Part shown: piece by piece, positions 1 through 55,033 of the stretch
Position numbering within the stretch: the stretch's first letter is position 1
Layout of the letters: each line of letters opens with the position of its first letter
Assembly (NCBI GenBank): GCA_015232855.1
Contig: JADFYW010000013.1
Coordinates: forward strand, 1 to 55,033
DNA: 55,033 nucleotides
Direction of reading: 5' to 3'
DNA from: Fibrobacteria bacterium
Lineage (GTDB): Bacteria > Fibrobacterota > Fibrobacteria > UBA11236 > JADFYW01
Translations under genes and position numbers: made by a program
The notes under the pieces: model-generated
What the model was told of the DNA's origin: nothing
The model's database searches: none
The model's input: the letters and a program-made list of their open reading frames with translations, nothing else

Positions 1-240
1 ATCAAATAATTTCATAATAATCCCATTCATTTATTTAAAGTGAAATACAAACGAATGCCCCCCCCAGTCCCCCAATTTGTGAAAAATGGCAGTCTAGACG
101 TTCATTAAAAATGAACTTTTACATAAAACGATGTTATATGACCCTGTACAGGGACAACTGATTCCGAGTTTCCAGCATAACACTGTCTTATGTAAACTAA
201 TCCGGTTTCTGTGTCCGTCCAGGTATGGCCGGCCATCCCG

Positions 241-957
241 TTATTTCTCAAATCGCCATCCCACCCTGGGGTTATTTATATGCGGCTTTAAGAACGTAGC
301 TAACTCTGGATGAACTTCTTCTATCACTTTTAGCACTTTTTTTCGCCACTTAATGAACATGGACTCAAAGACCTTTTGTAATCGATCTTTTTGTTCAGGC
401 TGTTTTAGTAAAAATGTGGCCATTTTTAAGGCCGAGTCCTGATCCTTTTTGCGCTTTTCTTCTTTGAACCGCATTGCGCTTATCAAAAACTTGTGCAAAA
501 CATAGGCAGACGGTTCAGGAACGTTAACCATAAGTGATTTATGTTTGACAGTGATTGTATTCCATGCCAGCATTTCTAAATAGCGAAGCCCTACAGCATG
601 GGTTTTAAGCTTTGGTATCGGTCTTGCGATGTCAACTCCTGCACTAAGTAACGGAGATAAAAATTCCAAGTCAAGATCCGGATGTCCAAATTTTTCGATA
701 CCACTATACATTTCCCGGCGAGAAGTGAAATTCAATTTTTTCAGGACATCACCGATATTCACTTCCTTTTTAATGGCCCGTGGATTTGGTACTAAAAAAT
801 CGATATCAAGTGTGCGCACAGCAGGTATTTCCGGTGCATCATCAAAGTGGATGCGATAAAAAAAATGAGTCCAACTCCCTATCAGAACAAGGTCATCTAA
901 TATGCCATTCTTATTAAAGGTCTTTAAAACATCGATGACAAGTTCAAGTTTTTGCAA
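241..957 (-). CDS. Nucleotidyltransferase-fold protein of the GSLwt/NTP_transf_8 type (AbiEii-like)
   Basis: A 238-residue protein with the start of a minimal nucleotidyltransferase fold: a Gly27-Ser28-Trp29 turn after a hydrophobic strand, then two metal-binding aspartates (Asp51 and Asp53) in an R-T-L-D-I-D-F-L-V-P strand. The C-terminal half is helical and rich in Lys/Glu. Proteins of this type act as nucleotide-transferring toxins or are orphan domains of unknown substrate. The gene overlaps the 3' end of the small gene upstream by 14 bp, so the two are translationally coupled, as in type II/IV toxin-antitoxin or AbiE-like modules. The fold assignment is from visible motifs; toxicity is inference. 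Confidence 0.75.
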   Translation of the reverse strand: MQKLELVIDVLKTFNKNGILDDLVLIGSWTHFFYRIHFDDAPEIPAVRTLDIDFLVPNPRAIKKEVNIGDVLKKLNFTSRREMYSGIEKFGHPDLDLEFLSPLLSAGVDIARPIPKLKTHAVGLRYLEMLAWNTITVKHKSLMVNVPEPSAYVLHKFLISAMRFKEEKRKKDQDSALKMATFLLKQPEQKDRLQKVFESMFIKWRKKVLKVIEEVHPELATFLKPHINNPRVGWRFEK

Positions 958-1258
958 CGCTCAACATCCTTTGCACTTCATCAAGGTTTTTTTTCGCATC
1001 CTTTAAAAGTGAATTAAAATTTCTTCTTTCTTCCATTTTTTCTTTAAATTTAAGGGCTTTTTCCGATTCAACAGAACCCAGATACTCAAAGCACACCTTG
1101 TATTTTTCCCGAAATGCCCTATAGGCGTATAGCCCATTTCGTATTTTTTTTACTGAAAGAGATCCTTTCGGGAGCAAGGCCATTTCTTTGCCATACTGTT
1201 TGATGAGAGCCACCAGGCGGTCTCTTTCTTCCACAAGGACGTCTTTTAAAATACTCAT
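944..1258 (-). CDS. Small coiled-coil protein (DUF6788-like), partner of the nucleotidyltransferase
   Basis: A 104-residue charged protein, first gene of the two-gene unit. A Leu-Pro-Lys-Gly-Ser-Leu turn leads into a short strand region rich in Tyr (around residues 30-60) ending in a Tyr-Leu-Gly element, followed by a Glu/Lys-rich helix. This order resembles short DUF6788-type proteins that carry a G-S-x-x-x-K-x-x-x-G-x-x-Y-x-Y-x-x-x-R pattern next to accessory genes. It overlaps the nucleotidyltransferase gene by 14 bp. It could be an antitoxin or DNA-binding partner; no helix-turn-helix is obvious. ATG start; family match is from memory. Confidence 0.6.
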   Translation of the reverse strand: MSILKDVLVEERDRLVALIKQYGKEMALLPKGSLSVKKIRNGLYAYRAFREKYKVCFEYLGSVESEKALKFKEKMEERRNFNSLLKDAKKNLDEVQRMLSVAKT

Positions 1259-1641
1259 ACAACATTACCTAACAATTACATTTATAATTATATATTGTTA
1301 GTTAACGATTTTCAACTCATTTTTCACTTATTTTCTTTAGCAGCTAAAGGAAATCGGCTGTTTTTGGCGCTGGGGGTACAAGGAGGCCCTTTTTCGGGCT
1401 CTGAAACCGTCTGGTTTGCATAATGTAGTGTTACACGACCGCAGAGAATCAGCGGTTACCCGCCTGTCACGGCGTAGTTCCTGAAAGGGACGAAGTCGGA
1501 CCGGGTTTGGGTAACACCCCATCATGTAAAAGGATATTTTTCTGGTCAGGTGGATTGTACCTTCTACGAGGGTCAAGAAAGAAAATGTAGCTATTATCTC
1601 CCCCTCTGTCTGGCAACTCTTTGGCAGAAGACTGGTGGCCT
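1259..1641. other. Intergenic region with a G+C-rich palindromic repeat remnant
   Basis: No convincing gene. About 1360-1520 is distinctly more G+C-rich than its flanks and contains the element cctgtcacggcgtagttcct followed by a gggacgaagtcgg segment, of a kind that recurs as dispersed palindromic repeats in many environmental genomes. The 79-codon frame open here on the minus strand has an Arg-rich, atypical composition and is probably not translated. Confidence 0.4.
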
Positions 1642-2091
1642 TTAATGCAGTTTTATATAACTATGCATACCGGAACGTTCATTCCCAACAAAATATACTC
1701 CCGGAGGTATTTCATTTACCCGATTTCTGTCAATAAACGCACATTTTCCATCCAGAGTGCACATACTGATGTTTTGCCCAATAATATCGAGGTAGGTATT
1801 TTGCACTGACTTAAAATGTGGAATCTTTTTTGCCTTGAGTAATGCATCAAAATCAGGCTTTTCAAATATTTCGGGACAATAATCACTCATGTACCAATCT
1901 GAACCTGCCTCCGGCGCCCGAAAACTGAAGGCATTATCCCAGGAAGTTGAAAAGGTACAATCATCCTGCAAAGGAAAGCACCGGCTGTTCCAGTCAATTT
2001 CAGCAGGATCATATACTCTATTATTCAGATCAACCGTGTAAAAAATATGGTTCTATAGCAGAATTTGTGGGAAAAACAGTTAGTATTTCTG
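1642..2091 (-). pseudogene. 3' remnant of a secreted protein with a sorting-type tail
   Basis: The minus-strand frame is open from the stop at 2092-2094 to a terminator at 1642, but the only candidate initiator is a TTG at 1971 well inside the conserved-looking part. The translated stretch upstream of that codon (for example Y-T-V-D-L-N-N-R-V-Y-D-P-A-E-I) reads like ordinary coding sequence, so the frame is the 3' end of a longer gene rather than a small gene. The tail, N-E-I-P-P-G-V-Y-F-V-G-N then a short Lys/His end, has the shape of a type IX-like C-terminal sorting region (P-x-G-V-Y-x-V). The 5' part of the gene is missing upstream, where repeats begin. Confidence 0.5.
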
Positions 2092-2368
2092 ACTAGAGTA
2101 CGAAGTACTTTGTGATAGAAAATAAAGAGGGTGAAATAGCTATTAGCTGTCAGCTGTTAGCTATCAGCTTTAGAGTGTGCTTCGCACTAAATACCGAAGA
2201 ACAATCTCCATATGAAAAAAGCATAGTATGCAAAATATCACGCATCAAACAGGTGATGTTCCTTTAAAATTTTACACACAAAAGTTCTTTCCATTTTATT
2301 TAGAATGCGAAGCACAATATGAGGCTGATAGCTAAAAGCTGACAGCTAATAGCTAATAGCTTACGCAG
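2092..2368. repeat. Inverted 'agctgatagctaa' repeats plus a duplicated gene-start flank
   Basis: Two clusters of the short motif tagct(g/a)at/acagct face each other: about 2140-2172 and about 2322-2362. The right part (about 2264-2362) is an imperfect direct copy of about 2711-2789: both contain acaaaagt(t/c)ctttccatt, then gcg(a/g)agcaca, then ggctgatagctaa. The second copy is the ribosome-binding and 5' flank of the four-helix-bundle gene, so this gap looks like the scar of a second copy of that gene start. Confidence 0.55.
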
Positions 2369-2725
2369 TTAATTACTTTTCAAGCGTTTCATTAGGGATG
2401 TTAACATTTTTTTGATTTCAGTTATTTCAACATTAAGTTCATTAAATTTTGGCAGACCAATGTACTTGAGATCTTTGCTTAATAAAAGTTGATATTCAAC
2501 TTCTGATGCAGATCCATTCGCTATTCCAATAAATCGACAAAATTCAGCATCAGTATCTTTTCCACACCCTTCCGCAATATTCATTGGAATTGAGGAGCTA
2601 GATCTTCTAATCTGGCTGATTAAACCATAATTTTCTTCTTTTGGGAAACCGTTAGTTATTTGGTAAATTTTTAATACTAACGAGTGGGACTTTTCCCATA
2701 CTTTTAATTGTTTAAAACTTTGCAT
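2369..2725 (-). CDS. Four helix bundle protein (23S rRNA intervening-sequence protein family)
   Basis: The start at 2725 (rather than 2761) is chosen because an AAAGGA ribosome-binding site precedes it at good spacing; it gives 118 residues. The sequence has the family signature: Q-L-x-V-W-x-x-S near the N-terminus, F-P-x-E-E-x-Y-G-L-x-x-Q-I-R-R-S-S x S-I-P x N-I-A-E-G in the middle, and S-A-S-E-V-E-Y-Q-L in the third helix. Members form pentameric four-helix bundles, occur in rRNA intervening sequences and as stand-alone genes, and are related to the Avd accessory proteins of diversity-generating retroelements. No reverse transcriptase or variable repeat is seen nearby. Both sides carry the same short repeats, which suggests a mobile cassette. 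Confidence 0.88.
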   Translation of the reverse strand: MQSFKQLKVWEKSHSLVLKIYQITNGFPKEENYGLISQIRRSSSSIPMNIAEGCGKDTDAEFCRFIGIANGSASEVEYQLLLSKDLKYIGLPKFNELNVEITEIKKMLTSLMKRLKSN

Positions 2726-2789
2726 ACAAAAGTCCTTTCCATTTTTTATTGTGCGGAGCACATTAGTAGGCTGATAGCTAACAGCTTAT
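2711..2789. repeat. Copy 2 of the direct repeat flanking the four-helix-bundle gene
   Basis: This segment overlaps the ribosome-binding site and start of the four-helix-bundle gene and matches about 2264-2362 with scattered substitutions (acaaaagtcctttccatttt, gcggagcacat, ggctgatagctaacagctta). Confidence 0.5.
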
Positions 2790-3659
2790 CTACCCCCACC
2801 CAAACACCCGCTTCTTCACCTTCTGCAAAGTACGCCTCAACTTCAACGTCCGCATTTTTTTCCGGAGCTCGGTATGGTGCCAGGTGACCCATTCATTGTA
2901 ATAACGATATTCCCGTTCCCGTTTTTTAAACTCCGGACCATGAACTATCCGCCTTCCGTTTTTTGTATAGGGAGGAATTTCGATATGCAAACATTCATGA
3001 TAAACCACACCACTCACAATTTCTTCACGTACATCTTTGAAGTCATAGCAGCGGCTGATGGTGATAAGGTGATAGGGGTTCCCCTCTTCGTCCTGCTCCA
3101 GACAATGAGTGGACAAACCACCGGTGCGAGCTGACCAGGTAAGGCGGGCCCGCAGACGATTGTCAAAATACATGGCGTTAACGGTATCAAAGAGGTGATT
3201 AAGATTGTGGAACGCGCCCTCTGGTTTTAGACGGGCTATTTTTCGGGAATTTCGTTTAAGGATGGATTTTAGGAGAAGTTTATTTTTACCCTCAAGCTTG
3301 ATTCCCTCCTTTTCAAGATGCTTACCTGGGTTAATTAAATACCCACGAAGGAGCTCTTCAAGCTGTACTCTCCCAATGCGATCACTTTCCTTCCAGTACC
3401 GTTTACGCTTTTTCATAAGCATGGCCCAGTCAAGGAGCGCCCTCTTAATTGAGACCGGAGCCAGGGCAAAAAGCCTGGGAACAGAAACAATGCCTCGCTT
3501 ATGGGAATAATTCCAATCCACACTCCAACTGCTGTATTTCTTCTGAGCTACGCGTACTTCCAGCTCTGAATATTCTGCCTCGGTAAGTGCTGTAAAACTT
3601 TGGATCTCCGGTACGGAGTCAAAGAGAGAAAGTTGAGAAAAGGGAGTATTATTTGACAT
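2790..3659 (-). CDS. SprT-like zinc metalloprotein (HExxH)
   Basis: A 289-residue protein with a zinc-metallopeptidase core near its C-terminus: His221-Glu222-Cys-Leu-His225 in the context V-V-Y-H-E-C-L-H-I-E, followed by a G-P-E-F-K-K element that fits the downstream part of SprT-like domains. Before it lies N-A-M-Y-F-D-N-R-L-x-A-R-L-T-W-S, the typical SprT beta-hairpin preceding the active site. The N-terminal 120 residues are basic and unassigned. SprT/Spartan-type enzymes act on DNA-bound proteins, but many bacterial members have unknown substrates. There is no signal peptide, so it is cytoplasmic. The gene is flanked by repeats on both sides. Confidence 0.75.
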   Translation of the reverse strand: MSNNTPFSQLSLFDSVPEIQSFTALTEAEYSELEVRVAQKKYSSWSVDWNYSHKRGIVSVPRLFALAPVSIKRALLDWAMLMKKRKRYWKESDRIGRVQLEELLRGYLINPGKHLEKEGIKLEGKNKLLLKSILKRNSRKIARLKPEGAFHNLNHLFDTVNAMYFDNRLRARLTWSARTGGLSTHCLEQDEEGNPYHLITISRCYDFKDVREEIVSGVVYHECLHIEIPPYTKNGRRIVHGPEFKKREREYRYYNEWVTWHHTELRKKMRTLKLRRTLQKVKKRVFGWG

Positions 3660-3824
3660 AAAACGTGAATTTAAAAAAATAATTTTAATTATGAATTAAT
3701 AATTAGGAGTTATGAATTGAATAAAGGATATCCTTCGGAAATGGATATTCAATTATCAAATCCACAGGATTTCTAACTTTGAATTAATAATTCATAATTT
3801 CAAATTCATAATTAACTAGTAGGA
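3660..3824. repeat. A+T-rich inverted repeat of the 'aattcataatt' family
   Basis: Two facing copies of ttatgaattaataatta / taattattaattcataa-like sequence (about 3688-3718 and 3781-3813) surround ggatatccttcggaaatggatattc and atccacaggatttctaa. The same words recur at about 6425-6690, 29085-29108 and 43040-43060, so this is a dispersed repeat family rather than a local operator. Confidence 0.6.
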
Positions 3825-4283
3825 TTATGAGTTTGAATTTTCGTCTTTTTTAAGCGTATTGAGGATAGACTTCAACTCTTCTTTTATAGCTGTTATTACC
3901 TTTTTATCTACACCAACAGAACTTACCTCCACTTCAGGGGCTGACACCTCATTGGTAGAGTCGGGTTCTTTTTGAGGTGCCGGTGTTGATTGGCTGGTCG
4001 TTAAGGGAGGAAGCAAGCTCAGTTGTCCTTCTACCTCGTTGTAGTCTGCAGTAGTGAGCTTTTTCTTGGCGCCTTGTACGGTATACATCTCTTTTTGCAG
4101 GAGATGCTTGATATACCTGATGACCTGAATATCCTTATCACGGTACTGTCTGTTACCTGCCCGGTTCTTTCGGGGTTTGAGCTTGGAGAACTCGGATTCC
4201 CAGTATCTGAGCACGTGCTGCTCTAGACCCGTGAGTTCAGCCACATCGGAAATGGAGTAGTATACCTTTTTTTTCACTTTCAC
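3825..4283 (-). CDS. MerR-family transcriptional regulator
   Basis: A 152-residue protein with an N-terminal MerR winged helix-turn-helix (residues about 8-75): Y-S-I-S-D-V-A-E-L-T-G-L recognition helix region, then L-R-Y-W-E-S-E-F, then the N-R-x-Y-R-D-K-D wing. The rest is a Pro/Thr/Ser-rich linker and a short helix; there are no metal-binding cysteines, so it is unlikely to be a heavy-metal sensor. The gene overlaps the end of plsY by 4 bp (ATGA type) and is therefore the last gene of a der-plsY-regulator operon. Similar MerR proteins sit near housekeeping operons in Fibrobacterota- and Desulfobacterota-like genomes. Confidence 0.88.
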   Translation of the reverse strand: MKVKKKVYYSISDVAELTGLEQHVLRYWESEFSKLKPRKNRAGNRQYRDKDIQVIRYIKHLLQKEMYTVQGAKKKLTTADYNEVEGQLSLLPPLTTSQSTPAPQKEPDSTNEVSAPEVEVSSVGVDKKVITAIKEELKSILNTLKKDENSNS

Positions 4284-4909
4284 CCTTTTGGTTTCTTTTT
4301 ACCAAACCGGTTTTCCGTACCTGCTAAAAGGCGGGAGATGTTTGAACGGTGTCTGACTATGATAAATATGCTTAGAATAATGGTGAGCAAAAGCATCGCC
4401 ATGGTAGCCTCGTTAAAGAAATACTCAAACAACATAAAGAGAGAAATCGCCGCTGCCGCACTGATAGATGCCAGACTCACATAGCCTGAGGGAATGACAA
4501 CCACCAACCAGACCACAAAAGCAAGAATTGCTGAAATGGGAGTGAGTATCATATAGACTCCAAGCCCAGCCAAAACACCCTTGCCTCCTTTAAACCCGGC
4601 AAAACAGGTGAATGAGTGACCAAAAATACTCATCAACCCGGCACATAATCCAAAATTAATGGCGGGCATATAGTCCTGGTTAGCGCTATAGCCAAGCCAG
4701 GCAGCAAGTGCTCCTTTGCCAAAATCAATAATTGCTACCGGGATGGTCGCTTTAACACCAAAAAGACGATAGGTATTGGTAAGCCCTGCGTTTTTACTCC
4801 CTTCGGAGCGCACATCTTTTTTATAGAATAATTTAGATACCCAGACAGAGGCGGGTATGGATCCTGCAAGGTAGGAAAGCAGAAGAATAAATAAAACAGA
4901 GGCGAGCAT
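4280..4909 (-). CDS. plsY: Glycerol-3-phosphate acyltransferase PlsY
   Basis: A 209-residue integral membrane protein that transfers the acyl group from acyl-phosphate to glycerol-3-phosphate, the first step of phospholipid synthesis. The three PlsY motifs are visible: G-S-I-P-A-S near residue 17, R-S-E-G-S-K-N-A-G-L-T-N-T-Y-R (about 34-48), and G-H-S-F-T-C-F-A-G-F-K-G-G-K-G-V (about 97-112). Five or so hydrophobic segments fit the known topology. The tail G-K-K-K-P-K-G is basic and cytoplasmic. It overlaps der by 1 bp and the MerR gene by 4 bp. Confidence 0.96.
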   Translation of the reverse strand: MLASVLFILLLSYLAGSIPASVWVSKLFYKKDVRSEGSKNAGLTNTYRLFGVKATIPVAIIDFGKGALAAWLGYSANQDYMPAINFGLCAGLMSIFGHSFTCFAGFKGGKGVLAGLGVYMILTPISAILAFVVWLVVVIPSGYVSLASISAAAAISLFMLFEYFFNEATMAMLLLTIILSIFIIVRHRSNISRLLAGTENRFGKKKPKG

Positions 4910-6360
4910 CAGTCTCTATTCCTCTTGGAACGCCTTGACCTGGCTGTGTTTTTTTCAGCAGGCTTCACTCGGGTTCCATCTTTGTCTTTAAGCTTATTGG
5001 CATAATTATTAAAATCAGTCAAGTCTTCGTCTGTCCTCAGTTTGATATCTCTTTTAAAAAAGAATTTTACCGGGGCCCCGGCAAGCTCAAAATAATTGTA
5101 AAGACTTCTCTTTAAGTACCTTTCATAACTGGGAAATACATTCTGCGGACGTTGGGCCTCCACTACAAATCCCGGGGGATTTATCGTCACCTGGCACAAG
5201 CGTCTCATATTAACCGATCCCTTATTACAGCGAGGATGGGGATACTTTGCAATAGCTGCCTGAAAATACTTCACGACTTCCTCTCTACCCAATACCTTAT
5301 GCAGATTTTCATATACCTGAATTACCGTATCTAACATACGGGTCACTCGTTTACCGGTTAAACCAGAGACCGGTACTTTAGGTATCCATTCCATATCCGG
5401 TACCTTGTTGATAATCGCTTTATTGAATTTATCAAGGGTATCATGCTCAGCTTCTACAATATCCCATTTATTAAAACAGATAACCATGCCCTTACCGGTT
5501 TCAAGGATAAGGGTAAATATCTTGAGATCCTGAACCTCAAGCCCACGGTCAGCATCAAGGAGCAATACACAGACGTCAGATCTTCTTATGGCTTCTATGG
5601 CCCGTAAATTTGAAAAATATTCTACATCATCTCGTACCTTTGCCTTTTTTCGTAATCCTGCGGTATCAGTAAGGATAATATTATGGCCCTTATAGCTCAC
5701 TTCGGTATCAATAGAATCCCGGGTGGTACCTGCAACCGGAGAAACAATTAAGTGATCCTCTCCAAGTATTTTATTTACCAGAGTACTTTTTCCGCTGTTG
5801 GGTCTCCCTAGAATTGCCAAACGTATGCCGTCTGTCTCTTCTTTCTTTTCATAATTATTAGGAAGCTCTGAAACTATTTTGTCAAGTAAACTGGTCACGC
5901 CATAACCGCTTTTAGCAGAAACCGGATGAGGCTCTCCCATACCCAGTTTCCAAAAGTCATGGATATCCATTTGAGCCTGTTTAGACTCAAGTTTATTTAC
6001 CGCCAAAACAAATGGGATCCCGGATTTCCTTACAAAATTTGCGAGCCTTTTGTCCATATCTACAATAGAAGACAAACCGTCTGCCACAAAAAGAATCACG
6101 TCTGATTCCAGAATAGCGAGCTTGATTTTATCAACCACCATGGCATCAAGAGCGTCCTGGGTATCAAGCATAAAACCACCGGTATCAACAAGTTGAAAGG
6201 CTACCCCATCCCACTCACTAAACTGAAAATGGAGGTCTCGGGTAACCCCTTCCCGGTCCGCGACCACTGCAAGCCGCTTTTTAAGTATCCTGTTAAACAG
6301 GCTTGATTTGCCTACATTTGGCCTTCCGACTATTGTAACTGTTCCACCTTTCATGTCCAC
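4909..6360 (-). CDS. der: Ribosome biogenesis GTPase Der (EngA)
   Basis: A 483-residue double-Era GTPase needed for 50S subunit maturation. The first G domain has G-R-P-N-V-G-K-S-S at about residues 12-20, D-T-G-G and N-K-L-E (in place of NKxD); the second has G-R-P-N-S-G-K-S-T at about 185, D-T-A-G and N-K-W-D. The C-terminal KH-like domain ends in a Lys/Arg-rich tail. The first G domain uses N-K-L-E as its base-specificity motif, which is unusual but seen in other Der proteins. It is the first gene of the der-plsY-merR operon; an ATG two codons downstream (ahead of K-G-G-T-V) could be the real start. Confidence 0.97.
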   Translation of the reverse strand: MDMKGGTVTIVGRPNVGKSSLFNRILKKRLAVVADREGVTRDLHFQFSEWDGVAFQLVDTGGFMLDTQDALDAMVVDKIKLAILESDVILFVADGLSSIVDMDKRLANFVRKSGIPFVLAVNKLESKQAQMDIHDFWKLGMGEPHPVSAKSGYGVTSLLDKIVSELPNNYEKKEETDGIRLAILGRPNSGKSTLVNKILGEDHLIVSPVAGTTRDSIDTEVSYKGHNIILTDTAGLRKKAKVRDDVEYFSNLRAIEAIRRSDVCVLLLDADRGLEVQDLKIFTLILETGKGMVICFNKWDIVEAEHDTLDKFNKAIINKVPDMEWIPKVPVSGLTGKRVTRMLDTVIQVYENLHKVLGREEVVKYFQAAIAKYPHPRCNKGSVNMRRLCQVTINPPGFVVEAQRPQNVFPSYERYLKRSLYNYFELAGAPVKFFFKRDIKLRTDEDLTDFNNYANKLKDKDGTRVKPAEKNTARSRRSKRNRD

Positions 6361-6785
6361 AATTGTAGAATTTATTTAAGTTATTGGCAAATAGCGAGTT
6401 ATGGATAACAGATAAAACATCTGTTAATTATGAAAGATGAATTAAGAATTAGGAATTCATTGGTAAGCTAATAAGTTGCCCTCTCCCCCTTAATCCCCCT
6501 CTCCCGGAAGTTCGGGAACTGGGGGCGAGGGGGCAATTATTTGCAAATAGAGAGTTATGGAATACAAATAAAAATCCGCAGGATTTCTAATTTTCAATTC
6601 ATAATTCCTAATTCATCTTTCATAATTCTTATTTCCCCCTCTCAATCCCTAATTCATCTTTCATAATTTCTAATTCGCAATTACAATTCTTAATTTAAAA
6701 TAGTGTGTCGCACTTTTTTTTAACAATCACTTTAGTTGGGGAAAGTTATACCGATAATTATAAGACAACAACAGTAGTAGAGCCA
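6361..6785. repeat. Gap between der and the FlgM-like gene, filled by two dispersed repeats
   Basis: It holds a C-rich hairpin unit at about 6481-6535 (ccctctcccccttaatcccc ... gggggcgaggggg), whose relative occurs at about 48798-48859, and a run of attcataattcctaattcat words (about 6590-6690) of the same family as 3660-3824. A frame open from a GTG at 6705 runs into the next gene, but its first 27 codons have no ribosome-binding site and are not convincing. Confidence 0.55.
6362..6390 (-). promoter_or_regulatory. Candidate sigma-70 promoter of der
   Basis: On the minus strand TTGCCA, a 17-bp spacer and TACAAT lie immediately upstream of der. The -10 box ends only about 8 bp before the annotated ATG, so transcription would begin at or next to the start codon. 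Either the transcript is leaderless or translation begins at the ATG two codons further in. Confidence 0.4.
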
Positions 6786-7091
6786 ATGAATATCATACCA
6801 CAAAACAATTCCTACCCGGTTTACTCAAACATCAAACCCCAGGCGACTGGAAGTGGGAATGGGAGTTTTGGAAAAAATTTGGAAATCAAAGATACAGTCT
6901 CTCTTTCTAAAGAAGGCGAATCGGTACATGCCAGCCAGCAAGAAATGGGTGTTGTATTGGAAAGAGCCAAAGGATTACCTGAACTCAGGCAGGATAAAAT
7001 CTTTGTCGCTCAAGAAAATATGAAATCGGGATTTTATAATTCGAGTGCAGCCATAGACTCCACCGCAGGAAAAATTATAGCTACTGCCTAG
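6786..7091 (+). CDS. flgM: FlgM-like anti-sigma-28 factor
   Basis: Starting at the ATG at 6786 gives a 101-residue protein beginning M-N-I-I-P. The middle has the D-T-V-S-L-S strand typical of FlgM, and the C-terminal third (V-L-E-R-A-K-G-L-P-E-L-R-Q-D-K-I then an N-M-K-S-G-F-Y helix and a final A-G-K-I-I-A helix) matches the sigma-28-binding half of FlgM, which has R-x-x-K-V-x-x-L-x-x-x-I-x-x-G-x-Y. FlgM holds the flagellar sigma factor FliA inactive until the hook is complete. It is single, and convergent with the large C25 peptidase gene; the flg rod/ring operon is 15 kb away. An upstream GTG (6705) is open but unlikely. Confidence 0.6.
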   Translation: MNIIPQNNSYPVYSNIKPQATGSGNGSFGKNLEIKDTVSLSKEGESVHASQQEMGVVLERAKGLPELRQDKIFVAQENMKSGFYNSSAAIDSTAGKIIATA

Positions 7092-7129
7092 AAAAAGATT
7101 CTCCCGAAAGGGCGCGGAGGATAGTTTAA

Positions 7130-10100
7130 TTATTTCCTTTTTATTTTGAACAGTTTGAAAATCTTAGAGGACTTTTTATTACCTCGTTTAGCATAAATTT
7201 TGAGGTAATAGAGGCCGTTGGCCACTTCTTCCCCTTTGCTTGATTTACCATCCCACACGACTTCTTTATAGCCGGATTCAACAGGTTCTCTAAAAGACTG
7301 AACATATCTGCCTGCCCGGGAATAGATTTTAATACTAACTTCATCGGCCCAGTCTGTGAGCTGATATACAAAAACCGTTGTATCTGCAAAAGGATTGGGG
7401 TAACTGCCAATAACCTTAATTTTCAATCCACTCCCATAGCGGAAACTAAAGGGATAACGGCTTTGGTTACCTGAGATATCGTGCACAAGCACTTCAATCG
7501 AATCCCGCTTGATACGCTCATCAGGCCGAATCTGAAGAGCGCCGGTTCTTGCAAGAGGGTTTGACACCACCATCGAAACTTTGCTGGTATCGAAGAGGCC
7601 ATCACTTCCCAAAATTTCCGGGGGATGTAGAATGTAATCAATACCCGTATTGTCTCTGAGGGTTATATCCAGAGGGACTTTCTGAGGAATATAATCGTCT
7701 TGTAGTAATAACTGTCCTCTTGCCGTTACTGCAATTTTCGGGGCGGTATTATCATTATTAAGACATACGGCATAAACTCCAGCTTTAAAATAGTCTGCTG
7801 ATACTCTATCCGAAGAATTCCCCACCTGATCAAGCTTCAGCCAGTTTTCACTCTGCTCCACATAATAATGCCATTGGGGTGTTGTTGACGATTTTTTATT
7901 CAGTCCGCCTTTTACTGAATAGAGCAAATTGAAGTTTGTTGCGGTATCAGGCACCGACACATGATAATATCCAGGACCTCCGTCTTTTTGAGATACAACG
8001 GTTATATGCTCAGGTATCTTTGGAGTGACAAAGTTTTCCTCAATAAACACCCGTCCTGCCTTAAAATTTTCGACCGGTAACAAAACGAATTGAGAATCCA
8101 GTTTTAAGGTGTCTGATTGATTTTTTATAAACAGTGAACGAATAGTAAACTGGGTATCCGCTGAATTATTTGTGGTATTGTGCTCATTGTTCGCAGAAGA
8201 GGTAAGAATAGAAACACTAAAAGGCTTATTTAAGAGTGCATCCTTTATAAGAATAAAAACCGAGTCAACCTGATTTACGTTAAGGGTACGGGCGTAATCG
8301 AGGGTGTCTGTTACCTGGAGTGAATCAGACAAGGTAAAACTATACGCGAGTTTAAACTGAGAATCAGGGGCCAGGCCCTTGTTGAGTAACTTAACCCAAA
8401 CACCCAGAGAATCTTGTATGGGAACAGTAAAGGGCAGAGTAGAAAAACTAATATCAGATGGTAATTCAAGGGATCGTTCATAAATTTTAGATTCGATTTT
8501 AAGGTTGTTGGATCCACCCCCCTTTTTATGGTTGATTATTAAACGAATCTGAAAAAAGAGAGAGGGACTCACTAAGTCCTGACGCTGGGAATTAATTACT
8601 ATCGAATTTTGGGTTTCAAATTTTCCATCATCAGCCTGAGCAATAACGATTTCGTCCCCTTGCACAAAGTTCTCGGGCTTATCTTCAAAAACACCATAAA
8701 CAAAGGTCCCACCAAGAAAATCATATTCACCCGTTAATTTTTCGAGGGAAAAACGTACCTGCAAAGAATCTCCCAGTCCTATACGGGCAGGGCTCAAGGC
8801 AATGCTGTCAATGAGCCAGTCAAATGTTGAAAAATTAACATAGGCACTATGAGACACATCCCGGTCCCAATAATGAAAAACCATCTTTCCATAAAAGAAA
8901 TCGGAAGCTAAATTTTTACTTGAAAAAGAAAATGTGGTAGAAAAGCCCGAACCTGAAAAAGAAATTGGTTTGGACTGAACTGTTGAATCTTCTATAAATA
9001 AGGTGATAACCCCGGTTCCCGATTCTATCTTCAGATTGTCACCTTTGACGGTGAAATTGTGATTCTGGTTATCATGAGACTCTTCTGTTATTTCAAGTTT
9101 TTCCTCCGCATCCGGGAAATAGAGAGATGTTGCCGGATCCCCCAGTAAATCAAATTCTCCGGTTATGGGAAGATAAGACAAACCTGTTTTTAACGCCATC
9201 ATCGTTTCTGTTTGGCAGATTATACGACCTGCAGTAGTTTCTCCATTCATGGCCACAGCAGAAAAAAGTTCCTGCCCCATAATACTCCCCGCCTGGTCTG
9301 ATGTATATCCTGAAGCTCCATAAAAAGTTATGGCCCCGGTTCGGGGTAAACGGATAAGTTCTTCTCCCAAAGAACGAGCTCCGACATCTTCAAAATAACC
9401 GGTAAGGCAGGTGAGGGATGTAATGAGCGGAACCGCAAAGTCCCCTTTTAAGCTGTCGAGTTCTTTGAGCGTAAGGATACCCGCGTCAGACCAAACGGCC
9501 CCTCCCCCATGACCGATGAAATTTACAATGTTAAAGGCGGAATCCACCTGCCGGTAAAAACTTGGTTCATCCTGTAACGAACGGTAATAATTCGAAGAAA
9601 TTTCGATATCCAAACGAGAAATCTGCCGGTTATCAGTAACCAGTTGAGATTGCATAGTCTGATTGGCCCGGGTAAAGGACTTTTCGAAACCACCAACCAA
9701 CAGCACCTTGTTTTGCCAATGACCGCTTGACCGGACTCTTTCATGACGGAAAAGTTTATTTACAACAGTCGATAGCGCCTGCTGACTCGCAACAGGGATA
9801 CGTCCGATAAACACATCAGGTATATTGTCTTCTCCCGACAACTTGGCAAAATAATCATCGTTACTGGTTACCCCCCAACCCGGTATCTGAATGAGATTGG
9901 TGGGTACGATGTTTTTCTGGGTCGCTCCACTTTTTTTGTCAAACCACATGGAGGTTTCTCCCAATAGCAATACATACGCAGGAGCAGGCCTGCGCCATTT
10001 ATGAAAAGCATATTTTAAGAAGTCTCTGATAGCACGGGGGTTGGTGGCCCCGTCCCCAAACAACTGATAGATATGCTCAACAAAAATGGTTTTACATCTT

Positions 10101-12016
10101 AGCCCCTGCCCGGTTCGGAGTGATATAAGCGAATCCAGCGCCTGCCCCCGTAGAGATTTTCCGGTGATAACCAGATAATCGGCCTGGTTTGCCATATTCA
10201 CCAGATCAGCCAGGGTATCAAGAATGATATGGGGTTCGTCAATCAAAGACTCAGCAGACAGCAAATAGGTAGTGTGAGTTGCAACATTCTCAGTGAAAGA
10301 GAGCTGTCGTACGCCACTAACCGCGGTAACATTAAACGCCGTCAGCTTCCGTCCTTGGTCATCCCACAAGACATAATCTGACTCCGTAAGCCCCTTAATA
10401 ACAAATTGTTTTTCACCCAAACTGTCAGAAAAATTGGTACTAAACCTAAGCTTATCATTTACGGCAGAGTATTCGGCCAAAAAACTGAGTTCGATATAAT
10501 CGAGATAACTATCCTGCACTTTAACCAGTTCATCGGAAGTAGTATAAAGATCATTAATTTTTTGAATGGTAAGAATATTTTCGCCCGGTTTCAGGGCCTT
10601 TTGAGTCAAAGGCAGAGAGTGCCAGAGAAAAGGGGTATCCCCGGACCATTTTGCAGTATTTGTAACACCGTCTACATCAGAGATATCTGTTGAATTCAAC
10701 AGAAACTTTATGTGGTGATCATACTGGGCGTTTAATACATCAGTTAAACCCATCATCCTGATAGTTATCAAGAGTTCCGGAGCATTACTGGTTTCATCCA
10801 AAACCGGATTATACGGTAAAAAAAAGGGAATATCAATAATATCGGTATTCACTCCCTGGCGCTCCCACATCCAGAAATCAGAAAGTGCCTGAGCCTCAAT
10901 ACTACTCCCAAGATTCACAACATCCCCAAATGCAACTCCACCCAGCCTGATTATTTCTTCATCTTTTTCAATATGGACATTAACCTTAAAAGGCGGTGCC
11001 TCTTCAGCAGATCTGGCTGCAGAAACCACAACACCACCTTCTGAACCCGGGACGGGAATGAGGGGAGCCCGCATACCAAAACCATTGTCAGGCCACACCA
11101 AAGAAAAAACCGCTGTGCTGGTATAAAAAGAGTAGTAAGACTGCTTATTATCTTCTACCAGGCTCCCTCTGGGGCGTTTCCCAATAAACTCGATATAATC
11201 GTCTTTGTTCCATTCCCCATCTTCTTCGCCATGAATATACATTGGAACTTCAGTATCGTCGTAAAACAAACGGAGAGTTCTGGGATCAATATCAGACAAT
11301 GGAAAACCGGCTGATTTAAGGCGAGCATAGCTTATTTTCTGTATATCTTCAGTAATCGTATGTACCAGTAAACGTGTAGACGGCAGAGTCGCGTTCCCGC
11401 TTGCGAGAGATTGTTTGGCCAACAAAGCTTCTCCAGTCTTCACAGTACGAAACAGCCGGGATTGTTCATAATTTGCCACCAACTGTTTGAGATACATTTC
11501 TGTGGGAAGTGTAGCGGCAGAGGCATAACTAGAGCGTTGTCCTTTTAAAAGACTGGCTGTTACGGGTTTAAATTTAATCGTAACCATTGCCTGGGTTATA
11601 CTCTGCCAGGAAGCAAGGGAGGCTCCTTGTGGGGTAGTCTCATTTTTTTTGATGAAAGGAATAAAACTGATAACACTAAGCTCCACGTCCCTGAAACATC
11701 CCCGGTTATACTCTCGTATTACCACATTGCCATTGTAAGTTTTGTCAATGGTACCAGGAAGTGTAAGAACTGGTTTAGTTGCAAGAACGGTTATCCGGGG
11801 AAGCAAAATGGCCCCAGAGGGCACCGCAATCACCGTTGAAACTTCCCCAGGCGCCTGTTCATTATGAGAAAGGCTCCAACTGAGTACCAGAGAATCATTG
11901 CTCCAGGTAGTGACCTGCCATTCACCATGAACCAGCATACACAAACAGAATACCAGAAAGAGTAACCTTTGTGGATATTGTATTATAAGGGAAAGAGGTA
12001 TGAAGGCCTGCATCAC
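7130..12016 (-). CDS. Very large secreted C25 (gingipain/PorU-type) cysteine peptidase with C-terminal FlgD-like/sorting domain
   Basis: A 1628-residue protein. An N-terminal hydrophobic segment (about residues 10-32) is a signal peptide. The caspase-like C25 domain spans about 600-960: a Y-V-L-L-L-G-E strand, D-D-Y-F-A, I-G-R-I-P-V, then the catalytic His836 in N-F-I-G-H-G-G and Cys870 in T-S-L-T-C-L-T-G, spaced 34 residues apart as in gingipains. Long beta-rich, Ig-like stretches follow, and residues about 1535-1628 form a FlgD-like/sorting domain (S-Y-P-N-P-F, W-D-G, G-L-Y-Y-L-K-I-Y). The layout matches the C25 proteins called PorU-like sortases in FCB genomes as well as ordinary surface proteases, and the sequence does not decide between them. 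It follows the 261-residue gene by only 3 bp. Confidence 0.9.
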   Translation of the reverse strand: MMQAFIPLSLIIQYPQRLLFLVFCLCMLVHGEWQVTTWSNDSLVLSWSLSHNEQAPGEVSTVIAVPSGAILLPRITVLATKPVLTLPGTIDKTYNGNVVIREYNRGCFRDVELSVISFIPFIKKNETTPQGASLASWQSITQAMVTIKFKPVTASLLKGQRSSYASAATLPTEMYLKQLVANYEQSRLFRTVKTGEALLAKQSLASGNATLPSTRLLVHTITEDIQKISYARLKSAGFPLSDIDPRTLRLFYDDTEVPMYIHGEEDGEWNKDDYIEFIGKRPRGSLVEDNKQSYYSFYTSTAVFSLVWPDNGFGMRAPLIPVPGSEGGVVVSAARSAEEAPPFKVNVHIEKDEEIIRLGGVAFGDVVNLGSSIEAQALSDFWMWERQGVNTDIIDIPFFLPYNPVLDETSNAPELLITIRMMGLTDVLNAQYDHHIKFLLNSTDISDVDGVTNTAKWSGDTPFLWHSLPLTQKALKPGENILTIQKINDLYTTSDELVKVQDSYLDYIELSFLAEYSAVNDKLRFSTNFSDSLGEKQFVIKGLTESDYVLWDDQGRKLTAFNVTAVSGVRQLSFTENVATHTTYLLSAESLIDEPHIILDTLADLVNMANQADYLVITGKSLRGQALDSLISLRTGQGLRCKTIFVEHIYQLFGDGATNPRAIRDFLKYAFHKWRRPAPAYVLLLGETSMWFDKKSGATQKNIVPTNLIQIPGWGVTSNDDYFAKLSGEDNIPDVFIGRIPVASQQALSTVVNKLFRHERVRSSGHWQNKVLLVGGFEKSFTRANQTMQSQLVTDNRQISRLDIEISSNYYRSLQDEPSFYRQVDSAFNIVNFIGHGGGAVWSDAGILTLKELDSLKGDFAVPLITSLTCLTGYFEDVGARSLGEELIRLPRTGAITFYGASGYTSDQAGSIMGQELFSAVAMNGETTAGRIICQTETMMALKTGLSYLPITGEFDLLGDPATSLYFPDAEEKLEITEESHDNQNHNFTVKGDNLKIESGTGVITLFIEDSTVQSKPISFSGSGFSTTFSFSSKNLASDFFYGKMVFHYWDRDVSHSAYVNFSTFDWLIDSIALSPARIGLGDSLQVRFSLEKLTGEYDFLGGTFVYGVFEDKPENFVQGDEIVIAQADDGKFETQNSIVINSQRQDLVSPSLFFQIRLIINHKKGGGSNNLKIESKIYERSLELPSDISFSTLPFTVPIQDSLGVWVKLLNKGLAPDSQFKLAYSFTLSDSLQVTDTLDYARTLNVNQVDSVFILIKDALLNKPFSVSILTSSANNEHNTTNNSADTQFTIRSLFIKNQSDTLKLDSQFVLLPVENFKAGRVFIEENFVTPKIPEHITVVSQKDGGPGYYHVSVPDTATNFNLLYSVKGGLNKKSSTTPQWHYYVEQSENWLKLDQVGNSSDRVSADYFKAGVYAVCLNNDNTAPKIAVTARGQLLLQDDYIPQKVPLDITLRDNTGIDYILHPPEILGSDGLFDTSKVSMVVSNPLARTGALQIRPDERIKRDSIEVLVHDISGNQSRYPFSFRYGSGLKIKVIGSYPNPFADTTVFVYQLTDWADEVSIKIYSRAGRYVQSFREPVESGYKEVVWDGKSSKGEEVANGLYYLKIYAKRGNKKSSKIFKLFKIKRK

Positions 12017-12019
12017 AGA

Positions 12020-12793
12020 TTATTTTACTTTGTAGTACTGACTACACGTTAATGATTGTTTGCGGTTAGCCGGTTCATTACCCGGCAATTGAGTAGAAAG
12101 AATACACCATTTAACCAGAGAAGTATCCTTTTCCAAATAAGGCAATTGTAAGCTGTCTGTTATAAACCCACCCGGAAAAAAATGACTACCTTGATTAGAA
12201 AAGGGGAAAAGCGTATCCACCACGTACCAACCCGCAGTCTCCAGCTTCTGAAAAGAAAAAAAACGGAACGTCTCACCATTATCGTTTGAAGACATAATAG
12301 TAAATGGAGTTTTTATTTGCGCACTGTATTCATCCTTGACCGGTTCAATAATGTTGACCTGTTGGGTAAAACTAAAATCAGCCCAACAAATAGAATCACT
12401 CTCCCAGCGTTGTCCCCCACTCGATACCCAGATAGCTTTTAAGCCATAAGAAATAGAATCAAATTTGGTATCTGGGAAAACATCAATAAAGGATCTTGTA
12501 TCCGCGCTAATTTCTGTTTTTGCCAATACTTCTACAGAATCCTGATGGAGAGAATAGAACAGTGAAAAAAAGCTCAATTGTTCTCGTTCATTTTCCGGGT
12601 ACTTCCAGTCTATTCTGAACCCTTTTTTTAAAGAAGTAGTATCATACACAACCAGTTGTAACGAGATAATCTCAACATTTTCGAGTTGAATGGTTTCCGT
12701 TTCAGGACAAAAAAAACTTTGGGACAGGATAACAAAGAACACCAGTAGTCCCAGGTCTTTTAGCTTTTTATACCCACAGGGCATAAGTTTCAT
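12020..12793 (-). CDS. Secreted protein of unknown function, first gene of the C25 peptidase operon
   Basis: The start at 12793 is preferred over 12805 because GGAGGG lies just upstream of it; this gives 257 residues. A basic N-terminus is followed by a hydrophobic stretch (L-G-L-L-V-F-F-V-I-L) and then S-F-F-C. The cysteine could be a lipidation site, but F-F-C is a poor lipobox, so secretion by either signal peptidase is possible. The body is beta-rich with many Thr/Ser/Trp, like a fibronectin-type or Ig-like domain (I-D-W-K-Y-P ... D-T-R-S-F-I-D-V-F). It ends 3 bp before the C25 gene, so it is probably a partner or surface anchor for that enzyme. I do not recognise a named family. Confidence 0.7.
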   Translation of the reverse strand: MKLMPCGYKKLKDLGLLVFFVILSQSFFCPETETIQLENVEIISLQLVVYDTTSLKKGFRIDWKYPENEREQLSFFSLFYSLHQDSVEVLAKTEISADTRSFIDVFPDTKFDSISYGLKAIWVSSGGQRWESDSICWADFSFTQQVNIIEPVKDEYSAQIKTPFTIMSSNDNGETFRFFSFQKLETAGWYVVDTLFPFSNQGSHFFPGGFITDSLQLPYLEKDTSLVKWCILSTQLPGNEPANRKQSLTCSQYYKVK

Positions 12794-12985
12794 TGAACCC
12801 TCCATTGTACCGCAAATGCGGGACAGTGGAGGGTCAATTCAGCTTTATAAAACTTTATGTCCATTGCACCATTTTACTAAACCTTGGGCAGTTTATTCTA
12901 TAAATTGTATGTTTTTTAACCTTGAGCCTCCCCCTTTAAGCTTGACTCTCTTTTGGCAGCAAGAAGAGCTACCATACACTTATAT

Positions 12986-13681
12986 TTAAAAAAACCAGGT
13001 TATCCCACCAGCGATAAAAGAAGCACCAGCCACAATTGCCATTGCGTTTCTCCATTTTATATGGTTGTTTAAATTAGCGGACAGTTGATTATAATCCGCA
13101 TTGGGATTGAGCGCGTCGTACTGAGTCCGGGCTCTACTTGCCTGTCTTTCTTCGTAATATGCAACAATACCGGTAACTATAGCCAAAGTAAAACAACTGA
13201 CTTTAACCGTAGATAAAAATGATGAACTGGTAGCCACCTCTGTTTCACGATGTACACGGGTAATTTTACCATCTCCTTTATTTCTCAAACGCACTTCTTT
13301 TTCCACATCGCTACCCGCATTTACCTGTATACTAAAGCTGGTATCTTCATAGCCACTGGGTGCAAAGATATCGACCAAATGACTACCTGACGGAACCAGA
13401 ATTTTATTTGCAAAACCAAGGGTTGATTCTTTATCAAAAAGGATATGTTTAAAACCAGGCACCACGGTAAAAGATACAAAACCAAACGGCTTACTTGTTG
13501 CGGTGATTTTTCGTTCAGGTACAACAGGAGCGACAGGAACCACATTTACCGGTTTTGGCTTGTTTACCGGAGAAACAAAGGATCGGTCAACAGGTTCAGA
13601 TGTTCCTAAGGAATCCTGAGCATACATGCCAGTAGACAAAATAAGCACGAAAAATAAAAAATGGTGTACTTTGAGAAACAT
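12986..13681 (-). CDS. PEGA-domain-like exported protein with C-terminal membrane segment
   Basis: A 231-residue protein with a clear signal peptide (residues 1-21, ending in G-M-Y-A-Q). A Pro/Val-rich linker leads to a PEGA-like beta domain (about 65-135) with the L-V-P-S-G-S-H-L-V-D-I turn, comparable to the L-x-x-G-x-H-x-V-x-V core of that family. Two further hydrophobic stretches (about 150-170 and 210-229) flank a helical, Arg/Asn-rich segment. PEGA proteins are surface or periplasmic and often bind the cell wall. A GAGGA ribosome-binding site precedes the ATG. It is transcribed toward the unknown/C25 pair but is separated from it by about 190 bp. Confidence 0.7.
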   Translation of the reverse strand: MFLKVHHFLFFVLILSTGMYAQDSLGTSEPVDRSFVSPVNKPKPVNVVPVAPVVPERKITATSKPFGFVSFTVVPGFKHILFDKESTLGFANKILVPSGSHLVDIFAPSGYEDTSFSIQVNAGSDVEKEVRLRNKGDGKITRVHRETEVATSSSFLSTVKVSCFTLAIVTGIVAYYEERQASRARTQYDALNPNADYNQLSANLNNHIKWRNAMAIVAGASFIAGGITWFF

Positions 13682-13798
13682 ATCCTCTGCTTATGGGTAA
13701 AAACTATTCATAAAATTACACATTCCCGGCATATTTTGGGAAGTATTATTTGAATAAAAGCATTTTATGGATAAAAAACAACCCTAATCAGGCATTGG

Positions 13799-14473
13799 TT
13801 ACAATTTGGATAATAATTCGTCACTCACTTCTTTTACGCTATTTTTGCCTTCTAGTGTCATATATCGCGGTAATGAACTCTTTTCGGCCTGGGATTTGAA
13901 ATAATATGCTGATGCCAGAGTACCTTCAGTAGCATCATAATAAATACCATGACGCTTATTGATAGCGCCCTCGTCCTGGTCATCAGCCCTGCTCTTAAGC
14001 TCAGACCCGCATACCCTGCATAAATCTCCATTAGGCTTAATTACATCAATAAAAATATTATTAGGGTGGTTGTTATCCTGTACACACAGGCGCCTTCCCA
14101 TGATTCTGTTTTTTGCAATTTCGCGATCCAGGAGAATTTCCACAACGATGTCCAGTGTTATTCCGGAGGACTTTAAAGATTCATCGAGCTTTTCAGCCTG
14201 GACCTTATTCCGGGGAAAACCATCCAGAAGCCATCCATTTTTACAATCATCTTTCTGTAATCTGTCGAGGATCATGGGAATGGTGATATCATCGGGAACC
14301 AGTTCGCCTTTGTCAATAAAAGTCTTTGCCTGCTTCCCAAGCTCAGTATTTCCCTGGATATTTTCTCTGAAAATTGCACCGGATTCTATATGCGCAATGT
14401 TAAATTTTTCTTTTAAAACCGACCCTTGAGTCCCTTTGCCACTGCCATTGGGACCAAAAAAAAGAATATTCAT
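13799..14473 (-). CDS. adk: Adenylate kinase
   Basis: A 224-residue nucleoside-monophosphate kinase that interconverts ATP + AMP and 2 ADP. The P-loop G-P-N-G-S-G-K-G-T-Q is at residues 8-17; the AMP-binding segment (S-G-A-I-F-R) and D-G-F-P-R-N follow. The LID region has R-R-L-C then an atypical insert rich in Asn/Asp, and C-R-V-C-G, so three cysteines plus a nearby His could bind zinc. That LID differs from the usual C-x2-C ... C-x2-C/D arrangement and the R-x-D-D motif is R-A-D-D-Q. The gene is divergent from ilvD. Confidence 0.92.
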   Translation of the reverse strand: MNILFFGPNGSGKGTQGSVLKEKFNIAHIESGAIFRENIQGNTELGKQAKTFIDKGELVPDDITIPMILDRLQKDDCKNGWLLDGFPRNKVQAEKLDESLKSSGITLDIVVEILLDREIAKNRIMGRRLCVQDNNHPNNIFIDVIKPNGDLCRVCGSELKSRADDQDEGAINKRHGIYYDATEGTLASAYYFKSQAEKSSLPRYMTLEGKNSVKEVSDELLSKL

Positions 14474-14631
14474 TTTTTCTCCTTAAAACTTATTGAATAC
14501 ATTTTATCTCTTAATCCGGAAAAATAGAAAGATTTTAGGCTTTTTTCGCCGAAATTCTATCAAATGTTTATTTACAGCCACTGTTTTTATAGATTATCCG
14601 CTCCAAACCGGATTAATGCAGGAGATAAAAA

Positions 14632-16479
14632 ATGAAAGCTTTCAGAAGTAAAAAAACCACTCACGGCAGAAGTATGGCCGGTGCCCGAGCCCTCTGGCGC
14701 GCTAATGGCATGCAAACCGCGGACCTTGAGAAACCCGTAATCGCAATAGTAAATTCTTTTACCCAGTTTGTTCCTGGCCATGTTCACCTTCGTGAAATCG
14801 GACAACTTGTAAAAAAGGCTGTTGATCAAGCGGGTGGATTTGGTGTGGAATTTAATACCATTGCAATAGATGATGGTATTGCCATGGGCCATGACGGTAT
14901 GTTGTATTCCCTTCCTTCCCGAGACCTTATCGCAGATTCTGTTGAATATATGGTTCAGGCCCATGTGGCCGATGCCCTCATCTGCATTTCTAATTGTGAT
15001 AAAATCACCCCGGGTATGACCATGGCAGCTATGCGCCTTAATCTCCCCACTATTTTTGTATCAGGTGGTCCCATGGAAGCAGGTACCCAAACCAAAGGCA
15101 ATGCCGGTAAAAAGCTCGATTTGATCGACGCAATGGTGGCTGCTGAAAATAAGACCATCACCGACGAAGAATTGCTGGATTTAGAAACCAATTCCTGTCC
15201 CACCTGTGGTTCCTGCTCAGGCATGTTCACCGCAAATTCTATGAATTGCCTGAATGAAGCCCTGGGAATTGCTCTCCCGGGTAATGGCACTTTACTTGCG
15301 ACTCATAAACTCAGAAGAAACAACTTTGAAGACTCAGCGACTCGTATCGTAGAAATGGCAAGAGACTATTATGAAAAAGGCGACTCTTCCCTTTTACCGA
15401 GGAACATTGCAACTTTCAATGCTTTTGAAAATGCAATGCGCCTTGATATTGCTATGGGCGGTTCAACAAATACCGTATTACATATCTTAGCAATCGCCCA
15501 GGAAGCAGGGGTTGATTTCACAATGTCAGACATAGACAAACTATCACTTTCCACCCCTACCCTCTGCAAAGTAGCCCCGTCTTCAAGCTACCATGTAGAA
15601 GATGTAAACCGTGCCGGAGGTATCCCCGCTATTCTAAAAGAGCTGGCCCAAAAAGACCTCCTTCATCTCGATTGCAAAACAGTTTCTGGATTAACAATGC
15701 AGGAACAACTTAACCAAAATGACTTACTCTCCCCCGATTGTGATGATGCGGCTAAAAAACGTGCCCTGGCCAAACCCGGAGGAGTAAACACCACTGAGGG
15801 AATGTCCCAGGAAAACTATTATGATGCAGCAGATACCGACAGAGAAAACGGCTGTATCCGTTCTCTTGAGTACGCCTATTCTCAGGATGGCGGTCTTTGT
15901 GTCCTTAAAGGAAATATTGCCCGAAGCGGATGTATCGTTAAAACTGCTGGCGTCGTAGAAGAATGCATGGTCTTTGCGGGCAAAGCCCGTATCTTTCATT
16001 CTCAGGAAGAAGCCGTAGAAGCCATCACTGCCGATGCAATTAAACCCGGGGATTGTGTGGTTATACGCTATGAAGGTCCAAAAGGCGGACCGGGAATGCA
16101 GGAAATGCTTTATCCCACCAGCTTTTTAAAATCCAAAGGCCTGGGCGCCAAATGCGCACTTATTACGGATGGACGTTTCTCAGGTGGTACATCCGGTCTT
16201 TCTATCGGACACATCAGCCCTGAAGCAGCCCAGGGTGGTGAAATAGCTTTAATTGAAGAAGGTGATACCATAAATATTAACCTCCCTGAACGTACCATTG
16301 ATTTAGACATTTCAACTGATGAAATGGAGGCCCGCCGCAAAAAAATGGAAGCGATGGGAAGTGATGCCTGGAAACCTCTTGGCCGTGACCGTATTATTTC
16401 AAAAGCACTTATGGCATATAGTCTCATGACCACTTCAGCTGATAAAGGGGCGGTAAGAGATATTAGCCAGATTAGCTAA
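14632..16479 (+). CDS. ilvD: Dihydroxy-acid dehydratase
   Basis: A 615-residue enzyme of valine, leucine and isoleucine synthesis that dehydrates 2,3-dihydroxy acids. The iron-sulfur ligands are visible: one Cys in [11 protein letters not shown], one in [16 protein letters not shown]. The C-terminal [13 protein letters not shown] and [10 protein letters not shown] motifs are intact. Length and start agree with IlvD; a GGAG ribosome-binding site lies 7 bp before the ATG. It stands alone, with no other branched-chain gene nearby. Confidence 0.97.
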
Positions 16480-16845
16480 CTCGTGATCAGGAATAACAAA
16501 AACTCACCGCAAAGGCGCAGAGAACGCAAAGTATTCGCAAAGAAGAAGGAATAAAAAGCACATATAATGAAACACTATGTGCTGCATATAATTTAAAAAA
16601 TATATTTATTAACATCTTTGCGAGTTCACCTCTCACGATGAGGGAAGTATCACCGAAAGCTGGATTTCCGGAAATATGGCCACAGAGGACACAGAGAGCT
16701 CAGTGGGGTATTTTTTTAAATTTTAAAATTTCCTCTGTGTTCTCCGTGTCCTCTGTGGCTAATAAATTCTGGTTATTCTAGTACAAATACAAATTAAATA
16801 CGGTTATTTTGAACAATTGGTAGCCATTTTTTTTACTTTAGTTTT
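16480..16845. repeat. Intergenic region with a long hairpin of the 'ccacagaggacacagag' family
   Basis: The arms gccacagaggacacagaga (16679-16697) and tctccgtgtcctctgtggc (16741-16759) are complementary at 18 of 19 positions, with a 43-bp A+T-rich loop. Around it lie other repeat fragments (accgcaaaggcgcagagaac at about 16506, and tttgcgagttcacc). Related words recur at about 48925-48955. No gene is visible. Confidence 0.7.
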
Positions 16846-17823
16846 ATGATTATCATTACAGGAGCAGCAGGTTTTATCGGAAGTGCCCTGGCCTGGGGGC
16901 TTAATCGGAGAGGTAATACTGACCTTTTACTGGTTGATGAACTGGGGCAATCGGAAAAATGGAAAAATCTGGTACCTTTACAGTATTCAGACTATATGGA
17001 AAAGGATGTGTTTTTAGCAGAGGTCAAGCAAAACAACATACCCGCAAAACAGGTTGAGGCGATTATCCATATGGGGGCCTGTTCTTCCACCACAGAGAGT
17101 AACGCATCTTACCTCATTCAAAACAATTTCGAATACACCAAAACCCTGGCCAAATGGGCATTAAACCACGATATCCGTTTTATTTATGCATCTTCAGCTG
17201 CCACTTATGGTGATGGAACACAAGGATATGTCGATGACGAAAGCGCCATACACAAACTCCGTCCGCTCAATATGTATGGTTATTCAAAACAGATGTTTGA
17301 CTTGTGGGCAAGGAAAAGGGGGCACTTAAGTACCCTCGTCGGACTTAAATATTTTAATGTATACGGCCCCAACGAGTACCATAAAGACGATATGCGGAGT
17401 ATGGTAGTTAAGGCTTTTGAGCAAATTCAATCTGCAGGGCAGGTCGGGCTTTTCAAGTCTTATAAACCAGAATACCGGGATGGAGAACAACTTAGAGATT
17501 TTATCTATATCAAAGATGCGATTAATATGACACTTTTTTTCCTGGACAAAAACAAACCCGGAGGACTCTATAATATCGGGACCGGAACTTCCCGAAGCTG
17601 GCTTGACATGATGAAAGCTATTTTCAAAGAACTGAAAAAAGAACCGGTTATCAATTTTATTGACATGCCGGAAGTACTGAAAGAAAAATACCAGTATTAT
17701 ACCCAGGCAGACATCAAAAAGCTGCGTTCAGCAGGATACAAAGAAACGCTATTCAGCCTGGAAACAGGTATTGCTGATTATATTCTTCACCTGAAGAACA
17801 ATCTTTGCATACTGGGTGCTTAA
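16846..17823 (+). CDS. hldD: ADP-L-glycero-D-manno-heptose 6-epimerase
   Basis: A 325-residue short-chain dehydrogenase/reductase that epimerises the ADP-heptose used in the inner core of lipopolysaccharide. The NAD(P)-binding G-A-A-G-F-I-G is at residues 6-12, and the catalytic Tyr-x-x-x-Lys is in M-Y-G-Y-S-K-Q. The HldD-specific elements N-V-Y-G-P-N-E-Y-H-K, R-D-F-I-Y-I-K-D and G-L-Y-N-I-G-T-G are present. It implies a heptose-containing LPS and thus a Gram-negative envelope. It is convergent with the next gene. Confidence 0.95.
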   Translation: MIIITGAAGFIGSALAWGLNRRGNTDLLLVDELGQSEKWKNLVPLQYSDYMEKDVFLAEVKQNNIPAKQVEAIIHMGACSSTTESNASYLIQNNFEYTKTLAKWALNHDIRFIYASSAATYGDGTQGYVDDESAIHKLRPLNMYGYSKQMFDLWARKRGHLSTLVGLKYFNVYGPNEYHKDDMRSMVVKAFEQIQSAGQVGLFKSYKPEYRDGEQLRDFIYIKDAINMTLFFLDKNKPGGLYNIGTGTSRSWLDMMKAIFKELKKEPVINFIDMPEVLKEKYQYYTQADIKKLRSAGYKETLFSLETGIADYILHLKNNLCILGA

Positions 17824-17834
17824 CTCTCTTTTAT

Positions 17835-18317
17835 TTAGATCGTTATTTTCCTGATTAACATATTGTCATTGGTTATTGCTCTGAGGAAGTACATTCCCTT
17901 TTTTATAGAATCGATACGCCAATTAATACGCCCTCTCTTTATAAAACCAGCCTCAAAACGTTTTACCAATACTCCATCCACATCATAAACAGCCAGTTCG
18001 GATAGTTTTTGGGGTTCGGGAAAAATAAGTGTAATCACTTCTTTAGACTGTGGCTTAATAAGCATCGGAATATCTTCAAGGGTTCCAAACAAAGAACTGA
18101 ACATTGTCACCTCTGTGGAAGAGGACGAAGGAGCTAATAAAGGCTCTGGTTCTATTAAGTCCGGAGCATCTTCCGTTATTAACAGTTTTTGTTGAGGGCC
18201 TTCAATTTTATTTAGCACCACTGCCGGAGGGGATTGTAGTTTTACTGCATAAAGCAGACTGGGTAAAAAATGAAAACACAGCAGCAATCCAATTAATCCT
18301 GTTTTAACTCTAAGCAT
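17835..18317 (-). CDS. Short secreted protein with a type IX-like C-terminal tail
   Basis: A 160-residue protein with an N-terminal signal peptide (about residues 5-24, then Y-A-V-K). The middle is Pro/Glu/Ser-rich and probably unstructured. The last 75 residues read like a compact sorting domain: L-A-V-Y-D-V-D-G-V-L-V, G-R-I-N-W, K-K-G-M-Y-F-L-R-A and a final R-K-I-T-I. Such K-G-x-Y-x-L-R ends are the hallmark of type A sorting tails in FCB bacteria, but no functional domain precedes it, so it could be a remnant or a small surface protein. Confidence 0.6.
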   Translation of the reverse strand: MLRVKTGLIGLLLCFHFLPSLLYAVKLQSPPAVVLNKIEGPQQKLLITEDAPDLIEPEPLLAPSSSSTEVTMFSSLFGTLEDIPMLIKPQSKEVITLIFPEPQKLSELAVYDVDGVLVKRFEAGFIKRGRINWRIDSIKKGMYFLRAITNDNMLIRKITI

Positions 18318-18565
18318 GAGCCCCCCCCTTTTTTGAGTCTTAATTTTATTAATTCAGCCATTATCTTTTTTCAACATACCGATAAAACTCCCTTTGTATT
18401 GAGGGTTTGTTTTTAAGAAAATAAAATTATCAGAGCCTAGATTTCGTCTTACACATGACTAAGCATACAATCAAGTTACAGTTATGACTTAAAATACGCA
18501 AGAAGTTTTTTTTATAAACTACATTTATCAACTAACTTACTCGATAATAAGGATATATTTGAGTT

Positions 18566-19711
18566 TTGGGATTATTATTTGCAGTACTATTAACAAAAGT
18601 TACTTTTTATTTCTTCTTCTTTTTTTTTATTCAGATTATGACCTCCCTCTTTGAAGTTTACTGGAAATTTTTGGGGCTTCCTTTGTCATTGATAAAAGGA
18701 ACTATCGTTGATGTTATTCCATTTTGCCTGACCGAGATAGTCCTTTGGATTGGATTACTATCCTGTGTCCTTCTGCTCCTAAAGCACCTGCCTATTTTTA
18801 AAAAAGATTCTCAACGAGTCCACCCGACTAAAACAAGTCTGTTTCGCATTAATACCATTCTGCTTATTGTTTGCGGACCCGTTCTCCTTTTTGTTTTAAT
18901 TTCAGGGCAGGGTGCCATTCCATTTGGTCCTCAGCCTACTCTAAACAGAAAAAGTCTGAATAAAAATTGGGCGCCGGACTCTCTATCAGAAAAACAATTC
19001 GAACAATATGTCCGTTGGTTTGAGCAGAAACTTCACCAGGAGTTTAATGAAACCGATTATCTCAATCTATCAGAAGATCTGGTTCTCAAAAACTGCAATC
19101 ATACATTGGATAGTCTTTTAGTTGCCTATGGGCTTCCCAAAGGACGGACCCTAAAAAGAATCAAGCCTCTTTTTGGCCTGACCAGATTATTAGGCCTTAG
19201 CTATGGAGGACCAGCCTTCCATGATCCTTTGCTGAGCGAAGTGGCAATGGTAAGAAAGTCTGATTTACCAACTCCCAACTATTGGCGTTTACATGCCATC
19301 TGCCATGAAACCGCCCATGCAAAAGGCTTTACCCGAGAAATGGATACGGAAATATTAACTCAGCTTGCGCTTTTAACAAATCAGGATAAAAGACTTCATC
19401 TCCTTGGGTACATCCTTTTTCTACAAAAAAGCGGTAAATCTTTTTCCTGGCCCGAATTTTTAGAGAAAGAACGAACCCAAAAAGCTCTTGAACGGAGAGA
19501 TACCAAAAAAAGACAGCCTTTTGTCCGCCTCCTGACTCATATAAATAAAAAGCTTTCTATTCAGAACAGTGGTGAAAAATACGGGACCCGAAAAAAACAT
19601 GACAAATGGAAATCTGACCACCCTTTCTTTACGTCCGTTATCAAGAAACTCCCCTGCCAACCGGATTCAATCTTCAGCGCTAGTATTGAAGAACAGAAAG
19701 AAATGCCATAA
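18566..19711 (+). CDS. DUF3810 membrane metalloprotease-like protein
   Basis: A 381-residue protein with two to three N-terminal membrane segments and a soluble domain that contains a zinc motif, I-C-H-E-T-A-H-A-K-G-F (HExxHxxG, about residues 246-256), the diagnostic element of DUF3810. The TTG at 18566 is preferred over the ATG at 18638 because the hydrophobic stretch between them completes the expected first membrane span, and an AAGGA lies 12 bp ahead; this is uncertain. The function of the family is unknown; the zinc motif implies a protease facing the periplasm or cytoplasm. It overlaps the Smr gene by 1 bp (TAATG). Confidence 0.85.
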   Translation: MGLLFAVLLTKVTFYFFFFFFIQIMTSLFEVYWKFLGLPLSLIKGTIVDVIPFCLTEIVLWIGLLSCVLLLLKHLPIFKKDSQRVHPTKTSLFRINTILLIVCGPVLLFVLISGQGAIPFGPQPTLNRKSLNKNWAPDSLSEKQFEQYVRWFEQKLHQEFNETDYLNLSEDLVLKNCNHTLDSLLVAYGLPKGRTLKRIKPLFGLTRLLGLSYGGPAFHDPLLSEVAMVRKSDLPTPNYWRLHAICHETAHAKGFTREMDTEILTQLALLTNQDKRLHLLGYILFLQKSGKSFSWPEFLEKERTQKALERRDTKKRQPFVRLLTHINKKLSIQNSGEKYGTRKKHDKWKSDHPFFTSVIKKLPCQPDSIFSASIEEQKEMP

Positions 19712-20028
19712 TGAAAAAAAAACGAAAAAAGAAAAAAGGAACTGAAGCGATAAAACCGGTGTTTTTCCTGGAGCGGGAAACCGATATTGAAATCGATTGT
19801 CATGGAGACTCAATTGACGAAGCTATGTATAAAATAGAGCAGCAACTTGAAGCCATGCAAAAATCTCATTATAGCACATTACGGGTAATACACGGTAACC
19901 ACAGAGCAGGCGAAAATACCATTTATAAAGAAATGCGTTTCAAACTATCTCAATGTTGGAACAATATGATAAAGCGCTCTTATCAGGAACCCCACAACCT
20001 GGGGGCCACGATTATTGAAACAAAATAA
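19711..20028 (+). CDS. Smr-domain protein
   Basis: A 105-residue protein with a Lys-rich N-terminus and an Smr domain: I-D-C-H-G-D-S-I-D-E-A (like L-D-L-H-G), then L-R-V-I-H-G-N-H-R-A-G, then a G-A-T-I-I-E-T end. Smr domains bind or nick nucleic acid and are found at the C-terminus of MutS2. Here the usual L-D-x-H is changed to I-D-C-H and the G-K-G to G-N-H, so activity is uncertain. It is translationally coupled to the DUF3810 gene. Confidence 0.85.
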   Translation: MKKKRKKKKGTEAIKPVFFLERETDIEIDCHGDSIDEAMYKIEQQLEAMQKSHYSTLRVIHGNHRAGENTIYKEMRFKLSQCWNNMIKRSYQEPHNLGATIIETK

Positions 20029-20106
20029 CGTTATCCCGTTTAAATATTCATAATAATTAGCAAATCTTTTTTTATATTAGTGCCTTTACAGGAATAAAGG
20101 ATAAAA

Positions 20107-21495
20107 ATGAAGTTTGAAAAGAAAATTCTCTGCATAGGTGCCGGATATGTCGGAGGCCCCACCATGGCCATGATTGCCGCCAATTGCCCTCAATACAAAG
20201 TGACCGTTGTGGACATAAACAAACAGCGAATTGATGCCTGGAAATCGCAAAATTTACCCATTTATGAGCCGGGTTTGCTTGAGACCGTAAAAACAGGCCG
20301 GGGCCGAAACTTGTTTTTTTCTACCGAAGTAACAAAAGGTATAAAAGAAGCTGATATCATTTTCGTCGCTGTTCACACCCCCACCAAAGCTTTCGGTCAT
20401 GGGGCTGGTATGGCAGCTGATTTGCAACACTGGGAAAGAACAGCCCATGAAATTGTAAAGCATTCTAATTCAAATAAAATAATTATTGAAAAATCCACCC
20501 TCCCCGTGCGGACTGCAGAGGCGATGGAACGTATCCTGCAAGCAAATGATAAAAACATACATTTTGATGTAATTTCGAATCCAGAATTTTTAGCAGAAGG
20601 TACCGCAATCGCCGACCTTAAGAATCCAGACCGGGTCCTTATCGGATCACGCGAAACCAAAGAAGGTATCAAAGCCAGAAAAACCATTGTAGATGTTTAT
20701 GCGAATTGGATTTCCCGGAAACGAATAATCGAATCAAATGTATGGAGTGCTGAGCTATCAAAACTTATTGCTAACGCCTTTCTGGCCCAGCGGATATCTT
20801 CCATTAATTCCATTTCCGCATTATGTGAAAAAACAGAAGCTGATGTGGGTGAAGTTGCCTATGCTATCGGCACAGATTCTCGCATTGGTTCAAAATTTTT
20901 AAAATCCAGTGTTGGTTTTGGAGGCTCCTGCTTTAAAAAAGACATTCTTAATCTGGTATACATATGCCATGGTTATGGACTTACCGAGACCGCTGAATAT
21001 TGGGAATCAGTCGTTAAAATTAATGAATGGCAACAAGATCGATTTGTAAAAACCATGCTGCAGAATATGTTTAATACCGTAGCAGATAAAAAAATCGCTA
21101 TTCTTGGTTTTGCATTCAAAGCAGACACCGGTGACACCCGTGAATCTCCCGCTATTTCCGTATGCAAAGAACTATTAGAAGAACACGCCAGGCTTAATAT
21201 TTCTGATCCCGAAGCTATACCAAACGCAAAAATGGAACTGGCCGAAGCCATAAAACAAGGCACAGGCAAAGTTGAATTTCATAAAGACCCCTACGAGGCT
21301 TGTAAAGGAGTTTGCGCCATTGCAGTTTTAACTGAATGGGAAGAGTACAAATCTCTTGATTTCAAAAAAATATTCAACAACATGAAAAAACCTGCATTTA
21401 TTTTTGATGGGCGAAATATTCTCGATCACAAAAAATTATTCAAACTTGGTTTCAACGTTTTCCCCATAGGAAAATCAGCCCTGAAACATTATTGA
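20107..21495 (+). CDS. ugd: UDP-glucose 6-dehydrogenase
   Basis: A 462-residue enzyme that oxidises UDP-glucose to UDP-glucuronate for polysaccharide synthesis. The N-terminal G-A-G-Y-V-G-G motif binds NAD; P-I-Y-E-P-G-L, N-P-E-F-L-A-E-G-T-A and the catalytic Cys in G-F-G-G-S-C-F-K-K-D follow. Both the length and the G-P-T-M-A-M-I-A-A-N-C segment resemble the longer animal/plant-type UGDs more than the typical short bacterial Ugd. Its ribosome-binding site is a GGAATAAAGGA stretch before the ATG. Confidence 0.93.
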   Translation: MKFEKKILCIGAGYVGGPTMAMIAANCPQYKVTVVDINKQRIDAWKSQNLPIYEPGLLETVKTGRGRNLFFSTEVTKGIKEADIIFVAVHTPTKAFGHGAGMAADLQHWERTAHEIVKHSNSNKIIIEKSTLPVRTAEAMERILQANDKNIHFDVISNPEFLAEGTAIADLKNPDRVLIGSRETKEGIKARKTIVDVYANWISRKRIIESNVWSAELSKLIANAFLAQRISSINSISALCEKTEADVGEVAYAIGTDSRIGSKFLKSSVGFGGSCFKKDILNLVYICHGYGLTETAEYWESVVKINEWQQDRFVKTMLQNMFNTVADKKIAILGFAFKADTGDTRESPAISVCKELLEEHARLNISDPEAIPNAKMELAEAIKQGTGKVEFHKDPYEACKGVCAIAVLTEWEEYKSLDFKKIFNNMKKPAFIFDGRNILDHKKLFKLGFNVFPIGKSALKHY

Positions 21496-21559
21496 TATGA
21501 AGCTTCCGTTTGAACTAGTGTAGCGTCACATAATTTTTTTCATGTTAACTGCTCTCAAA

Positions 21560-21625
21560 ATAGTCATTCCGACTTCCACCCTCCGTAGCAGTGCTACTGC
21601 GGAGGACGGGTGTTCGGAATCAAAA
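21560..21625. repeat. Palindromic repeat between ugd and flgI
   Basis: The imperfect palindrome cctccgtagcagtgctactg followed by cggagg, flanked by attccgac and gttcggaat, has the look of a dispersed repeat. It lies between the ends of ugd and flgI and may act as a bidirectional terminator, although no clean T-run follows on either side. Confidence 0.45.
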
Positions 21626-21665
21626 GGTACATGAAGAAAGTTACTAGTTCTTTCACTAGTAGTGA

Positions 21666-22775
21666 TTACATCATCACCAATTCTGCGTGGAGTGCTCCTG
21701 CTTTTTTGATACTTTGAAATATCGCTATTATATCTCTTGGCGGAACACCTAGTGAGTTTAGCGCTCTTGCCAGTTCACTAACACTTGTCACCCGGGGCAA
21801 CACCTTCACCTCTGCTTTTGGCTCATTAAACATCGCATTTTCTGAAGTGTTGGAATACCCACCAGCCGACCATTGTTTTCGACCTTGCGCTACCATCCCC
21901 CCGCTTTGTTTTTCAGTGTTTATTGAAATAGTAAGGCTTCCATGTGAAACCGCAACAGAAGAAATAGTAACCGCTCCCCCGGCCACAATAGTTCCCGTTT
22001 TTTCATTCATCACCACCCGGGCAATATCATCAGGTATAAAATCAAGACCCTCAATTTCTGCTAAAAATACAGGAGCACCACTCCCATAGTTTGCGGGCAT
22101 GATTATTTCCACACTTGCCGCGTCCTTGGCTTTAGCAACGCTACTCTTAAAATACTTGTTGATAGCTTCAGCCATTTTTACCGCGGAGTTAAAATCCGGT
22201 GAATTCAGGGTGTATTTAAAAATACTGTCCGGAAGAACCTGGTTCATACGTCCTCTTTGTACAATTGCGCCGTCAGGTATTTGCCCTGCTACGCTATGGT
22301 TTTTGCGGTAAGAGGAGAGTCCCGATTTACTTTCATAATTATATCCTCCGATGCTCACGGCTCCTTGTCCCACCGCATAAATTTTCCCGTCTGCCCCCGA
22401 TAAAGGCGCCATAAGAAGTGTACCCCCTTCAAGGCTCCGGGCATCACCAATACTTGAAACCGATACATCAACTTTACTCCCTTTTGTTAAAAAAGGAGAA
22501 ATTTCAGCCACAACCATAACCGCAGCCACATTTCGTACCCGAACCCGGCTCTGGGGTACCTGAATACCGAGATTACGCAACATATTAGCAACACCTTTAG
22601 TGGTAAAAATGGTCTGAGGTCCATCCCCGGTGTTCCGGAGACCAACCACAAGTCCAAAACCGGTGAGCTGCATATCGGTTAAACCACTCATATGGGCCAC
22701 ATCTTTAATCTTCACGGCCTGGGCCAGTGAAACTGCAAGTATGATCACTATGGTAAATAGAGTATACCTAAACAT
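21666..22775 (-). CDS. flgI: Flagellar P-ring protein FlgI
   Basis: A 369-residue periplasmic protein that forms the P-ring around the flagellar rod. It has a signal peptide (residues 1-19, ending S-L-A-Q-A) and the family hallmarks: I-K-D-V-A-H, Q-L-T-G-F-G-L-V-V-G-L, N-T-G-D-G, S-V-S-S-I-G-D-A-R-S-L-E-G-G-T-L-L, and the conserved end with L-N-S-L-G-V-P-P-R-D-I-I-A-I-F-Q-S-I-K-K-A-G-A-L-H-A. It is the last gene of the flgFGAHI operon. Confidence 0.97.
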   Translation of the reverse strand: MFRYTLFTIVIILAVSLAQAVKIKDVAHMSGLTDMQLTGFGLVVGLRNTGDGPQTIFTTKGVANMLRNLGIQVPQSRVRVRNVAAVMVVAEISPFLTKGSKVDVSVSSIGDARSLEGGTLLMAPLSGADGKIYAVGQGAVSIGGYNYESKSGLSSYRKNHSVAGQIPDGAIVQRGRMNQVLPDSIFKYTLNSPDFNSAVKMAEAINKYFKSSVAKAKDAASVEIIMPANYGSGAPVFLAEIEGLDFIPDDIARVVMNEKTGTIVAGGAVTISSVAVSHGSLTISINTEKQSGGMVAQGRKQWSAGGYSNTSENAMFNEPKAEVKVLPRVTSVSELARALNSLGVPPRDIIAIFQSIKKAGALHAELVMM

Positions 22776-22795
22776 GAGTTTACCTTCCTGTATTA

Positions 22796-23371
22796 CTAAA
22801 ACAACCAGTTAAAAAATCGTACAAAAATCCCGGGTTTTTGAGTGTCTTGCAAAACACCTTTACCCGTATATTTAATTTTAGCATCTGCTATCTGATATGA
22901 AAATATTGTATTATCAAATTGAATATCTTCCGGTCGAATGATACCCGAAACACGTATAATCTCTGTTTCATTATTTACCAGCACTTCTTTATTACCTTCA
23001 ATTAACAGGTTTCCATTGTCATACACCGCAACGATACGAGCAGCAACTTTTGCTTTAACCGTTCCTTCTCTTGACGTACGTCCTCTCCCATCATAATCGG
23101 ATTGATTGTCCATACCAAATCCCATATTGGGCACTAAATTTTTTAGTTTACCCGTACCAGCAGATACATTGAAGTGCGCTCGGTGATCCACATCGGTTTC
23201 TGTACGGGTATCATTATTGGCGCTGGCTTCTTCGATAATAAGCACGGTAATGATATCTTCCATTACTTTTGCTTTTTGATCTGAATACAATGAAAAGTTT
23301 ACCGGCACTTCCTGGGAAAAGAGCCCGGCAGTACACAATGTGACTAATAACAGTATCTTATGCATAAACAT
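22796..23371 (-). CDS. flgH: Flagellar L-ring protein FlgH
   Basis: A 191-residue outer-membrane ring protein, a little shorter than enterobacterial FlgH. The recognisable part is S-L-Y-S-D-Q-K-A, D-I-I-T-V-L-I-I-E-E-A-S-A-N-N, then V-A-A-R-I-V-A-V-Y-D-N-G-N-L-L-I-E-G, and I-R-V-S-G-I-I-R-P-E-D-I. The signal peptide (residues 1-19) has no good lipobox (its Cys lies within T-L-C-T-A-G), whereas most FlgH proteins are lipoproteins. It lies 20 bp ahead of flgI. Confidence 0.95.
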   Translation of the reverse strand: MFMHKILLLVTLCTAGLFSQEVPVNFSLYSDQKAKVMEDIITVLIIEEASANNDTRTETDVDHRAHFNVSAGTGKLKNLVPNMGFGMDNQSDYDGRGRTSREGTVKAKVAARIVAVYDNGNLLIEGNKEVLVNNETEIIRVSGIIRPEDIQFDNTIFSYQIADAKIKYTGKGVLQDTQKPGIFVRFFNWLF

Positions 23372-23377
23372 TCTCCT

Positions 23378-24394
23378 TTAACCTCTTGTAGCAAAAGCGA
23401 CCATTTCCATTTCACCCTCTTCTAACACCCGGGCACGTATGATCTTATGGGTAACTAAATTTTTTAGTTTTATTATTTGTCCGAGACGACCATCCTGCCT
23501 GGCAATACAATCCATGGCAAGAGACAAACCGTTACGAACGAGCTTTACCTGAACCCGCTGCCCCTGCCACACTATAGGCTCCAACTGTATAAGTCTGCTG
23601 GTTATCACACGATTGGCAATAATAGTCTGCCGGGTTAACTTTCCTTCTAAGGCCTGCAAGCTCTTCACCGGCACACCAGCCAGTTTGGTAATTTCTCTAA
23701 ATGCTTTCTTTAATTGCTGTCGTCCTACCGGCTTAGCCCTGCCAATGCGAGTTGAAGAAACCCAAACAGAATCATAGAGTCTTATGTAAATACTAAAAGG
23801 TATGCTACGAAGAACCTTTTCTTCTTCTGCAACAGAACTAATTACCAGTTGCAATTGCTGTTTACCTTTTCTCTCAAAGGTATCTAATGCTTTTATGTTC
23901 AATTTGTATGGGGTACAAGGCACATATAATTTTGGGGGTACCACATCAAATTCATAACGATATTCCAGGTCAGGGGCCCCATGGTAACCATCAAGAAATT
24001 GTTTTGTTAAGAGAGCGAGGGAATCATGGGTTAGTTCACGGGACGCAGTAATTACGCGAACGCGCTTATTTTGAATTTTTCCAAGGTCATATTTACTTTC
24101 TAATGCTTTCAGATAGAAACCATACAAGCGCCCTGTTGAAAGATAACGTGTCCGACCATAGTTCGCGGCCTTCCCAATAATTGTTTTTTTTAGTTTTTCT
24201 ACTTCTGGTCCATCTCCATTTATTTGAGCAATATCTTCAAATTTGATTTCTTCGGTTAACACCGTGATTTCATCAAAATAATTAACCTGAAGTTTTGATT
24301 GAGCAGCGAAAAGAAAACCAACCAAAAAAAGTATAACCGGAAAGGCCCGCAACAAACCTCGGTAGTTATAGCATTTAGTTTTCATAATTTTCAT
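23378..24394 (-). CDS. flgA: Flagella basal body P-ring formation chaperone FlgA
   Basis: A 338-residue periplasmic chaperone for P-ring assembly with an N-terminal signal/membrane segment (about 15-32). The C-terminal SAF domain (about 205-338) is diagnostic: R-A-K-P-V-G-R, I-T-S-R-L-I-Q-L-E-P-I-V-W-Q-G-Q-R-V and G-R-L-G-Q-I-I-K-L-K-N. It is longer than typical FlgA (about 220-250) because of the N-terminal 110 residues. It lies 6 bp ahead of flgH. Confidence 0.9.
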   Translation of the reverse strand: MKIMKTKCYNYRGLLRAFPVILFLVGFLFAAQSKLQVNYFDEITVLTEEIKFEDIAQINGDGPEVEKLKKTIIGKAANYGRTRYLSTGRLYGFYLKALESKYDLGKIQNKRVRVITASRELTHDSLALLTKQFLDGYHGAPDLEYRYEFDVVPPKLYVPCTPYKLNIKALDTFERKGKQQLQLVISSVAEEEKVLRSIPFSIYIRLYDSVWVSSTRIGRAKPVGRQQLKKAFREITKLAGVPVKSLQALEGKLTRQTIIANRVITSRLIQLEPIVWQGQRVQVKLVRNGLSLAMDCIARQDGRLGQIIKLKNLVTHKIIRARVLEEGEMEMVAFATRG

Positions 24395-24414
24395 TTCACG
24401 ATGAGTGTTTTAAA

Positions 24415-25203
24415 TTATCGTTTGAGTTGATTAGCCATCTGTAACATATCTTCTGAAGTTTGAATAGCCTTGGACGAAACCTCATAGGCCCGCTGAGCCA
24501 CAATCATATTTACCATTTCTTCTACTAGCTGCACATTTGAAGTTTCCAGGTAACCTGATTCGATATTTCCAAAGCCATTTTCTCCGGGTAGCTGGATATC
24601 TGCAGGACCGCTGGCTGCGGTGGGCAAATACAGATTATTTCCAATACTCTTTAGTCCGCTTGGATTTATAAACCGGGCAATTTCGATCTGACCGAGTTCT
24701 TCGAGAGTGTCAGAATCCGGCATGCGCACCTGTACACGTCCCCTATCATCAATATTAACGTCACTGGATCCTTCTGGAACAATTATAGGAGGGTCAAGAA
24801 GATACCCTTGAGAAGAAACCAGGGTCCCGTCCGCAGATATTTTAAACGAACCATCCCGTGTATAAGCCGTCTCACCATTAGGCATCATAATTTGAAAAAA
24901 GCCCTTTCCCGCAATCGCCAGATCATAGGAACTTCCTGTTTGGCTCATATTTCCCTGCGTAAACATTTTTAAATTCGCTACCGCTTTTACCCCTACGCCC
25001 ACCTGTAAGCCTGCAGGATGTCTGGCACCATCAGAATGCCCGCCTCCCGGTTCAATAAGGGTCTGATACAATAAATCTTCAAATTCTATTTTTGACTTCT
25101 TGAAACCCGTTGTATTAACATTTGCCAGATTATTGGCAATATTGTCAACATAAAGCTGGTTGGCCTTCATGCCTGTGGCGCCTGTATATAAGCTTCTAAT
25201 CAT
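24415..25203 (-). CDS. flgG: Flagellar distal-rod protein FlgG
   Basis: A 262-residue rod protein. It begins with the rod/hook N-terminal signature (M-I-R-S-L-Y-T-G-A-T-G-M, then N-N-L-A-N-V-N-T-T-G-F-K-K) and ends with S-N-V-Q-L-V-E-E-M-V-N-M-I-V-A-Q-R-A-Y-E and S-E-D-M-L-Q-M-A-N-Q-L. The length is that of FlgG (about 260). A strong ribosome-binding site (AAAGGAG) precedes the ATG, and 33 bp separate it from flgF. Confidence 0.97.
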   Translation of the reverse strand: MIRSLYTGATGMKANQLYVDNIANNLANVNTTGFKKSKIEFEDLLYQTLIEPGGGHSDGARHPAGLQVGVGVKAVANLKMFTQGNMSQTGSSYDLAIAGKGFFQIMMPNGETAYTRDGSFKISADGTLVSSQGYLLDPPIIVPEGSSDVNIDDRGRVQVRMPDSDTLEELGQIEIARFINPSGLKSIGNNLYLPTAASGPADIQLPGENGFGNIESGYLETSNVQLVEEMVNMIVAQRAYEVSSKAIQTSEDMLQMANQLKR

Positions 25204-25236
25204 ATTTTCTCCTTTACCCGCGGATTACAAGGACCA

Positions 25237-25974
25237 TCAGCCTACACGGCCTACTTCATTCACTGCTTTTTTCAATGTATCATCAGAACTCATAAGTGCT
25301 TTCTGGCTTGCCTCATAATTTCGATGAGCAATAATCATCTGAACCATAGATTCAACCGTATTCACATTGGACGTTTCAAGAAAGCCCTGTTTTAATGTGG
25401 AATTTTTGCTGCTTTCAGCAGAGTTATTTTCCTCATCCAAATTTTCAAAGTATCCCTTCCCCCTGGCAAGGAGCATGTTTTTGTTTTCAAATTCAAACAT
25501 ACCGAGTTGACCTATTTTTGTGCCTTTTACAAACAACCCACCATCACCCAAAACGGAAAAATCTTGCCCATTGAGTAAAATTCGGCCTCCATTAGTATTT
25601 AAAACGGGATCCCCCGAAAGTGTTACCAACTCACCCATAGCATTTAATGAAAAACTGCCATTACGTGTATATCTGGTGCCATCTTCAGTTTCAACAGAAA
25701 ATAACGCATCGCCTGATATTGCGATATCAAGTCCATTGTCAGTCTGTACTAATGGCCCCTGGGAAAAATCAGTATACACTTCATCAAGGTTTTGATCTTC
25801 ATCCTGATGCAGTTTTTGCTCGTCATTACGCTTAATGTCTACTTTTGCATTAGTTAAAAGCATGGACTTCTTAAATCCAGTAGTATTAGCATTAGCCAAA
25901 TTGTTACTGATGACATCCTGCTTTTTTTGCAGATGCATCATACTAACGGCTGATGTGTAAAGGCCGTTTACCAT
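25237..25974 (-). CDS. flgF: Flagellar rod protein FlgF
   Basis: A 245-residue rod protein of the same fold as FlgG (N-N-L-A-N-A-N-T-T-G-F-K-K near the N-terminus, E-T-S-N-V-N-T-V-E-S-M-V near the C-terminus) but shorter, with the D-I-A-I-S-G-D-A-L-F segment and an acidic, Lys-rich insert. It is the promoter-proximal gene of the operon and lies behind a near-consensus sigma-54 promoter. Confidence 0.94.
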   Translation of the reverse strand: MVNGLYTSAVSMMHLQKKQDVISNNLANANTTGFKKSMLLTNAKVDIKRNDEQKLHQDEDQNLDEVYTDFSQGPLVQTDNGLDIAISGDALFSVETEDGTRYTRNGSFSLNAMGELVTLSGDPVLNTNGGRILLNGQDFSVLGDGGLFVKGTKIGQLGMFEFENKNMLLARGKGYFENLDEENNSAESSKNSTLKQGFLETSNVNTVESMVQMIIAHRNYEASQKALMSSDDTLKKAVNEVGRVG

Positions 25975-26544
25975 AATGTTTCATCCCCGATAAATTACTT
26001 CTCAATTATATCAAGCAATTTCCAGGCCAATGAAACACAAAACAAAAATAATGTTAAAAACCTTCTTTTTTTCGAAAAAAAAGGTCTTCTGATTCTATTT
26101 TACCTTCGCACAAACGATTGAAAAAGGAAAGTCTTTCTCCCTTTAGATATACTGTAGGGAATAATTTTCCATATACAACACTAAGAATTCCTTATTTCAT
26201 GTGGTTGCTGTTTTGATTTATGAAAAAATTTTACAACTTAATTATACAAGGAGCATCCTCTATAACTAAAAGCGAGGTATAAACTTCAAGGAATTTTACT
26301 CTTCCAATTTTTTAAAGACTTTATTATTTTAATACTGAAAGCGCAGTTATTGGCTTTTTTACTAATTAACATGAGCTTTGGTTATGGGTTATATATCACA
26401 ATATTTAACCCAAAATTAAGGCCCGCCTGGTCTTTCAATTTTGTGGATATGGAAGATTCTTAATAATAAAATTTTAAGGCTCTTTCCTACCCATATAGAA
26501 TTATAAAGGCATATTTTTTTGATTTTCGCACATGAGGTAATAGA
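25975..26544. other. Divergent intergenic region between flgF and the sorbosone-dehydrogenase-like gene
   Basis: A 570-bp A+T-rich stretch. Its left end holds the sigma-54 promoter of the flagellar operon. The right end carries the ribosome-binding site GAGG of the next gene at about 26533-26536. No gene, hairpin or strong sigma-70 promoter is apparent in between. Confidence 0.6.
26014..26029 (-). promoter_or_regulatory. Sigma-54 promoter of the flgF-flgG-flgA-flgH-flgI operon
   Basis: On the minus strand the 16-mer TGGCCTGGAAATTGCT fits the sigma-54 consensus TGGCACG-N4-TTGCW with correct GG-to-GC spacing. It ends 40 bp before the flgF ATG, so the leader is about 28 nt. Sigma-54 control of rod and ring genes is common in polar-flagellated bacteria. 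Confidence 0.75.
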
Positions 26545-28779
26545 ATGAAAAGCAATTTATTAAAAACCGCCATCACATTGGCTTTTATGGTTAGTGCAGT
26601 ATTTTCTCTGCCAACTGGTGTTACCATGAAGAAATTTTATGATCATTCCAAAGTCAGTTTTATCAAAGACAGAGTAAAAACAATTTGGATGGGAGAAGTC
26701 CCCGGGCTTCCTCAGCACTTCTGGGTTCTTGGCCAATATGGTTATATTTACACATTATATCCCACCGCTGGTACCTACGATCATACCTCTATGGTGCCAA
26801 ATACTTCTCTTGATTATACAAAAACCCGAATAACAGATTTTCATGAAAAAGTGCACCCTCACATCGGAAGTGAGTATGGTTCATGGAACATCTCTTTTCA
26901 CCCTAATTTCAAAGAAAATGGGAAATTTTACATCATCTATATGGGTAAAAAACCAGGTCAGGCTGATTTTGGAACTAAAAGCGGTGGTCTCGTCACCTTA
27001 GATGAATGGCAAGCCTACGGCGAAAAACACGATTCAGTTAAAGTTGTGAGAACGATGCTTACCTATGATCATCATGCATCTTATGGAGTATGCTGCATGA
27101 TTTTCGGGCCTGATGGTTATCTCTATATTTCGTCCTGCGATTACGGTTCAAACAGCCAGGATCTTACCCATATGGGCAGAAAAATTTTGAGAATTGACGT
27201 AGATAAAAAAGACGATGGTAAAGAATACGGTATTCCTTCAGACAATCCTCTGGTAAACGAAACAGATCCTAACATCAAAAAAGAAATCTGGGCTTGGGGT
27301 ATCCGTAACATATGGGGTATGCATTTTGATGACATTACCGGAGATCTCTGGACGGGAGAAATCGGACAGTTACAATGGGAAGAATTAAACCTTGTCAAAA
27401 AAGGAAGTAATGGGGGCTGGTTTGATATGGGAGATGGAGAAGCATCCCAACATGGTCAGGGATTCAGCGGCCCTTGTAAAGCAACGGGTAATTCTACCAC
27501 CATTTCCACTACCGCTTTTGACTGTACTAAATACGCTCAGCCTTTCTGGGCCTTCCCCCGCAATGCAAGCGTTGTTGCCGGCGAAATTTCAGATAATGCC
27601 AATTATATCCCTATATCAAGTATTGCAGGTGGCAAAAATTTTATGGGTGCCAAAGATTCACCTTTTTACGGTTACCATATATTCTTTGACACAGAAGATA
27701 GTCAGTTTTGGGCCACGAAGCCCGATCAACCAGCCACTTTTATGTGGGGAACAGCGGGTTCTCTTGGACGGGCAAAATGGATTTGGTACCCGGAAGGCGA
27801 CCCGGTAACTGATGCTCCTGCCGCAACACGATACTTCAGGATCACTTTTGATGTTCCAGAAGGTAAGACTGTATCTGCCGCTAATCTCGTACTTACCGCA
27901 GATAATTCATTTATTGCATACGTTAATTACAACCAGGCTGGTTCAAATGCCGACTGGAGTTCTGTAAATATTTATGATGTTACATCCAGTGTGACCACGG
28001 GTTCCAATGTTATTGCAATATCGGTTACAAATGAAACGGTTGGTGCAGCTGGTCTTATCGGCGCTCTGAATATTACCTATTCCGACGACAGCAAAGATTC
28101 TCATGTTACCGGAACCAGCTGGAAAGCAGGTAATACATTCACTTCTGGCTGGCAAGCAAAAGATTTTAATGATGGCTCCTGGGCTTCGTCCAAAATACTA
28201 GGAGATAATGGTATGGATCCCTGGGGTAGTTTCGCTTCTGAGAAAGTTACTATCTCGGGTACTCCTCCATCTCTTATTGGTCAGGCACCTGATAGTCTCG
28301 ATACCGGCAGAGATAGAAACAACGCCGGACAAAACGGCGATGGGCATAACGGAGTTGTATTTATGGACCGGGATACCTTTGGTTACCTCTATGCAATTTT
28401 TGTTTGTTGGGAAGCCGGTAAAAAATACCATGAAATATACCGACTTGATCACCCGGATATGAAACCTGCAATTGCGGGCTGTACTGATTCTACACGGGCA
28501 GGATACAACGCTATGGCAGGTATCAGCGACCCATCCCAATGTGGTACTCCCATTAAGCCTATTGCACAGCTTCAGGCAGAAGCCAAATCTAAAGTATTCG
28601 CTAATATCCAGAGTATCGGGCAGGTAACGGTACCCAAAAATGCTATCGGTGTTGAGCTGTATGATCTCCAGGGCAAAATGGTCTGGCGCTATACCTCTTC
28701 ACGTGTTTATGAACCTACCGCGATTCGAGTTCCAGTAAACCTTAAAACGGGAATACTCCAGGTTCGTCCTCTCTATTGA
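26545..28779 (+). CDS. Secreted PQQ-type sugar/sorbosone dehydrogenase-like beta-propeller with inserted sandwich domain
   Basis: A 744-residue protein with a signal peptide (residues 1-21). The first part (about 30-310) is a GSDH-like propeller: F-H-P-N-F-K-E-N-G-K-F-Y-I, F-G-P-D-G-Y-L-Y-I-S-S-C-D, I-L-R-I-D-V-D, E-I-W-A-W-G-I-R-N-I-W-G-M and N-G-G-W-F-D. A beta-sandwich segment (about 425-575, with Y-F-R-I-T-F-D-V-P and D-N-S-F-I-A-Y-V-N) resembling carbohydrate-binding domains is inserted before the last propeller strands (D-R-D-T-F-G-Y-L-Y-A-I-F). The C-terminus (V-E-L-Y-D-L-Q-G-K-M-V-W) is a sorting-like tail. It probably oxidises or binds sugars at the surface. Confidence 0.8.
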   Translation: MKSNLLKTAITLAFMVSAVFSLPTGVTMKKFYDHSKVSFIKDRVKTIWMGEVPGLPQHFWVLGQYGYIYTLYPTAGTYDHTSMVPNTSLDYTKTRITDFHEKVHPHIGSEYGSWNISFHPNFKENGKFYIIYMGKKPGQADFGTKSGGLVTLDEWQAYGEKHDSVKVVRTMLTYDHHASYGVCCMIFGPDGYLYISSCDYGSNSQDLTHMGRKILRIDVDKKDDGKEYGIPSDNPLVNETDPNIKKEIWAWGIRNIWGMHFDDITGDLWTGEIGQLQWEELNLVKKGSNGGWFDMGDGEASQHGQGFSGPCKATGNSTTISTTAFDCTKYAQPFWAFPRNASVVAGEISDNANYIPISSIAGGKNFMGAKDSPFYGYHIFFDTEDSQFWATKPDQPATFMWGTAGSLGRAKWIWYPEGDPVTDAPAATRYFRITFDVPEGKTVSAANLVLTADNSFIAYVNYNQAGSNADWSSVNIYDVTSSVTTGSNVIAISVTNETVGAAGLIGALNITYSDDSKDSHVTGTSWKAGNTFTSGWQAKDFNDGSWASSKILGDNGMDPWGSFASEKVTISGTPPSLIGQAPDSLDTGRDRNNAGQNGDGHNGVVFMDRDTFGYLYAIFVCWEAGKKYHEIYRLDHPDMKPAIAGCTDSTRAGYNAMAGISDPSQCGTPIKPIAQLQAEAKSKVFANIQSIGQVTVPKNAIGVELYDLQGKMVWRYTSSRVYEPTAIRVPVNLKTGILQVRPLY

Positions 28780-28806
28780 TAAGGAGCAAGCCTCAATGAG
28801 GGGCCC

Positions 28807-29064
28807 TCAGGCTCCTCTACCCTCCTCATAACTTTCTAACCTCGAATACAAAGTACGCCGGGAAATATTAAGAAGCTGAGCAGCTTTTGTTTTGTTGCCC
28901 CCTGCCTTTGCTATAGCGTTTAGTATTAACTGGTGTTCCACTTCTTCCAGGCATATACCCTCATCAGGAATATCAAGGCTCAGTCCCTTTCCTGGCGTAA
29001 CACCGGTTTTGATATGCACGGGGAGATCTTCTTCAGTTATTTCGCCTGTTGAAGCAAGTAAATT
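28807..29064 (-). pseudogene. 3' stump of an NtrC-type sigma-54 activator (Fis helix-turn-helix)
   Basis: The frame is closed at 29065 and opens directly into N-L-L-A-S-T-G-E-I-T-E-E-D-L-P, which is the link between the AAA+ domain and the DNA-binding domain of NtrC-type regulators. The Fis-like helix-turn-helix follows: A-G-G-N-K-T-K-A-A-Q-L-L-N-I-S-R-R-T-L-Y-S-R-L. No upstream sensor or AAA+ sequence is present; A+T-rich repeat sequence abuts the break. A GTG at 29019 could produce a free 70-residue Fis-like protein, but a decayed remnant is more likely. Confidence 0.75.
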
Positions 29065-29109
29065 TTATACTCAAGTTTTTCGGCATTATTAATTATGAAT
29101 TAGGAATTT

Positions 29110-29150
29110 AAAAAAGGCTTCGCAGTAATAATACTTGCGAAGCCTTTTTT
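29110..29150 (-). terminator. Rho-independent terminator of the coiled-coil gene
   Basis: A 15-bp stem, aaaaaaggcttcgca paired with tgcgaagcctttttt around an 11-nt loop, with T-rich ends on both strands. It lies 36 bp beyond the stop of the minus-strand 322-residue gene and can act in both directions. Confidence 0.85.
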
Positions 29151-29185
29151 ATACTCATAACTGATAACTGATTACTCGCGACTGA

Positions 29186-30154
29186 TTACCCTTCCGCTTT
29201 TTCTTCCAGCTCGTCAAGCTTATCGGGGTCTGATACTGCGATATCTACCAGGCATACAGGAATGGAACTCTGTTCTGCCATGCTTCTGATTTCACTTTCT
29301 TTATCAGAGAAGTCAAGGATTTCACGAAGGCCCTCGATATATTCCAGCATATCATCGTTATCAATGCTATCAAGAGAGGGGCCGGCAGCTTCTTCTGCTT
29401 TTTTAGCTGCGGCTTCTTCTTCGAGGCGTTTCTTTTCGGCGAGTTCTTCTTCCATACTCTTTTTAACCGTGTCAATTACAGACTGGCCAATCCCGGCAAT
29501 TTCCACAATCAGTTTATCCGCAACATTTTTATTCAGAAGCTCTTTTACTTTGTCATTTTCAGCTTTGTCTGCCAATCCTGCCAGCATATTTTCAACTCTT
29601 TTCTTCTCTGCAATTTCAGCGTCAACCTTTGCTTTGACTTTTGTGTATTCATCTTCAGAGACACCTAGCGAATCTATAATAACCTGGGAATCAAGCTCTT
29701 CTGCAATAAGAGACCTGATACCTTCGTCACCAGAAAGAGCTTTTGCTTTGGCAACCAGCAAGTCAAGTTTTGTCTGCTCAACAATTTTAAGCACATCAGG
29801 ACGATTTTCGGATACCTGAAAACTGGGCCAGACCTTCCCGAGATCTGAAATAATTTTCATGGCAGCACCATAGCAATCTTTCACATCATCCAGCGTAAGG
29901 GCTGATACGGCTTCATTAAAATCTTGTAAAAATGGTTTCCCCACTTGAATACGGGCTTTTACCGCTGTTTTGAGTTGGAGCCAGTTTCCGCCGCTCAGAG
30001 ATACATTATAGCCTGTTTTATCGAGTTCCTCTGCAATTTTACTTGTAGTTTCACTCATCTTGTCTTCTGAAAAATCCTGATCAGAAAGCCCGTTAATCTT
30101 CTCTTCAATTAACTGCCATAAAGGCTCTTTTTCAACAATATGATTTTCCGGCAT
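29186..30154 (-). CDS. Acidic helical protein of unknown function
   Basis: A 322-residue soluble protein, strongly acidic and almost all alpha-helical, with no signal peptide. A Lys/Glu/Ala-rich coiled coil (E-E-E-L-A-E-K-K-R-L-E-E-E-A-A-A-K-K-A-E-E) lies at about 230-255. The rest consists of short repeated-looking helices of the form D-x-V-K-x-L-x-x-x. I do not recognise a family. It is a single gene with its own terminator, between the NtrC stump and trxB. Confidence 0.7.
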   Translation of the reverse strand: MPENHIVEKEPLWQLIEEKINGLSDQDFSEDKMSETTSKIAEELDKTGYNVSLSGGNWLQLKTAVKARIQVGKPFLQDFNEAVSALTLDDVKDCYGAAMKIISDLGKVWPSFQVSENRPDVLKIVEQTKLDLLVAKAKALSGDEGIRSLIAEELDSQVIIDSLGVSEDEYTKVKAKVDAEIAEKKRVENMLAGLADKAENDKVKELLNKNVADKLIVEIAGIGQSVIDTVKKSMEEELAEKKRLEEEAAAKKAEEAAGPSLDSIDNDDMLEYIEGLREILDFSDKESEIRSMAEQSSIPVCLVDIAVSDPDKLDELEEKAEG

Positions 30155-30291
30155 AATTTTACCTTCCTCTTTTAAAGCGTGGAAACAAAATATTTAATTA
30201 TTCCAAATTTGTGAAGATCAGGAGTGGACCTGGTTATGAACAAATTGTCAGAGCCGTGAATAGAAGAAGGACGTTTCAGGGTAGAACCCTG

Positions 30292-31242
30292 TTATTCTAT
30301 GCCTTTTTCGGCAAGATACCGCTCTGCTTCGAGACCTGCCATGCATCCTGAGCCGGCGGAGGTAATCGCCTGACGGTAGATTTTATCCTGGACATCTCCT
30401 GCAGCAAAGACTCCTTCCACACTGGTCTGGGAAGTACCCGGTTTAGTGACTATATAGCCCTGGGCATCTGTTTCAAGCTGACCATCGAGGAATTCTGTAT
30501 TTGGAATATGACCAATAGCATAAAACAGGCCTGTGGCTTCCAGGGTATATTCTTCGTCTGTTTTTACATTTTTAAGTTTAACCCCGGTAAGAACATCTTC
30601 ACCTGCGACATCCAGCATTACGGTGTTCCATAATATTTCCATTTTCTCATTTTCAAGAGCACGCTTTTGCATGGCTTTTGAGGCACGAAGTTCATCTCTG
30701 CGGTGAACCAGGTAAACTTTGGAAGCAAATTTGGTAAGATAGGTGGCCTCTTCTATAGCAGAATCTCCTCCCCCGATTACAACCAGAGGCTTATTCCGAA
30801 ACATAGGAAGGCCGCCATCACAAACCGCACAGGCAGAAATACCTTTCTGCCAGAGTTGTTCTTCATTGGGAACATGCATACGCCTGGCCGTGGCTCCTGT
30901 AGCAATAATTAAAGAATGTGTTTCATAGGTATCGTTACCTGCAAATACTTTAAAGGGCCCACCAGAAACACTGAGGTCGACCTTGTCTACGGTCTGAGTT
31001 TTAATGGTGCAACCGTTATTTACCGACTGCTCCCGCATAAGCATCATAAGTTCCGGGCCACCAATTCCTTTAGGAAACCCAGGAAAGTTCTCCACTTCAG
31101 TAGTGGTAGTAAGTTGTCCGCCAGCAGCCACTCCTCCTGCCATAAAACCTTCAAACATAAGGGGTTGCAAGTTAGCCCGAGCTGTATAGATAGCAGCGGT
31201 ATGTCCGCCGGGGCCCGAGCCGATAATGATTGTTTTTTCCAT
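30292..31242 (-). CDS. trxB: Thioredoxin reductase
   Basis: A 316-residue flavoenzyme that passes electrons from NADPH to thioredoxin. The FAD site G-S-G-P-G-G-H-T-A-A lies at residues 8-17, the redox-active pair is C-A-V-C-D-G (like C-A-T-C in other bacteria), the NADPH site is G-G-G-D-S-A-I-E-E-A, and G-V-F-A-A-G-D-V is near the end. The length is typical for the low-molecular-weight enzyme. Confidence 0.95.
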   Translation of the reverse strand: MEKTIIIGSGPGGHTAAIYTARANLQPLMFEGFMAGGVAAGGQLTTTTEVENFPGFPKGIGGPELMMLMREQSVNNGCTIKTQTVDKVDLSVSGGPFKVFAGNDTYETHSLIIATGATARRMHVPNEEQLWQKGISACAVCDGGLPMFRNKPLVVIGGGDSAIEEATYLTKFASKVYLVHRRDELRASKAMQKRALENEKMEILWNTVMLDVAGEDVLTGVKLKNVKTDEEYTLEATGLFYAIGHIPNTEFLDGQLETDAQGYIVTKPGTSQTSVEGVFAAGDVQDKIYRQAITSAGSGCMAGLEAERYLAEKGIE

Positions 31243-31315
31243 TGTTACACCTTTAAATATGTTTTCCTCAGGAAAGTTAATAAAAAAATTAAAATAGGAT
31301 TATGAACAAATGAAT

Positions 31316-32494
31316 TTACAGATTTTCTAACAGTACTGCAATACCCATGCCGCCGCCAATACAAAGAGATGCTACCGCCAGGTCCACACCACTCCGTTTC
31401 ATTTCGTGGATGAGGGTAACCATAATACGGGCGCCACTGGCACCAATGGGATGACCCAAAGAAACCGCACCACCATTTACATTGACTATTTCCGGGTTGA
31501 TCCTGAGGTCATGAACAACCGCAAGGGCCTGGACAGAGAATGCCTCATTCAGCTCCCAAAGCTTGATATCTTTCACCGTAAGATTATTGTTTTTTAAGAG
31601 CTTATTAACCGCGCCTACAGGGCCAAGCCCCATTACTTCCGGAGAACAACCGCAGCTGGCAAAATCGCGAACCACTACCGCTTTTTCAGTATTGAGCCCG
31701 GAAAAGATGCCTTCAGAGGCAAGAACCAAAGAAGTTCCGGCATCATTAATACCTGAAGCATTGCCGGCGGTTACCGTTCCATCTTTTTTAAAAGCAGGCC
31801 GTAATTTCCCAAGACCCTCCAGAGTAATATCCAGCCGGGGATGTTCATCAGTATCAACTCTTTTATCCTTTCTTTTTACCTTGATAGTAACATCTGTGAT
31901 TTCATCTTTAAAAAGCCCTTTGCTAAAAGCTGCAGCATATTTTTTATGACTATTTAAAGCAAATTCATCTTGTTCCTCTCGTGATATATCATAACGCTCA
32001 GCTATATTTTCTGCGGTAATTCCCATATGGTATTTACCAAACACATCGGTTAATCCGTCTAACACCACAGAATCAATCACCGAACTATCACCCAACCGGG
32101 AGCCCAAACGCATAGCCGGTAAAAGATACGGAGCCATAGTCATATTCTCCGTACCGCCGGCAAGCACCGCTTTGGACCGGTTCAATAGAATGTTTTGCCA
32201 ACCAAGTTCCACAGCCTTCATACCTGAACCGCATACTTTATTCACCGTGTAGGCCGGAATTTCCTGAGGAATATCAGCGCCGATGGAAATCTGCCGTGCA
32301 GGATTTTGGCCCTGACCACATTGGAGCACATTACCAAAAACCACTTCATCAATGTCCTTAGCCTGGATCCCTGATAACTTCAAACTCGCTTTCGCGCTAC
32401 AGACTCCAAGCTCAACTGCGGATGTGTTTGAAAAGGATCCACTCAATTCTCCAATAGGAGTACGAACAGCACCTGTTGCTATAACTTTAAACAT
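31316..32494 (-). CDS. Acetyl-CoA C-acetyltransferase (thiolase)
   Basis: The ATG at 32494 is chosen because AAAGGAGG lies just upstream; this gives 392 residues, the usual thiolase length, and removes a 35-residue extension with no family resemblance. The catalytic features are the nucleophilic Cys in N-K-V-C-G-S-G-M-K-A, N-G-G-A-V-S-L-G-H-P-I-G-A-S-G-A-R, and the final C-I-G-G-G-M-G. The enzyme either condenses two acetyl-CoA or cleaves acetoacetyl-CoA. There is no other beta-oxidation or butyrate gene next to it, so its direction is open. Confidence 0.94.
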   Translation of the reverse strand: MFKVIATGAVRTPIGELSGSFSNTSAVELGVCSAKASLKLSGIQAKDIDEVVFGNVLQCGQGQNPARQISIGADIPQEIPAYTVNKVCGSGMKAVELGWQNILLNRSKAVLAGGTENMTMAPYLLPAMRLGSRLGDSSVIDSVVLDGLTDVFGKYHMGITAENIAERYDISREEQDEFALNSHKKYAAAFSKGLFKDEITDVTIKVKRKDKRVDTDEHPRLDITLEGLGKLRPAFKKDGTVTAGNASGINDAGTSLVLASEGIFSGLNTEKAVVVRDFASCGCSPEVMGLGPVGAVNKLLKNNNLTVKDIKLWELNEAFSVQALAVVHDLRINPEIVNVNGGAVSLGHPIGASGARIMVTLIHEMKRSGVDLAVASLCIGGGMGIAVLLENL

Positions 32495-32615
32495 CAAAAC
32501 CTCCTTTCTGCTTATAAAATAAAAAAGCAACCACCTCCGTACCTCATTTACCTTTCTTTTTTCGCAATGCGACAATAACCAAAAATCCAGACCGGTCACC
32601 AGCTACAATCAGCCA

Positions 32616-32648
32616 CAAAAAAAGCCCGGAAGCAAACACTTCCGGGCT
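32616..32648 (-). terminator. Rho-independent terminator of the NfnAB-like operon
   Basis: A 10-bp stem, agcccggaag and cttccgggct, with a 6-nt loop and a run of Ts on the minus strand. It lies 27 bp downstream of the last gene of the minus-strand pair. Confidence 0.88.
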
Positions 32649-32674
32649 TAATATAAGGCTCGTAGCAAATACCG

Positions 32675-34174
32675 TTAGGCTTGGCTGCTTAGCATCTTGT
32701 TAATAGAGGCAGCTGCGGTTCGACCCTGGCCCATGGCCAATATAACAGTAGCCGCACCAAGTACGATATCTCCGCCTGCATAAACTTTATCCATAGAAGT
32801 TTTCATACTTTCGTCAGCTTCGATATTCCCCCAGCGATTGGTCTCAATAGCGGGTGTAGTCTGACGGATAAGTGGGTTAGAACTATTCCCAATGGCCACA
32901 ATCACAGTATCCATCTCTAAAATAAATTCGCTGCCTTGAATAGGAACAGGACGACGTCTTCCACTGGCATCAGGTTCGCCCAGCTCAAAGCGTAAACATT
33001 CAATTGACGTGACCAGGCCATGGTCGTCACCTATGATACGTATGGGGTTTTCAAGCAAATGAAATATAATACCCTCTTCTTTGGCATGTTCAATTTCTTC
33101 GTTACGGGCAGGCATTTCAACTTCTGTACGGCGATAGATAAGATGGACTTCTTCAGCGCCCAACCGAAGAGCGGTACGGGCAGCGTCCATTGCCACATTC
33201 CCACCACCGAGAACAGCAACCTTACGGGAACTCACAATGGGAGTATCTGCTCTATCTTTATCATAGGCCTTCATCAGGTTTGCTCTCGTAAGGTATTCGT
33301 TCGCACTAAAAACCCCAATCAGGTTTTCACCTTCAATGCCCATAAAAATAGGGAGACCTGCTCCGGTACCCACAAACACTGCGTCAAAACCGTCTTTTTT
33401 AATAAGATTCTCCAGATTACGGGTACGGCCCACTACGTAATTGGTAACTAACTTCACACCCATAGACTCCAGCATTTCAATTTCTTTCTGGACAATTGCT
33501 TTTGGCAGACGAAACTCCGGAATACCATACATCATCACGCCACCGGGTTTGTGGAATGCTTCAAAAATAGTAACATCATGACCCTCACGGCGCACATCTG
33601 CAGCAACGGTAAGCCCTGCAGGGCCACTGCCTATTACTGCTACTTTTTTGCCCGTAGCGGGTTTAATCCCCGGAACTTTTGCTTTACCCTGTTCCCGTTC
33701 CCAGTCTGCGGCAAAACGTTCAAGGCGCCCAATAGACACCCCTTTTTCAACATCTTTTAAAGACTTACCTACTGTACAGTCTTTCATGCATTGCACTTCC
33801 TGAGGACACACTCTCCCGCATACTGCAGGTAAAAGATTGTTTGATTTAATGATATTAATAGCAGACTGGTAATCACCTTTAGCGATATCCTGAATAAATG
33901 CCGGAATATCAATCTCAACCGGACAGCCGGCAATACAGGGTTTCTTTTTGCAATCAAGACAGCGCATGGCCTCAACCTTTGCCTGTTCTTCGCTATAGCC
34001 AATAGCGACCTCACTTACATTGGCTTTCCGGACCTGGGGATCCTGAGTTGGCATGAGTTGGGGAGTAATGGCAATACGTTCTTTTTTCTTAAGCTCTTCC
34101 TGCCTGCTGGTAAGGTCACTCAACAGAACTTCTGCGGTTGATTGTAATATTTCGTTAGATATATGTTCACTCAT
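32675..34174 (-). CDS. gltA: NADPH-dependent glutamate synthase small-subunit-like protein / NfnB (NfnL)
   Basis: A 499-residue flavo-iron-sulfur protein. The N-terminal Cys clusters (C-L-D-C-K-K-K-P-C-I-A-G-C-P and C-G-R-V-C-P-Q-E-V-Q-C-M-K-D-C) bind 4Fe-4S centres. Next come FAD site G-S-G-P-A-G-L-T-V-A, G-G-V-M-M-Y-G-I-P and NADPH site G-G-G-N-V-A-M-D-A-A. It overlaps by 4 bp the partner gene that encodes a ferredoxin reductase-like subunit; this pair is the arrangement of NfnAB, the electron-bifurcating NADH-dependent ferredoxin:NADP oxidoreductase of anaerobes. Homologues are commonly annotated gltA. No large glutamate synthase subunit is present. Confidence 0.88.
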   Translation of the reverse strand: MSEHISNEILQSTAEVLLSDLTSRQEELKKKERIAITPQLMPTQDPQVRKANVSEVAIGYSEEQAKVEAMRCLDCKKKPCIAGCPVEIDIPAFIQDIAKGDYQSAINIIKSNNLLPAVCGRVCPQEVQCMKDCTVGKSLKDVEKGVSIGRLERFAADWEREQGKAKVPGIKPATGKKVAVIGSGPAGLTVAADVRREGHDVTIFEAFHKPGGVMMYGIPEFRLPKAIVQKEIEMLESMGVKLVTNYVVGRTRNLENLIKKDGFDAVFVGTGAGLPIFMGIEGENLIGVFSANEYLTRANLMKAYDKDRADTPIVSSRKVAVLGGGNVAMDAARTALRLGAEEVHLIYRRTEVEMPARNEEIEHAKEEGIIFHLLENPIRIIGDDHGLVTSIECLRFELGEPDASGRRRPVPIQGSEFILEMDTVIVAIGNSSNPLIRQTTPAIETNRWGNIEADESMKTSMDKVYAGGDIVLGAATVILAMGQGRTAAASINKMLSSQA

Positions 34175-35028
34175 GAGTTCCCTCCCTTAGCATCAGCTGC
34201 AGCCATCATTTTACAGTTATGTCTGGCCCGCTCCTCAAAATCTTTATAAGCCGAAAGCCTGTTCATCATATTATCAAAATCAACGAGATGCCCATCGAAC
34301 TCTGGCCCATCCACACATACAAATTTGGTGGAGCCGCCAACCGTAACCCTACAACCACCACACATACCGGTTCCATCAATCATGATGGTATTGAGTGATA
34401 CCACGGTAGGAACCTTATAGGGCTTCGTAGTAAGAGCACAAAATTTCATCATAATAGGTGGACCAATCGCAACCACCAGATCAGGTTTGGAGTCCATTTC
34501 ACATAACTCTTTTAACGGCTCGGTCACCAGGCATTTTCGCCCATAACTGCCATCATCAGTGCACACAATGAGTTCATCAGCTATTGACTTCATTTCGTCT
34601 TCTAAAATAAGGAGCTCTTTGTTTCGGGAACCGACAATAGTTATCACTTCATTTCCAGCTTCTTTCATTCCTTTGGCTATTGGGTGCAATGGAGCTACAC
34701 CAATACCACCGCCAACACACACAACCTTACCGAATTTTTCGATATGGGTAGGAGCACCAAGGGGCCCAAGAAGATTTGCAATTTCATCGCCTTCATTCAA
34801 TTGTGAAAGCTCAATGGTAGTCTTACCTACCGCCTGGAAAATGAGGGAAATGGTACCTTCTTTTTCACTGGCATCAGCTATGGTTAAAGGTATCCTCTCA
34901 CCATAATCGGAGTTTAACATGAGTACGATAAATTGCCCTGGTTTTCGTTCTTCGGCAATAAGAGGCGCTTCAACCTTTAATTGAAACACATCATTAGACA
35001 ATTGTTTTTTCTGAACTATTCGATTCAT
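34171..35028 (-). CDS. Ferredoxin-NADP reductase-like subunit / NfnA (NfnS)
   Basis: A 285-residue protein of the sulfide dehydrogenase/dihydroorotate dehydrogenase electron-transfer family. An FAD-binding domain (about 1-95), an NAD-binding domain with V-G-G-G-I-G-V-A-P (about 105-113), and a C-terminal 2Fe-2S motif (D-G-T-G-M-C-G-G-C-R, then F-V-C-V-D-G-P-E-F). It is the smaller, NADH-reacting half of the NfnAB complex, and the first gene of the pair. The gene has an AAGGAGAA ribosome-binding site. Confidence 0.87.
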   Translation of the reverse strand: MNRIVQKKQLSNDVFQLKVEAPLIAEERKPGQFIVLMLNSDYGERIPLTIADASEKEGTISLIFQAVGKTTIELSQLNEGDEIANLLGPLGAPTHIEKFGKVVCVGGGIGVAPLHPIAKGMKEAGNEVITIVGSRNKELLILEDEMKSIADELIVCTDDGSYGRKCLVTEPLKELCEMDSKPDLVVAIGPPIMMKFCALTTKPYKVPTVVSLNTIMIDGTGMCGGCRVTVGGSTKFVCVDGPEFDGHLVDFDNMMNRLSAYKDFEERARHNCKMMAAADAKGGNS

Positions 35029-35073
35029 TCTGAGGTGTTCTCCTTATTATTTAGAAATGCACAATAAATGTTT

Positions 35074-35103
35074 TCTAAATTGAATAATAGCTATTACTGT
35101 CAA
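35074..35103 (-). promoter_or_regulatory. Candidate sigma-70 promoter of the NfnAB-like operon
   Basis: On the minus strand TTGACA, an 18-bp spacer and TTTAGA lie about 46 bp before the start of the small subunit. The -35 is perfect; the -10 is weak. Confidence 0.35.
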
Positions 35104-35203
35104 AATGTCATTACCCGTTTTTCATAAAAAACGTTAAGTTTTTGTCATTATTTTTAAGCGTAACCTCTTGAATTGAGGCATTTCGACATACTAAAAAAAG
35201 CGT

Positions 35204-35244
35204 CTAAAAAAGAATCCCCATCCCGCAAAACGGGACAGGGATTC
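35204..35244 (-). terminator. Rho-independent terminator of asd
   Basis: A two-part stem (gaatccc and tcccg pairing with cggga and gggattc) around a caaaa loop, followed on the minus strand by a T-run. It lies 34 bp beyond the asd stop. Confidence 0.85.
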
Positions 35245-35277
35245 ATCATTTATTTTCAGTTGTTAATCTGGCCTAGC

Positions 35278-36276
35278 TTAACAGAAAAGTTTTTCCGCAA
35301 TCTGAATTGCATTAAGAGCTGCACCCTTTCTGATTTGATCACCGGTGATCCACATCTCAATCGTGTTTGCCTGAGAGATGTCTTTACGCACACGACCAAC
35401 AAATACAGGGTCTTTGGAAGTTGCATCAAGAGGCATCGGCCAACGATTTGCGGCTCTGTCTTCCAGAATTTCCACGCCTTCAGCTGCCTTAAGTACTTCA
35501 TAAACTTCTTCTACAGATACGTCTTTTTCCAGTTCGAGATTAAGTGACTCGGAATGAGCCCGTAATACGGGTACCCGAACACAAGTGGCGGTAACTCTGA
35601 AATTTGGTTCACAGAACATCTTCTGAGTTTCTTTTACCATTTTAGTCTCTTCCTGGCAGTAACCATTGTCGCCCATACCAGAATTATGTGCGAAGAGGTT
35701 AAAAGCATAAGGATGAGGAATTACCGTACGTTCAAAAGGTTTATTATCGAGATACGCCCTGGTTTCGTCCAAAAGCTCTTGCATAGCTTTAGCACCAGCA
35801 CCACTTGCCGCCTGATAGGTTGAGATAACCGCACGTTTTACACCAAAGGCCTTATGAATAGGAAAAACCGGAAGCACCATAATAATAGTGGAACAATTCG
35901 GGTTTGCGATAATACCCTTATGTTCTTTAATTGCTTCGGGGTTAACTTCAGGCACTACCAGGGGAACTCCCTCAGTCATGCGAAATTCAGAAGTATTATC
36001 AACCACAATTGCCCCTGCTTTTACAGCTGAAGGAGCGAATTCTCTGGAAATACTGCCACCGGCTGATGCCAGAACAAGATCAATACCTTCAAAAGAATCA
36101 TGGGTAAGTTCCTGAACAGTAATATCTTCGCCTTTAAATTTGAGTTTTTTACCTGCGCTGCGGTGTGAAGCCAACACACGCAACTCTCCTACAGGAAAAT
36201 TTCTCTCTTCTAACAAAGTAAGCAACTCTGCGCCAACCGCGCCAGTCGCACCCATTATTGCCGTTTTTACTGCCAT
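35278..36276 (-). CDS. asd: Aspartate-semialdehyde dehydrogenase
   Basis: A 332-residue NADPH enzyme that makes aspartate semialdehyde for lysine/diaminopimelate, threonine and methionine. The N-terminal G-A-T-G-A-V-G binds NADPH; the catalytic Cys lies in N-P-N-C-S-T, followed by the Q-A-A-S-G-A-G segment; the later R-V-P-V-L-R-A-H-S-E-S substrate site carries the catalytic His. Its own terminator follows, so it is probably monocistronic. Promoter: on the minus strand TATAAT occurs at about 36319-36324, without a well-spaced -35. Confidence 0.96.
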   Translation of the reverse strand: MAVKTAIMGATGAVGAELLTLLEERNFPVGELRVLASHRSAGKKLKFKGEDITVQELTHDSFEGIDLVLASAGGSISREFAPSAVKAGAIVVDNTSEFRMTEGVPLVVPEVNPEAIKEHKGIIANPNCSTIIMVLPVFPIHKAFGVKRAVISTYQAASGAGAKAMQELLDETRAYLDNKPFERTVIPHPYAFNLFAHNSGMGDNGYCQEETKMVKETQKMFCEPNFRVTATCVRVPVLRAHSESLNLELEKDVSVEEVYEVLKAAEGVEILEDRAANRWPMPLDATSKDPVFVGRVRKDISQANTIEMWITGDQIRKGAALNAIQIAEKLFC

Positions 36277-36577
36277 TGTTACCCTTTCTGTTTGTATTGT
36301 TAAAAAAATTCAGGGACATTATAGTAATAAATTGTCAAAAAATCTTTTTTTTATGGCAAATGATTGCCGTTAATGATTTTTTGGGATCTGGGATTGGCTA
36401 ATTTATTTTTATTATGCCACATCTGGTGTTTGAAATTTGGGTTGGATCCACTCATCTAACCACATGCTACTTTTGGCCAGAGCCCCAAAAGTAGCCAAAA
36501 GTGACATCAGGTTCTGGGTGGGTGAATTAGTGCAAAGGCGAAATTTCTAATAACCACATAAATTCAAAAAAGAACCA
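36277..36577. repeat. Intergenic region between nadB and asd with a perfect hairpin
   Basis: The arms gctacttttgg (36466-36476) and ccaaaagtagc (36485-36495) are perfectly complementary around an 8-nt loop. It lies beyond the stop of minus-strand nadB but has no T-run, so it is more likely a dispersed repeat than an intrinsic terminator. The right side of the gap (36300-36330) is the asd promoter region. No gene is seen. Confidence 0.55.
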
Positions 36578-38173
36578 TTATTTCTGAAGAACCGTATGCA
36601 TAAGCTCTTCAGAAGATTCAGGATAATCAACATTAAAATGCAATCCTCTCGACTCATGACGGGCCTGAGCACTTTTTATAATAAGCTCCGCATTCAGGGC
36701 AATATTCCTTAACTCCGTAAGCCTTGGGTCCATGGTAAAAGAGCCATAGTCGGCCAGCGTCTGCGTATTAATAAGATCGATAAGTTCCTTGGCCCGTTTC
36801 AACCTGAGATCGCTACGGACTATGCCTACATAATTCCAGAGGGTAGAGCGGATATTCTCTCTGGCCGAACTATATACACTAAACTCAGTTGCGGGTTTTA
36901 CGCGTGAGGCATCCCAATTTTTATAATCAGCGGGTTCTGGTACAGCAGGAGCAACTTCCAGAGCATGACGAAGGGCACGGTCAGAAAAAACCACCGCTTC
37001 TAACAGAGAATTACTGGCCAGGCGGTTGGCTCCGTGCACACCCGTGCAGGCGCTCTCGCCACAGGCATAAAGCCCAGGGAGTGCGGTAGCAGAATTAGAA
37101 TCAACCTGTACCCCGCCGCAGAGGAAATGGGCCGCAGGTACAACAGGGATGAGATCTTTCGCCATATCTACACCACGGTTTTTGCAGTGTTCATAGATGT
37201 TGGGAAAACGCTCATTCAGGTCTTCGGTTGAAAAAGAAGTCATATCAAGAAATACGCAGGGCTTGCCTGCTTTTTTCATCTCGGCATCAATAGCCCGGGC
37301 TACAATATCTCTTGGGGCAAGGTCGGCCATGTCATGTACACCCTGCATAAAGGGTTCACCTTCGTTGTTCCTGAGTATTCCGCCGTGTCCTCTTAGCGCT
37401 TCAGAGATGAGGAATGTGGGGTGCCCGGGGTCATAAAAACTGGTGGGATGAAATTGCATAAACTCCATATCTTCCACACCGAGCCCTGCCCGATAAGCCA
37501 TGGCTATACCATCACCGGTAGATACATCATCATTGGTCGTATGTTTATAGACCTGCCCTACTCCGCCGGTACAAATAACGGTAACGGCACCGATAAATTT
37601 ATGAACCTGGCGCGCTTTCATGTCAAGAGCATAGAGGCCAGCACAGGCATTGGGGGCCGCACTAAAATCTTTCAAATGTTTATTGGTAATGAGGTCTATC
37701 CCCATGTATTCTTCACGTATTTCGATATTGGTATTCTTACGGGAAGCCTCAAGTAAAGCCCGTTGTATTTCCCGTCCGGTAAAGTCTTCGGCATGAAGTA
37801 TCCTGAAATCAGAATGCCCACCTTCTCTGCCCAAATGAAAAGGAGTATGGTTTCCGTCAGCATCCTTATTCATACTGAAGCGAACGCCCCAGTCAATCAG
37901 GTTCTGAATGGCGGAAGGCCCATGAGAAACGAGAACCTCAACCCGGTTTTTTTTACACAACCCTGCACCCGCAACCAGGGTATCCTGCAAATGTTTTTCA
38001 ATGGAATCATTGGGGTCCATCACAGAGGCTATGCCTCCCTGGGCCTTATGAGTTGAACCCGCGTCACTCAGGGCTTTAGTGATAACCAATACTTTACCAT
38101 GTTCTGCCGCTTTTAAGGCAAAAGACAACCCGGCCAGACCGGAACCTGCTACAATAAAATCATACGTTTTCAT
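36578..38173 (-). CDS. nadB: L-aspartate oxidase
   Basis: A 531-residue flavoprotein that oxidises aspartate to iminoaspartate, the first step of NAD synthesis. The N-terminal G-S-G-L-A-G-L-S-F-A binds FAD; S-T-H-K-A-Q-G-G-I-A-S-V, E-G-G-H-S-D-F-R-I-L-H, G-V-H-G-A-N-R-L-A-S-N-S-L-L-E and the helical C-terminal domain follow. These features distinguish it from fumarate reductase; a lone gene without an iron-sulfur subunit supports that. nadA and nadC are not in the window. Confidence 0.95.
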   Translation of the reverse strand: MKTYDFIVAGSGLAGLSFALKAAEHGKVLVITKALSDAGSTHKAQGGIASVMDPNDSIEKHLQDTLVAGAGLCKKNRVEVLVSHGPSAIQNLIDWGVRFSMNKDADGNHTPFHLGREGGHSDFRILHAEDFTGREIQRALLEASRKNTNIEIREEYMGIDLITNKHLKDFSAAPNACAGLYALDMKARQVHKFIGAVTVICTGGVGQVYKHTTNDDVSTGDGIAMAYRAGLGVEDMEFMQFHPTSFYDPGHPTFLISEALRGHGGILRNNEGEPFMQGVHDMADLAPRDIVARAIDAEMKKAGKPCVFLDMTSFSTEDLNERFPNIYEHCKNRGVDMAKDLIPVVPAAHFLCGGVQVDSNSATALPGLYACGESACTGVHGANRLASNSLLEAVVFSDRALRHALEVAPAVPEPADYKNWDASRVKPATEFSVYSSARENIRSTLWNYVGIVRSDLRLKRAKELIDLINTQTLADYGSFTMDPRLTELRNIALNAELIIKSAQARHESRGLHFNVDYPESSEELMHTVLQK

Positions 38174-38414
38174 AATACAGAGAATTTAGTAAAAATTCAG
38201 AGACTTTTAAGTTTTGTAGTTTTAAGGTGACAACCCCTTCCTCAGTTTTAACACTTGATTTGTAAGTTTTTGGGCACAAATTCCAGCACACACCCGTGAT
38301 AAACCATCTGCAGATTCAAGAATTGTGCATGACAAACGACTCACGATATTGATTTACTTTTTTTCTTGACTTAACACTCCCATAGAAGATTATTACACAA
38401 AGAAGTATATTATT

Positions 38415-39302
38415 TTGGGATATAGTGTAACATTAATAAGTAGTAGTCTTAAGGCTAAAAATCTTGTTACCTTAAGTAACATAGTTGGTGGTGCAGGGAG
38501 TGCTTTTTTAATGTTGTCCTGGCTGGCCGGTATGTCTGCCGGAGTAATTATAGGTTCGATACACTGCACCAAAAAAAGGAAATCTGGTTGTATGGAAAAT
38601 AAAAACGTTTGCACAGAAAAAGACATGGAAAGTATTCACAAAAGATTAGAGCACTTAGAACGGATCCTTCTTAAAACCGGTAAGCTCGTGGTTATGACGG
38701 TGAACCATGTTTGTGAATATAGTGTCTTAGAACAAGAAGCCAAATCTAAAATAGCAGATCAACAACAAGAAATAGGAAGTATACGTTCCAACCTGAACAG
38801 CGATGTTCTTGACATTAAGAGCGATATCGCAGATATCAAAGATTCTATCTTAAAATTGGCACTGGCACAACCCTTTAAACAACAGGACGTTGTACCAGAC
38901 TCGGACCAAGAAAAAATTCCGGTGAAAGAGCATATTACCCAAGCAGCCCTCCCCCATATAACTGAACCGAAAACACCTGAATCAACCAATAAAGCAATAC
39001 CATTGCCACAAGCCGTGCCTGTTGAACACAAACAACCTACGGCAGCTACAGAGATATCAGAACATATTGATCCGGCTAAAACTGACATATCTGAGAAGCA
39101 CATTCCTGTTAACCTGCCTCAACCTGACCCCGAACCTGTCGAAACAGCTGATACTCAATTGGAGACACCAACAGATGCTACGACAAGTGATGATGAGAGT
39201 AAACCAAAAAAGGGCGTTTTTGGTAAAATATTTGAGGATATGGCCAGTCTTGAAGAAGAATTATCTTTGTTTGAGCAACAACTTGAATCAGTAACTACCT
39301 GA
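38415..39302 (+). CDS. Protein with coiled coil and Pro/Glu/Thr-rich linker, unknown function
   Basis: 295 residues from a TTG at 38415; an ATG at 38592 would give 236. The longer form includes a hydrophobic segment (about residues 24-48) and thus a membrane anchor. A helical coiled-coil region (about 65-155, with I-H-K-R-L-E-H-L-E-R and D-I-K-S-D-I-A-D-I-K-D-S) is followed by a disordered segment rich in Pro, Glu and Thr and a short helix (F-G-K-I-F-E-D-M-A-S-L-E-E-E-L-S). A possible promoter (TTGACT, 16 bp, GATTAT) just before 38400 favours the longer form. No known family. Confidence 0.6.
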   Translation: MGYSVTLISSSLKAKNLVTLSNIVGGAGSAFLMLSWLAGMSAGVIIGSIHCTKKRKSGCMENKNVCTEKDMESIHKRLEHLERILLKTGKLVVMTVNHVCEYSVLEQEAKSKIADQQQEIGSIRSNLNSDVLDIKSDIADIKDSILKLALAQPFKQQDVVPDSDQEKIPVKEHITQAALPHITEPKTPESTNKAIPLPQAVPVEHKQPTAATEISEHIDPAKTDISEKHIPVNLPQPDPEPVETADTQLETPTDATTSDDESKPKKGVFGKIFEDMASLEEELSLFEQQLESVTT

Positions 39303-39325
39303 GTACAGCTAAGTTTACCGTAACG

Positions 39326-40621
39326 TTAGGCCTTCGTCGTCTCATCTGCCAAAGCCTGGAGGTCTTTTACCATGACCTTCCGGTTGAGGAGTGTAATATA
39401 TAACAGCGGTATCAAATGAAATACAATAAGCGCTGCAATAATAATATCACTAAGTGACCAGACAAACCCAATATGAAGAAATGGCCCGGAGAAGGTGACT
39501 GCAAGAAACACCAGACGGAAATAATAAAGATTGGAACCACCCAGGTACCTATAACATCGCTCAGCAATATGGGCAAAGCCTGCAATGGTGGTAAGGGCAA
39601 ATAAAATAAGGCTGACCACTACAATGATTTGCCCACTAAACCCGATACCAGCCTCATAAGCAGCCGCTGTAAGATGGGCGCCTGTTTGATGCTGCCAATT
39701 GGGTACACTCAAAATAACCAGGCCGGTTACACTACAAATTATAATAGTATCGACAAAGGGTGTAACGGCTGCCATAAAAGCCCCTTTGGCTGGAGAGTCA
39801 TTATTGGCTGCCTGATAAAAAGGACTGGTACCCATGCCCGACATATGGGAAAAAACACCCCGGGAAACCCCAAACTGCATCGCCTGTAATACCGTATAAC
39901 CTGTAACCCCACCCACAATAGAATAAGGTAAAAACGCATGGTGAAAGACCTCACCCAGAGCACTCACCGCTGAGAGGGGATTAAATAAAAGCACCGCCAA
40001 ACCGGTAAGAACATAAATGACAATAACAAAAGGAGCCAGGGCAGAACAATAATCCACAATTTTTTTTAACCCACCCAGTATTACCATGGCAATTGCAAGA
40101 GTTATAAATACCGCAATAATTGCATTGGGGACATGAAAACGATTATGCACGGCGTGTGCCAGAGCATTGGCCTGGACCATATTATAAAGCACTACTCCCT
40201 GTACCAGGATGAGCCCCGCCACCAAAGGTGGAATAAAGGACCAGATACCTTTCATATATTTTTCAAGATAAACCATGGGGGTAGCAAAGGTAGGCGCTTT
40301 TGAACTTTCCGGCCTCAACTTCAATGCCATATAGGTTGAACACATCCTGAATATCATACCGAACATGGCAGACACCCACATCCAAAACAAAGCACCAGGG
40401 CCGCCAAGATGGATGGCTGTACCCACACCGGCAATATTGCCAATACCCACGGTAGCCGCTACAGAAGAAAGAAAAGCTTTTTTATGAGATACCAGTCTCT
40501 CGCCAGATACTGATTTGTCATGCTTGAAAATATCAAGAAAAACCGGCAGACTCTTTTTCCAGGTAATAGCACGAGTTAGATAGAGAAAAACCACACCCAG
40601 TTCAATGTACAGTATGCACAT
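39326..40621 (-). CDS. Sodium:alanine symporter family (AGCS) amino-acid carrier
   Basis: A 431-residue, about 10-helix transporter that imports alanine or glycine with sodium. The AGCS signature is visible: S-V-A-A-T-V-G-I-G-N-I-A-G-V-G-T-A, then G-G-P-G-A-L-F-W-M-W-V and F-S-H-M-S-G-M-G-T-S-P. The ATG at 40621 lies inside the conserved N-terminal helix; translation upstream continues as I-D-T-L-A-K-W-I-W-D-P-V, which is typical AGCS sequence, back to an ATC at 40655-40657 that has GGAG at ideal distance (40665-40668). The real start is probably this ATC, or an ATG lost by mutation or sequence error. Confidence 0.92.
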   Translation of the reverse strand: MCILYIELGVVFLYLTRAITWKKSLPVFLDIFKHDKSVSGERLVSHKKAFLSSVAATVGIGNIAGVGTAIHLGGPGALFWMWVSAMFGMIFRMCSTYMALKLRPESSKAPTFATPMVYLEKYMKGIWSFIPPLVAGLILVQGVVLYNMVQANALAHAVHNRFHVPNAIIAVFITLAIAMVILGGLKKIVDYCSALAPFVIVIYVLTGLAVLLFNPLSAVSALGEVFHHAFLPYSIVGGVTGYTVLQAMQFGVSRGVFSHMSGMGTSPFYQAANNDSPAKGAFMAAVTPFVDTIIICSVTGLVILSVPNWQHQTGAHLTAAAYEAGIGFSGQIIVVVSLILFALTTIAGFAHIAERCYRYLGGSNLYYFRLVFLAVTFSGPFLHIGFVWSLSDIIIAALIVFHLIPLLYITLLNRKVMVKDLQALADETTKA

Positions 40622-40877
40622 AACCGGGTCCCATATCCATTTTGCTAAAGTATCGATTTCTGTGCTCCGTAATAAACAGTGTTATTCAGTATATGGATAA
40701 AAGTAATCAATTCTGCCGAGATCGCATAATAATTATGAGTAATCAGTTTTGAGTGATCAGTTGGCAGTTGGCAGTTATCAGTTACTTTTAGCGCTTCGCG
40801 GCAAAATTTAAAATACTAAACCATCCATTGTTCTTATGCCAGTTTTTGTCCCGCTTTCCGGACGAAAGAGGGCATAC

Positions 40878-41006
40878 TCAGTCCCAGGTTTTTCGCCACT
40901 TTTTAAATTCCAGCAGTTTTAATTTGTAGCGTACAATACTTCCTTCATGAAGACTTCTCAGTTCGGATTCAATTATTTCTATGACTTTGGTTCTGCACTC
41001 TGTGTT
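40878..41006 (-). pseudogene. Short coding remnant of unknown family
   Basis: About 42 codons between a stop and a TGA, without an initiator. The composition (C-R-T-K-V-I-E-I-I-E-S-E-L-R-S-L-H-E-G then Y-K-L-K-L-L-E-F-K-K-W) looks like real protein and not like random translation, but nothing of the gene upstream of it is left. Confidence 0.3.
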
Positions 41007-41270
41007 TCAGACAAATTGGATCAGGTTTCCCAAGTATGTTCGATCAGTTCAAATTCATTAACAAAAACTTATTTTGGCACAAAAAAAGAAAAGTTGAGTC
41101 TAATTATATGGTAAGTGTAACTTCATAGAATTTTAAATGACGAATGTTAATAGATCACTTGATGTTACCCCTCTAGAGTGAAATATTTACAACAGCTTTA
41201 CCAGCTGAGGTATGTCATGAATTTATAGAATTTAGGTCTATTATTATCTCCATAAAGTATAACATAGATC

Positions 41271-41308
41271 ACCATATTATACTTTTAACACGTAAAGTAT
41301 AATATGGT
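41271..41308. repeat. Perfect 15-bp inverted repeat
   Basis: accatattatacttt (41271-41285), an 8-nt spacer taacacgt, and aaagtataatatggt (41294-41308). The arms are fully complementary. A partial third copy (aaagtataacata) lies just upstream at about 41253. It could be a terminator-like hairpin or a regulator site; its role is not evident. Confidence 0.6.
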
Positions 41309-41428
41309 TTATTCTCCCATTAGGATATATGATAGGTTTTTGCAGAAAGATACCAGAAATTGGCAATTCAGTAGTAAAAGACAGGAAATTACTCTTTTTA
41401 ATATTGAGCAATAACCCCATTTGCATGA

Positions 41429-42085
41429 TTATCGCTTAATTTTTTTGTCATGTTCCTTTAGTCTGGGGGTTTTGGTGGCATTGTAAAATCCACCAAATAG
41501 CCATTTATCACCAAACTGGGTAGCTGACAAAAATAACCCGGCTTTCTTTCCTTCATAATCAAAAATATAAGCAAGATGGATTATTTCGGGTTCAAGTTCA
41601 TTAGTTACACCCCGATTTTCCAATTTGGAATAGTCGATAATCTTTAAATCAATAAACTTGTTAAAATCCTTTTTGATGCCTGCAAATTTTTCTTTACATT
41701 TTTCTTCATCTTTAATTTTTCTCTCCTGGAAACGCTGTACACTAGCCTCTGTTGTCATGGTGTCAATATAAGCCCCCACCATTAGCAATGTATCCATTAC
41801 GCCTCTTTTTTTCAGGGCTTCAAACTGATTAATAAATGCCTCAAAAGTACGGTGGTATCTGACAGAAAGATTGCTACTGAGAGCCTTAAATTTATTATAG
41901 TCATCATCAATAATGGATTCGACGACTCCTTTAAACAACGCTTCCGGACTTTCCACACCAATAGGATAAGTAAAAGCAAACTTCTTTTGTATTTCCGTTA
42001 TATTGTATTTATTTGATTTTTGATCATTGCATCCGAAAAGCAGGAGCGTTCCTGTTATAAGCATCAAAGTGTTTCTGGTAAGCAT
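41429..42085 (-). CDS. Lipoprotein of unknown function
   Basis: A 218-residue protein with a lipoprotein signal peptide: a basic N-terminus, hydrophobic core and L-L-F-G-C lipobox at residues 15-19. The mature part is helical and Lys/Glu-rich up to about 150, then ends in beta-like segments with A-T-Q-F-G-D-K-W-L-F-G-G-F-Y. It resembles small periplasmic domains of the SnoaL/NTF2 kind only in general shape. It lies downstream of the DtxR-family gene on the same strand, with about 120 bp between. Confidence 0.65.
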   Translation of the reverse strand: MLTRNTLMLITGTLLLFGCNDQKSNKYNITEIQKKFAFTYPIGVESPEALFKGVVESIIDDDYNKFKALSSNLSVRYHRTFEAFINQFEALKKRGVMDTLLMVGAYIDTMTTEASVQRFQERKIKDEEKCKEKFAGIKKDFNKFIDLKIIDYSKLENRGVTNELEPEIIHLAYIFDYEGKKAGLFLSATQFGDKWLFGGFYNATKTPRLKEHDKKIKR

Positions 42086-42206
42086 AGAAAAGTCCTTTGT
42101 AAAGTCTTAATAAATTAATATTAGGAAAAAATACAAATAATTTTAGGAAACGTAATAAAAAATGCGAAGCCATTAATGAACTGAAAACTGATTACTGATA
42201 ACTCTT

Positions 42207-42854
42207 TCACATTCTCCAAACAAAAATATCCCTGGCAATATCACTGTCCAGGGCTATCTCGGTATTTTCAAGCAACAGACAATAAGCCGGAGATTTCTGT
42301 TCCACACGTATCTGAATGCCAGGCACAATGCCAAAAGAGGCTAATTGCTGCATACGATCATGGCTTTTGGAACGGATATAGGCAATTTTCCCTTCTGAGC
42401 CCGGCTCCAGGTCTGAGATACAGCTGATTGTTTTCTCTACTTGTTTAGTCCCTTTAGTACAGCAAGTACCTGGGGGAACAGTCGTACCATCCGGCGCAAT
42501 CTCGGGATGTCCAAGCAGTGTACAAATAGACTCTTCCACTTCCGGTAAAAGCGTATGTTCAGTTTCACAGGCTACCCGCTCCATGGTATCAGGGTCGAGA
42601 TGCAACACATATCCCATCAGACATTCCGTCAGACGATGTCGTCTAGTTATCTGCCGGGCCAGGTCTTTCCCTTTTGGGGTGAGATACAGATGTACATCTT
42701 CCTGGCGAATAAGCTCATCAGTTTTGAGTTCTTCCACCAATTCTTTGTTTACAACTCCGTTTTTACAGTGTTTCTGAATAGAGAGAATTGAAGTTTCCTG
42801 GTGTTCATCCGCTGCCCAAATTGCTTCGAGTATTTCTTCTTTTTGATGGTCCAT
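42207..42854 (-). CDS. DtxR-family iron/manganese-dependent transcriptional regulator with FeoA-like domain
   Basis: A 215-residue regulator: winged helix-turn-helix (about 1-65), a metal-binding dimerisation domain (about 70-140; R-H-R-L-T-E-C-L, then C-E-x-E-H and E-E-S-I-C-x-L-L-G-H-P), and a FeoA/SH3-like C-terminal domain (about 145-215). Family members bind Fe2+ or Mn2+ and repress iron-uptake genes. It lies about 350 bp downstream of feoB on the same strand. Its cysteine-rich P-G-T-C-C-T-K-G segment is somewhat unusual for the family. Confidence 0.92.
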   Translation of the reverse strand: MDHQKEEILEAIWAADEHQETSILSIQKHCKNGVVNKELVEELKTDELIRQEDVHLYLTPKGKDLARQITRRHRLTECLMGYVLHLDPDTMERVACETEHTLLPEVEESICTLLGHPEIAPDGTTVPPGTCCTKGTKQVEKTISCISDLEPGSEGKIAYIRSKSHDRMQQLASFGIVPGIQIRVEQKSPAYCLLLENTEIALDSDIARDIFVWRM

Positions 42855-43206
42855 ATAGTAGCACCCTTGTTTTTTTATCGCTTCACTCTTGTCCTAAATA
42901 AATAATTTTTTTTATCTAACTTCTAAACAAATACTAAATCCTTTTATCTAACTCACCGAAAACACTCCTTTTTGAATGATGATTAACGATTAACGAATGC
43001 AGAATTTCGAATTTTTTAACAGCGATAGCATTTTTCATTTCATCATTCATAATTCGTTAATCGTTAATCGATATTCAAGAGTGTTTAATTATTCTTTTTT
43101 AACATTTACACTTTTATTAGAATTTGTTTAGAATTTAGAATTTAGAATTTTAAAGATGTGTATTTTAGTTTTCAAATTATTAAAACTTTAAAACAAAACT
43201 ATCGTT
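42855..43206. repeat. Region between feoB and the DtxR-family gene with a perfect inverted repeat
   Basis: gattaacgattaacgaat (42981-42998) and attcgttaatcgttaatc (43052-43069) are perfect inverted repeats of 18 bp around a 53-bp loop. A run of gaatttagaatttagaattt words follows near 43130-43150. The sequence immediately upstream of the DtxR-family gene (42855-42950) is A+T-rich with tatctaac words, but no clear DtxR box is visible there. Confidence 0.55.
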
Positions 43207-45171
43207 CTAAAAGGTTATCCCCAAAAACAAACAACCATAATTTACCGCTGCCCCTACTAATATCGCAGCAGGTATCACTATACCCATAATCCACATTGCA
43301 TATTTAAATCCCTGCTCTTTAAAAAGTACAATAACCGCGTTTACACAAGGAGAAAGAGAAGTCATTACCAGTAACAACACAACCGCCTGTAGACCGTTAA
43401 AGACACCTTTCATAAACAGTTGGTCAAGCATAGCTGCCCCTGCTTCGCGCCTTACCAGAGTCATCACTATCACTTCTACCGATTGTTCGGGGAGACCAAG
43501 TAGAATTCTTGACGTGGGAGCGAGTGCGGCCCGAAGAGCATTTAACCCACCCAACTTATCAAAGACAAAGAGTATAACCGCAGCCACCAAAAAGATAGGA
43601 ACCGCCTCCTTCATAAAAGTATAGAGACGAGACCATGCCCGTTTGAGTATTAAGAGAAAAGAGGGTAATCTGAGGGGGTGCACTTCCAAAATAAACTCTC
43701 CCCGTTTTCCCGGGATAAGTTTATCCGCAACAATACCCGCGATAATAAGTTTGAGAATAATCACCCCAAAAACCACAGCCATTGCGGACCAGTGGAGTTT
43801 GGCAAAAATTACAAACATCACCGAGAGCAACGGAGCACAAGGGATACCAAGTACCAGTAACATAGTTACAATGAATTTTTCTTTTTTCACGTCCAGCATC
43901 CGGACCGTCATAATAGCCATGGTGATGCAACTGAGGCCCATGATAAGGGGTAAAACTCCCTTTCCGTTCATGCCCATGATGCGAAATGCTTTATCGAGAA
44001 GTACCGACAACCGGGGCAAATAACCAGAATCTTCTAAAATACCAAAGAAGAGATAAAAGGTGAAAAGTACCGGTAACAATACACCAAAGGCAAGACCCAG
44101 TCCCACACTAACTACCCCGAAATTACCACAAAAAAAGTCGGTAACAAGCTGGTTGTTTAATGGCGCCAGCCAGCCCTCCACCAGTGGTATCAAAAATTCC
44201 CCAAACAATTTTCCTTCAAGGATACCCACCAGAAATTCCGCGCCAATCTTTCCTACAAAGATATACATGGCATAGGCAATCAGCCCGGCTATGGGAATAC
44301 CCAAAGGAAGCTGCATGGCCGCACGACCAATAGCGGTGACCAGAGGTCTTTTTTTCCGTTCCTCTTGATGAACAAACTCAGCAGCCAGGTTTTGGGCATA
44401 ATATACAAATGCTTCTGAAAGTACTACGCTGGGGCGCCGTTTACGATTTTCTTTAAGCGTTTTAAGCATAGAAAAACACTCATTCAGCACTTCCTGCCCA
44501 AAAGTCTCCTGGATAATCCCAATCGCCGACTTGTCCTCATTAATAAATAACAGCGCCAGTCCCCTCACCGGCAGCCCGACTCCTTCCCGCTTCAGACGTT
44601 CGGTAATGGCCCCAAGGGTTTTTTCAATATCTTCGGGAAGTTTGACCAGACGTTTGGGGACTGCGCTATAGGCAATAGCTTCCCGCAATTCTGAAATTCC
44701 CTGCCGTTCTCTGGCTATAGTGCGTACTACTTTAGCACCAAAAAGGACCGCTAATTTTTCTGCATCAATGGTTATGCCTTTTGCCTGGGCCAGGTCATCC
44801 ATATTAAGATTAAGGACCAGAGGAATACCAAACTCCGCAAACTGCAGGGCCAGAGCAAGACTGCGAACCATATTACTGGCATCCAGCACATGGACAATGG
44901 CTTCGACTTTTTCGGTTAAAATGTAATTACGGGAAAATCGCCCATCTTCACTTTGAACAAATACCGAGTTAAGACCAGGTGGGTCAATTAAGACTGTTTT
45001 TTCCCCTTTAAGCGTTCCCTCATTGTAGGTCACATGGGAGCCTGGAATGGTGGTTTCCAGCTGTTTTTTATCGGCTAAAGCCCTAAATATAGTGGTCTTA
45101 CCAACTTTAACATTACCCAGTAAACAAATTTTTCCGTTTTGTGAATCCATAACTCTGCTCAAAGGTATCAT
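43207..45171 (-). CDS. feoB: Ferrous iron transporter FeoB
   Basis: A 654-residue Fe2+ transporter with an N-terminal GTPase domain and a C-terminal membrane domain. G1 is G-N-V-K-V-G-K-T-T (rather than the usual G-N-P-N-x-G-K-S/T), G3 D-P-P-G (usually D-x-P-G) and G4 N-M-D-D. The membrane part has two Gate-like domains, with the F-x-x-x-x-E-D-S-G-Y-x-x-R signature (F-G-I-L-E-D-S-G-Y-L-P-R). Start may be the ATG 7 codons in, after V. It is shorter than E. coli FeoB but within family range. No feoA gene is adjacent. A DtxR-like box lies ahead of it. Confidence 0.95.
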   Translation of the reverse strand: MIPLSRVMDSQNGKICLLGNVKVGKTTIFRALADKKQLETTIPGSHVTYNEGTLKGEKTVLIDPPGLNSVFVQSEDGRFSRNYILTEKVEAIVHVLDASNMVRSLALALQFAEFGIPLVLNLNMDDLAQAKGITIDAEKLAVLFGAKVVRTIARERQGISELREAIAYSAVPKRLVKLPEDIEKTLGAITERLKREGVGLPVRGLALLFINEDKSAIGIIQETFGQEVLNECFSMLKTLKENRKRRPSVVLSEAFVYYAQNLAAEFVHQEERKKRPLVTAIGRAAMQLPLGIPIAGLIAYAMYIFVGKIGAEFLVGILEGKLFGEFLIPLVEGWLAPLNNQLVTDFFCGNFGVVSVGLGLAFGVLLPVLFTFYLFFGILEDSGYLPRLSVLLDKAFRIMGMNGKGVLPLIMGLSCITMAIMTVRMLDVKKEKFIVTMLLVLGIPCAPLLSVMFVIFAKLHWSAMAVVFGVIILKLIIAGIVADKLIPGKRGEFILEVHPLRLPSFLLILKRAWSRLYTFMKEAVPIFLVAAVILFVFDKLGGLNALRAALAPTSRILLGLPEQSVEVIVMTLVRREAGAAMLDQLFMKGVFNGLQAVVLLLVMTSLSPCVNAVIVLFKEQGFKYAMWIMGIVIPAAILVGAAVNYGCLFLGITF

Positions 45172-45197
45172 TATTGATAAAGGAGTGCAATAATTAT

Positions 45198-45211
45198 TTA
45201 GGTATAACTAA
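45198..45211. promoter_or_regulatory. Candidate DtxR-family operator in front of feoB
   Basis: TTAGGTATAACTAA is a near-perfect palindrome (mismatch only in the paired fifth and tenth bases). It resembles the TTAGG...CCTAA core of DtxR/IdeR/MntR operators and lies 27 bp upstream of the feoB start, close enough to overlap its promoter. A DtxR-family gene is transcribed just downstream of feoB. Confidence 0.55.
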
Positions 45212-45227
45212 TTTTGGAAGTAATCAG

Positions 45228-45332
45228 TCATCAGTACTCAGATTTCAGATTTCAGACTTCAGACTTCAGACTTCAGTCGTCTATCATCTATTATCTGTTA
45301 TCTGACATCTGAAATCTGACATCTGTTATCAC
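45228..45332. repeat. Tandem and inverted 'tcagatttcaga' repeats
   Basis: cagatttcagatttcagact followed by several cttcaga copies, then, in opposite orientation, gttatctgacatctgaaatc. The two parts can fold on each other. Between divergent feoB and the fusion gene. Confidence 0.55.
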
Positions 45333-45399
45333 CTGCGGCTTAGAGGATATATTGCTAAATTGGTGGAAATATTTAATTTAAATTCACAGCTATAACTTT

Positions 45400-48300
45400 A
45401 TGCCAAAACAACGAACTAAAACTACTCCAAAACTAGCCAGGGAGATCCGCAGCCTGGCGTGTGCATTTACGCCGGAAGGGCATATTCTTTCAGCTAATAA
45501 AACCTTTTGTGATTATGTGAATTCCACCTTAAAAGAAATAAACAATGTTTCTTTTTATTCTCTGATAAAAAAGTCCCACCTCAAAACCATTACCGCTCTA
45601 TTCAAAAACCTCTCCCCTGAAGTCAACAGCTTTCAGTTAGATTATAATCCCTTCAGTACCAACGAGAAAGTTGATCTGACCGGTTGGGTTGGCCTGGCAG
45701 AGTTTGAAGGTTCCGATAAGGCAATTGAATATAAAATACTGGGAGAAGACAACTCAGAACAAAAACTTACCCGTTTTGCCTTTAAAACATTACAGACAGA
45801 AATAAACCAGCTCTTTAACCTTGCTGTCCCCTCTTGCATCGTAAACAATAACTTTAAAATTATCCGGGCCAATGTTTCTTTTTGTGAACTGTTTGAGATG
45901 GATGCAAGCAATGTAATTGGCGCGGATTGTCATGATGTTGTCCCCAATCCTTTATGCGGAACAAAAACCTGCCCCATGCAGGGAATATCCAATGAAAACA
46001 ACACAATTAAAAACGAATTAGAAGTAACGCTCCCAAGTGGAAAAAAGCTCAATTGTCTTCTCCAAACGGTCCCCTATTTTGGAAGCGACGGCGAAAAAAT
46101 TGGCTTAATAGAGACATTCACCGACTTGTCAGAAAAAAAAGAGCTGGAGCGCCGTAAGTTTGAGCTGCAAAAGATGGAATCTATTGGCACCCTGGCCTGT
46201 GGGATTGCCCACGACTTTAATAACATCCTGGGGGCCATCCTGGGCTTCTCCCAAAAAATGGCTAAAGGAGGCGAACAATCAGCCCTCGAAAAATATGCGG
46301 GCTTTATCAACAAAGCCTGTGAACGAGGAAGTGATCTCACCAACAAACTCATGGCCTTTGCCCGTAAAGGCATTTTTAATAACGTAGATACCGATTATCA
46401 TGAGCTCCTGGAAGAGACGTTAAACATCCTTACGCACACCATAGAAAAAAACATTACTCTGCAAACATTTTTCACCTCTAAAAGCGCTACCGGCTTTTGC
46501 GACCAGGCACAAATTCAAAATATTGTATTGAATATCGTAGCCAATGCCAGGCAGGCAATGCCCCATGGCGGCTCCATCTCTCTCACAACAGAAGTGGTAA
46601 ATCTCAAAGAAGACACCTCAAAACATCACCGTTATGTTAAGATATCTATCACCGATACAGGCACCGGTATAAGTAAAGCAAACCTCAAGCATATTTTTGA
46701 GCCTTTCTTTTCTACCAAAGGAGAGAAGGGAACCGGTTTTGGGTTGGCCAGTGCCTATGGGGTGCTGCGAAGCCATAACGGAAAAATCGAAGTTGAGAGT
46801 GAAGAAGGACAAGGTTCTACCTTTCATTTATACCTGCCCTGGCACAGCATAAGTGCCCACCGTCGTATACAAAAATCACTTCCACCCTTGCGATCCCTCA
46901 CTCATTCTCATAAAGAAGTAATCCTTATAGATGACGATGAATTAATGGGAGAGATGTATAACAGTGTCCTGGAAGATAGCGGCTTCAATTATCAGGTTTT
47001 TACCAGTGCGATACAAGCAGTGGAATATTACCAGAAAAACAAGGAACGCATTGGAGTGGTGGTCCTGGACATGATAATGCCCGAAATGACAGGCAGAGAA
47101 TGTTTTTTCAAACTTCACGACCTTAACCCCGATGTTAAGGTGGTCTTATTAAGTGGATACGCTCCCTCAAAAGACACACTCGAAATAATGAAACACGGTG
47201 TACGTTATTTGAACAAACCCATCCATCCCGAAGATTTGCTCAATGAAATTGAAGCCCTGATGGAACTTGGCGAAATTAAAGAAGAACTTTTACAGCTCCA
47301 CCCGGCCTCTCCGGTAAAAAAACCAGCCGTGGACTCCGCTAAGAGTGGAAAAACAAAATCCACAAAAAAGCAACCGGCTATCATGGTGGTGGATGATGAT
47401 CGATTCCTCTCTACTTTACTCCAGGAGCTGCTAAACGAAAAAGAATACGCCACAGACATATATCTCTCTGCTGAACATGCCCTCAATAATCTTAAACAAA
47501 ACAAATACCAGCTTGCTATTGTAGACTACAAAATGCCTGGCATAGACGGGCTCACCCTCATTAAAACAATCCGCGACCAATTCCCTAACATACATACAGT
47601 CCTCATGACCGGTGTAACAAACAGTGCCAGTATCAAACGGAAAGCAAAAAAGATAGGTGTGGACTATTTTATCCAAAAGCCCCTGGACATTTCGTTTCTC
47701 AATCATATTGCCGATGATATTTTCAAGCCCGGGAAACAAGGACAATCAGTTACTTCTTCTAAGCAACAGGGCGAACCGCAGATAATCAAGAACAGTCCCG
47801 CTATGAAACAGGTCTGGGGCCTGCTTTCAAAAATCGCCAAATCAGATGTGAGTTTGTTGATAACCGGTGACACCGGTGTTGGCAAGGAGCTGGTCGCCCG
47901 TGCTATACATGAGGAGAGTTATCGTAATAATAATGAATTTATCACCATTAATTGTCCGTCACTACCCGACAATCTGCTGGAAAGCGAACTCTTTGGTTTT
48001 GAAAAGGGCTCTTTTACCGGTGCGAACCAAACCAAAAAGGGCCTCTTTGAATGGGCCCATGAAGGCAGCTTTTTCCTGGATGAAATAGGTGACCTCAATA
48101 TTGAACTACAGGCTAAATTATTAAGGGTTATACAAGAAGGCAAAATCAGGAGAATTGGCGGTAAGAACGAGATAGACATCAATGTCCGTCTCATCTCAGC
48201 TACCAACAAAGACCTTGAGCAACTCGTGGCACAAGGTTCTTTCCGGGAGGACCTCTATTACCGACTCAACGCAGTAAAAATTGAAGTTCCTTCACTTAAA

Positions 48301-48729
48301 GATCGCCAGGAGGATATCCCCGCCCTCACCGAAGTCTTTATACAAGAATTCAATAGGACCGGGATGAAACATATCGAAGGTATTGATAAAGAAGTCATTA
48401 GGCGTTTCCAACAATACCCCTGGCCGGGTAATGTTCGGGAATTTAAAAATACCCTGCAGGAAATTTGCATCCTCAGCAACGGAAGTATTCTAACCACAAA
48501 TGACCTGCCACTAAAATTACAAGAACAGGCACAAGTAACACCAAAAGCACCAGACACAAAACTCAATCTGGATGGCTTTATGGAATCCGCCAAAAAAGAT
48601 TATCTTATAGAATTGCTCAGACAGTATAAAGGAAACGTCCCCCTCTGCGCCAAACACGCGGGCATTAACCGTACTTCTCTGTATCATATTTTGAAGAAGT
48701 TAAACATCTCAGCAAAATCATTTTCCTGA
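45400..48729 (+). CDS. Fusion of PAS-sensor histidine kinase, two receivers and a sigma-54 activator (AAA+ and Fis HTH)
   Basis: A 1109-residue single-chain two-component system. PAS-like segments span about 15-60 and 140-200. The histidine kinase follows, with phospho-acceptor His271 (I-A-H-D-F-N-N-I-L-G) and an HATPase domain (N-A-R-Q-A-M, D-T-G-T-G-I, G-T-G-F-G-L-A). Receiver 1 has Asp557 (V-V-L-D-M-I-M-P) and receiver 2 has Asp709 (I-V-D-Y-K-M-P-G). The AAA+ domain has Walker A G-D-T-G-V-G-K-E (823-830), the sigma-54 loop G-S-F-T-G-A (870-875; usually GAFTGA) and Walker B D-E (894-895). A Fis-type helix-turn-helix ends the protein. No signal peptide or membrane helix is seen, so the signal is cytoplasmic. 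Confidence 0.95.
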   Translation: MPKQRTKTTPKLAREIRSLACAFTPEGHILSANKTFCDYVNSTLKEINNVSFYSLIKKSHLKTITALFKNLSPEVNSFQLDYNPFSTNEKVDLTGWVGLAEFEGSDKAIEYKILGEDNSEQKLTRFAFKTLQTEINQLFNLAVPSCIVNNNFKIIRANVSFCELFEMDASNVIGADCHDVVPNPLCGTKTCPMQGISNENNTIKNELEVTLPSGKKLNCLLQTVPYFGSDGEKIGLIETFTDLSEKKELERRKFELQKMESIGTLACGIAHDFNNILGAILGFSQKMAKGGEQSALEKYAGFINKACERGSDLTNKLMAFARKGIFNNVDTDYHELLEETLNILTHTIEKNITLQTFFTSKSATGFCDQAQIQNIVLNIVANARQAMPHGGSISLTTEVVNLKEDTSKHHRYVKISITDTGTGISKANLKHIFEPFFSTKGEKGTGFGLASAYGVLRSHNGKIEVESEEGQGSTFHLYLPWHSISAHRRIQKSLPPLRSLTHSHKEVILIDDDELMGEMYNSVLEDSGFNYQVFTSAIQAVEYYQKNKERIGVVVLDMIMPEMTGRECFFKLHDLNPDVKVVLLSGYAPSKDTLEIMKHGVRYLNKPIHPEDLLNEIEALMELGEIKEELLQLHPASPVKKPAVDSAKSGKTKSTKKQPAIMVVDDDRFLSTLLQELLNEKEYATDIYLSAEHALNNLKQNKYQLAIVDYKMPGIDGLTLIKTIRDQFPNIHTVLMTGVTNSASIKRKAKKIGVDYFIQKPLDISFLNHIADDIFKPGKQGQSVTSSKQQGEPQIIKNSPAMKQVWGLLSKIAKSDVSLLITGDTGVGKELVARAIHEESYRNNNEFITINCPSLPDNLLESELFGFEKGSFTGANQTKKGLFEWAHEGSFFLDEIGDLNIELQAKLLRVIQEGKIRRIGGKNEIDINVRLISATNKDLEQLVAQGSFREDLYYRLNAVKIEVPSLKDRQEDIPALTEVFIQEFNRTGMKHIEGIDKEVIRRFQQYPWPGNVREFKNTLQEICILSNGSILTTNDLPLKLQEQAQVTPKAPDTKLNLDGFMESAKKDYLIELLRQYKGNVPLCAKHAGINRTSLYHILKKLNISAKSFS

Positions 48730-49102
48730 TTTTTTTTAGCCAGGACGATCTCTTTGATCCTTATTCTGTTTAATTAATGCCTTTTGTGTATAGCCAGCCC
48801 TCTCCCCTTTGATCCCCTTCTCGTTCCCGGACTCCCGGGGGAGCGAAGGGGAGAAGGCATTTATAAATCTTGATATTTCTTTACCTTTTCTTACCCACAA
48901 ATTCTGCTGAGGAACCTTAAAATAAAATCCTTTGCGTGTCCTCTGCGTACTTTGGCCACCTTTCCGTCATCATGGCTCCGGTGGCATTCAAATGTGTGTG
49001 TATTTTGAACAGGTACTAATTAGATTGACATAGATTCAATTTACTGGTTATAATTTAACTGAAATATTAGATTCAAGAATATTTTCACCCTAACCGGACA
49101 TT
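48730..49102. repeat. Region between the fusion gene and the HEAT gene with a C-rich hairpin repeat
   Basis: About 48798-48859 holds a C-rich/G-rich hairpin (ccctctcccctttgatcccc ... gcgaaggggagaagg) related to about 6481-6535. Words of the ctctgcgtactttgg kind (48940-48960) resemble those near 16506. The right end carries the HEAT-gene promoter. No gene is visible. Confidence 0.6.
49025..49054 (+). promoter_or_regulatory. Sigma-70 promoter of the HEAT-repeat gene
   Basis: TTGACA (49025-49030), an 18-bp spacer and TATAAT (49049-49054) are perfect consensus boxes. Transcription would begin near 49061, about 42 bp before the start codon. Confidence 0.8.
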
Positions 49103-50026
49103 ATGGACGAACAAGAAATAGCCACTAAACTGCAGAGTCAAAATTTGGTGGATATCAAGGTTGTACTTGGTTATTTAGAGAAAAAAGGCAATTTACCTCA
49201 TTTAAAGCCCATTCTCGGTAAATTAGTCCACCTTGATGACGCGGATATTAAAGCCGCAGGTATAAAGGCCGCAGCCAGTATTATCAAACGGGCTCTTACC
49301 CAGAAATTCGGCGAAATTTCGTGCCAATCCCGCAAAAAACTGGTGAGCGTTCTCAAAACTCTTGATCCCACCCTGGTAGATACCTTATTGGCCCAGCTTG
49401 AGTCCAGTGAACACAGCGCAAGGATGAACGCAATAAAAATCCTCGGGCTCATTGAAAACGATGTTAAAATCAAAAAAATGGTTAATCAGGTGGAGAAATT
49501 CAAAGACGACAAAGTACGCGCCACCGCAGTTTCCATGATGCAATACAATTTCAACAATGTGGATATTGAACAAATATTCCGTTTTTTAAACGACTCTGAT
49601 AATCGGGTAGTAGCAAACTGTATTGAAGTTATTGAGAACCTTATTTCCGAAAAATTCCTGACCGTATTACGCGACCACGCAACCCACGCCAACAACCGGG
49701 TGAGGGCCAATGCAATTAAGGCCCTTTGGGGTTTAGGTTATGATAAAATCGAGTTATATGAATTTCTCAAAGAAATGATGACTAATGAAGAAAGTTTTCT
49801 GATGCGTGCCAGTGCCCTCTGGGCCGTTGGAGAGTGTTGTGAAGAATCCGATAAAAAGTTCATTGGTTTTATAGAACAGGGCTTACAAGACAAAGAAAAA
49901 CTTGTGAGAGAAAATGCCATAAAGGCAGCTATAAATATTGGTCACCGGGTCGAAAAAAAATATAAAGATGCCATGCACCCAGAAGAATATGACGCCATGA
50001 AACGATTCCTGGACAAAATAAATTGA
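49103..50026 (+). CDS. HEAT-repeat protein
   Basis: A 307-residue all-helical protein of about eight HEAT repeats. Typical repeat words are A-R-M-N-A-I-K-I-L-G-L-I-E, K-V-R-A-T-A-V-S-M-M, V-R-A-N-A-I-K-A-L-W-G-L-G-Y and V-R-E-N-A-I-K-A-A-I-N-I. Such solenoids are scaffolds for other proteins. There is no signal peptide. It has its own consensus promoter and no neighbour in operon distance, so its role is unknown; it lies between the sigma-54 fusion gene and the magnetosome-like genes. Confidence 0.88.
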   Translation: MDEQEIATKLQSQNLVDIKVVLGYLEKKGNLPHLKPILGKLVHLDDADIKAAGIKAAASIIKRALTQKFGEISCQSRKKLVSVLKTLDPTLVDTLLAQLESSEHSARMNAIKILGLIENDVKIKKMVNQVEKFKDDKVRATAVSMMQYNFNNVDIEQIFRFLNDSDNRVVANCIEVIENLISEKFLTVLRDHATHANNRVRANAIKALWGLGYDKIELYEFLKEMMTNEESFLMRASALWAVGECCEESDKKFIGFIEQGLQDKEKLVRENAIKAAINIGHRVEKKYKDAMHPEEYDAMKRFLDKIN

Positions 50027-50230
50027 ACCTTTATTAATTCAATCACCTCTTTAAAAAAATGTAGAGATACTCCCCCTCTGTATGCTCTTCAAATATATTG
50101 TCACCCGCTTTATATGTTTTCTTTTCCACGTTACAGTTCTTTCTTTAATTCAACAAGAAAATTATACCATACATTACGTTAATACGCAATTAATTATAGA
50201 TGAATTATAGGATAGGGATAATAATTTTCC

Positions 50231-50259
50231 TTGATCCCGGTTAAAAACGGGTGTATAAT
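50231..50259 (+). promoter_or_regulatory. Sigma-70 promoter of the 50-codon gene
   Basis: TTGATC (50231-50236), 17-bp spacer, TATAAT (50254-50259). It would start transcription near 50266, about 28 bp before the ATG at 50294. Confidence 0.75.
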
Positions 50260-50293
50260 ATCTACATATCAGATTCTTTGAATAGGAGAAACT

Positions 50294-50446
50294 ATGAAAG
50301 GCATTCAGCTGGTTATTGCGGGTGTATTTGTCGGTGCCGTCTGCATGGAAATCCTCAACAGGCGTGCCAGAAGAAAAACATCAATACTGGGAAGTGCCCT
50401 GCGAGATGTAGCAAAAACGGTTAAACGAACCGTAAAAAGATTTTAA
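50294..50446 (+). CDS. Small single-span membrane peptide with basic tail
   Basis: A 50-residue ORF below usual gene-calling limits. An AGGAG lies 5 bp ahead of the ATG, with a good sigma-70 promoter upstream. It begins M-K-G-I-Q-L-V-I-A-G-V-F-V-G-A-V, a hydrophobic helix (about 4-20), and continues with a strongly basic, Arg/Lys-rich amphipathic tail (N-R-R-A-R-R-K ... V-K-R-T-V-K-R-F). One membrane span plus a basic tail is reminiscent in shape of small magnetosome proteins such as MamL, but I see no sequence match. It is convergent with ftsA, whose stop lies 5 bp away. Confidence 0.7.
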   Translation: MKGIQLVIAGVFVGAVCMEILNRRARRKTSILGSALRDVAKTVKRTVKRF

Positions 50447-50450
50447 TAAA

Positions 50451-51686
50451 TCACACGTACTGCTTAACCCAGGCGCCTACTTTTTTGAAAATATTTTTCA
50501 TATTATCACTACTTGCTTTTTCCTTGTTGGATTTGCCTGTTCGCTCGTTTGATAAGGCAGCATAGCGTAAAAGACCTGTCCCTGTTACAAAGGTAGGACC
50601 ACTTACCGCGTCCACAATACCCTTAACATTAAGAGGGCCAGAAACTTTAACCGGTGTGTTAAAGATATCTTCTGCCAACTCAGCCGCCCCTTCAAGTAAG
50701 GCGCAGCCGCCAGTTAATACCAGGCCGGCTCCAAGGCGGTCGAGTACCTGCTGACGTTGGAGCTGACTATACACCAGAGAAAATATTTCCCGCATACGGG
50801 GTTCTATAATAGATGTAATAATACTACGGGTTATCTCCCGGGCCCCCAGGCCACCCACTCCCGGTACGTTTATAATTTCATCTTTTCTGAGGTCTTTCAG
50901 GGAACAACTGCCATAGAGCTTTTTAATTTCTTCAGCCTTGTCCAAAGGCGTTCTAATACCCACCGCCAGATCACTGGTCACCGTCTTCCCGCCCAGTCCT
51001 ATACAAGAAGTATAAAACTCAGTAGAATCAAGGTACACCGATATATCTGTGGTCCCGCCGCCGATATCCACAACAGCTACTCCCAGTTCTTTTTCATCGT
51101 CATCCAGTACAGACAAAGAGGATACCACCGGAGATACTGCGATACCCGCAACCATAATGCCCAACTTTTCCATGCTCCGGTATATATTTTGTAGCGAAGA
51201 AGCCGAACCAATAACCATATGTATCTGCGACTCAAGTCGTACCCCAGACATTCCCACAGGCTCCATAATACCATTCTGATCATCTACAATAAAATCCCGG
51301 GGAGTAAGGAATATTATTTCTTTATCCATAGGAATAGCCACCGCTCTGGCCGCATCAATCACCCTGCTCACATCAACGTCTGTTATTTCGTTGTCCGCCC
51401 GACTCACAGCCACCACACCACGGCTGTTCATGCTATAAATGTGTTCACCACAAATACTCACATAGGCCTCATGGAGAGTAATCCCGGACATAAGCTGCGC
51501 TTGTTCAATGGCGTTTCTCACCGCGTGCATGGTTTTATCAATGTTAATAATGACGCCCTTGCGCATTCCTTCTACCGGCTCCACTCCCGCACCCATAATT
51601 TTAAGAGCACCGTCTTCTGCGACAGAGCCAATGAGTGCGCACACCTTTGTGGTTCCCAAATCAATTGCCATTATTGGAGTACTCAT
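50451..51686 (-). CDS. ftsA: Cell division protein FtsA
   Basis: A 411-residue actin-fold protein. The phosphate-binding loops D-L-G-T-T-K-V-C-A-L and D-I-G-G-G-T-T-D-I-S are present, as is the 1C (SHS2) subdomain between about 80 and 160 that defines FtsA, absent from MamK, MreB and ParM. The C-terminal helix (M-K-N-I-F-K-K-V-G-A-W-V-K-Q-Y-V) is the amphipathic membrane anchor. FtsA tethers FtsZ to the membrane. Unusually, no ftsQ precedes and no ftsZ follows it. The gene is convergent with the 50-codon gene and divergent from the magnetosome-like operon. Confidence 0.95.
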   Translation of the reverse strand: MSTPIMAIDLGTTKVCALIGSVAEDGALKIMGAGVEPVEGMRKGVIINIDKTMHAVRNAIEQAQLMSGITLHEAYVSICGEHIYSMNSRGVVAVSRADNEITDVDVSRVIDAARAVAIPMDKEIIFLTPRDFIVDDQNGIMEPVGMSGVRLESQIHMVIGSASSLQNIYRSMEKLGIMVAGIAVSPVVSSLSVLDDDEKELGVAVVDIGGGTTDISVYLDSTEFYTSCIGLGGKTVTSDLAVGIRTPLDKAEEIKKLYGSCSLKDLRKDEIINVPGVGGLGAREITRSIITSIIEPRMREIFSLVYSQLQRQQVLDRLGAGLVLTGGCALLEGAAELAEDIFNTPVKVSGPLNVKGIVDAVSGPTFVTGTGLLRYAALSNERTGKSNKEKASSDNMKNIFKKVGAWVKQYV

Positions 51687-52135
51687 AGTACAATTCCTTA
51701 TTAAAATCTATAGAGCCTTATTTTTTAAAGACTTACAAACAAGAGAAACCGGACAACCTGCCCGATATTGCATAACTTACTATGAATTAGAATTTTACAA
51801 CAAAGAGCGCATTAAAAATCAGAAGAAAAATATTTTGTGTGTTTTAAAGCACTTTTGTGCTCTTTTTAGGACAATTATAAAGTGTTGTTTTATGAGAAGT
51901 TACGAAAGAAAAGAAAAATATGCGCTTGATTCAATAAATTAAGCACAAGTTTTTTAAAAATTAATATCTTTTCAATTTAGAAATCACATCTAATAGTTAA
52001 TTGATACGTATTAATTTAGAAATAAACTAAAACAAAAAGACAAAAAAGCTGAAATTCAACAAAAACATCATCATATCATGAATTTAAGTTTTTCGGGCAC
52101 AATTATTGCTTATGAGTTTATTAACTAGATAAAGT
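51687..52135. other. Divergent region between ftsA and the magnetosome-like operon
   Basis: A very A+T-rich stretch of about 450 bp. It has a short hairpin (aagcacttttgtgctc plus T-run, about 51846-51866) of weak terminator form. Its right end carries the sigma-54 promoter of the next operon (52095-52110). No gene is convincing. Confidence 0.55.
52095..52110 (+). promoter_or_regulatory. Sigma-54 promoter of the magnetosome-like operon
   Basis: GGGCACAATTATTGCT differs from the sigma-54 consensus TGGCACG-N4-TTGCW at only two bases and keeps the invariant GG (52096-52097) and GC (52108-52109) at the right spacing. Transcription would begin near 52121, about 15 bp before the first ATG of the operon. 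Confidence 0.8.
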
Positions 52136-52537
52136 ATGAACACAGAAAAAACAATTCCCGCTCTGATCCTTGGCGACAAAAACGCAGAGTTCCACAGCAG
52201 TCTCAATAACTTTCTTGAGGACCTTGATATTGAAGTAAAATGCTTCACTACTGGAGAGCGGGTAATTTCAGAAACCAAAAAAAATCAGAATGTGTTCCTG
52301 ATTGTGCTAAGCGAGTCATTGAGCGATATCGATTCATTTTCAACCATCGACATTATCCAGCAAAAATCCGGGCATAATATTCCCATAGTCGTACTGCTAC
52401 AAAAATATTCTGACGATTTACAAAAAAAGATAATCCAACGTAATATCCTCTGCAGCATTGGCGAACCCATAAATCTGCAGGATCTTAAAACTCTTGTTAA
52501 AAAAAATTTACAAAATCACCTTTCCAAAAAAGATTAA
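52136..52537 (+). CDS. Receiver-like protein lacking the phospho-acceptor Asp
   Basis: A 133-residue protein with the alternating beta-alpha pattern of a response-regulator receiver domain (A-L-I-L-G-D-K-N-A-E-F, then V-F-L-I-V-L-S-E-S-L, I-P-I-V-V-L-L-Q, and L-C-S-I-G-E-P-I-N). In a true receiver the first strand ends in two acids, the third in the phosphorylated Asp, and the fifth in Lys-Pro. Here these are G-D, Ser and Glu-Pro, so phosphorylation is not expected. It has no output domain. It is the first gene of the sigma-54 operon, 14 bp before the MamA-like gene. Confidence 0.7.
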   Translation: MNTEKTIPALILGDKNAEFHSSLNNFLEDLDIEVKCFTTGERVISETKKNQNVFLIVLSESLSDIDSFSTIDIIQQKSGHNIPIVVLLQKYSDDLQKKIIQRNILCSIGEPINLQDLKTLVKKNLQNHLSKKD

Positions 52538-52551
52538 AGGCGGAATAAGCT

Positions 52552-53172
52552 ATGAACCCTAATTTTTCCATGACCATGAACACCGTGCTTATCAAAGCCC
52601 GCTCTGTAGGACGGAAACTGGTAGACGGGTACAAAGGAATTGTCCAACTCGACAATTCTGAAACTTCTGAATTATACAAAAGCCTTGGCGACACCCTGAC
52701 CAAAAAAGGTGACGGAGTACGTGCCATCAATCTGCTTAAAAAAGCAGTGGAGCTAAACCCCGAAGATGGTAAAATAGCCAGTAAACTCGGGCAAGCCTAT
52801 TACAAAACCGGCGAACCAGAAAAAGCCCTTCCCCTCCTCGAAAAAGCAAATGTATTGGGCCCTACCGTAAGCAATTATTTATACATCAGTAAAATTCACT
52901 CCGATAAAGAAGATTTCAAAAAAGCCGTTGATTCTCTTGAAACTGTTGTAAAACTAAACCCGGACAACGCAAAAGTGCATTACCAGTTGGGTGTAAACTA
53001 TGACAAACTCAAAAATGTCGACAAAGCAATCGAACATTTTAAAAAGGCCATTGAAATAAACCCTTATGTACCCAAATATCATTTCTCACTGGGTTTTTTG
53101 TACGATTCAAATGAAAAACATGATGAGGCTATAAAATGCTTTAAAAAAGCTATAGCGTTGGAGAAGGATTAA
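52552..53172 (+). CDS. mamA: TPR protein, MamA-like
   Basis: A 206-residue protein with five tandem TPRs at about residues 40-72, 73-105, 106-139, 140-173 and 174-206, each ending in the usual A-V-x-L-N-P-type junction (A-I-N-L-L-K-K-A-V-E-L-N-P; A-I-E-H-F-K-K-A-I-E-I-N-P). The size, the number of repeats and a non-TPR N-terminal helix that includes R-K-L-V-D-G-Y-K match magnetosome protein MamA, as I recall it (K-K-L-G-M-N-M-V-D-A-F-R before its first repeat). MamA coats the magnetosome surface. It could be a general TPR protein; the LemA and HtrA-like neighbours favour MamA. An AAGGCGG ribosome-binding site lies 8 bp before the ATG. Confidence 0.65.
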   Translation: MNPNFSMTMNTVLIKARSVGRKLVDGYKGIVQLDNSETSELYKSLGDTLTKKGDGVRAINLLKKAVELNPEDGKIASKLGQAYYKTGEPEKALPLLEKANVLGPTVSNYLYISKIHSDKEDFKKAVDSLETVVKLNPDNAKVHYQLGVNYDKLKNVDKAIEHFKKAIEINPYVPKYHFSLGFLYDSNEKHDEAIKCFKKAIALEKD

Positions 53173-53185
53173 CAACGGGTAAATA

Positions 53186-53896
53186 ATGAGCAATATTGGC
53201 GACGAAGTAAAACGACTCTACGGCGAAGAGCTAAGCGAAAAGAAACTTCCTGGTAAAAAAGGGAAAAAGTCTGTCTTTTCCTTTCTCCAAAACAAAAATG
53301 TGAGAACGCTATTTGTAGTAGGCATCATTATCTTTGTCGTATGGCACCTTGTAATGGCCTATGGTATCATCTATTACAACCAATTTGTTACTCTTGATCA
53401 GTACATTAAGGCCCAAACCAGCCAGATAGAAAAAGAATATCAACGAAGAAACGACCTTGTCCCCAATCTTATCAAAGTAGCCAGAGATTATGCGCAACAC
53501 GAGAGGGAACTTTTTCACCATGTATCCAACACCCGCTCCATTCTCGAGTCGGCAGAAAAGCTCGCAAAAGAATACGAGCTCGAAAACCAGGCCAAAGTCA
53601 AATCAGACATTGATAATGTCATGTCCAAACTAGTGGCTCTTTCTGAGCAATATCCCGACCTCAAAGCAACTCAGAGTTTTCAGGACCTTATGGGTATGCT
53701 AGAAGACACCGAAAACCGTATTGCTTCTATGCGGGATAAGCACATTGCCTATGTAATGGACTATAACACGCTGGTAGTCACATTCCCCTCCAGTTTTTTT
53801 AATTGGATCTATGGCTTTGAACCCCATGATTATTTTGCTTCAAAAAACGCCGGCAAACCTGTCCTTGATAAATCAGATTCTTTATTAGTTGAGTAA
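53186..53896 (+). CDS. mamQ: LemA-family membrane protein, MamQ-like
   Basis: A 236-residue protein. A 40-residue charged N-terminal extension precedes one membrane span (residues about 41-64); the LemA coiled coil follows (Q-I-E-K-E-Y-Q-R-R-N-D-L-V-P-N-L, E-Q-Y-P-D-L-K-A-T-Q-S-F, E-D-T-E-N-R-I-A, Y-N-T-L). In ordinary LemA the span is close to the N-terminus, while in magnetosome MamQ it lies after a charged extension as here; the H-V-S-N-T-R-S segment also recalls MamQ. MamQ is required for magnetosome membrane formation. It follows the MamA-like gene by 13 bp. Confidence 0.68.
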   Translation: MSNIGDEVKRLYGEELSEKKLPGKKGKKSVFSFLQNKNVRTLFVVGIIIFVVWHLVMAYGIIYYNQFVTLDQYIKAQTSQIEKEYQRRNDLVPNLIKVARDYAQHERELFHHVSNTRSILESAEKLAKEYELENQAKVKSDIDNVMSKLVALSEQYPDLKATQSFQDLMGMLEDTENRIASMRDKHIAYVMDYNTLVVTFPSSFFNWIYGFEPHDYFASKNAGKPVLDKSDSLLVE

Positions 53897-53898
53897 TT

Positions 53899-54462
53899 AT
53901 GGCAGAAAAACTTTATTCAAAAGGCGATATTGTGGGTATGTTCGGGAAGACCCTGTCCAAGAGTATATCTGTTGCCGGTGCCGGAGTTTTTATCGGCTCA
54001 AAGTTTTTTGCAACAGGGGTAAGAGGCTTATTCTGGTTTACCAGCAAACAGATTGACCTTACCCATTCCCTTACAAAAGCAAAGTATAAAGTTTATAAAA
54101 AACCAAATAAAACCAGACGTCCTTCAGTCGATATGGTAACATCCCCTGCCAAACCCGCTATCGCCCAAAGCATAAATATCGCAACAGAACTCAAATTGGT
54201 AAAACAAGCACTGGATTACAGCCAGAGGGCTTATGAACTAAGCATCCTTCCCATGGCAGAAATCGACTCTATTGACGGCCAGGCCATTGCCATAACCACA
54301 GCGCTCCAAAACCATCTAAACAAAGAAGACAATATTAAATTCAAAGAAGATCGCCTGCACCTGGTAGACAACATGTTACAGGCAGCCCATTTCTACAGAA
54401 AATATCATCAGACGGGCAAAGAAAAACATTTGTCCAAAGCAAAAGAACTACTCATAAACTAA
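53899..54462 (+). CDS. Unknown membrane-associated protein of the magnetosome-like operon
   Basis: A 187-residue protein. Residues about 22-49 are moderately hydrophobic (S-V-A-G-A-G-V-F-I-G-S-K-F-F) and could span or lie on the membrane; the remainder is helical with a Lys-rich linker (K-Y-K-V-Y-K-K-P-N-K-T) and a second helical domain (about 85-187) reminiscent of a TPR-like pair (L-K-L-V-K-Q-A-L-D-Y-S-Q-R-A-Y-E; D-N-M-L-Q-A-A-H-F-Y-R-K-Y). I do not recognise a family. It begins 2 bp after the MamQ-like stop, so its translation is likely coupled. Confidence 0.8.
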   Translation: MAEKLYSKGDIVGMFGKTLSKSISVAGAGVFIGSKFFATGVRGLFWFTSKQIDLTHSLTKAKYKVYKKPNKTRRPSVDMVTSPAKPAIAQSINIATELKLVKQALDYSQRAYELSILPMAEIDSIDGQAIAITTALQNHLNKEDNIKFKEDRLHLVDNMLQAAHFYRKYHQTGKEKHLSKAKELLIN

Positions 54463-54511
54463 ACATATGGCAAGTATTCAATTTTTAATAAAACAAACGA
54501 CTGTAAATGTC

Positions 54512-54592
54512 ATTACCCGGCTTGACCGGGTAATCCAGTACACCAACCTGTGTCAAAAACCTGGTTTGGATTGTCCGGTCAAGCCGGACAAT
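54512..54592. repeat. Pair of facing REP-like palindromes
   Basis: attacccgg-cttga-ccgggtaat (54512-54534) and attgtccgg-tcaag-ccggacaat (54570-54592) are each perfect 9-bp hairpins and are related to each other in inverted orientation. They lie between the unknown membrane gene and the protease-like gene and could reduce read-through or protect the upstream transcript. Confidence 0.75.
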
Positions 54593-54621
54593 GACCTGCA
54601 TCGGGAAAATATCAAATACTA

Positions 54622-55033
54622 ATGAAACTGAGAATAGAAAAAAGAGAAATTTTATCCTGGAGCATATCCATTGTTGTTTTTACTGTTGTAGCTACGGCCT
54701 GGTTTTTCTTTGGAGAAGACAGCCCAAGAGATATCCTGGATAATTTACCGGTTACCGCTTCCCGCGAAACACCGGCTGTACTCCCCACCTTTCCTAACCA
54801 GGGTGTTGCGGTGGGTGTACCTATGCAGGCAGGTCAGAACCAGTTTGCCCGGAACGCCACATTACTTAAGCCGGCAGTTATCACCATTTGTACTTTGGGT
54901 ACCATTCAAGGCCAGGGTTATCATCTGGAGTTTATGAACACAGGCACTATTATACATCCCAATGGATTTATTCTTACCAACTATTCCCGCAGGGCAAAAA
55001 ACAAAGATCTTAAAGTCATCTTTCACGAATTTT
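54622..55033 (+). CDS. HtrA-like (MamE/MamO-type) membrane protein without catalytic His, cut by the window edge
   Basis: The first 137 codons of a gene that runs past the window. The N-terminus is basic, with one membrane span (about 12-30), then a Pro/Gly/Val-rich segment, and the start of a trypsin-like fold from about residue 80: L-L-K-P-A-V-I-T-I and G-T-I-I-H-P-N-G-F-I-L-T-N-Y. In HtrA/DegP and MamE the next residue is the catalytic His (T-N-x-H-V); here it is Ser in T-N-Y-S-R-R. That makes this a pseudo-protease, as MamO is thought to be. There is no good ribosome-binding site before the ATG. Confidence 0.7.
   Translation, partial: MKLRIEKREILSWSISIVVFTVVATAWFFFGEDSPRDILDNLPVTASRETPAVLPTFPNQGVAVGVPMQAGQNQFARNATLLKPAVITICTLGTIQGQGYHLEFMNTGTIIHPNGFILTNYSRRAKNKDLKVIFHEF

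Follow-up and report, generated by a model that had tools for sequence, protein, structure and literature searches.

Magnetosome genes outside Pseudomonadota have been obtained largely from metagenomes. Bending of the inner membrane into the magnetosome involves MamQ and further proteins; MamA forms a coat around the magnetosome, MamB/MamM import iron, and magnetochromes set the redox state of that iron. MamE and MamO have a trypsin-like domain anchored in the membrane, to which MamE adds magnetochrome and PDZ domains, while MamO is a pseudo-protease. The MamO-like pseudo-protease serves nucleation, not proteolysis, and Mms6/MamD- and MmsF-like proteins shape the crystals; the C-terminus of Mms6 past the GL repeat is acidic. 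Magnetosome genes in Fibrobacterota are already known as a kind. Magnetotactic Fibrobacterota MAGs with an MGC have been reported from metagenomes by Lin 2020 (PMC7602337), and the genome studied here could itself be among these MAGs or closely related to them; the main text of that paper gives no gene detail for the Fibrobacterota MAGs. According to a passage of the same paper, mms6 and mmsF genes had been reported in Pseudomonadota only, and then in Nitrospinota and SAR324.

Two further known systems are close to the genes presented below. The first is found in Elusimicrobia NORP122 (NVTF01000115, NVTF01000117), which has the gene order mamA-mamQ-ORF-His-less HtrA in common with this genome; between the two, MamQ is 41%, MamA 38%, and the MamP-like region 51% identical, and both carry MmsF-like genes. 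However, NORP122 belongs to another phylum, in its fetched contigs mamP is a gene of its own, the mmsF-like genes stand in tandem, and a single mamB/mamM pair is present, and these contigs lack the C295-type module, the FtsA paralog, and the paired regulator, all three of which are present here. The second system is this module, a run of seven genes located in our genome on contig C295, whose order recurs (in full, or up to the ends of the fetched pieces) in Omnitrophota nHLHbin2, nDJH6bin5, nDJH15bin6, nDJH6bin28, nCal2bin1, and MBPbin6 as well as in Planctomycetota nwagbin3. In nHLHbin2, mamQ lies ~5-10 kb from the module on a contig of equal length, whereas in our genome the module is separate and contig C336 encodes a second mamB/mamM pair. 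A scan of genome contigs with MamQ as the single protein had returned no relatives, and a magnetochrome DNA pattern was used, which gave the named MTB loci.

The window, that is, the whole analysed stretch of 55,033 nucleotides, is borne by contig C44 of a MAG consisting of 350 contigs (79.7% complete, contamination estimate 1.65%), and its ORF list contains five consecutive plus-strand ORFs from 52136 to 55033 at the contig end (Table 1). The preliminary description had read this end as the start of a magnetosome cluster in an FCB-like bacterium, and the MamA and MamQ models, the trees, and the gene order of NORP122 bear it out: the end of the window very probably belongs to a magnetosome operon, of which it holds the promoter-proximal genes, in a presumed member of Fibrobacterota. 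This reading draws on the gene identities, the conserved gene order, and the fact that a single bin contains magnetochromes together with two CDF pairs; it is a genomic reading, and the three contigs (C44, C336, and C295) are not joinable. The main doubt is that the MAG is incomplete and in 350 contigs. With regard to the host, this genome has 38 Fib_succ_major domains, and three genomes of a same-class genus comprising ~80 species have 87-99 each, which agrees with the FCB-like assignment; the latter count would fit Fibrobacter and hence the phylum Fibrobacterota.

Table 1. Features in and around the operon at the end of the window
Feature	Position	Strand	Basis
DtxR-type iron regulator fused to FeoA	42207..42854	-	Fe_dep_repr_C 1.5e-19, FeoA 1.1e-12
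FeoB ferrous iron transporter	43207..45171	-	FeoB_N 1.2e-36
Hybrid regulator, 1109 aa	45400..48729	+	PAS, histidine kinase, two receivers, sigma-54 AAA+, Fis-type HTH (Pfam)
Small ORF, 50 aa, one span	50294..50446	+	Resembles C336 ORFs 5997-6200 and 6215-6379
FtsA paralog	50451..51686	-	FtsA 3e-37 and SHS2
Sigma-54-type -24/-12 promoter (predicted)	52095..52110	+	GGGCACAATTATTGCT, with a single mismatch that leaves the GG and GC cores untouched
Receiver-like protein, 133 aa, first operon gene	52136..52537	+	Response_reg 2.4e-6
MamA, 206 aa, five TPR stretches	52552..53172	+	NCBIfam MamA model
MamQ (LemA domain)	53186..53896	+	LemA PF04011 2e-39; NCBIfam MamQ model
ORF187, conserved magnetosome-operon protein, 187 aa	53899..54462	+	NORP122 counterpart at same place
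MamO-like pseudo-protease (predicted), N-terminal part	54622..55033	+	Aligned to NORP122 and to the DegP/DegS proteins of this genome

The run of consecutive plus-strand genes had been noticed before, but not that it opens with a receiver-like gene, whose Response_reg score (28 bits) is slightly below the Pfam cut-off of 30.2. The five-TPR protein of MamA size scores 165.2 bits on the NCBIfam MamA model NF040959 (next model 77 bits), under the curated cut-off of 200 bits; the MamA of a canonical mamMNOPAQB cluster (L142) likewise scores 165.2 bits. Its top natural PDB match is MamA 3vtx, and in the MamA tree it is sister to the NORP122 protein (support 93/94). The LemA protein has the MamQ layout that had been ascribed to it, with a charged N-terminus followed by one membrane span, and its gene is the only LemA gene of the assembly. 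Here too the profile match is clear but stays under the curated cut-off (117.8 vs 250 bits, NF040966), which is passed in only 4 of 28 magnetochrome-pattern genomes, the other 24 being without a passing MamQ. Its 118 bits lie within the range of deep-branching MTB (99-126 bits in Elusimicrobia, Omnitrophota, and Planctomycetota), where further LemA-type matches reach at most 87 bits, second MamQ-like copies excepted, and in the MamQ tree it is sister to NORP122 MamQ (97/92). Judged by these scores and the tree, the protein groups with the LemA proteins of magnetosome loci rather than with housekeeping LemA. Because MamA matches at 1.3e-48 and MamQ at 4.6e-34 and the gene order is conserved with another magnetosome contig, the resemblance of the two genes exceeds chance.

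ORF187 is 26% identical over its full length to a NORP122 protein (L130 4352-4921, E 1.7e-7) and found no match in the family libraries searched. It had been called an unknown membrane protein; its lack of a family stands, but its membrane nature is weakly supported, as mean hydropathy never exceeded 1.5 in the sampled 19-residue stretches. The last gene comprises the first 137 aa of the single-span HtrA-like protein previously noticed, the rest being cut by the contig end; the fragment was undetected by the family libraries and was placed by alignment. At the site of the catalytic His (TNHHV in DegP) it reads TNYSRRA, and it occupies the same position as an HtrA of NORP122 devoid of both His and Ser (L130 3463-4374). 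From its span and N-terminal HtrA part, the alignment predicts a MamO-like pseudo-protease, the catalytic His being absent. The last 200 bases of C44 match no other contig of the genome.

Both mamB/mamM and magnetochromes, which had been expected in the company of such an operon, are present elsewhere in the same genome. Contig C336 encodes a MamB/MamM pair, a PDZ-magnetochrome(x3)-PDZ-MamN fusion, TauE, an MmsF-like protein (DUF4870), and a MamD/Mms6-like GL-repeat protein, with model matches at 5e-100 for MamN and 1e-53 for MamP. The similarity of the GL-repeat protein to Mms6/MamD amounts to 36 bits (at most 16 in 60 shuffles), and its C-terminus after the repeat is basic; this type and the MmsF-like type are shared with Pseudomonadota, Nitrospinota, and SAR324. 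The C295 module (NifX - zinc ribbon - NapH - PDZ - magnetochrome - MamM-like - MamB-like) contains the second pair, and its NapH is 55-59% identical to counterparts in the Omnitrophota/Planctomycetota loci. Each of the CDF pairs scores higher on the MamM/MamB models than on FieF. The magnetochrome domain (PF18509) gave five matches on C336 and C295, none in 14 control genomes, and none in the 167 other genomes of the phylum, leaving this one of 168. Domain-model searches of the 79.7%-complete genome detected no mamK and no complete mamE, and no mamI was noticed. MreB_Mbl (PF06723), used for MamK, returned one strong MreB and, as weak matches, both FtsAs and one further protein, and Trypsin_2, used for the rest of the protease, found trypsin domains only in two housekeeping DegP/DegS-like HtrAs. 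Since Omnitrophota are treated differently by Lin 2020 and Uzun 2020, neither locus is assigned to magnetite or greigite.

In the CDF tree, the C295 proteins group with those of Omnitrophota and Planctomycetota, while C336 falls outside these groups (100/98 and 100/100), and the split between the C295 and C336 CDFs therefore predates this genome. A single island with duplicated mamB/mamM, rather than two clusters of different origin, is a serious possibility that we nevertheless lean against: the assembly holds a single LemA gene and the C336 pair adjoins the clade formed by C295 and Omnitrophota/Planctomycetota as its neighbour, but the exclusion of C336 just described and the seven-gene order that C295 keeps in common with Omnitrophota/Planctomycetota speak against it. 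Two differently placed mamB/mamM pairs in one bin bear on the question of ancient inheritance versus transfer between phyla; they appear to be new, as does the PDZ-magnetochrome(x3)-PDZ-MamN fusion.

In the proposed scheme, the window operon (receiver-like gene, mamA, mamQ, ORF187, and mamO-like gene) would start the set, and the other contigs would supply the remaining parts, namely MamB/MamM, magnetochromes, MamN, and crystal-shaping proteins. Transcription would depend on sigma-54, for which we see about an even chance given the promoter matches. Such -24/-12 matches precede the mamA operon, the C295 module, and the regulator gene of C295, and no convincing site was found ahead of the C336 units. 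The match in the window sits 25 bp ahead of the first operon gene and has a Markov rate of 1.1e-5 per strand position; at the C295 module the -12 element is very near the NifX start, which would leave the transcript with hardly any leader. A search of the accessible literature returned nothing relevant on sigma-54 control of magnetosome genes, and the promoters ahead of the mamA operon and the C295 locus appear to be new.

The hybrid regulator of the window keeps the AAA+ motifs of a sigma-54 activator (GSFTGA and Walker B LDEIG), whereas its C295 paralog, 43% identical over the full length, has lost both GAFTGA and Walker B and retains a near-identical DNA-binding helix. The window copy would be a candidate activator, and the C295 copy, for which a separate sigma-54 promoter is predicted, would sit on the same DNA sites but fail to activate, and thereby act as a brake; we put forward this division of roles tentatively and consider it rather unlikely. 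The two are the only full-length copies found in the 168 phylum genomes; a search for full-length homologues at 1e-100 in 27 MTB genomes found none, which shows little as the search had no positive control. The repeat motif ATTGC-N6-GCAAT is confined to C295 and does not occur ahead of the mamA operon; the regions upstream of that operon and of NifX have no more sequence in common than shuffles. Because of this confinement, and because other sigma-54 activators adjoin C295, the pairing of activator and promoter is left as a candidate. A pair of paralogous kinase-sigma54 regulators, one per locus and one without GAFTGA and Walker B, appears not to have been described before.

The FtsA paralog that adjoins the mamA operon is a fast-evolving protein (branch 2.56), 53-56% identical to all of the order relatives; the FtsA of the dcw cluster on contig C22 is 70-80% identical to these relatives. 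In the tree, the paralog has the FtsA of its own genome as nearest neighbour, and the only FtsZ found in the genome as its possible partner is that of the dcw cluster. We regard the paralog as a candidate cytoskeletal partner, which may organise magnetosomes instead of MamK, a role that is doubtful and the least secure part of the scheme. Such a paralog next to the operon, with no MamK recovered, also looks new. Taken as a whole, the combination of two sigma-54-controlled modules whose nearest relatives differ, an activator with a dead-AAA+ brake, and FtsA as the cytoskeleton replacing MamK is improbable. The genome nonetheless supplies testable parts in the regulator pair, the promoters, and the possible exchange of the cytoskeleton for FtsA.

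Whether magnetosomes are made is a separate matter. A silent or decaying cluster would agree with the missing mamK, mamI, and mamE, and silent MGCs have a precedent in a phototroph, as a passage of PMC9938234 describes, but the intact reading frames, the promoter matches, the flagellar genes, and the ~20% of the genome that is missing make this unlikely. Slightly less probable still is that some or all of the magnetosome contigs are contamination from another magnetotactic bacterium that was binned with Fibrobacterota. The fragmented and incomplete assembly, the restriction of magnetochromes to this genome, and the differing nearest relatives of the C295 module and the C44 operon would fit such an origin. 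On the other side stand the low contamination estimate and the base composition: pieces of C44, C336, C295, and C22, which bears the dcw cluster, have 40-42.5% GC, and their tetranucleotide frequencies correlate at 0.50-0.79 with one another versus 0.14-0.27 with a relative's contig. The affinity of the window FtsA to the genome's own FtsA argues the same way, and the contigs are linked by the paralogous regulators (C44-C295) and by a family of small ORFs (C44-C336), the window member of which gave local alignment scores of 61 and 54 with the two C336 ORFs, exceeding 500 of 500 shuffles each. That these are ordinary LemA/TPR/HtrA envelope-stress genes merely resembling magnetosome genes is very improbable: the domains are indeed widespread and the curated MamA and MamQ cut-offs are not reached, but the gene order in common with a magnetosome contig, the tree positions, and the co-occurrence of magnetochromes, MamN, MamP, and MamB/M in the same genome count strongly against it.

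As regards the magnetosome operon, its left edge had been placed at its first genes; the operon itself stands, but the edge may lie further left, as the FtsA paralog, the hybrid regulator, and feoB may belong to the cluster. feoB usually belongs to MGCs, according to a passage of PMC7602337. The FeoB of the window is 40% identical to that of a magnetochrome-pattern locus of Riflebacteria nDJH6bin19 (L131), in which a 46% identical homologue of the DtxR-FeoA fusion adjoins feoB, and both proteins are possible members of an iron/magnetosome region. The window also encodes the flagellar protein FlgI, and the host is probably flagellated.

The right end of the window had been described as the probable left edge of a magnetosome gene cluster, and both the genes observed there and their magnetosome reading proved right. 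The system is of a known kind, in a phylum where it has already been reported, and its combination of parts is unusual. The curated MamA and MamQ cut-offs are an unfair bar here, since the MamQ cut-off was exceeded in only 4 of 28 genomes (picked by magnetochrome pattern) and the deep-branching MamQ of Elusimicrobia, Omnitrophota, and Planctomycetota reached 99-126 bits on the NCBIfam MamQ model. Further LemA-type hits stayed at or below 87 bits, second MamQ-like copies excepted. In a canonical mamM-N-O-P-A-Q-B cluster (contig L142), MamA scored 165 and MamQ 154 bits. Lacking the catalytic His in the alignment (TNYSRRA versus TNHHV), the HtrA-like protein appears, as far as the fragment goes, to be a MamO-like pseudo-protease rather than MamE.

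Features of the mamA operon in the window and repeat copies on C295, another contig of the same bin
Feature	Location	Strand	Remarks
-24/-12 promoter match GGGCACAATTATTGCT	from 52095	+	sigma-54-type
Receiver-like protein, 133 aa	from 52136	+	
MamA, 206 aa	from 52552	+	five TPR; NCBIfam MamA 1.3e-48, under curated cut-off
MamQ (LemA protein)	from 53186	+	charged N-terminus, one span; NCBIfam MamQ 4.6e-34, under curated cut-off
187-aa protein	from 53899	+	no family match
HtrA-like protein, first 137 aa	from 54622	+	contig ends inside gene
ATTGC-N6-GCAAT copies	L009 (piece covering C295) 17613-17662, 12022-12037, 2835-2850		

The window proteins were paired with those of Elusimicrobia NORP122 in the trees of both MamQ (support 97/92) and MamA (93/94). 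On NVTF01000115 of NORP122, mamA, mamQ, and a 189-aa ORF are followed by an HtrA gene and a magnetochrome-PDZ gene; the HtrA protein has lost both the catalytic His and Ser, and the window fragment likewise lacks the His. The region (62-6502) holds two HtrA-type genes in all. A passage of the paper describing this genome names only mamI, -B, -M, and -N. Short DUF4870 (MmsF/MamF-like) genes lie in tandem on another NORP122 magnetosome contig (NVTF01000117, 2-2267); mms genes have been described for Pseudomonadota, Nitrospinota, and SAR324 (PMC7602337).

The assembly (5.38 Mb, 350 contigs, 79.7% complete) was the only one of 168 phylum genomes searched to contain magnetochromes, which are located on C295 and a further contig, C336. 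Magnetotactic Fibrobacterota have been reported before (PMC7602337), and the phylum is therefore not new for magnetosome genes. C336 encodes a 984-aa PDZ-MCR(x3)-PDZ-MamN fusion (MCR, magnetochrome domain; MamN 5e-100, MamP 1e-53), a MamB/MamM-like pair, a TauE protein, an MmsF-like DUF4870 protein, a MamD/Mms6-like protein (36 bits versus at most 16 in shuffles), and a LapA-type protein, possibly in the place of MamL. Omnitrophota nDJH6bin5 and CSMAG_2693 also have PDZ-MamN fusions; none of the best matches in the loci compared showed the complete fusion that includes magnetochromes. Also on C336 (piece L008), the motif KRMSxPRLAxxFxLTLxEVKxLK opens two proteins, one of 98 aa (12773-13069) and one with TPRs (2309-3679), which are 56% identical across 41 residues.

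C295 carries NifX-domain, zinc-ribbon, NapH, PDZ, magnetochrome, MamM-like, and MamB-like genes in the order seen in Omnitrophota loci and Planctomycetota nwagbin3, with NapH 55-59% identical to theirs. In the tree of cation diffusion facilitators (CDFs), the C295 pair fell inside the Omnitrophota/Planctomycetota clade and the C336 pair outside it; one bin therefore holds two mamB/mamM pairs of different placement.

That the window (C44), C336, and C295 were brought together in a mixed bin is unlikely, as GC content (40-42.5%) and tetranucleotide patterns agree across these contigs and C22, which carries the division (dcw) cluster, and are unlike those of a relative's contig. The closest match of the window FtsA is the genome's own FtsA, a small-ORF family is common to C44 and C336, and a regulator family shared by C44 and C295 had no other full-length member in the phylum among the best four candidates scored per genome. 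Fib_succ_major domains number 38 in this genome and 87-99 in each of three genomes of a genus of about 80 species in the same class, whose genomes are mostly 2-4 Mb; these relatives and domain counts suggest Fibrobacterota as the phylum. A type IX secretion sortase PorU (7130-12016) and flagellar FlgI (21666-22775, with likely basal-body neighbours to 25974) are encoded in the window; the organism thus has T9SS-type genes and probably flagella.

What a specialist would want pursued are the paired regulators, the duplicated FtsA, and the presence of two mamB/mamM pairs. The window regulator (1109 aa; PAS, kinase, two receivers, sigma-54 AAA+, HTH) is 43% identical end to end to that of C295. 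GSFTGA and the Walker B DEIG are retained in the former, and KLPDGS and IKGI occupy the corresponding places in the latter; the recognition helices are near-identical (NRTSLYHILKK and NRTSFYHILKK, respectively). The GG and GC cores are intact in sigma-54-type sites found 25 bp ahead of the mamA operon, ahead of the C295 module, and ahead of the C295 regulator, where the match is perfect. The Markov rate is about 1e-5 per strand position, which gives a chance of about 1 in 1000 for a hit within any given 100 bp; the perfect match is rarer. We infer the pairing of activators with individual sites; further sigma-54 regulators, shorter ones, are encoded on C295, which also has an inverted-repeat motif of its own.

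The genuine FtsA in the dcw cluster is 70-80% identical to those of order relatives, which have a single match. The second FtsA (window 50451-51686) is 53-56% identical to the C22 copy and the relatives' copies alike, on a very long branch. Neither MamK (profile search) nor a second FtsZ was found in the genome, and the paralog could, hypothetically, be a cytoskeletal element.

The L142 cluster (VSDH01000034, 358-8000; mamM-mamN-mamO-mamP-mamA-mamQ-mamB) belongs to the Candidatus Scalindua sediminis MohnsGC08_192 MAG, anammox by name. Its MamB scored 359 bits, above the cut-off, and no paper joining anammox with magnetosome genes was found in the literature collection searched. The cluster is possibly mis-binned: in the tree its CDFs fell with Pseudomonadota and Nitrospinota homologues.

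Four exact copies of the inverted repeat ATTGC-N6-GCAAT occur in 20 kb of C295, two of them upstream of the magnetosome module; C336 has none and the window just one imperfect copy (6666-6681). Adjoining the module (L009 2102-8551, L050 12641-13972), three sigma-54 activators that are paralogs of one another (50-57% identity) lie with two small proteins of the dinitrogenase FeMo-co domain and with sigma-54 sites, among them a perfect one at 7583-7598. These genes and sites look like a separate iron or Fe-S regulon.
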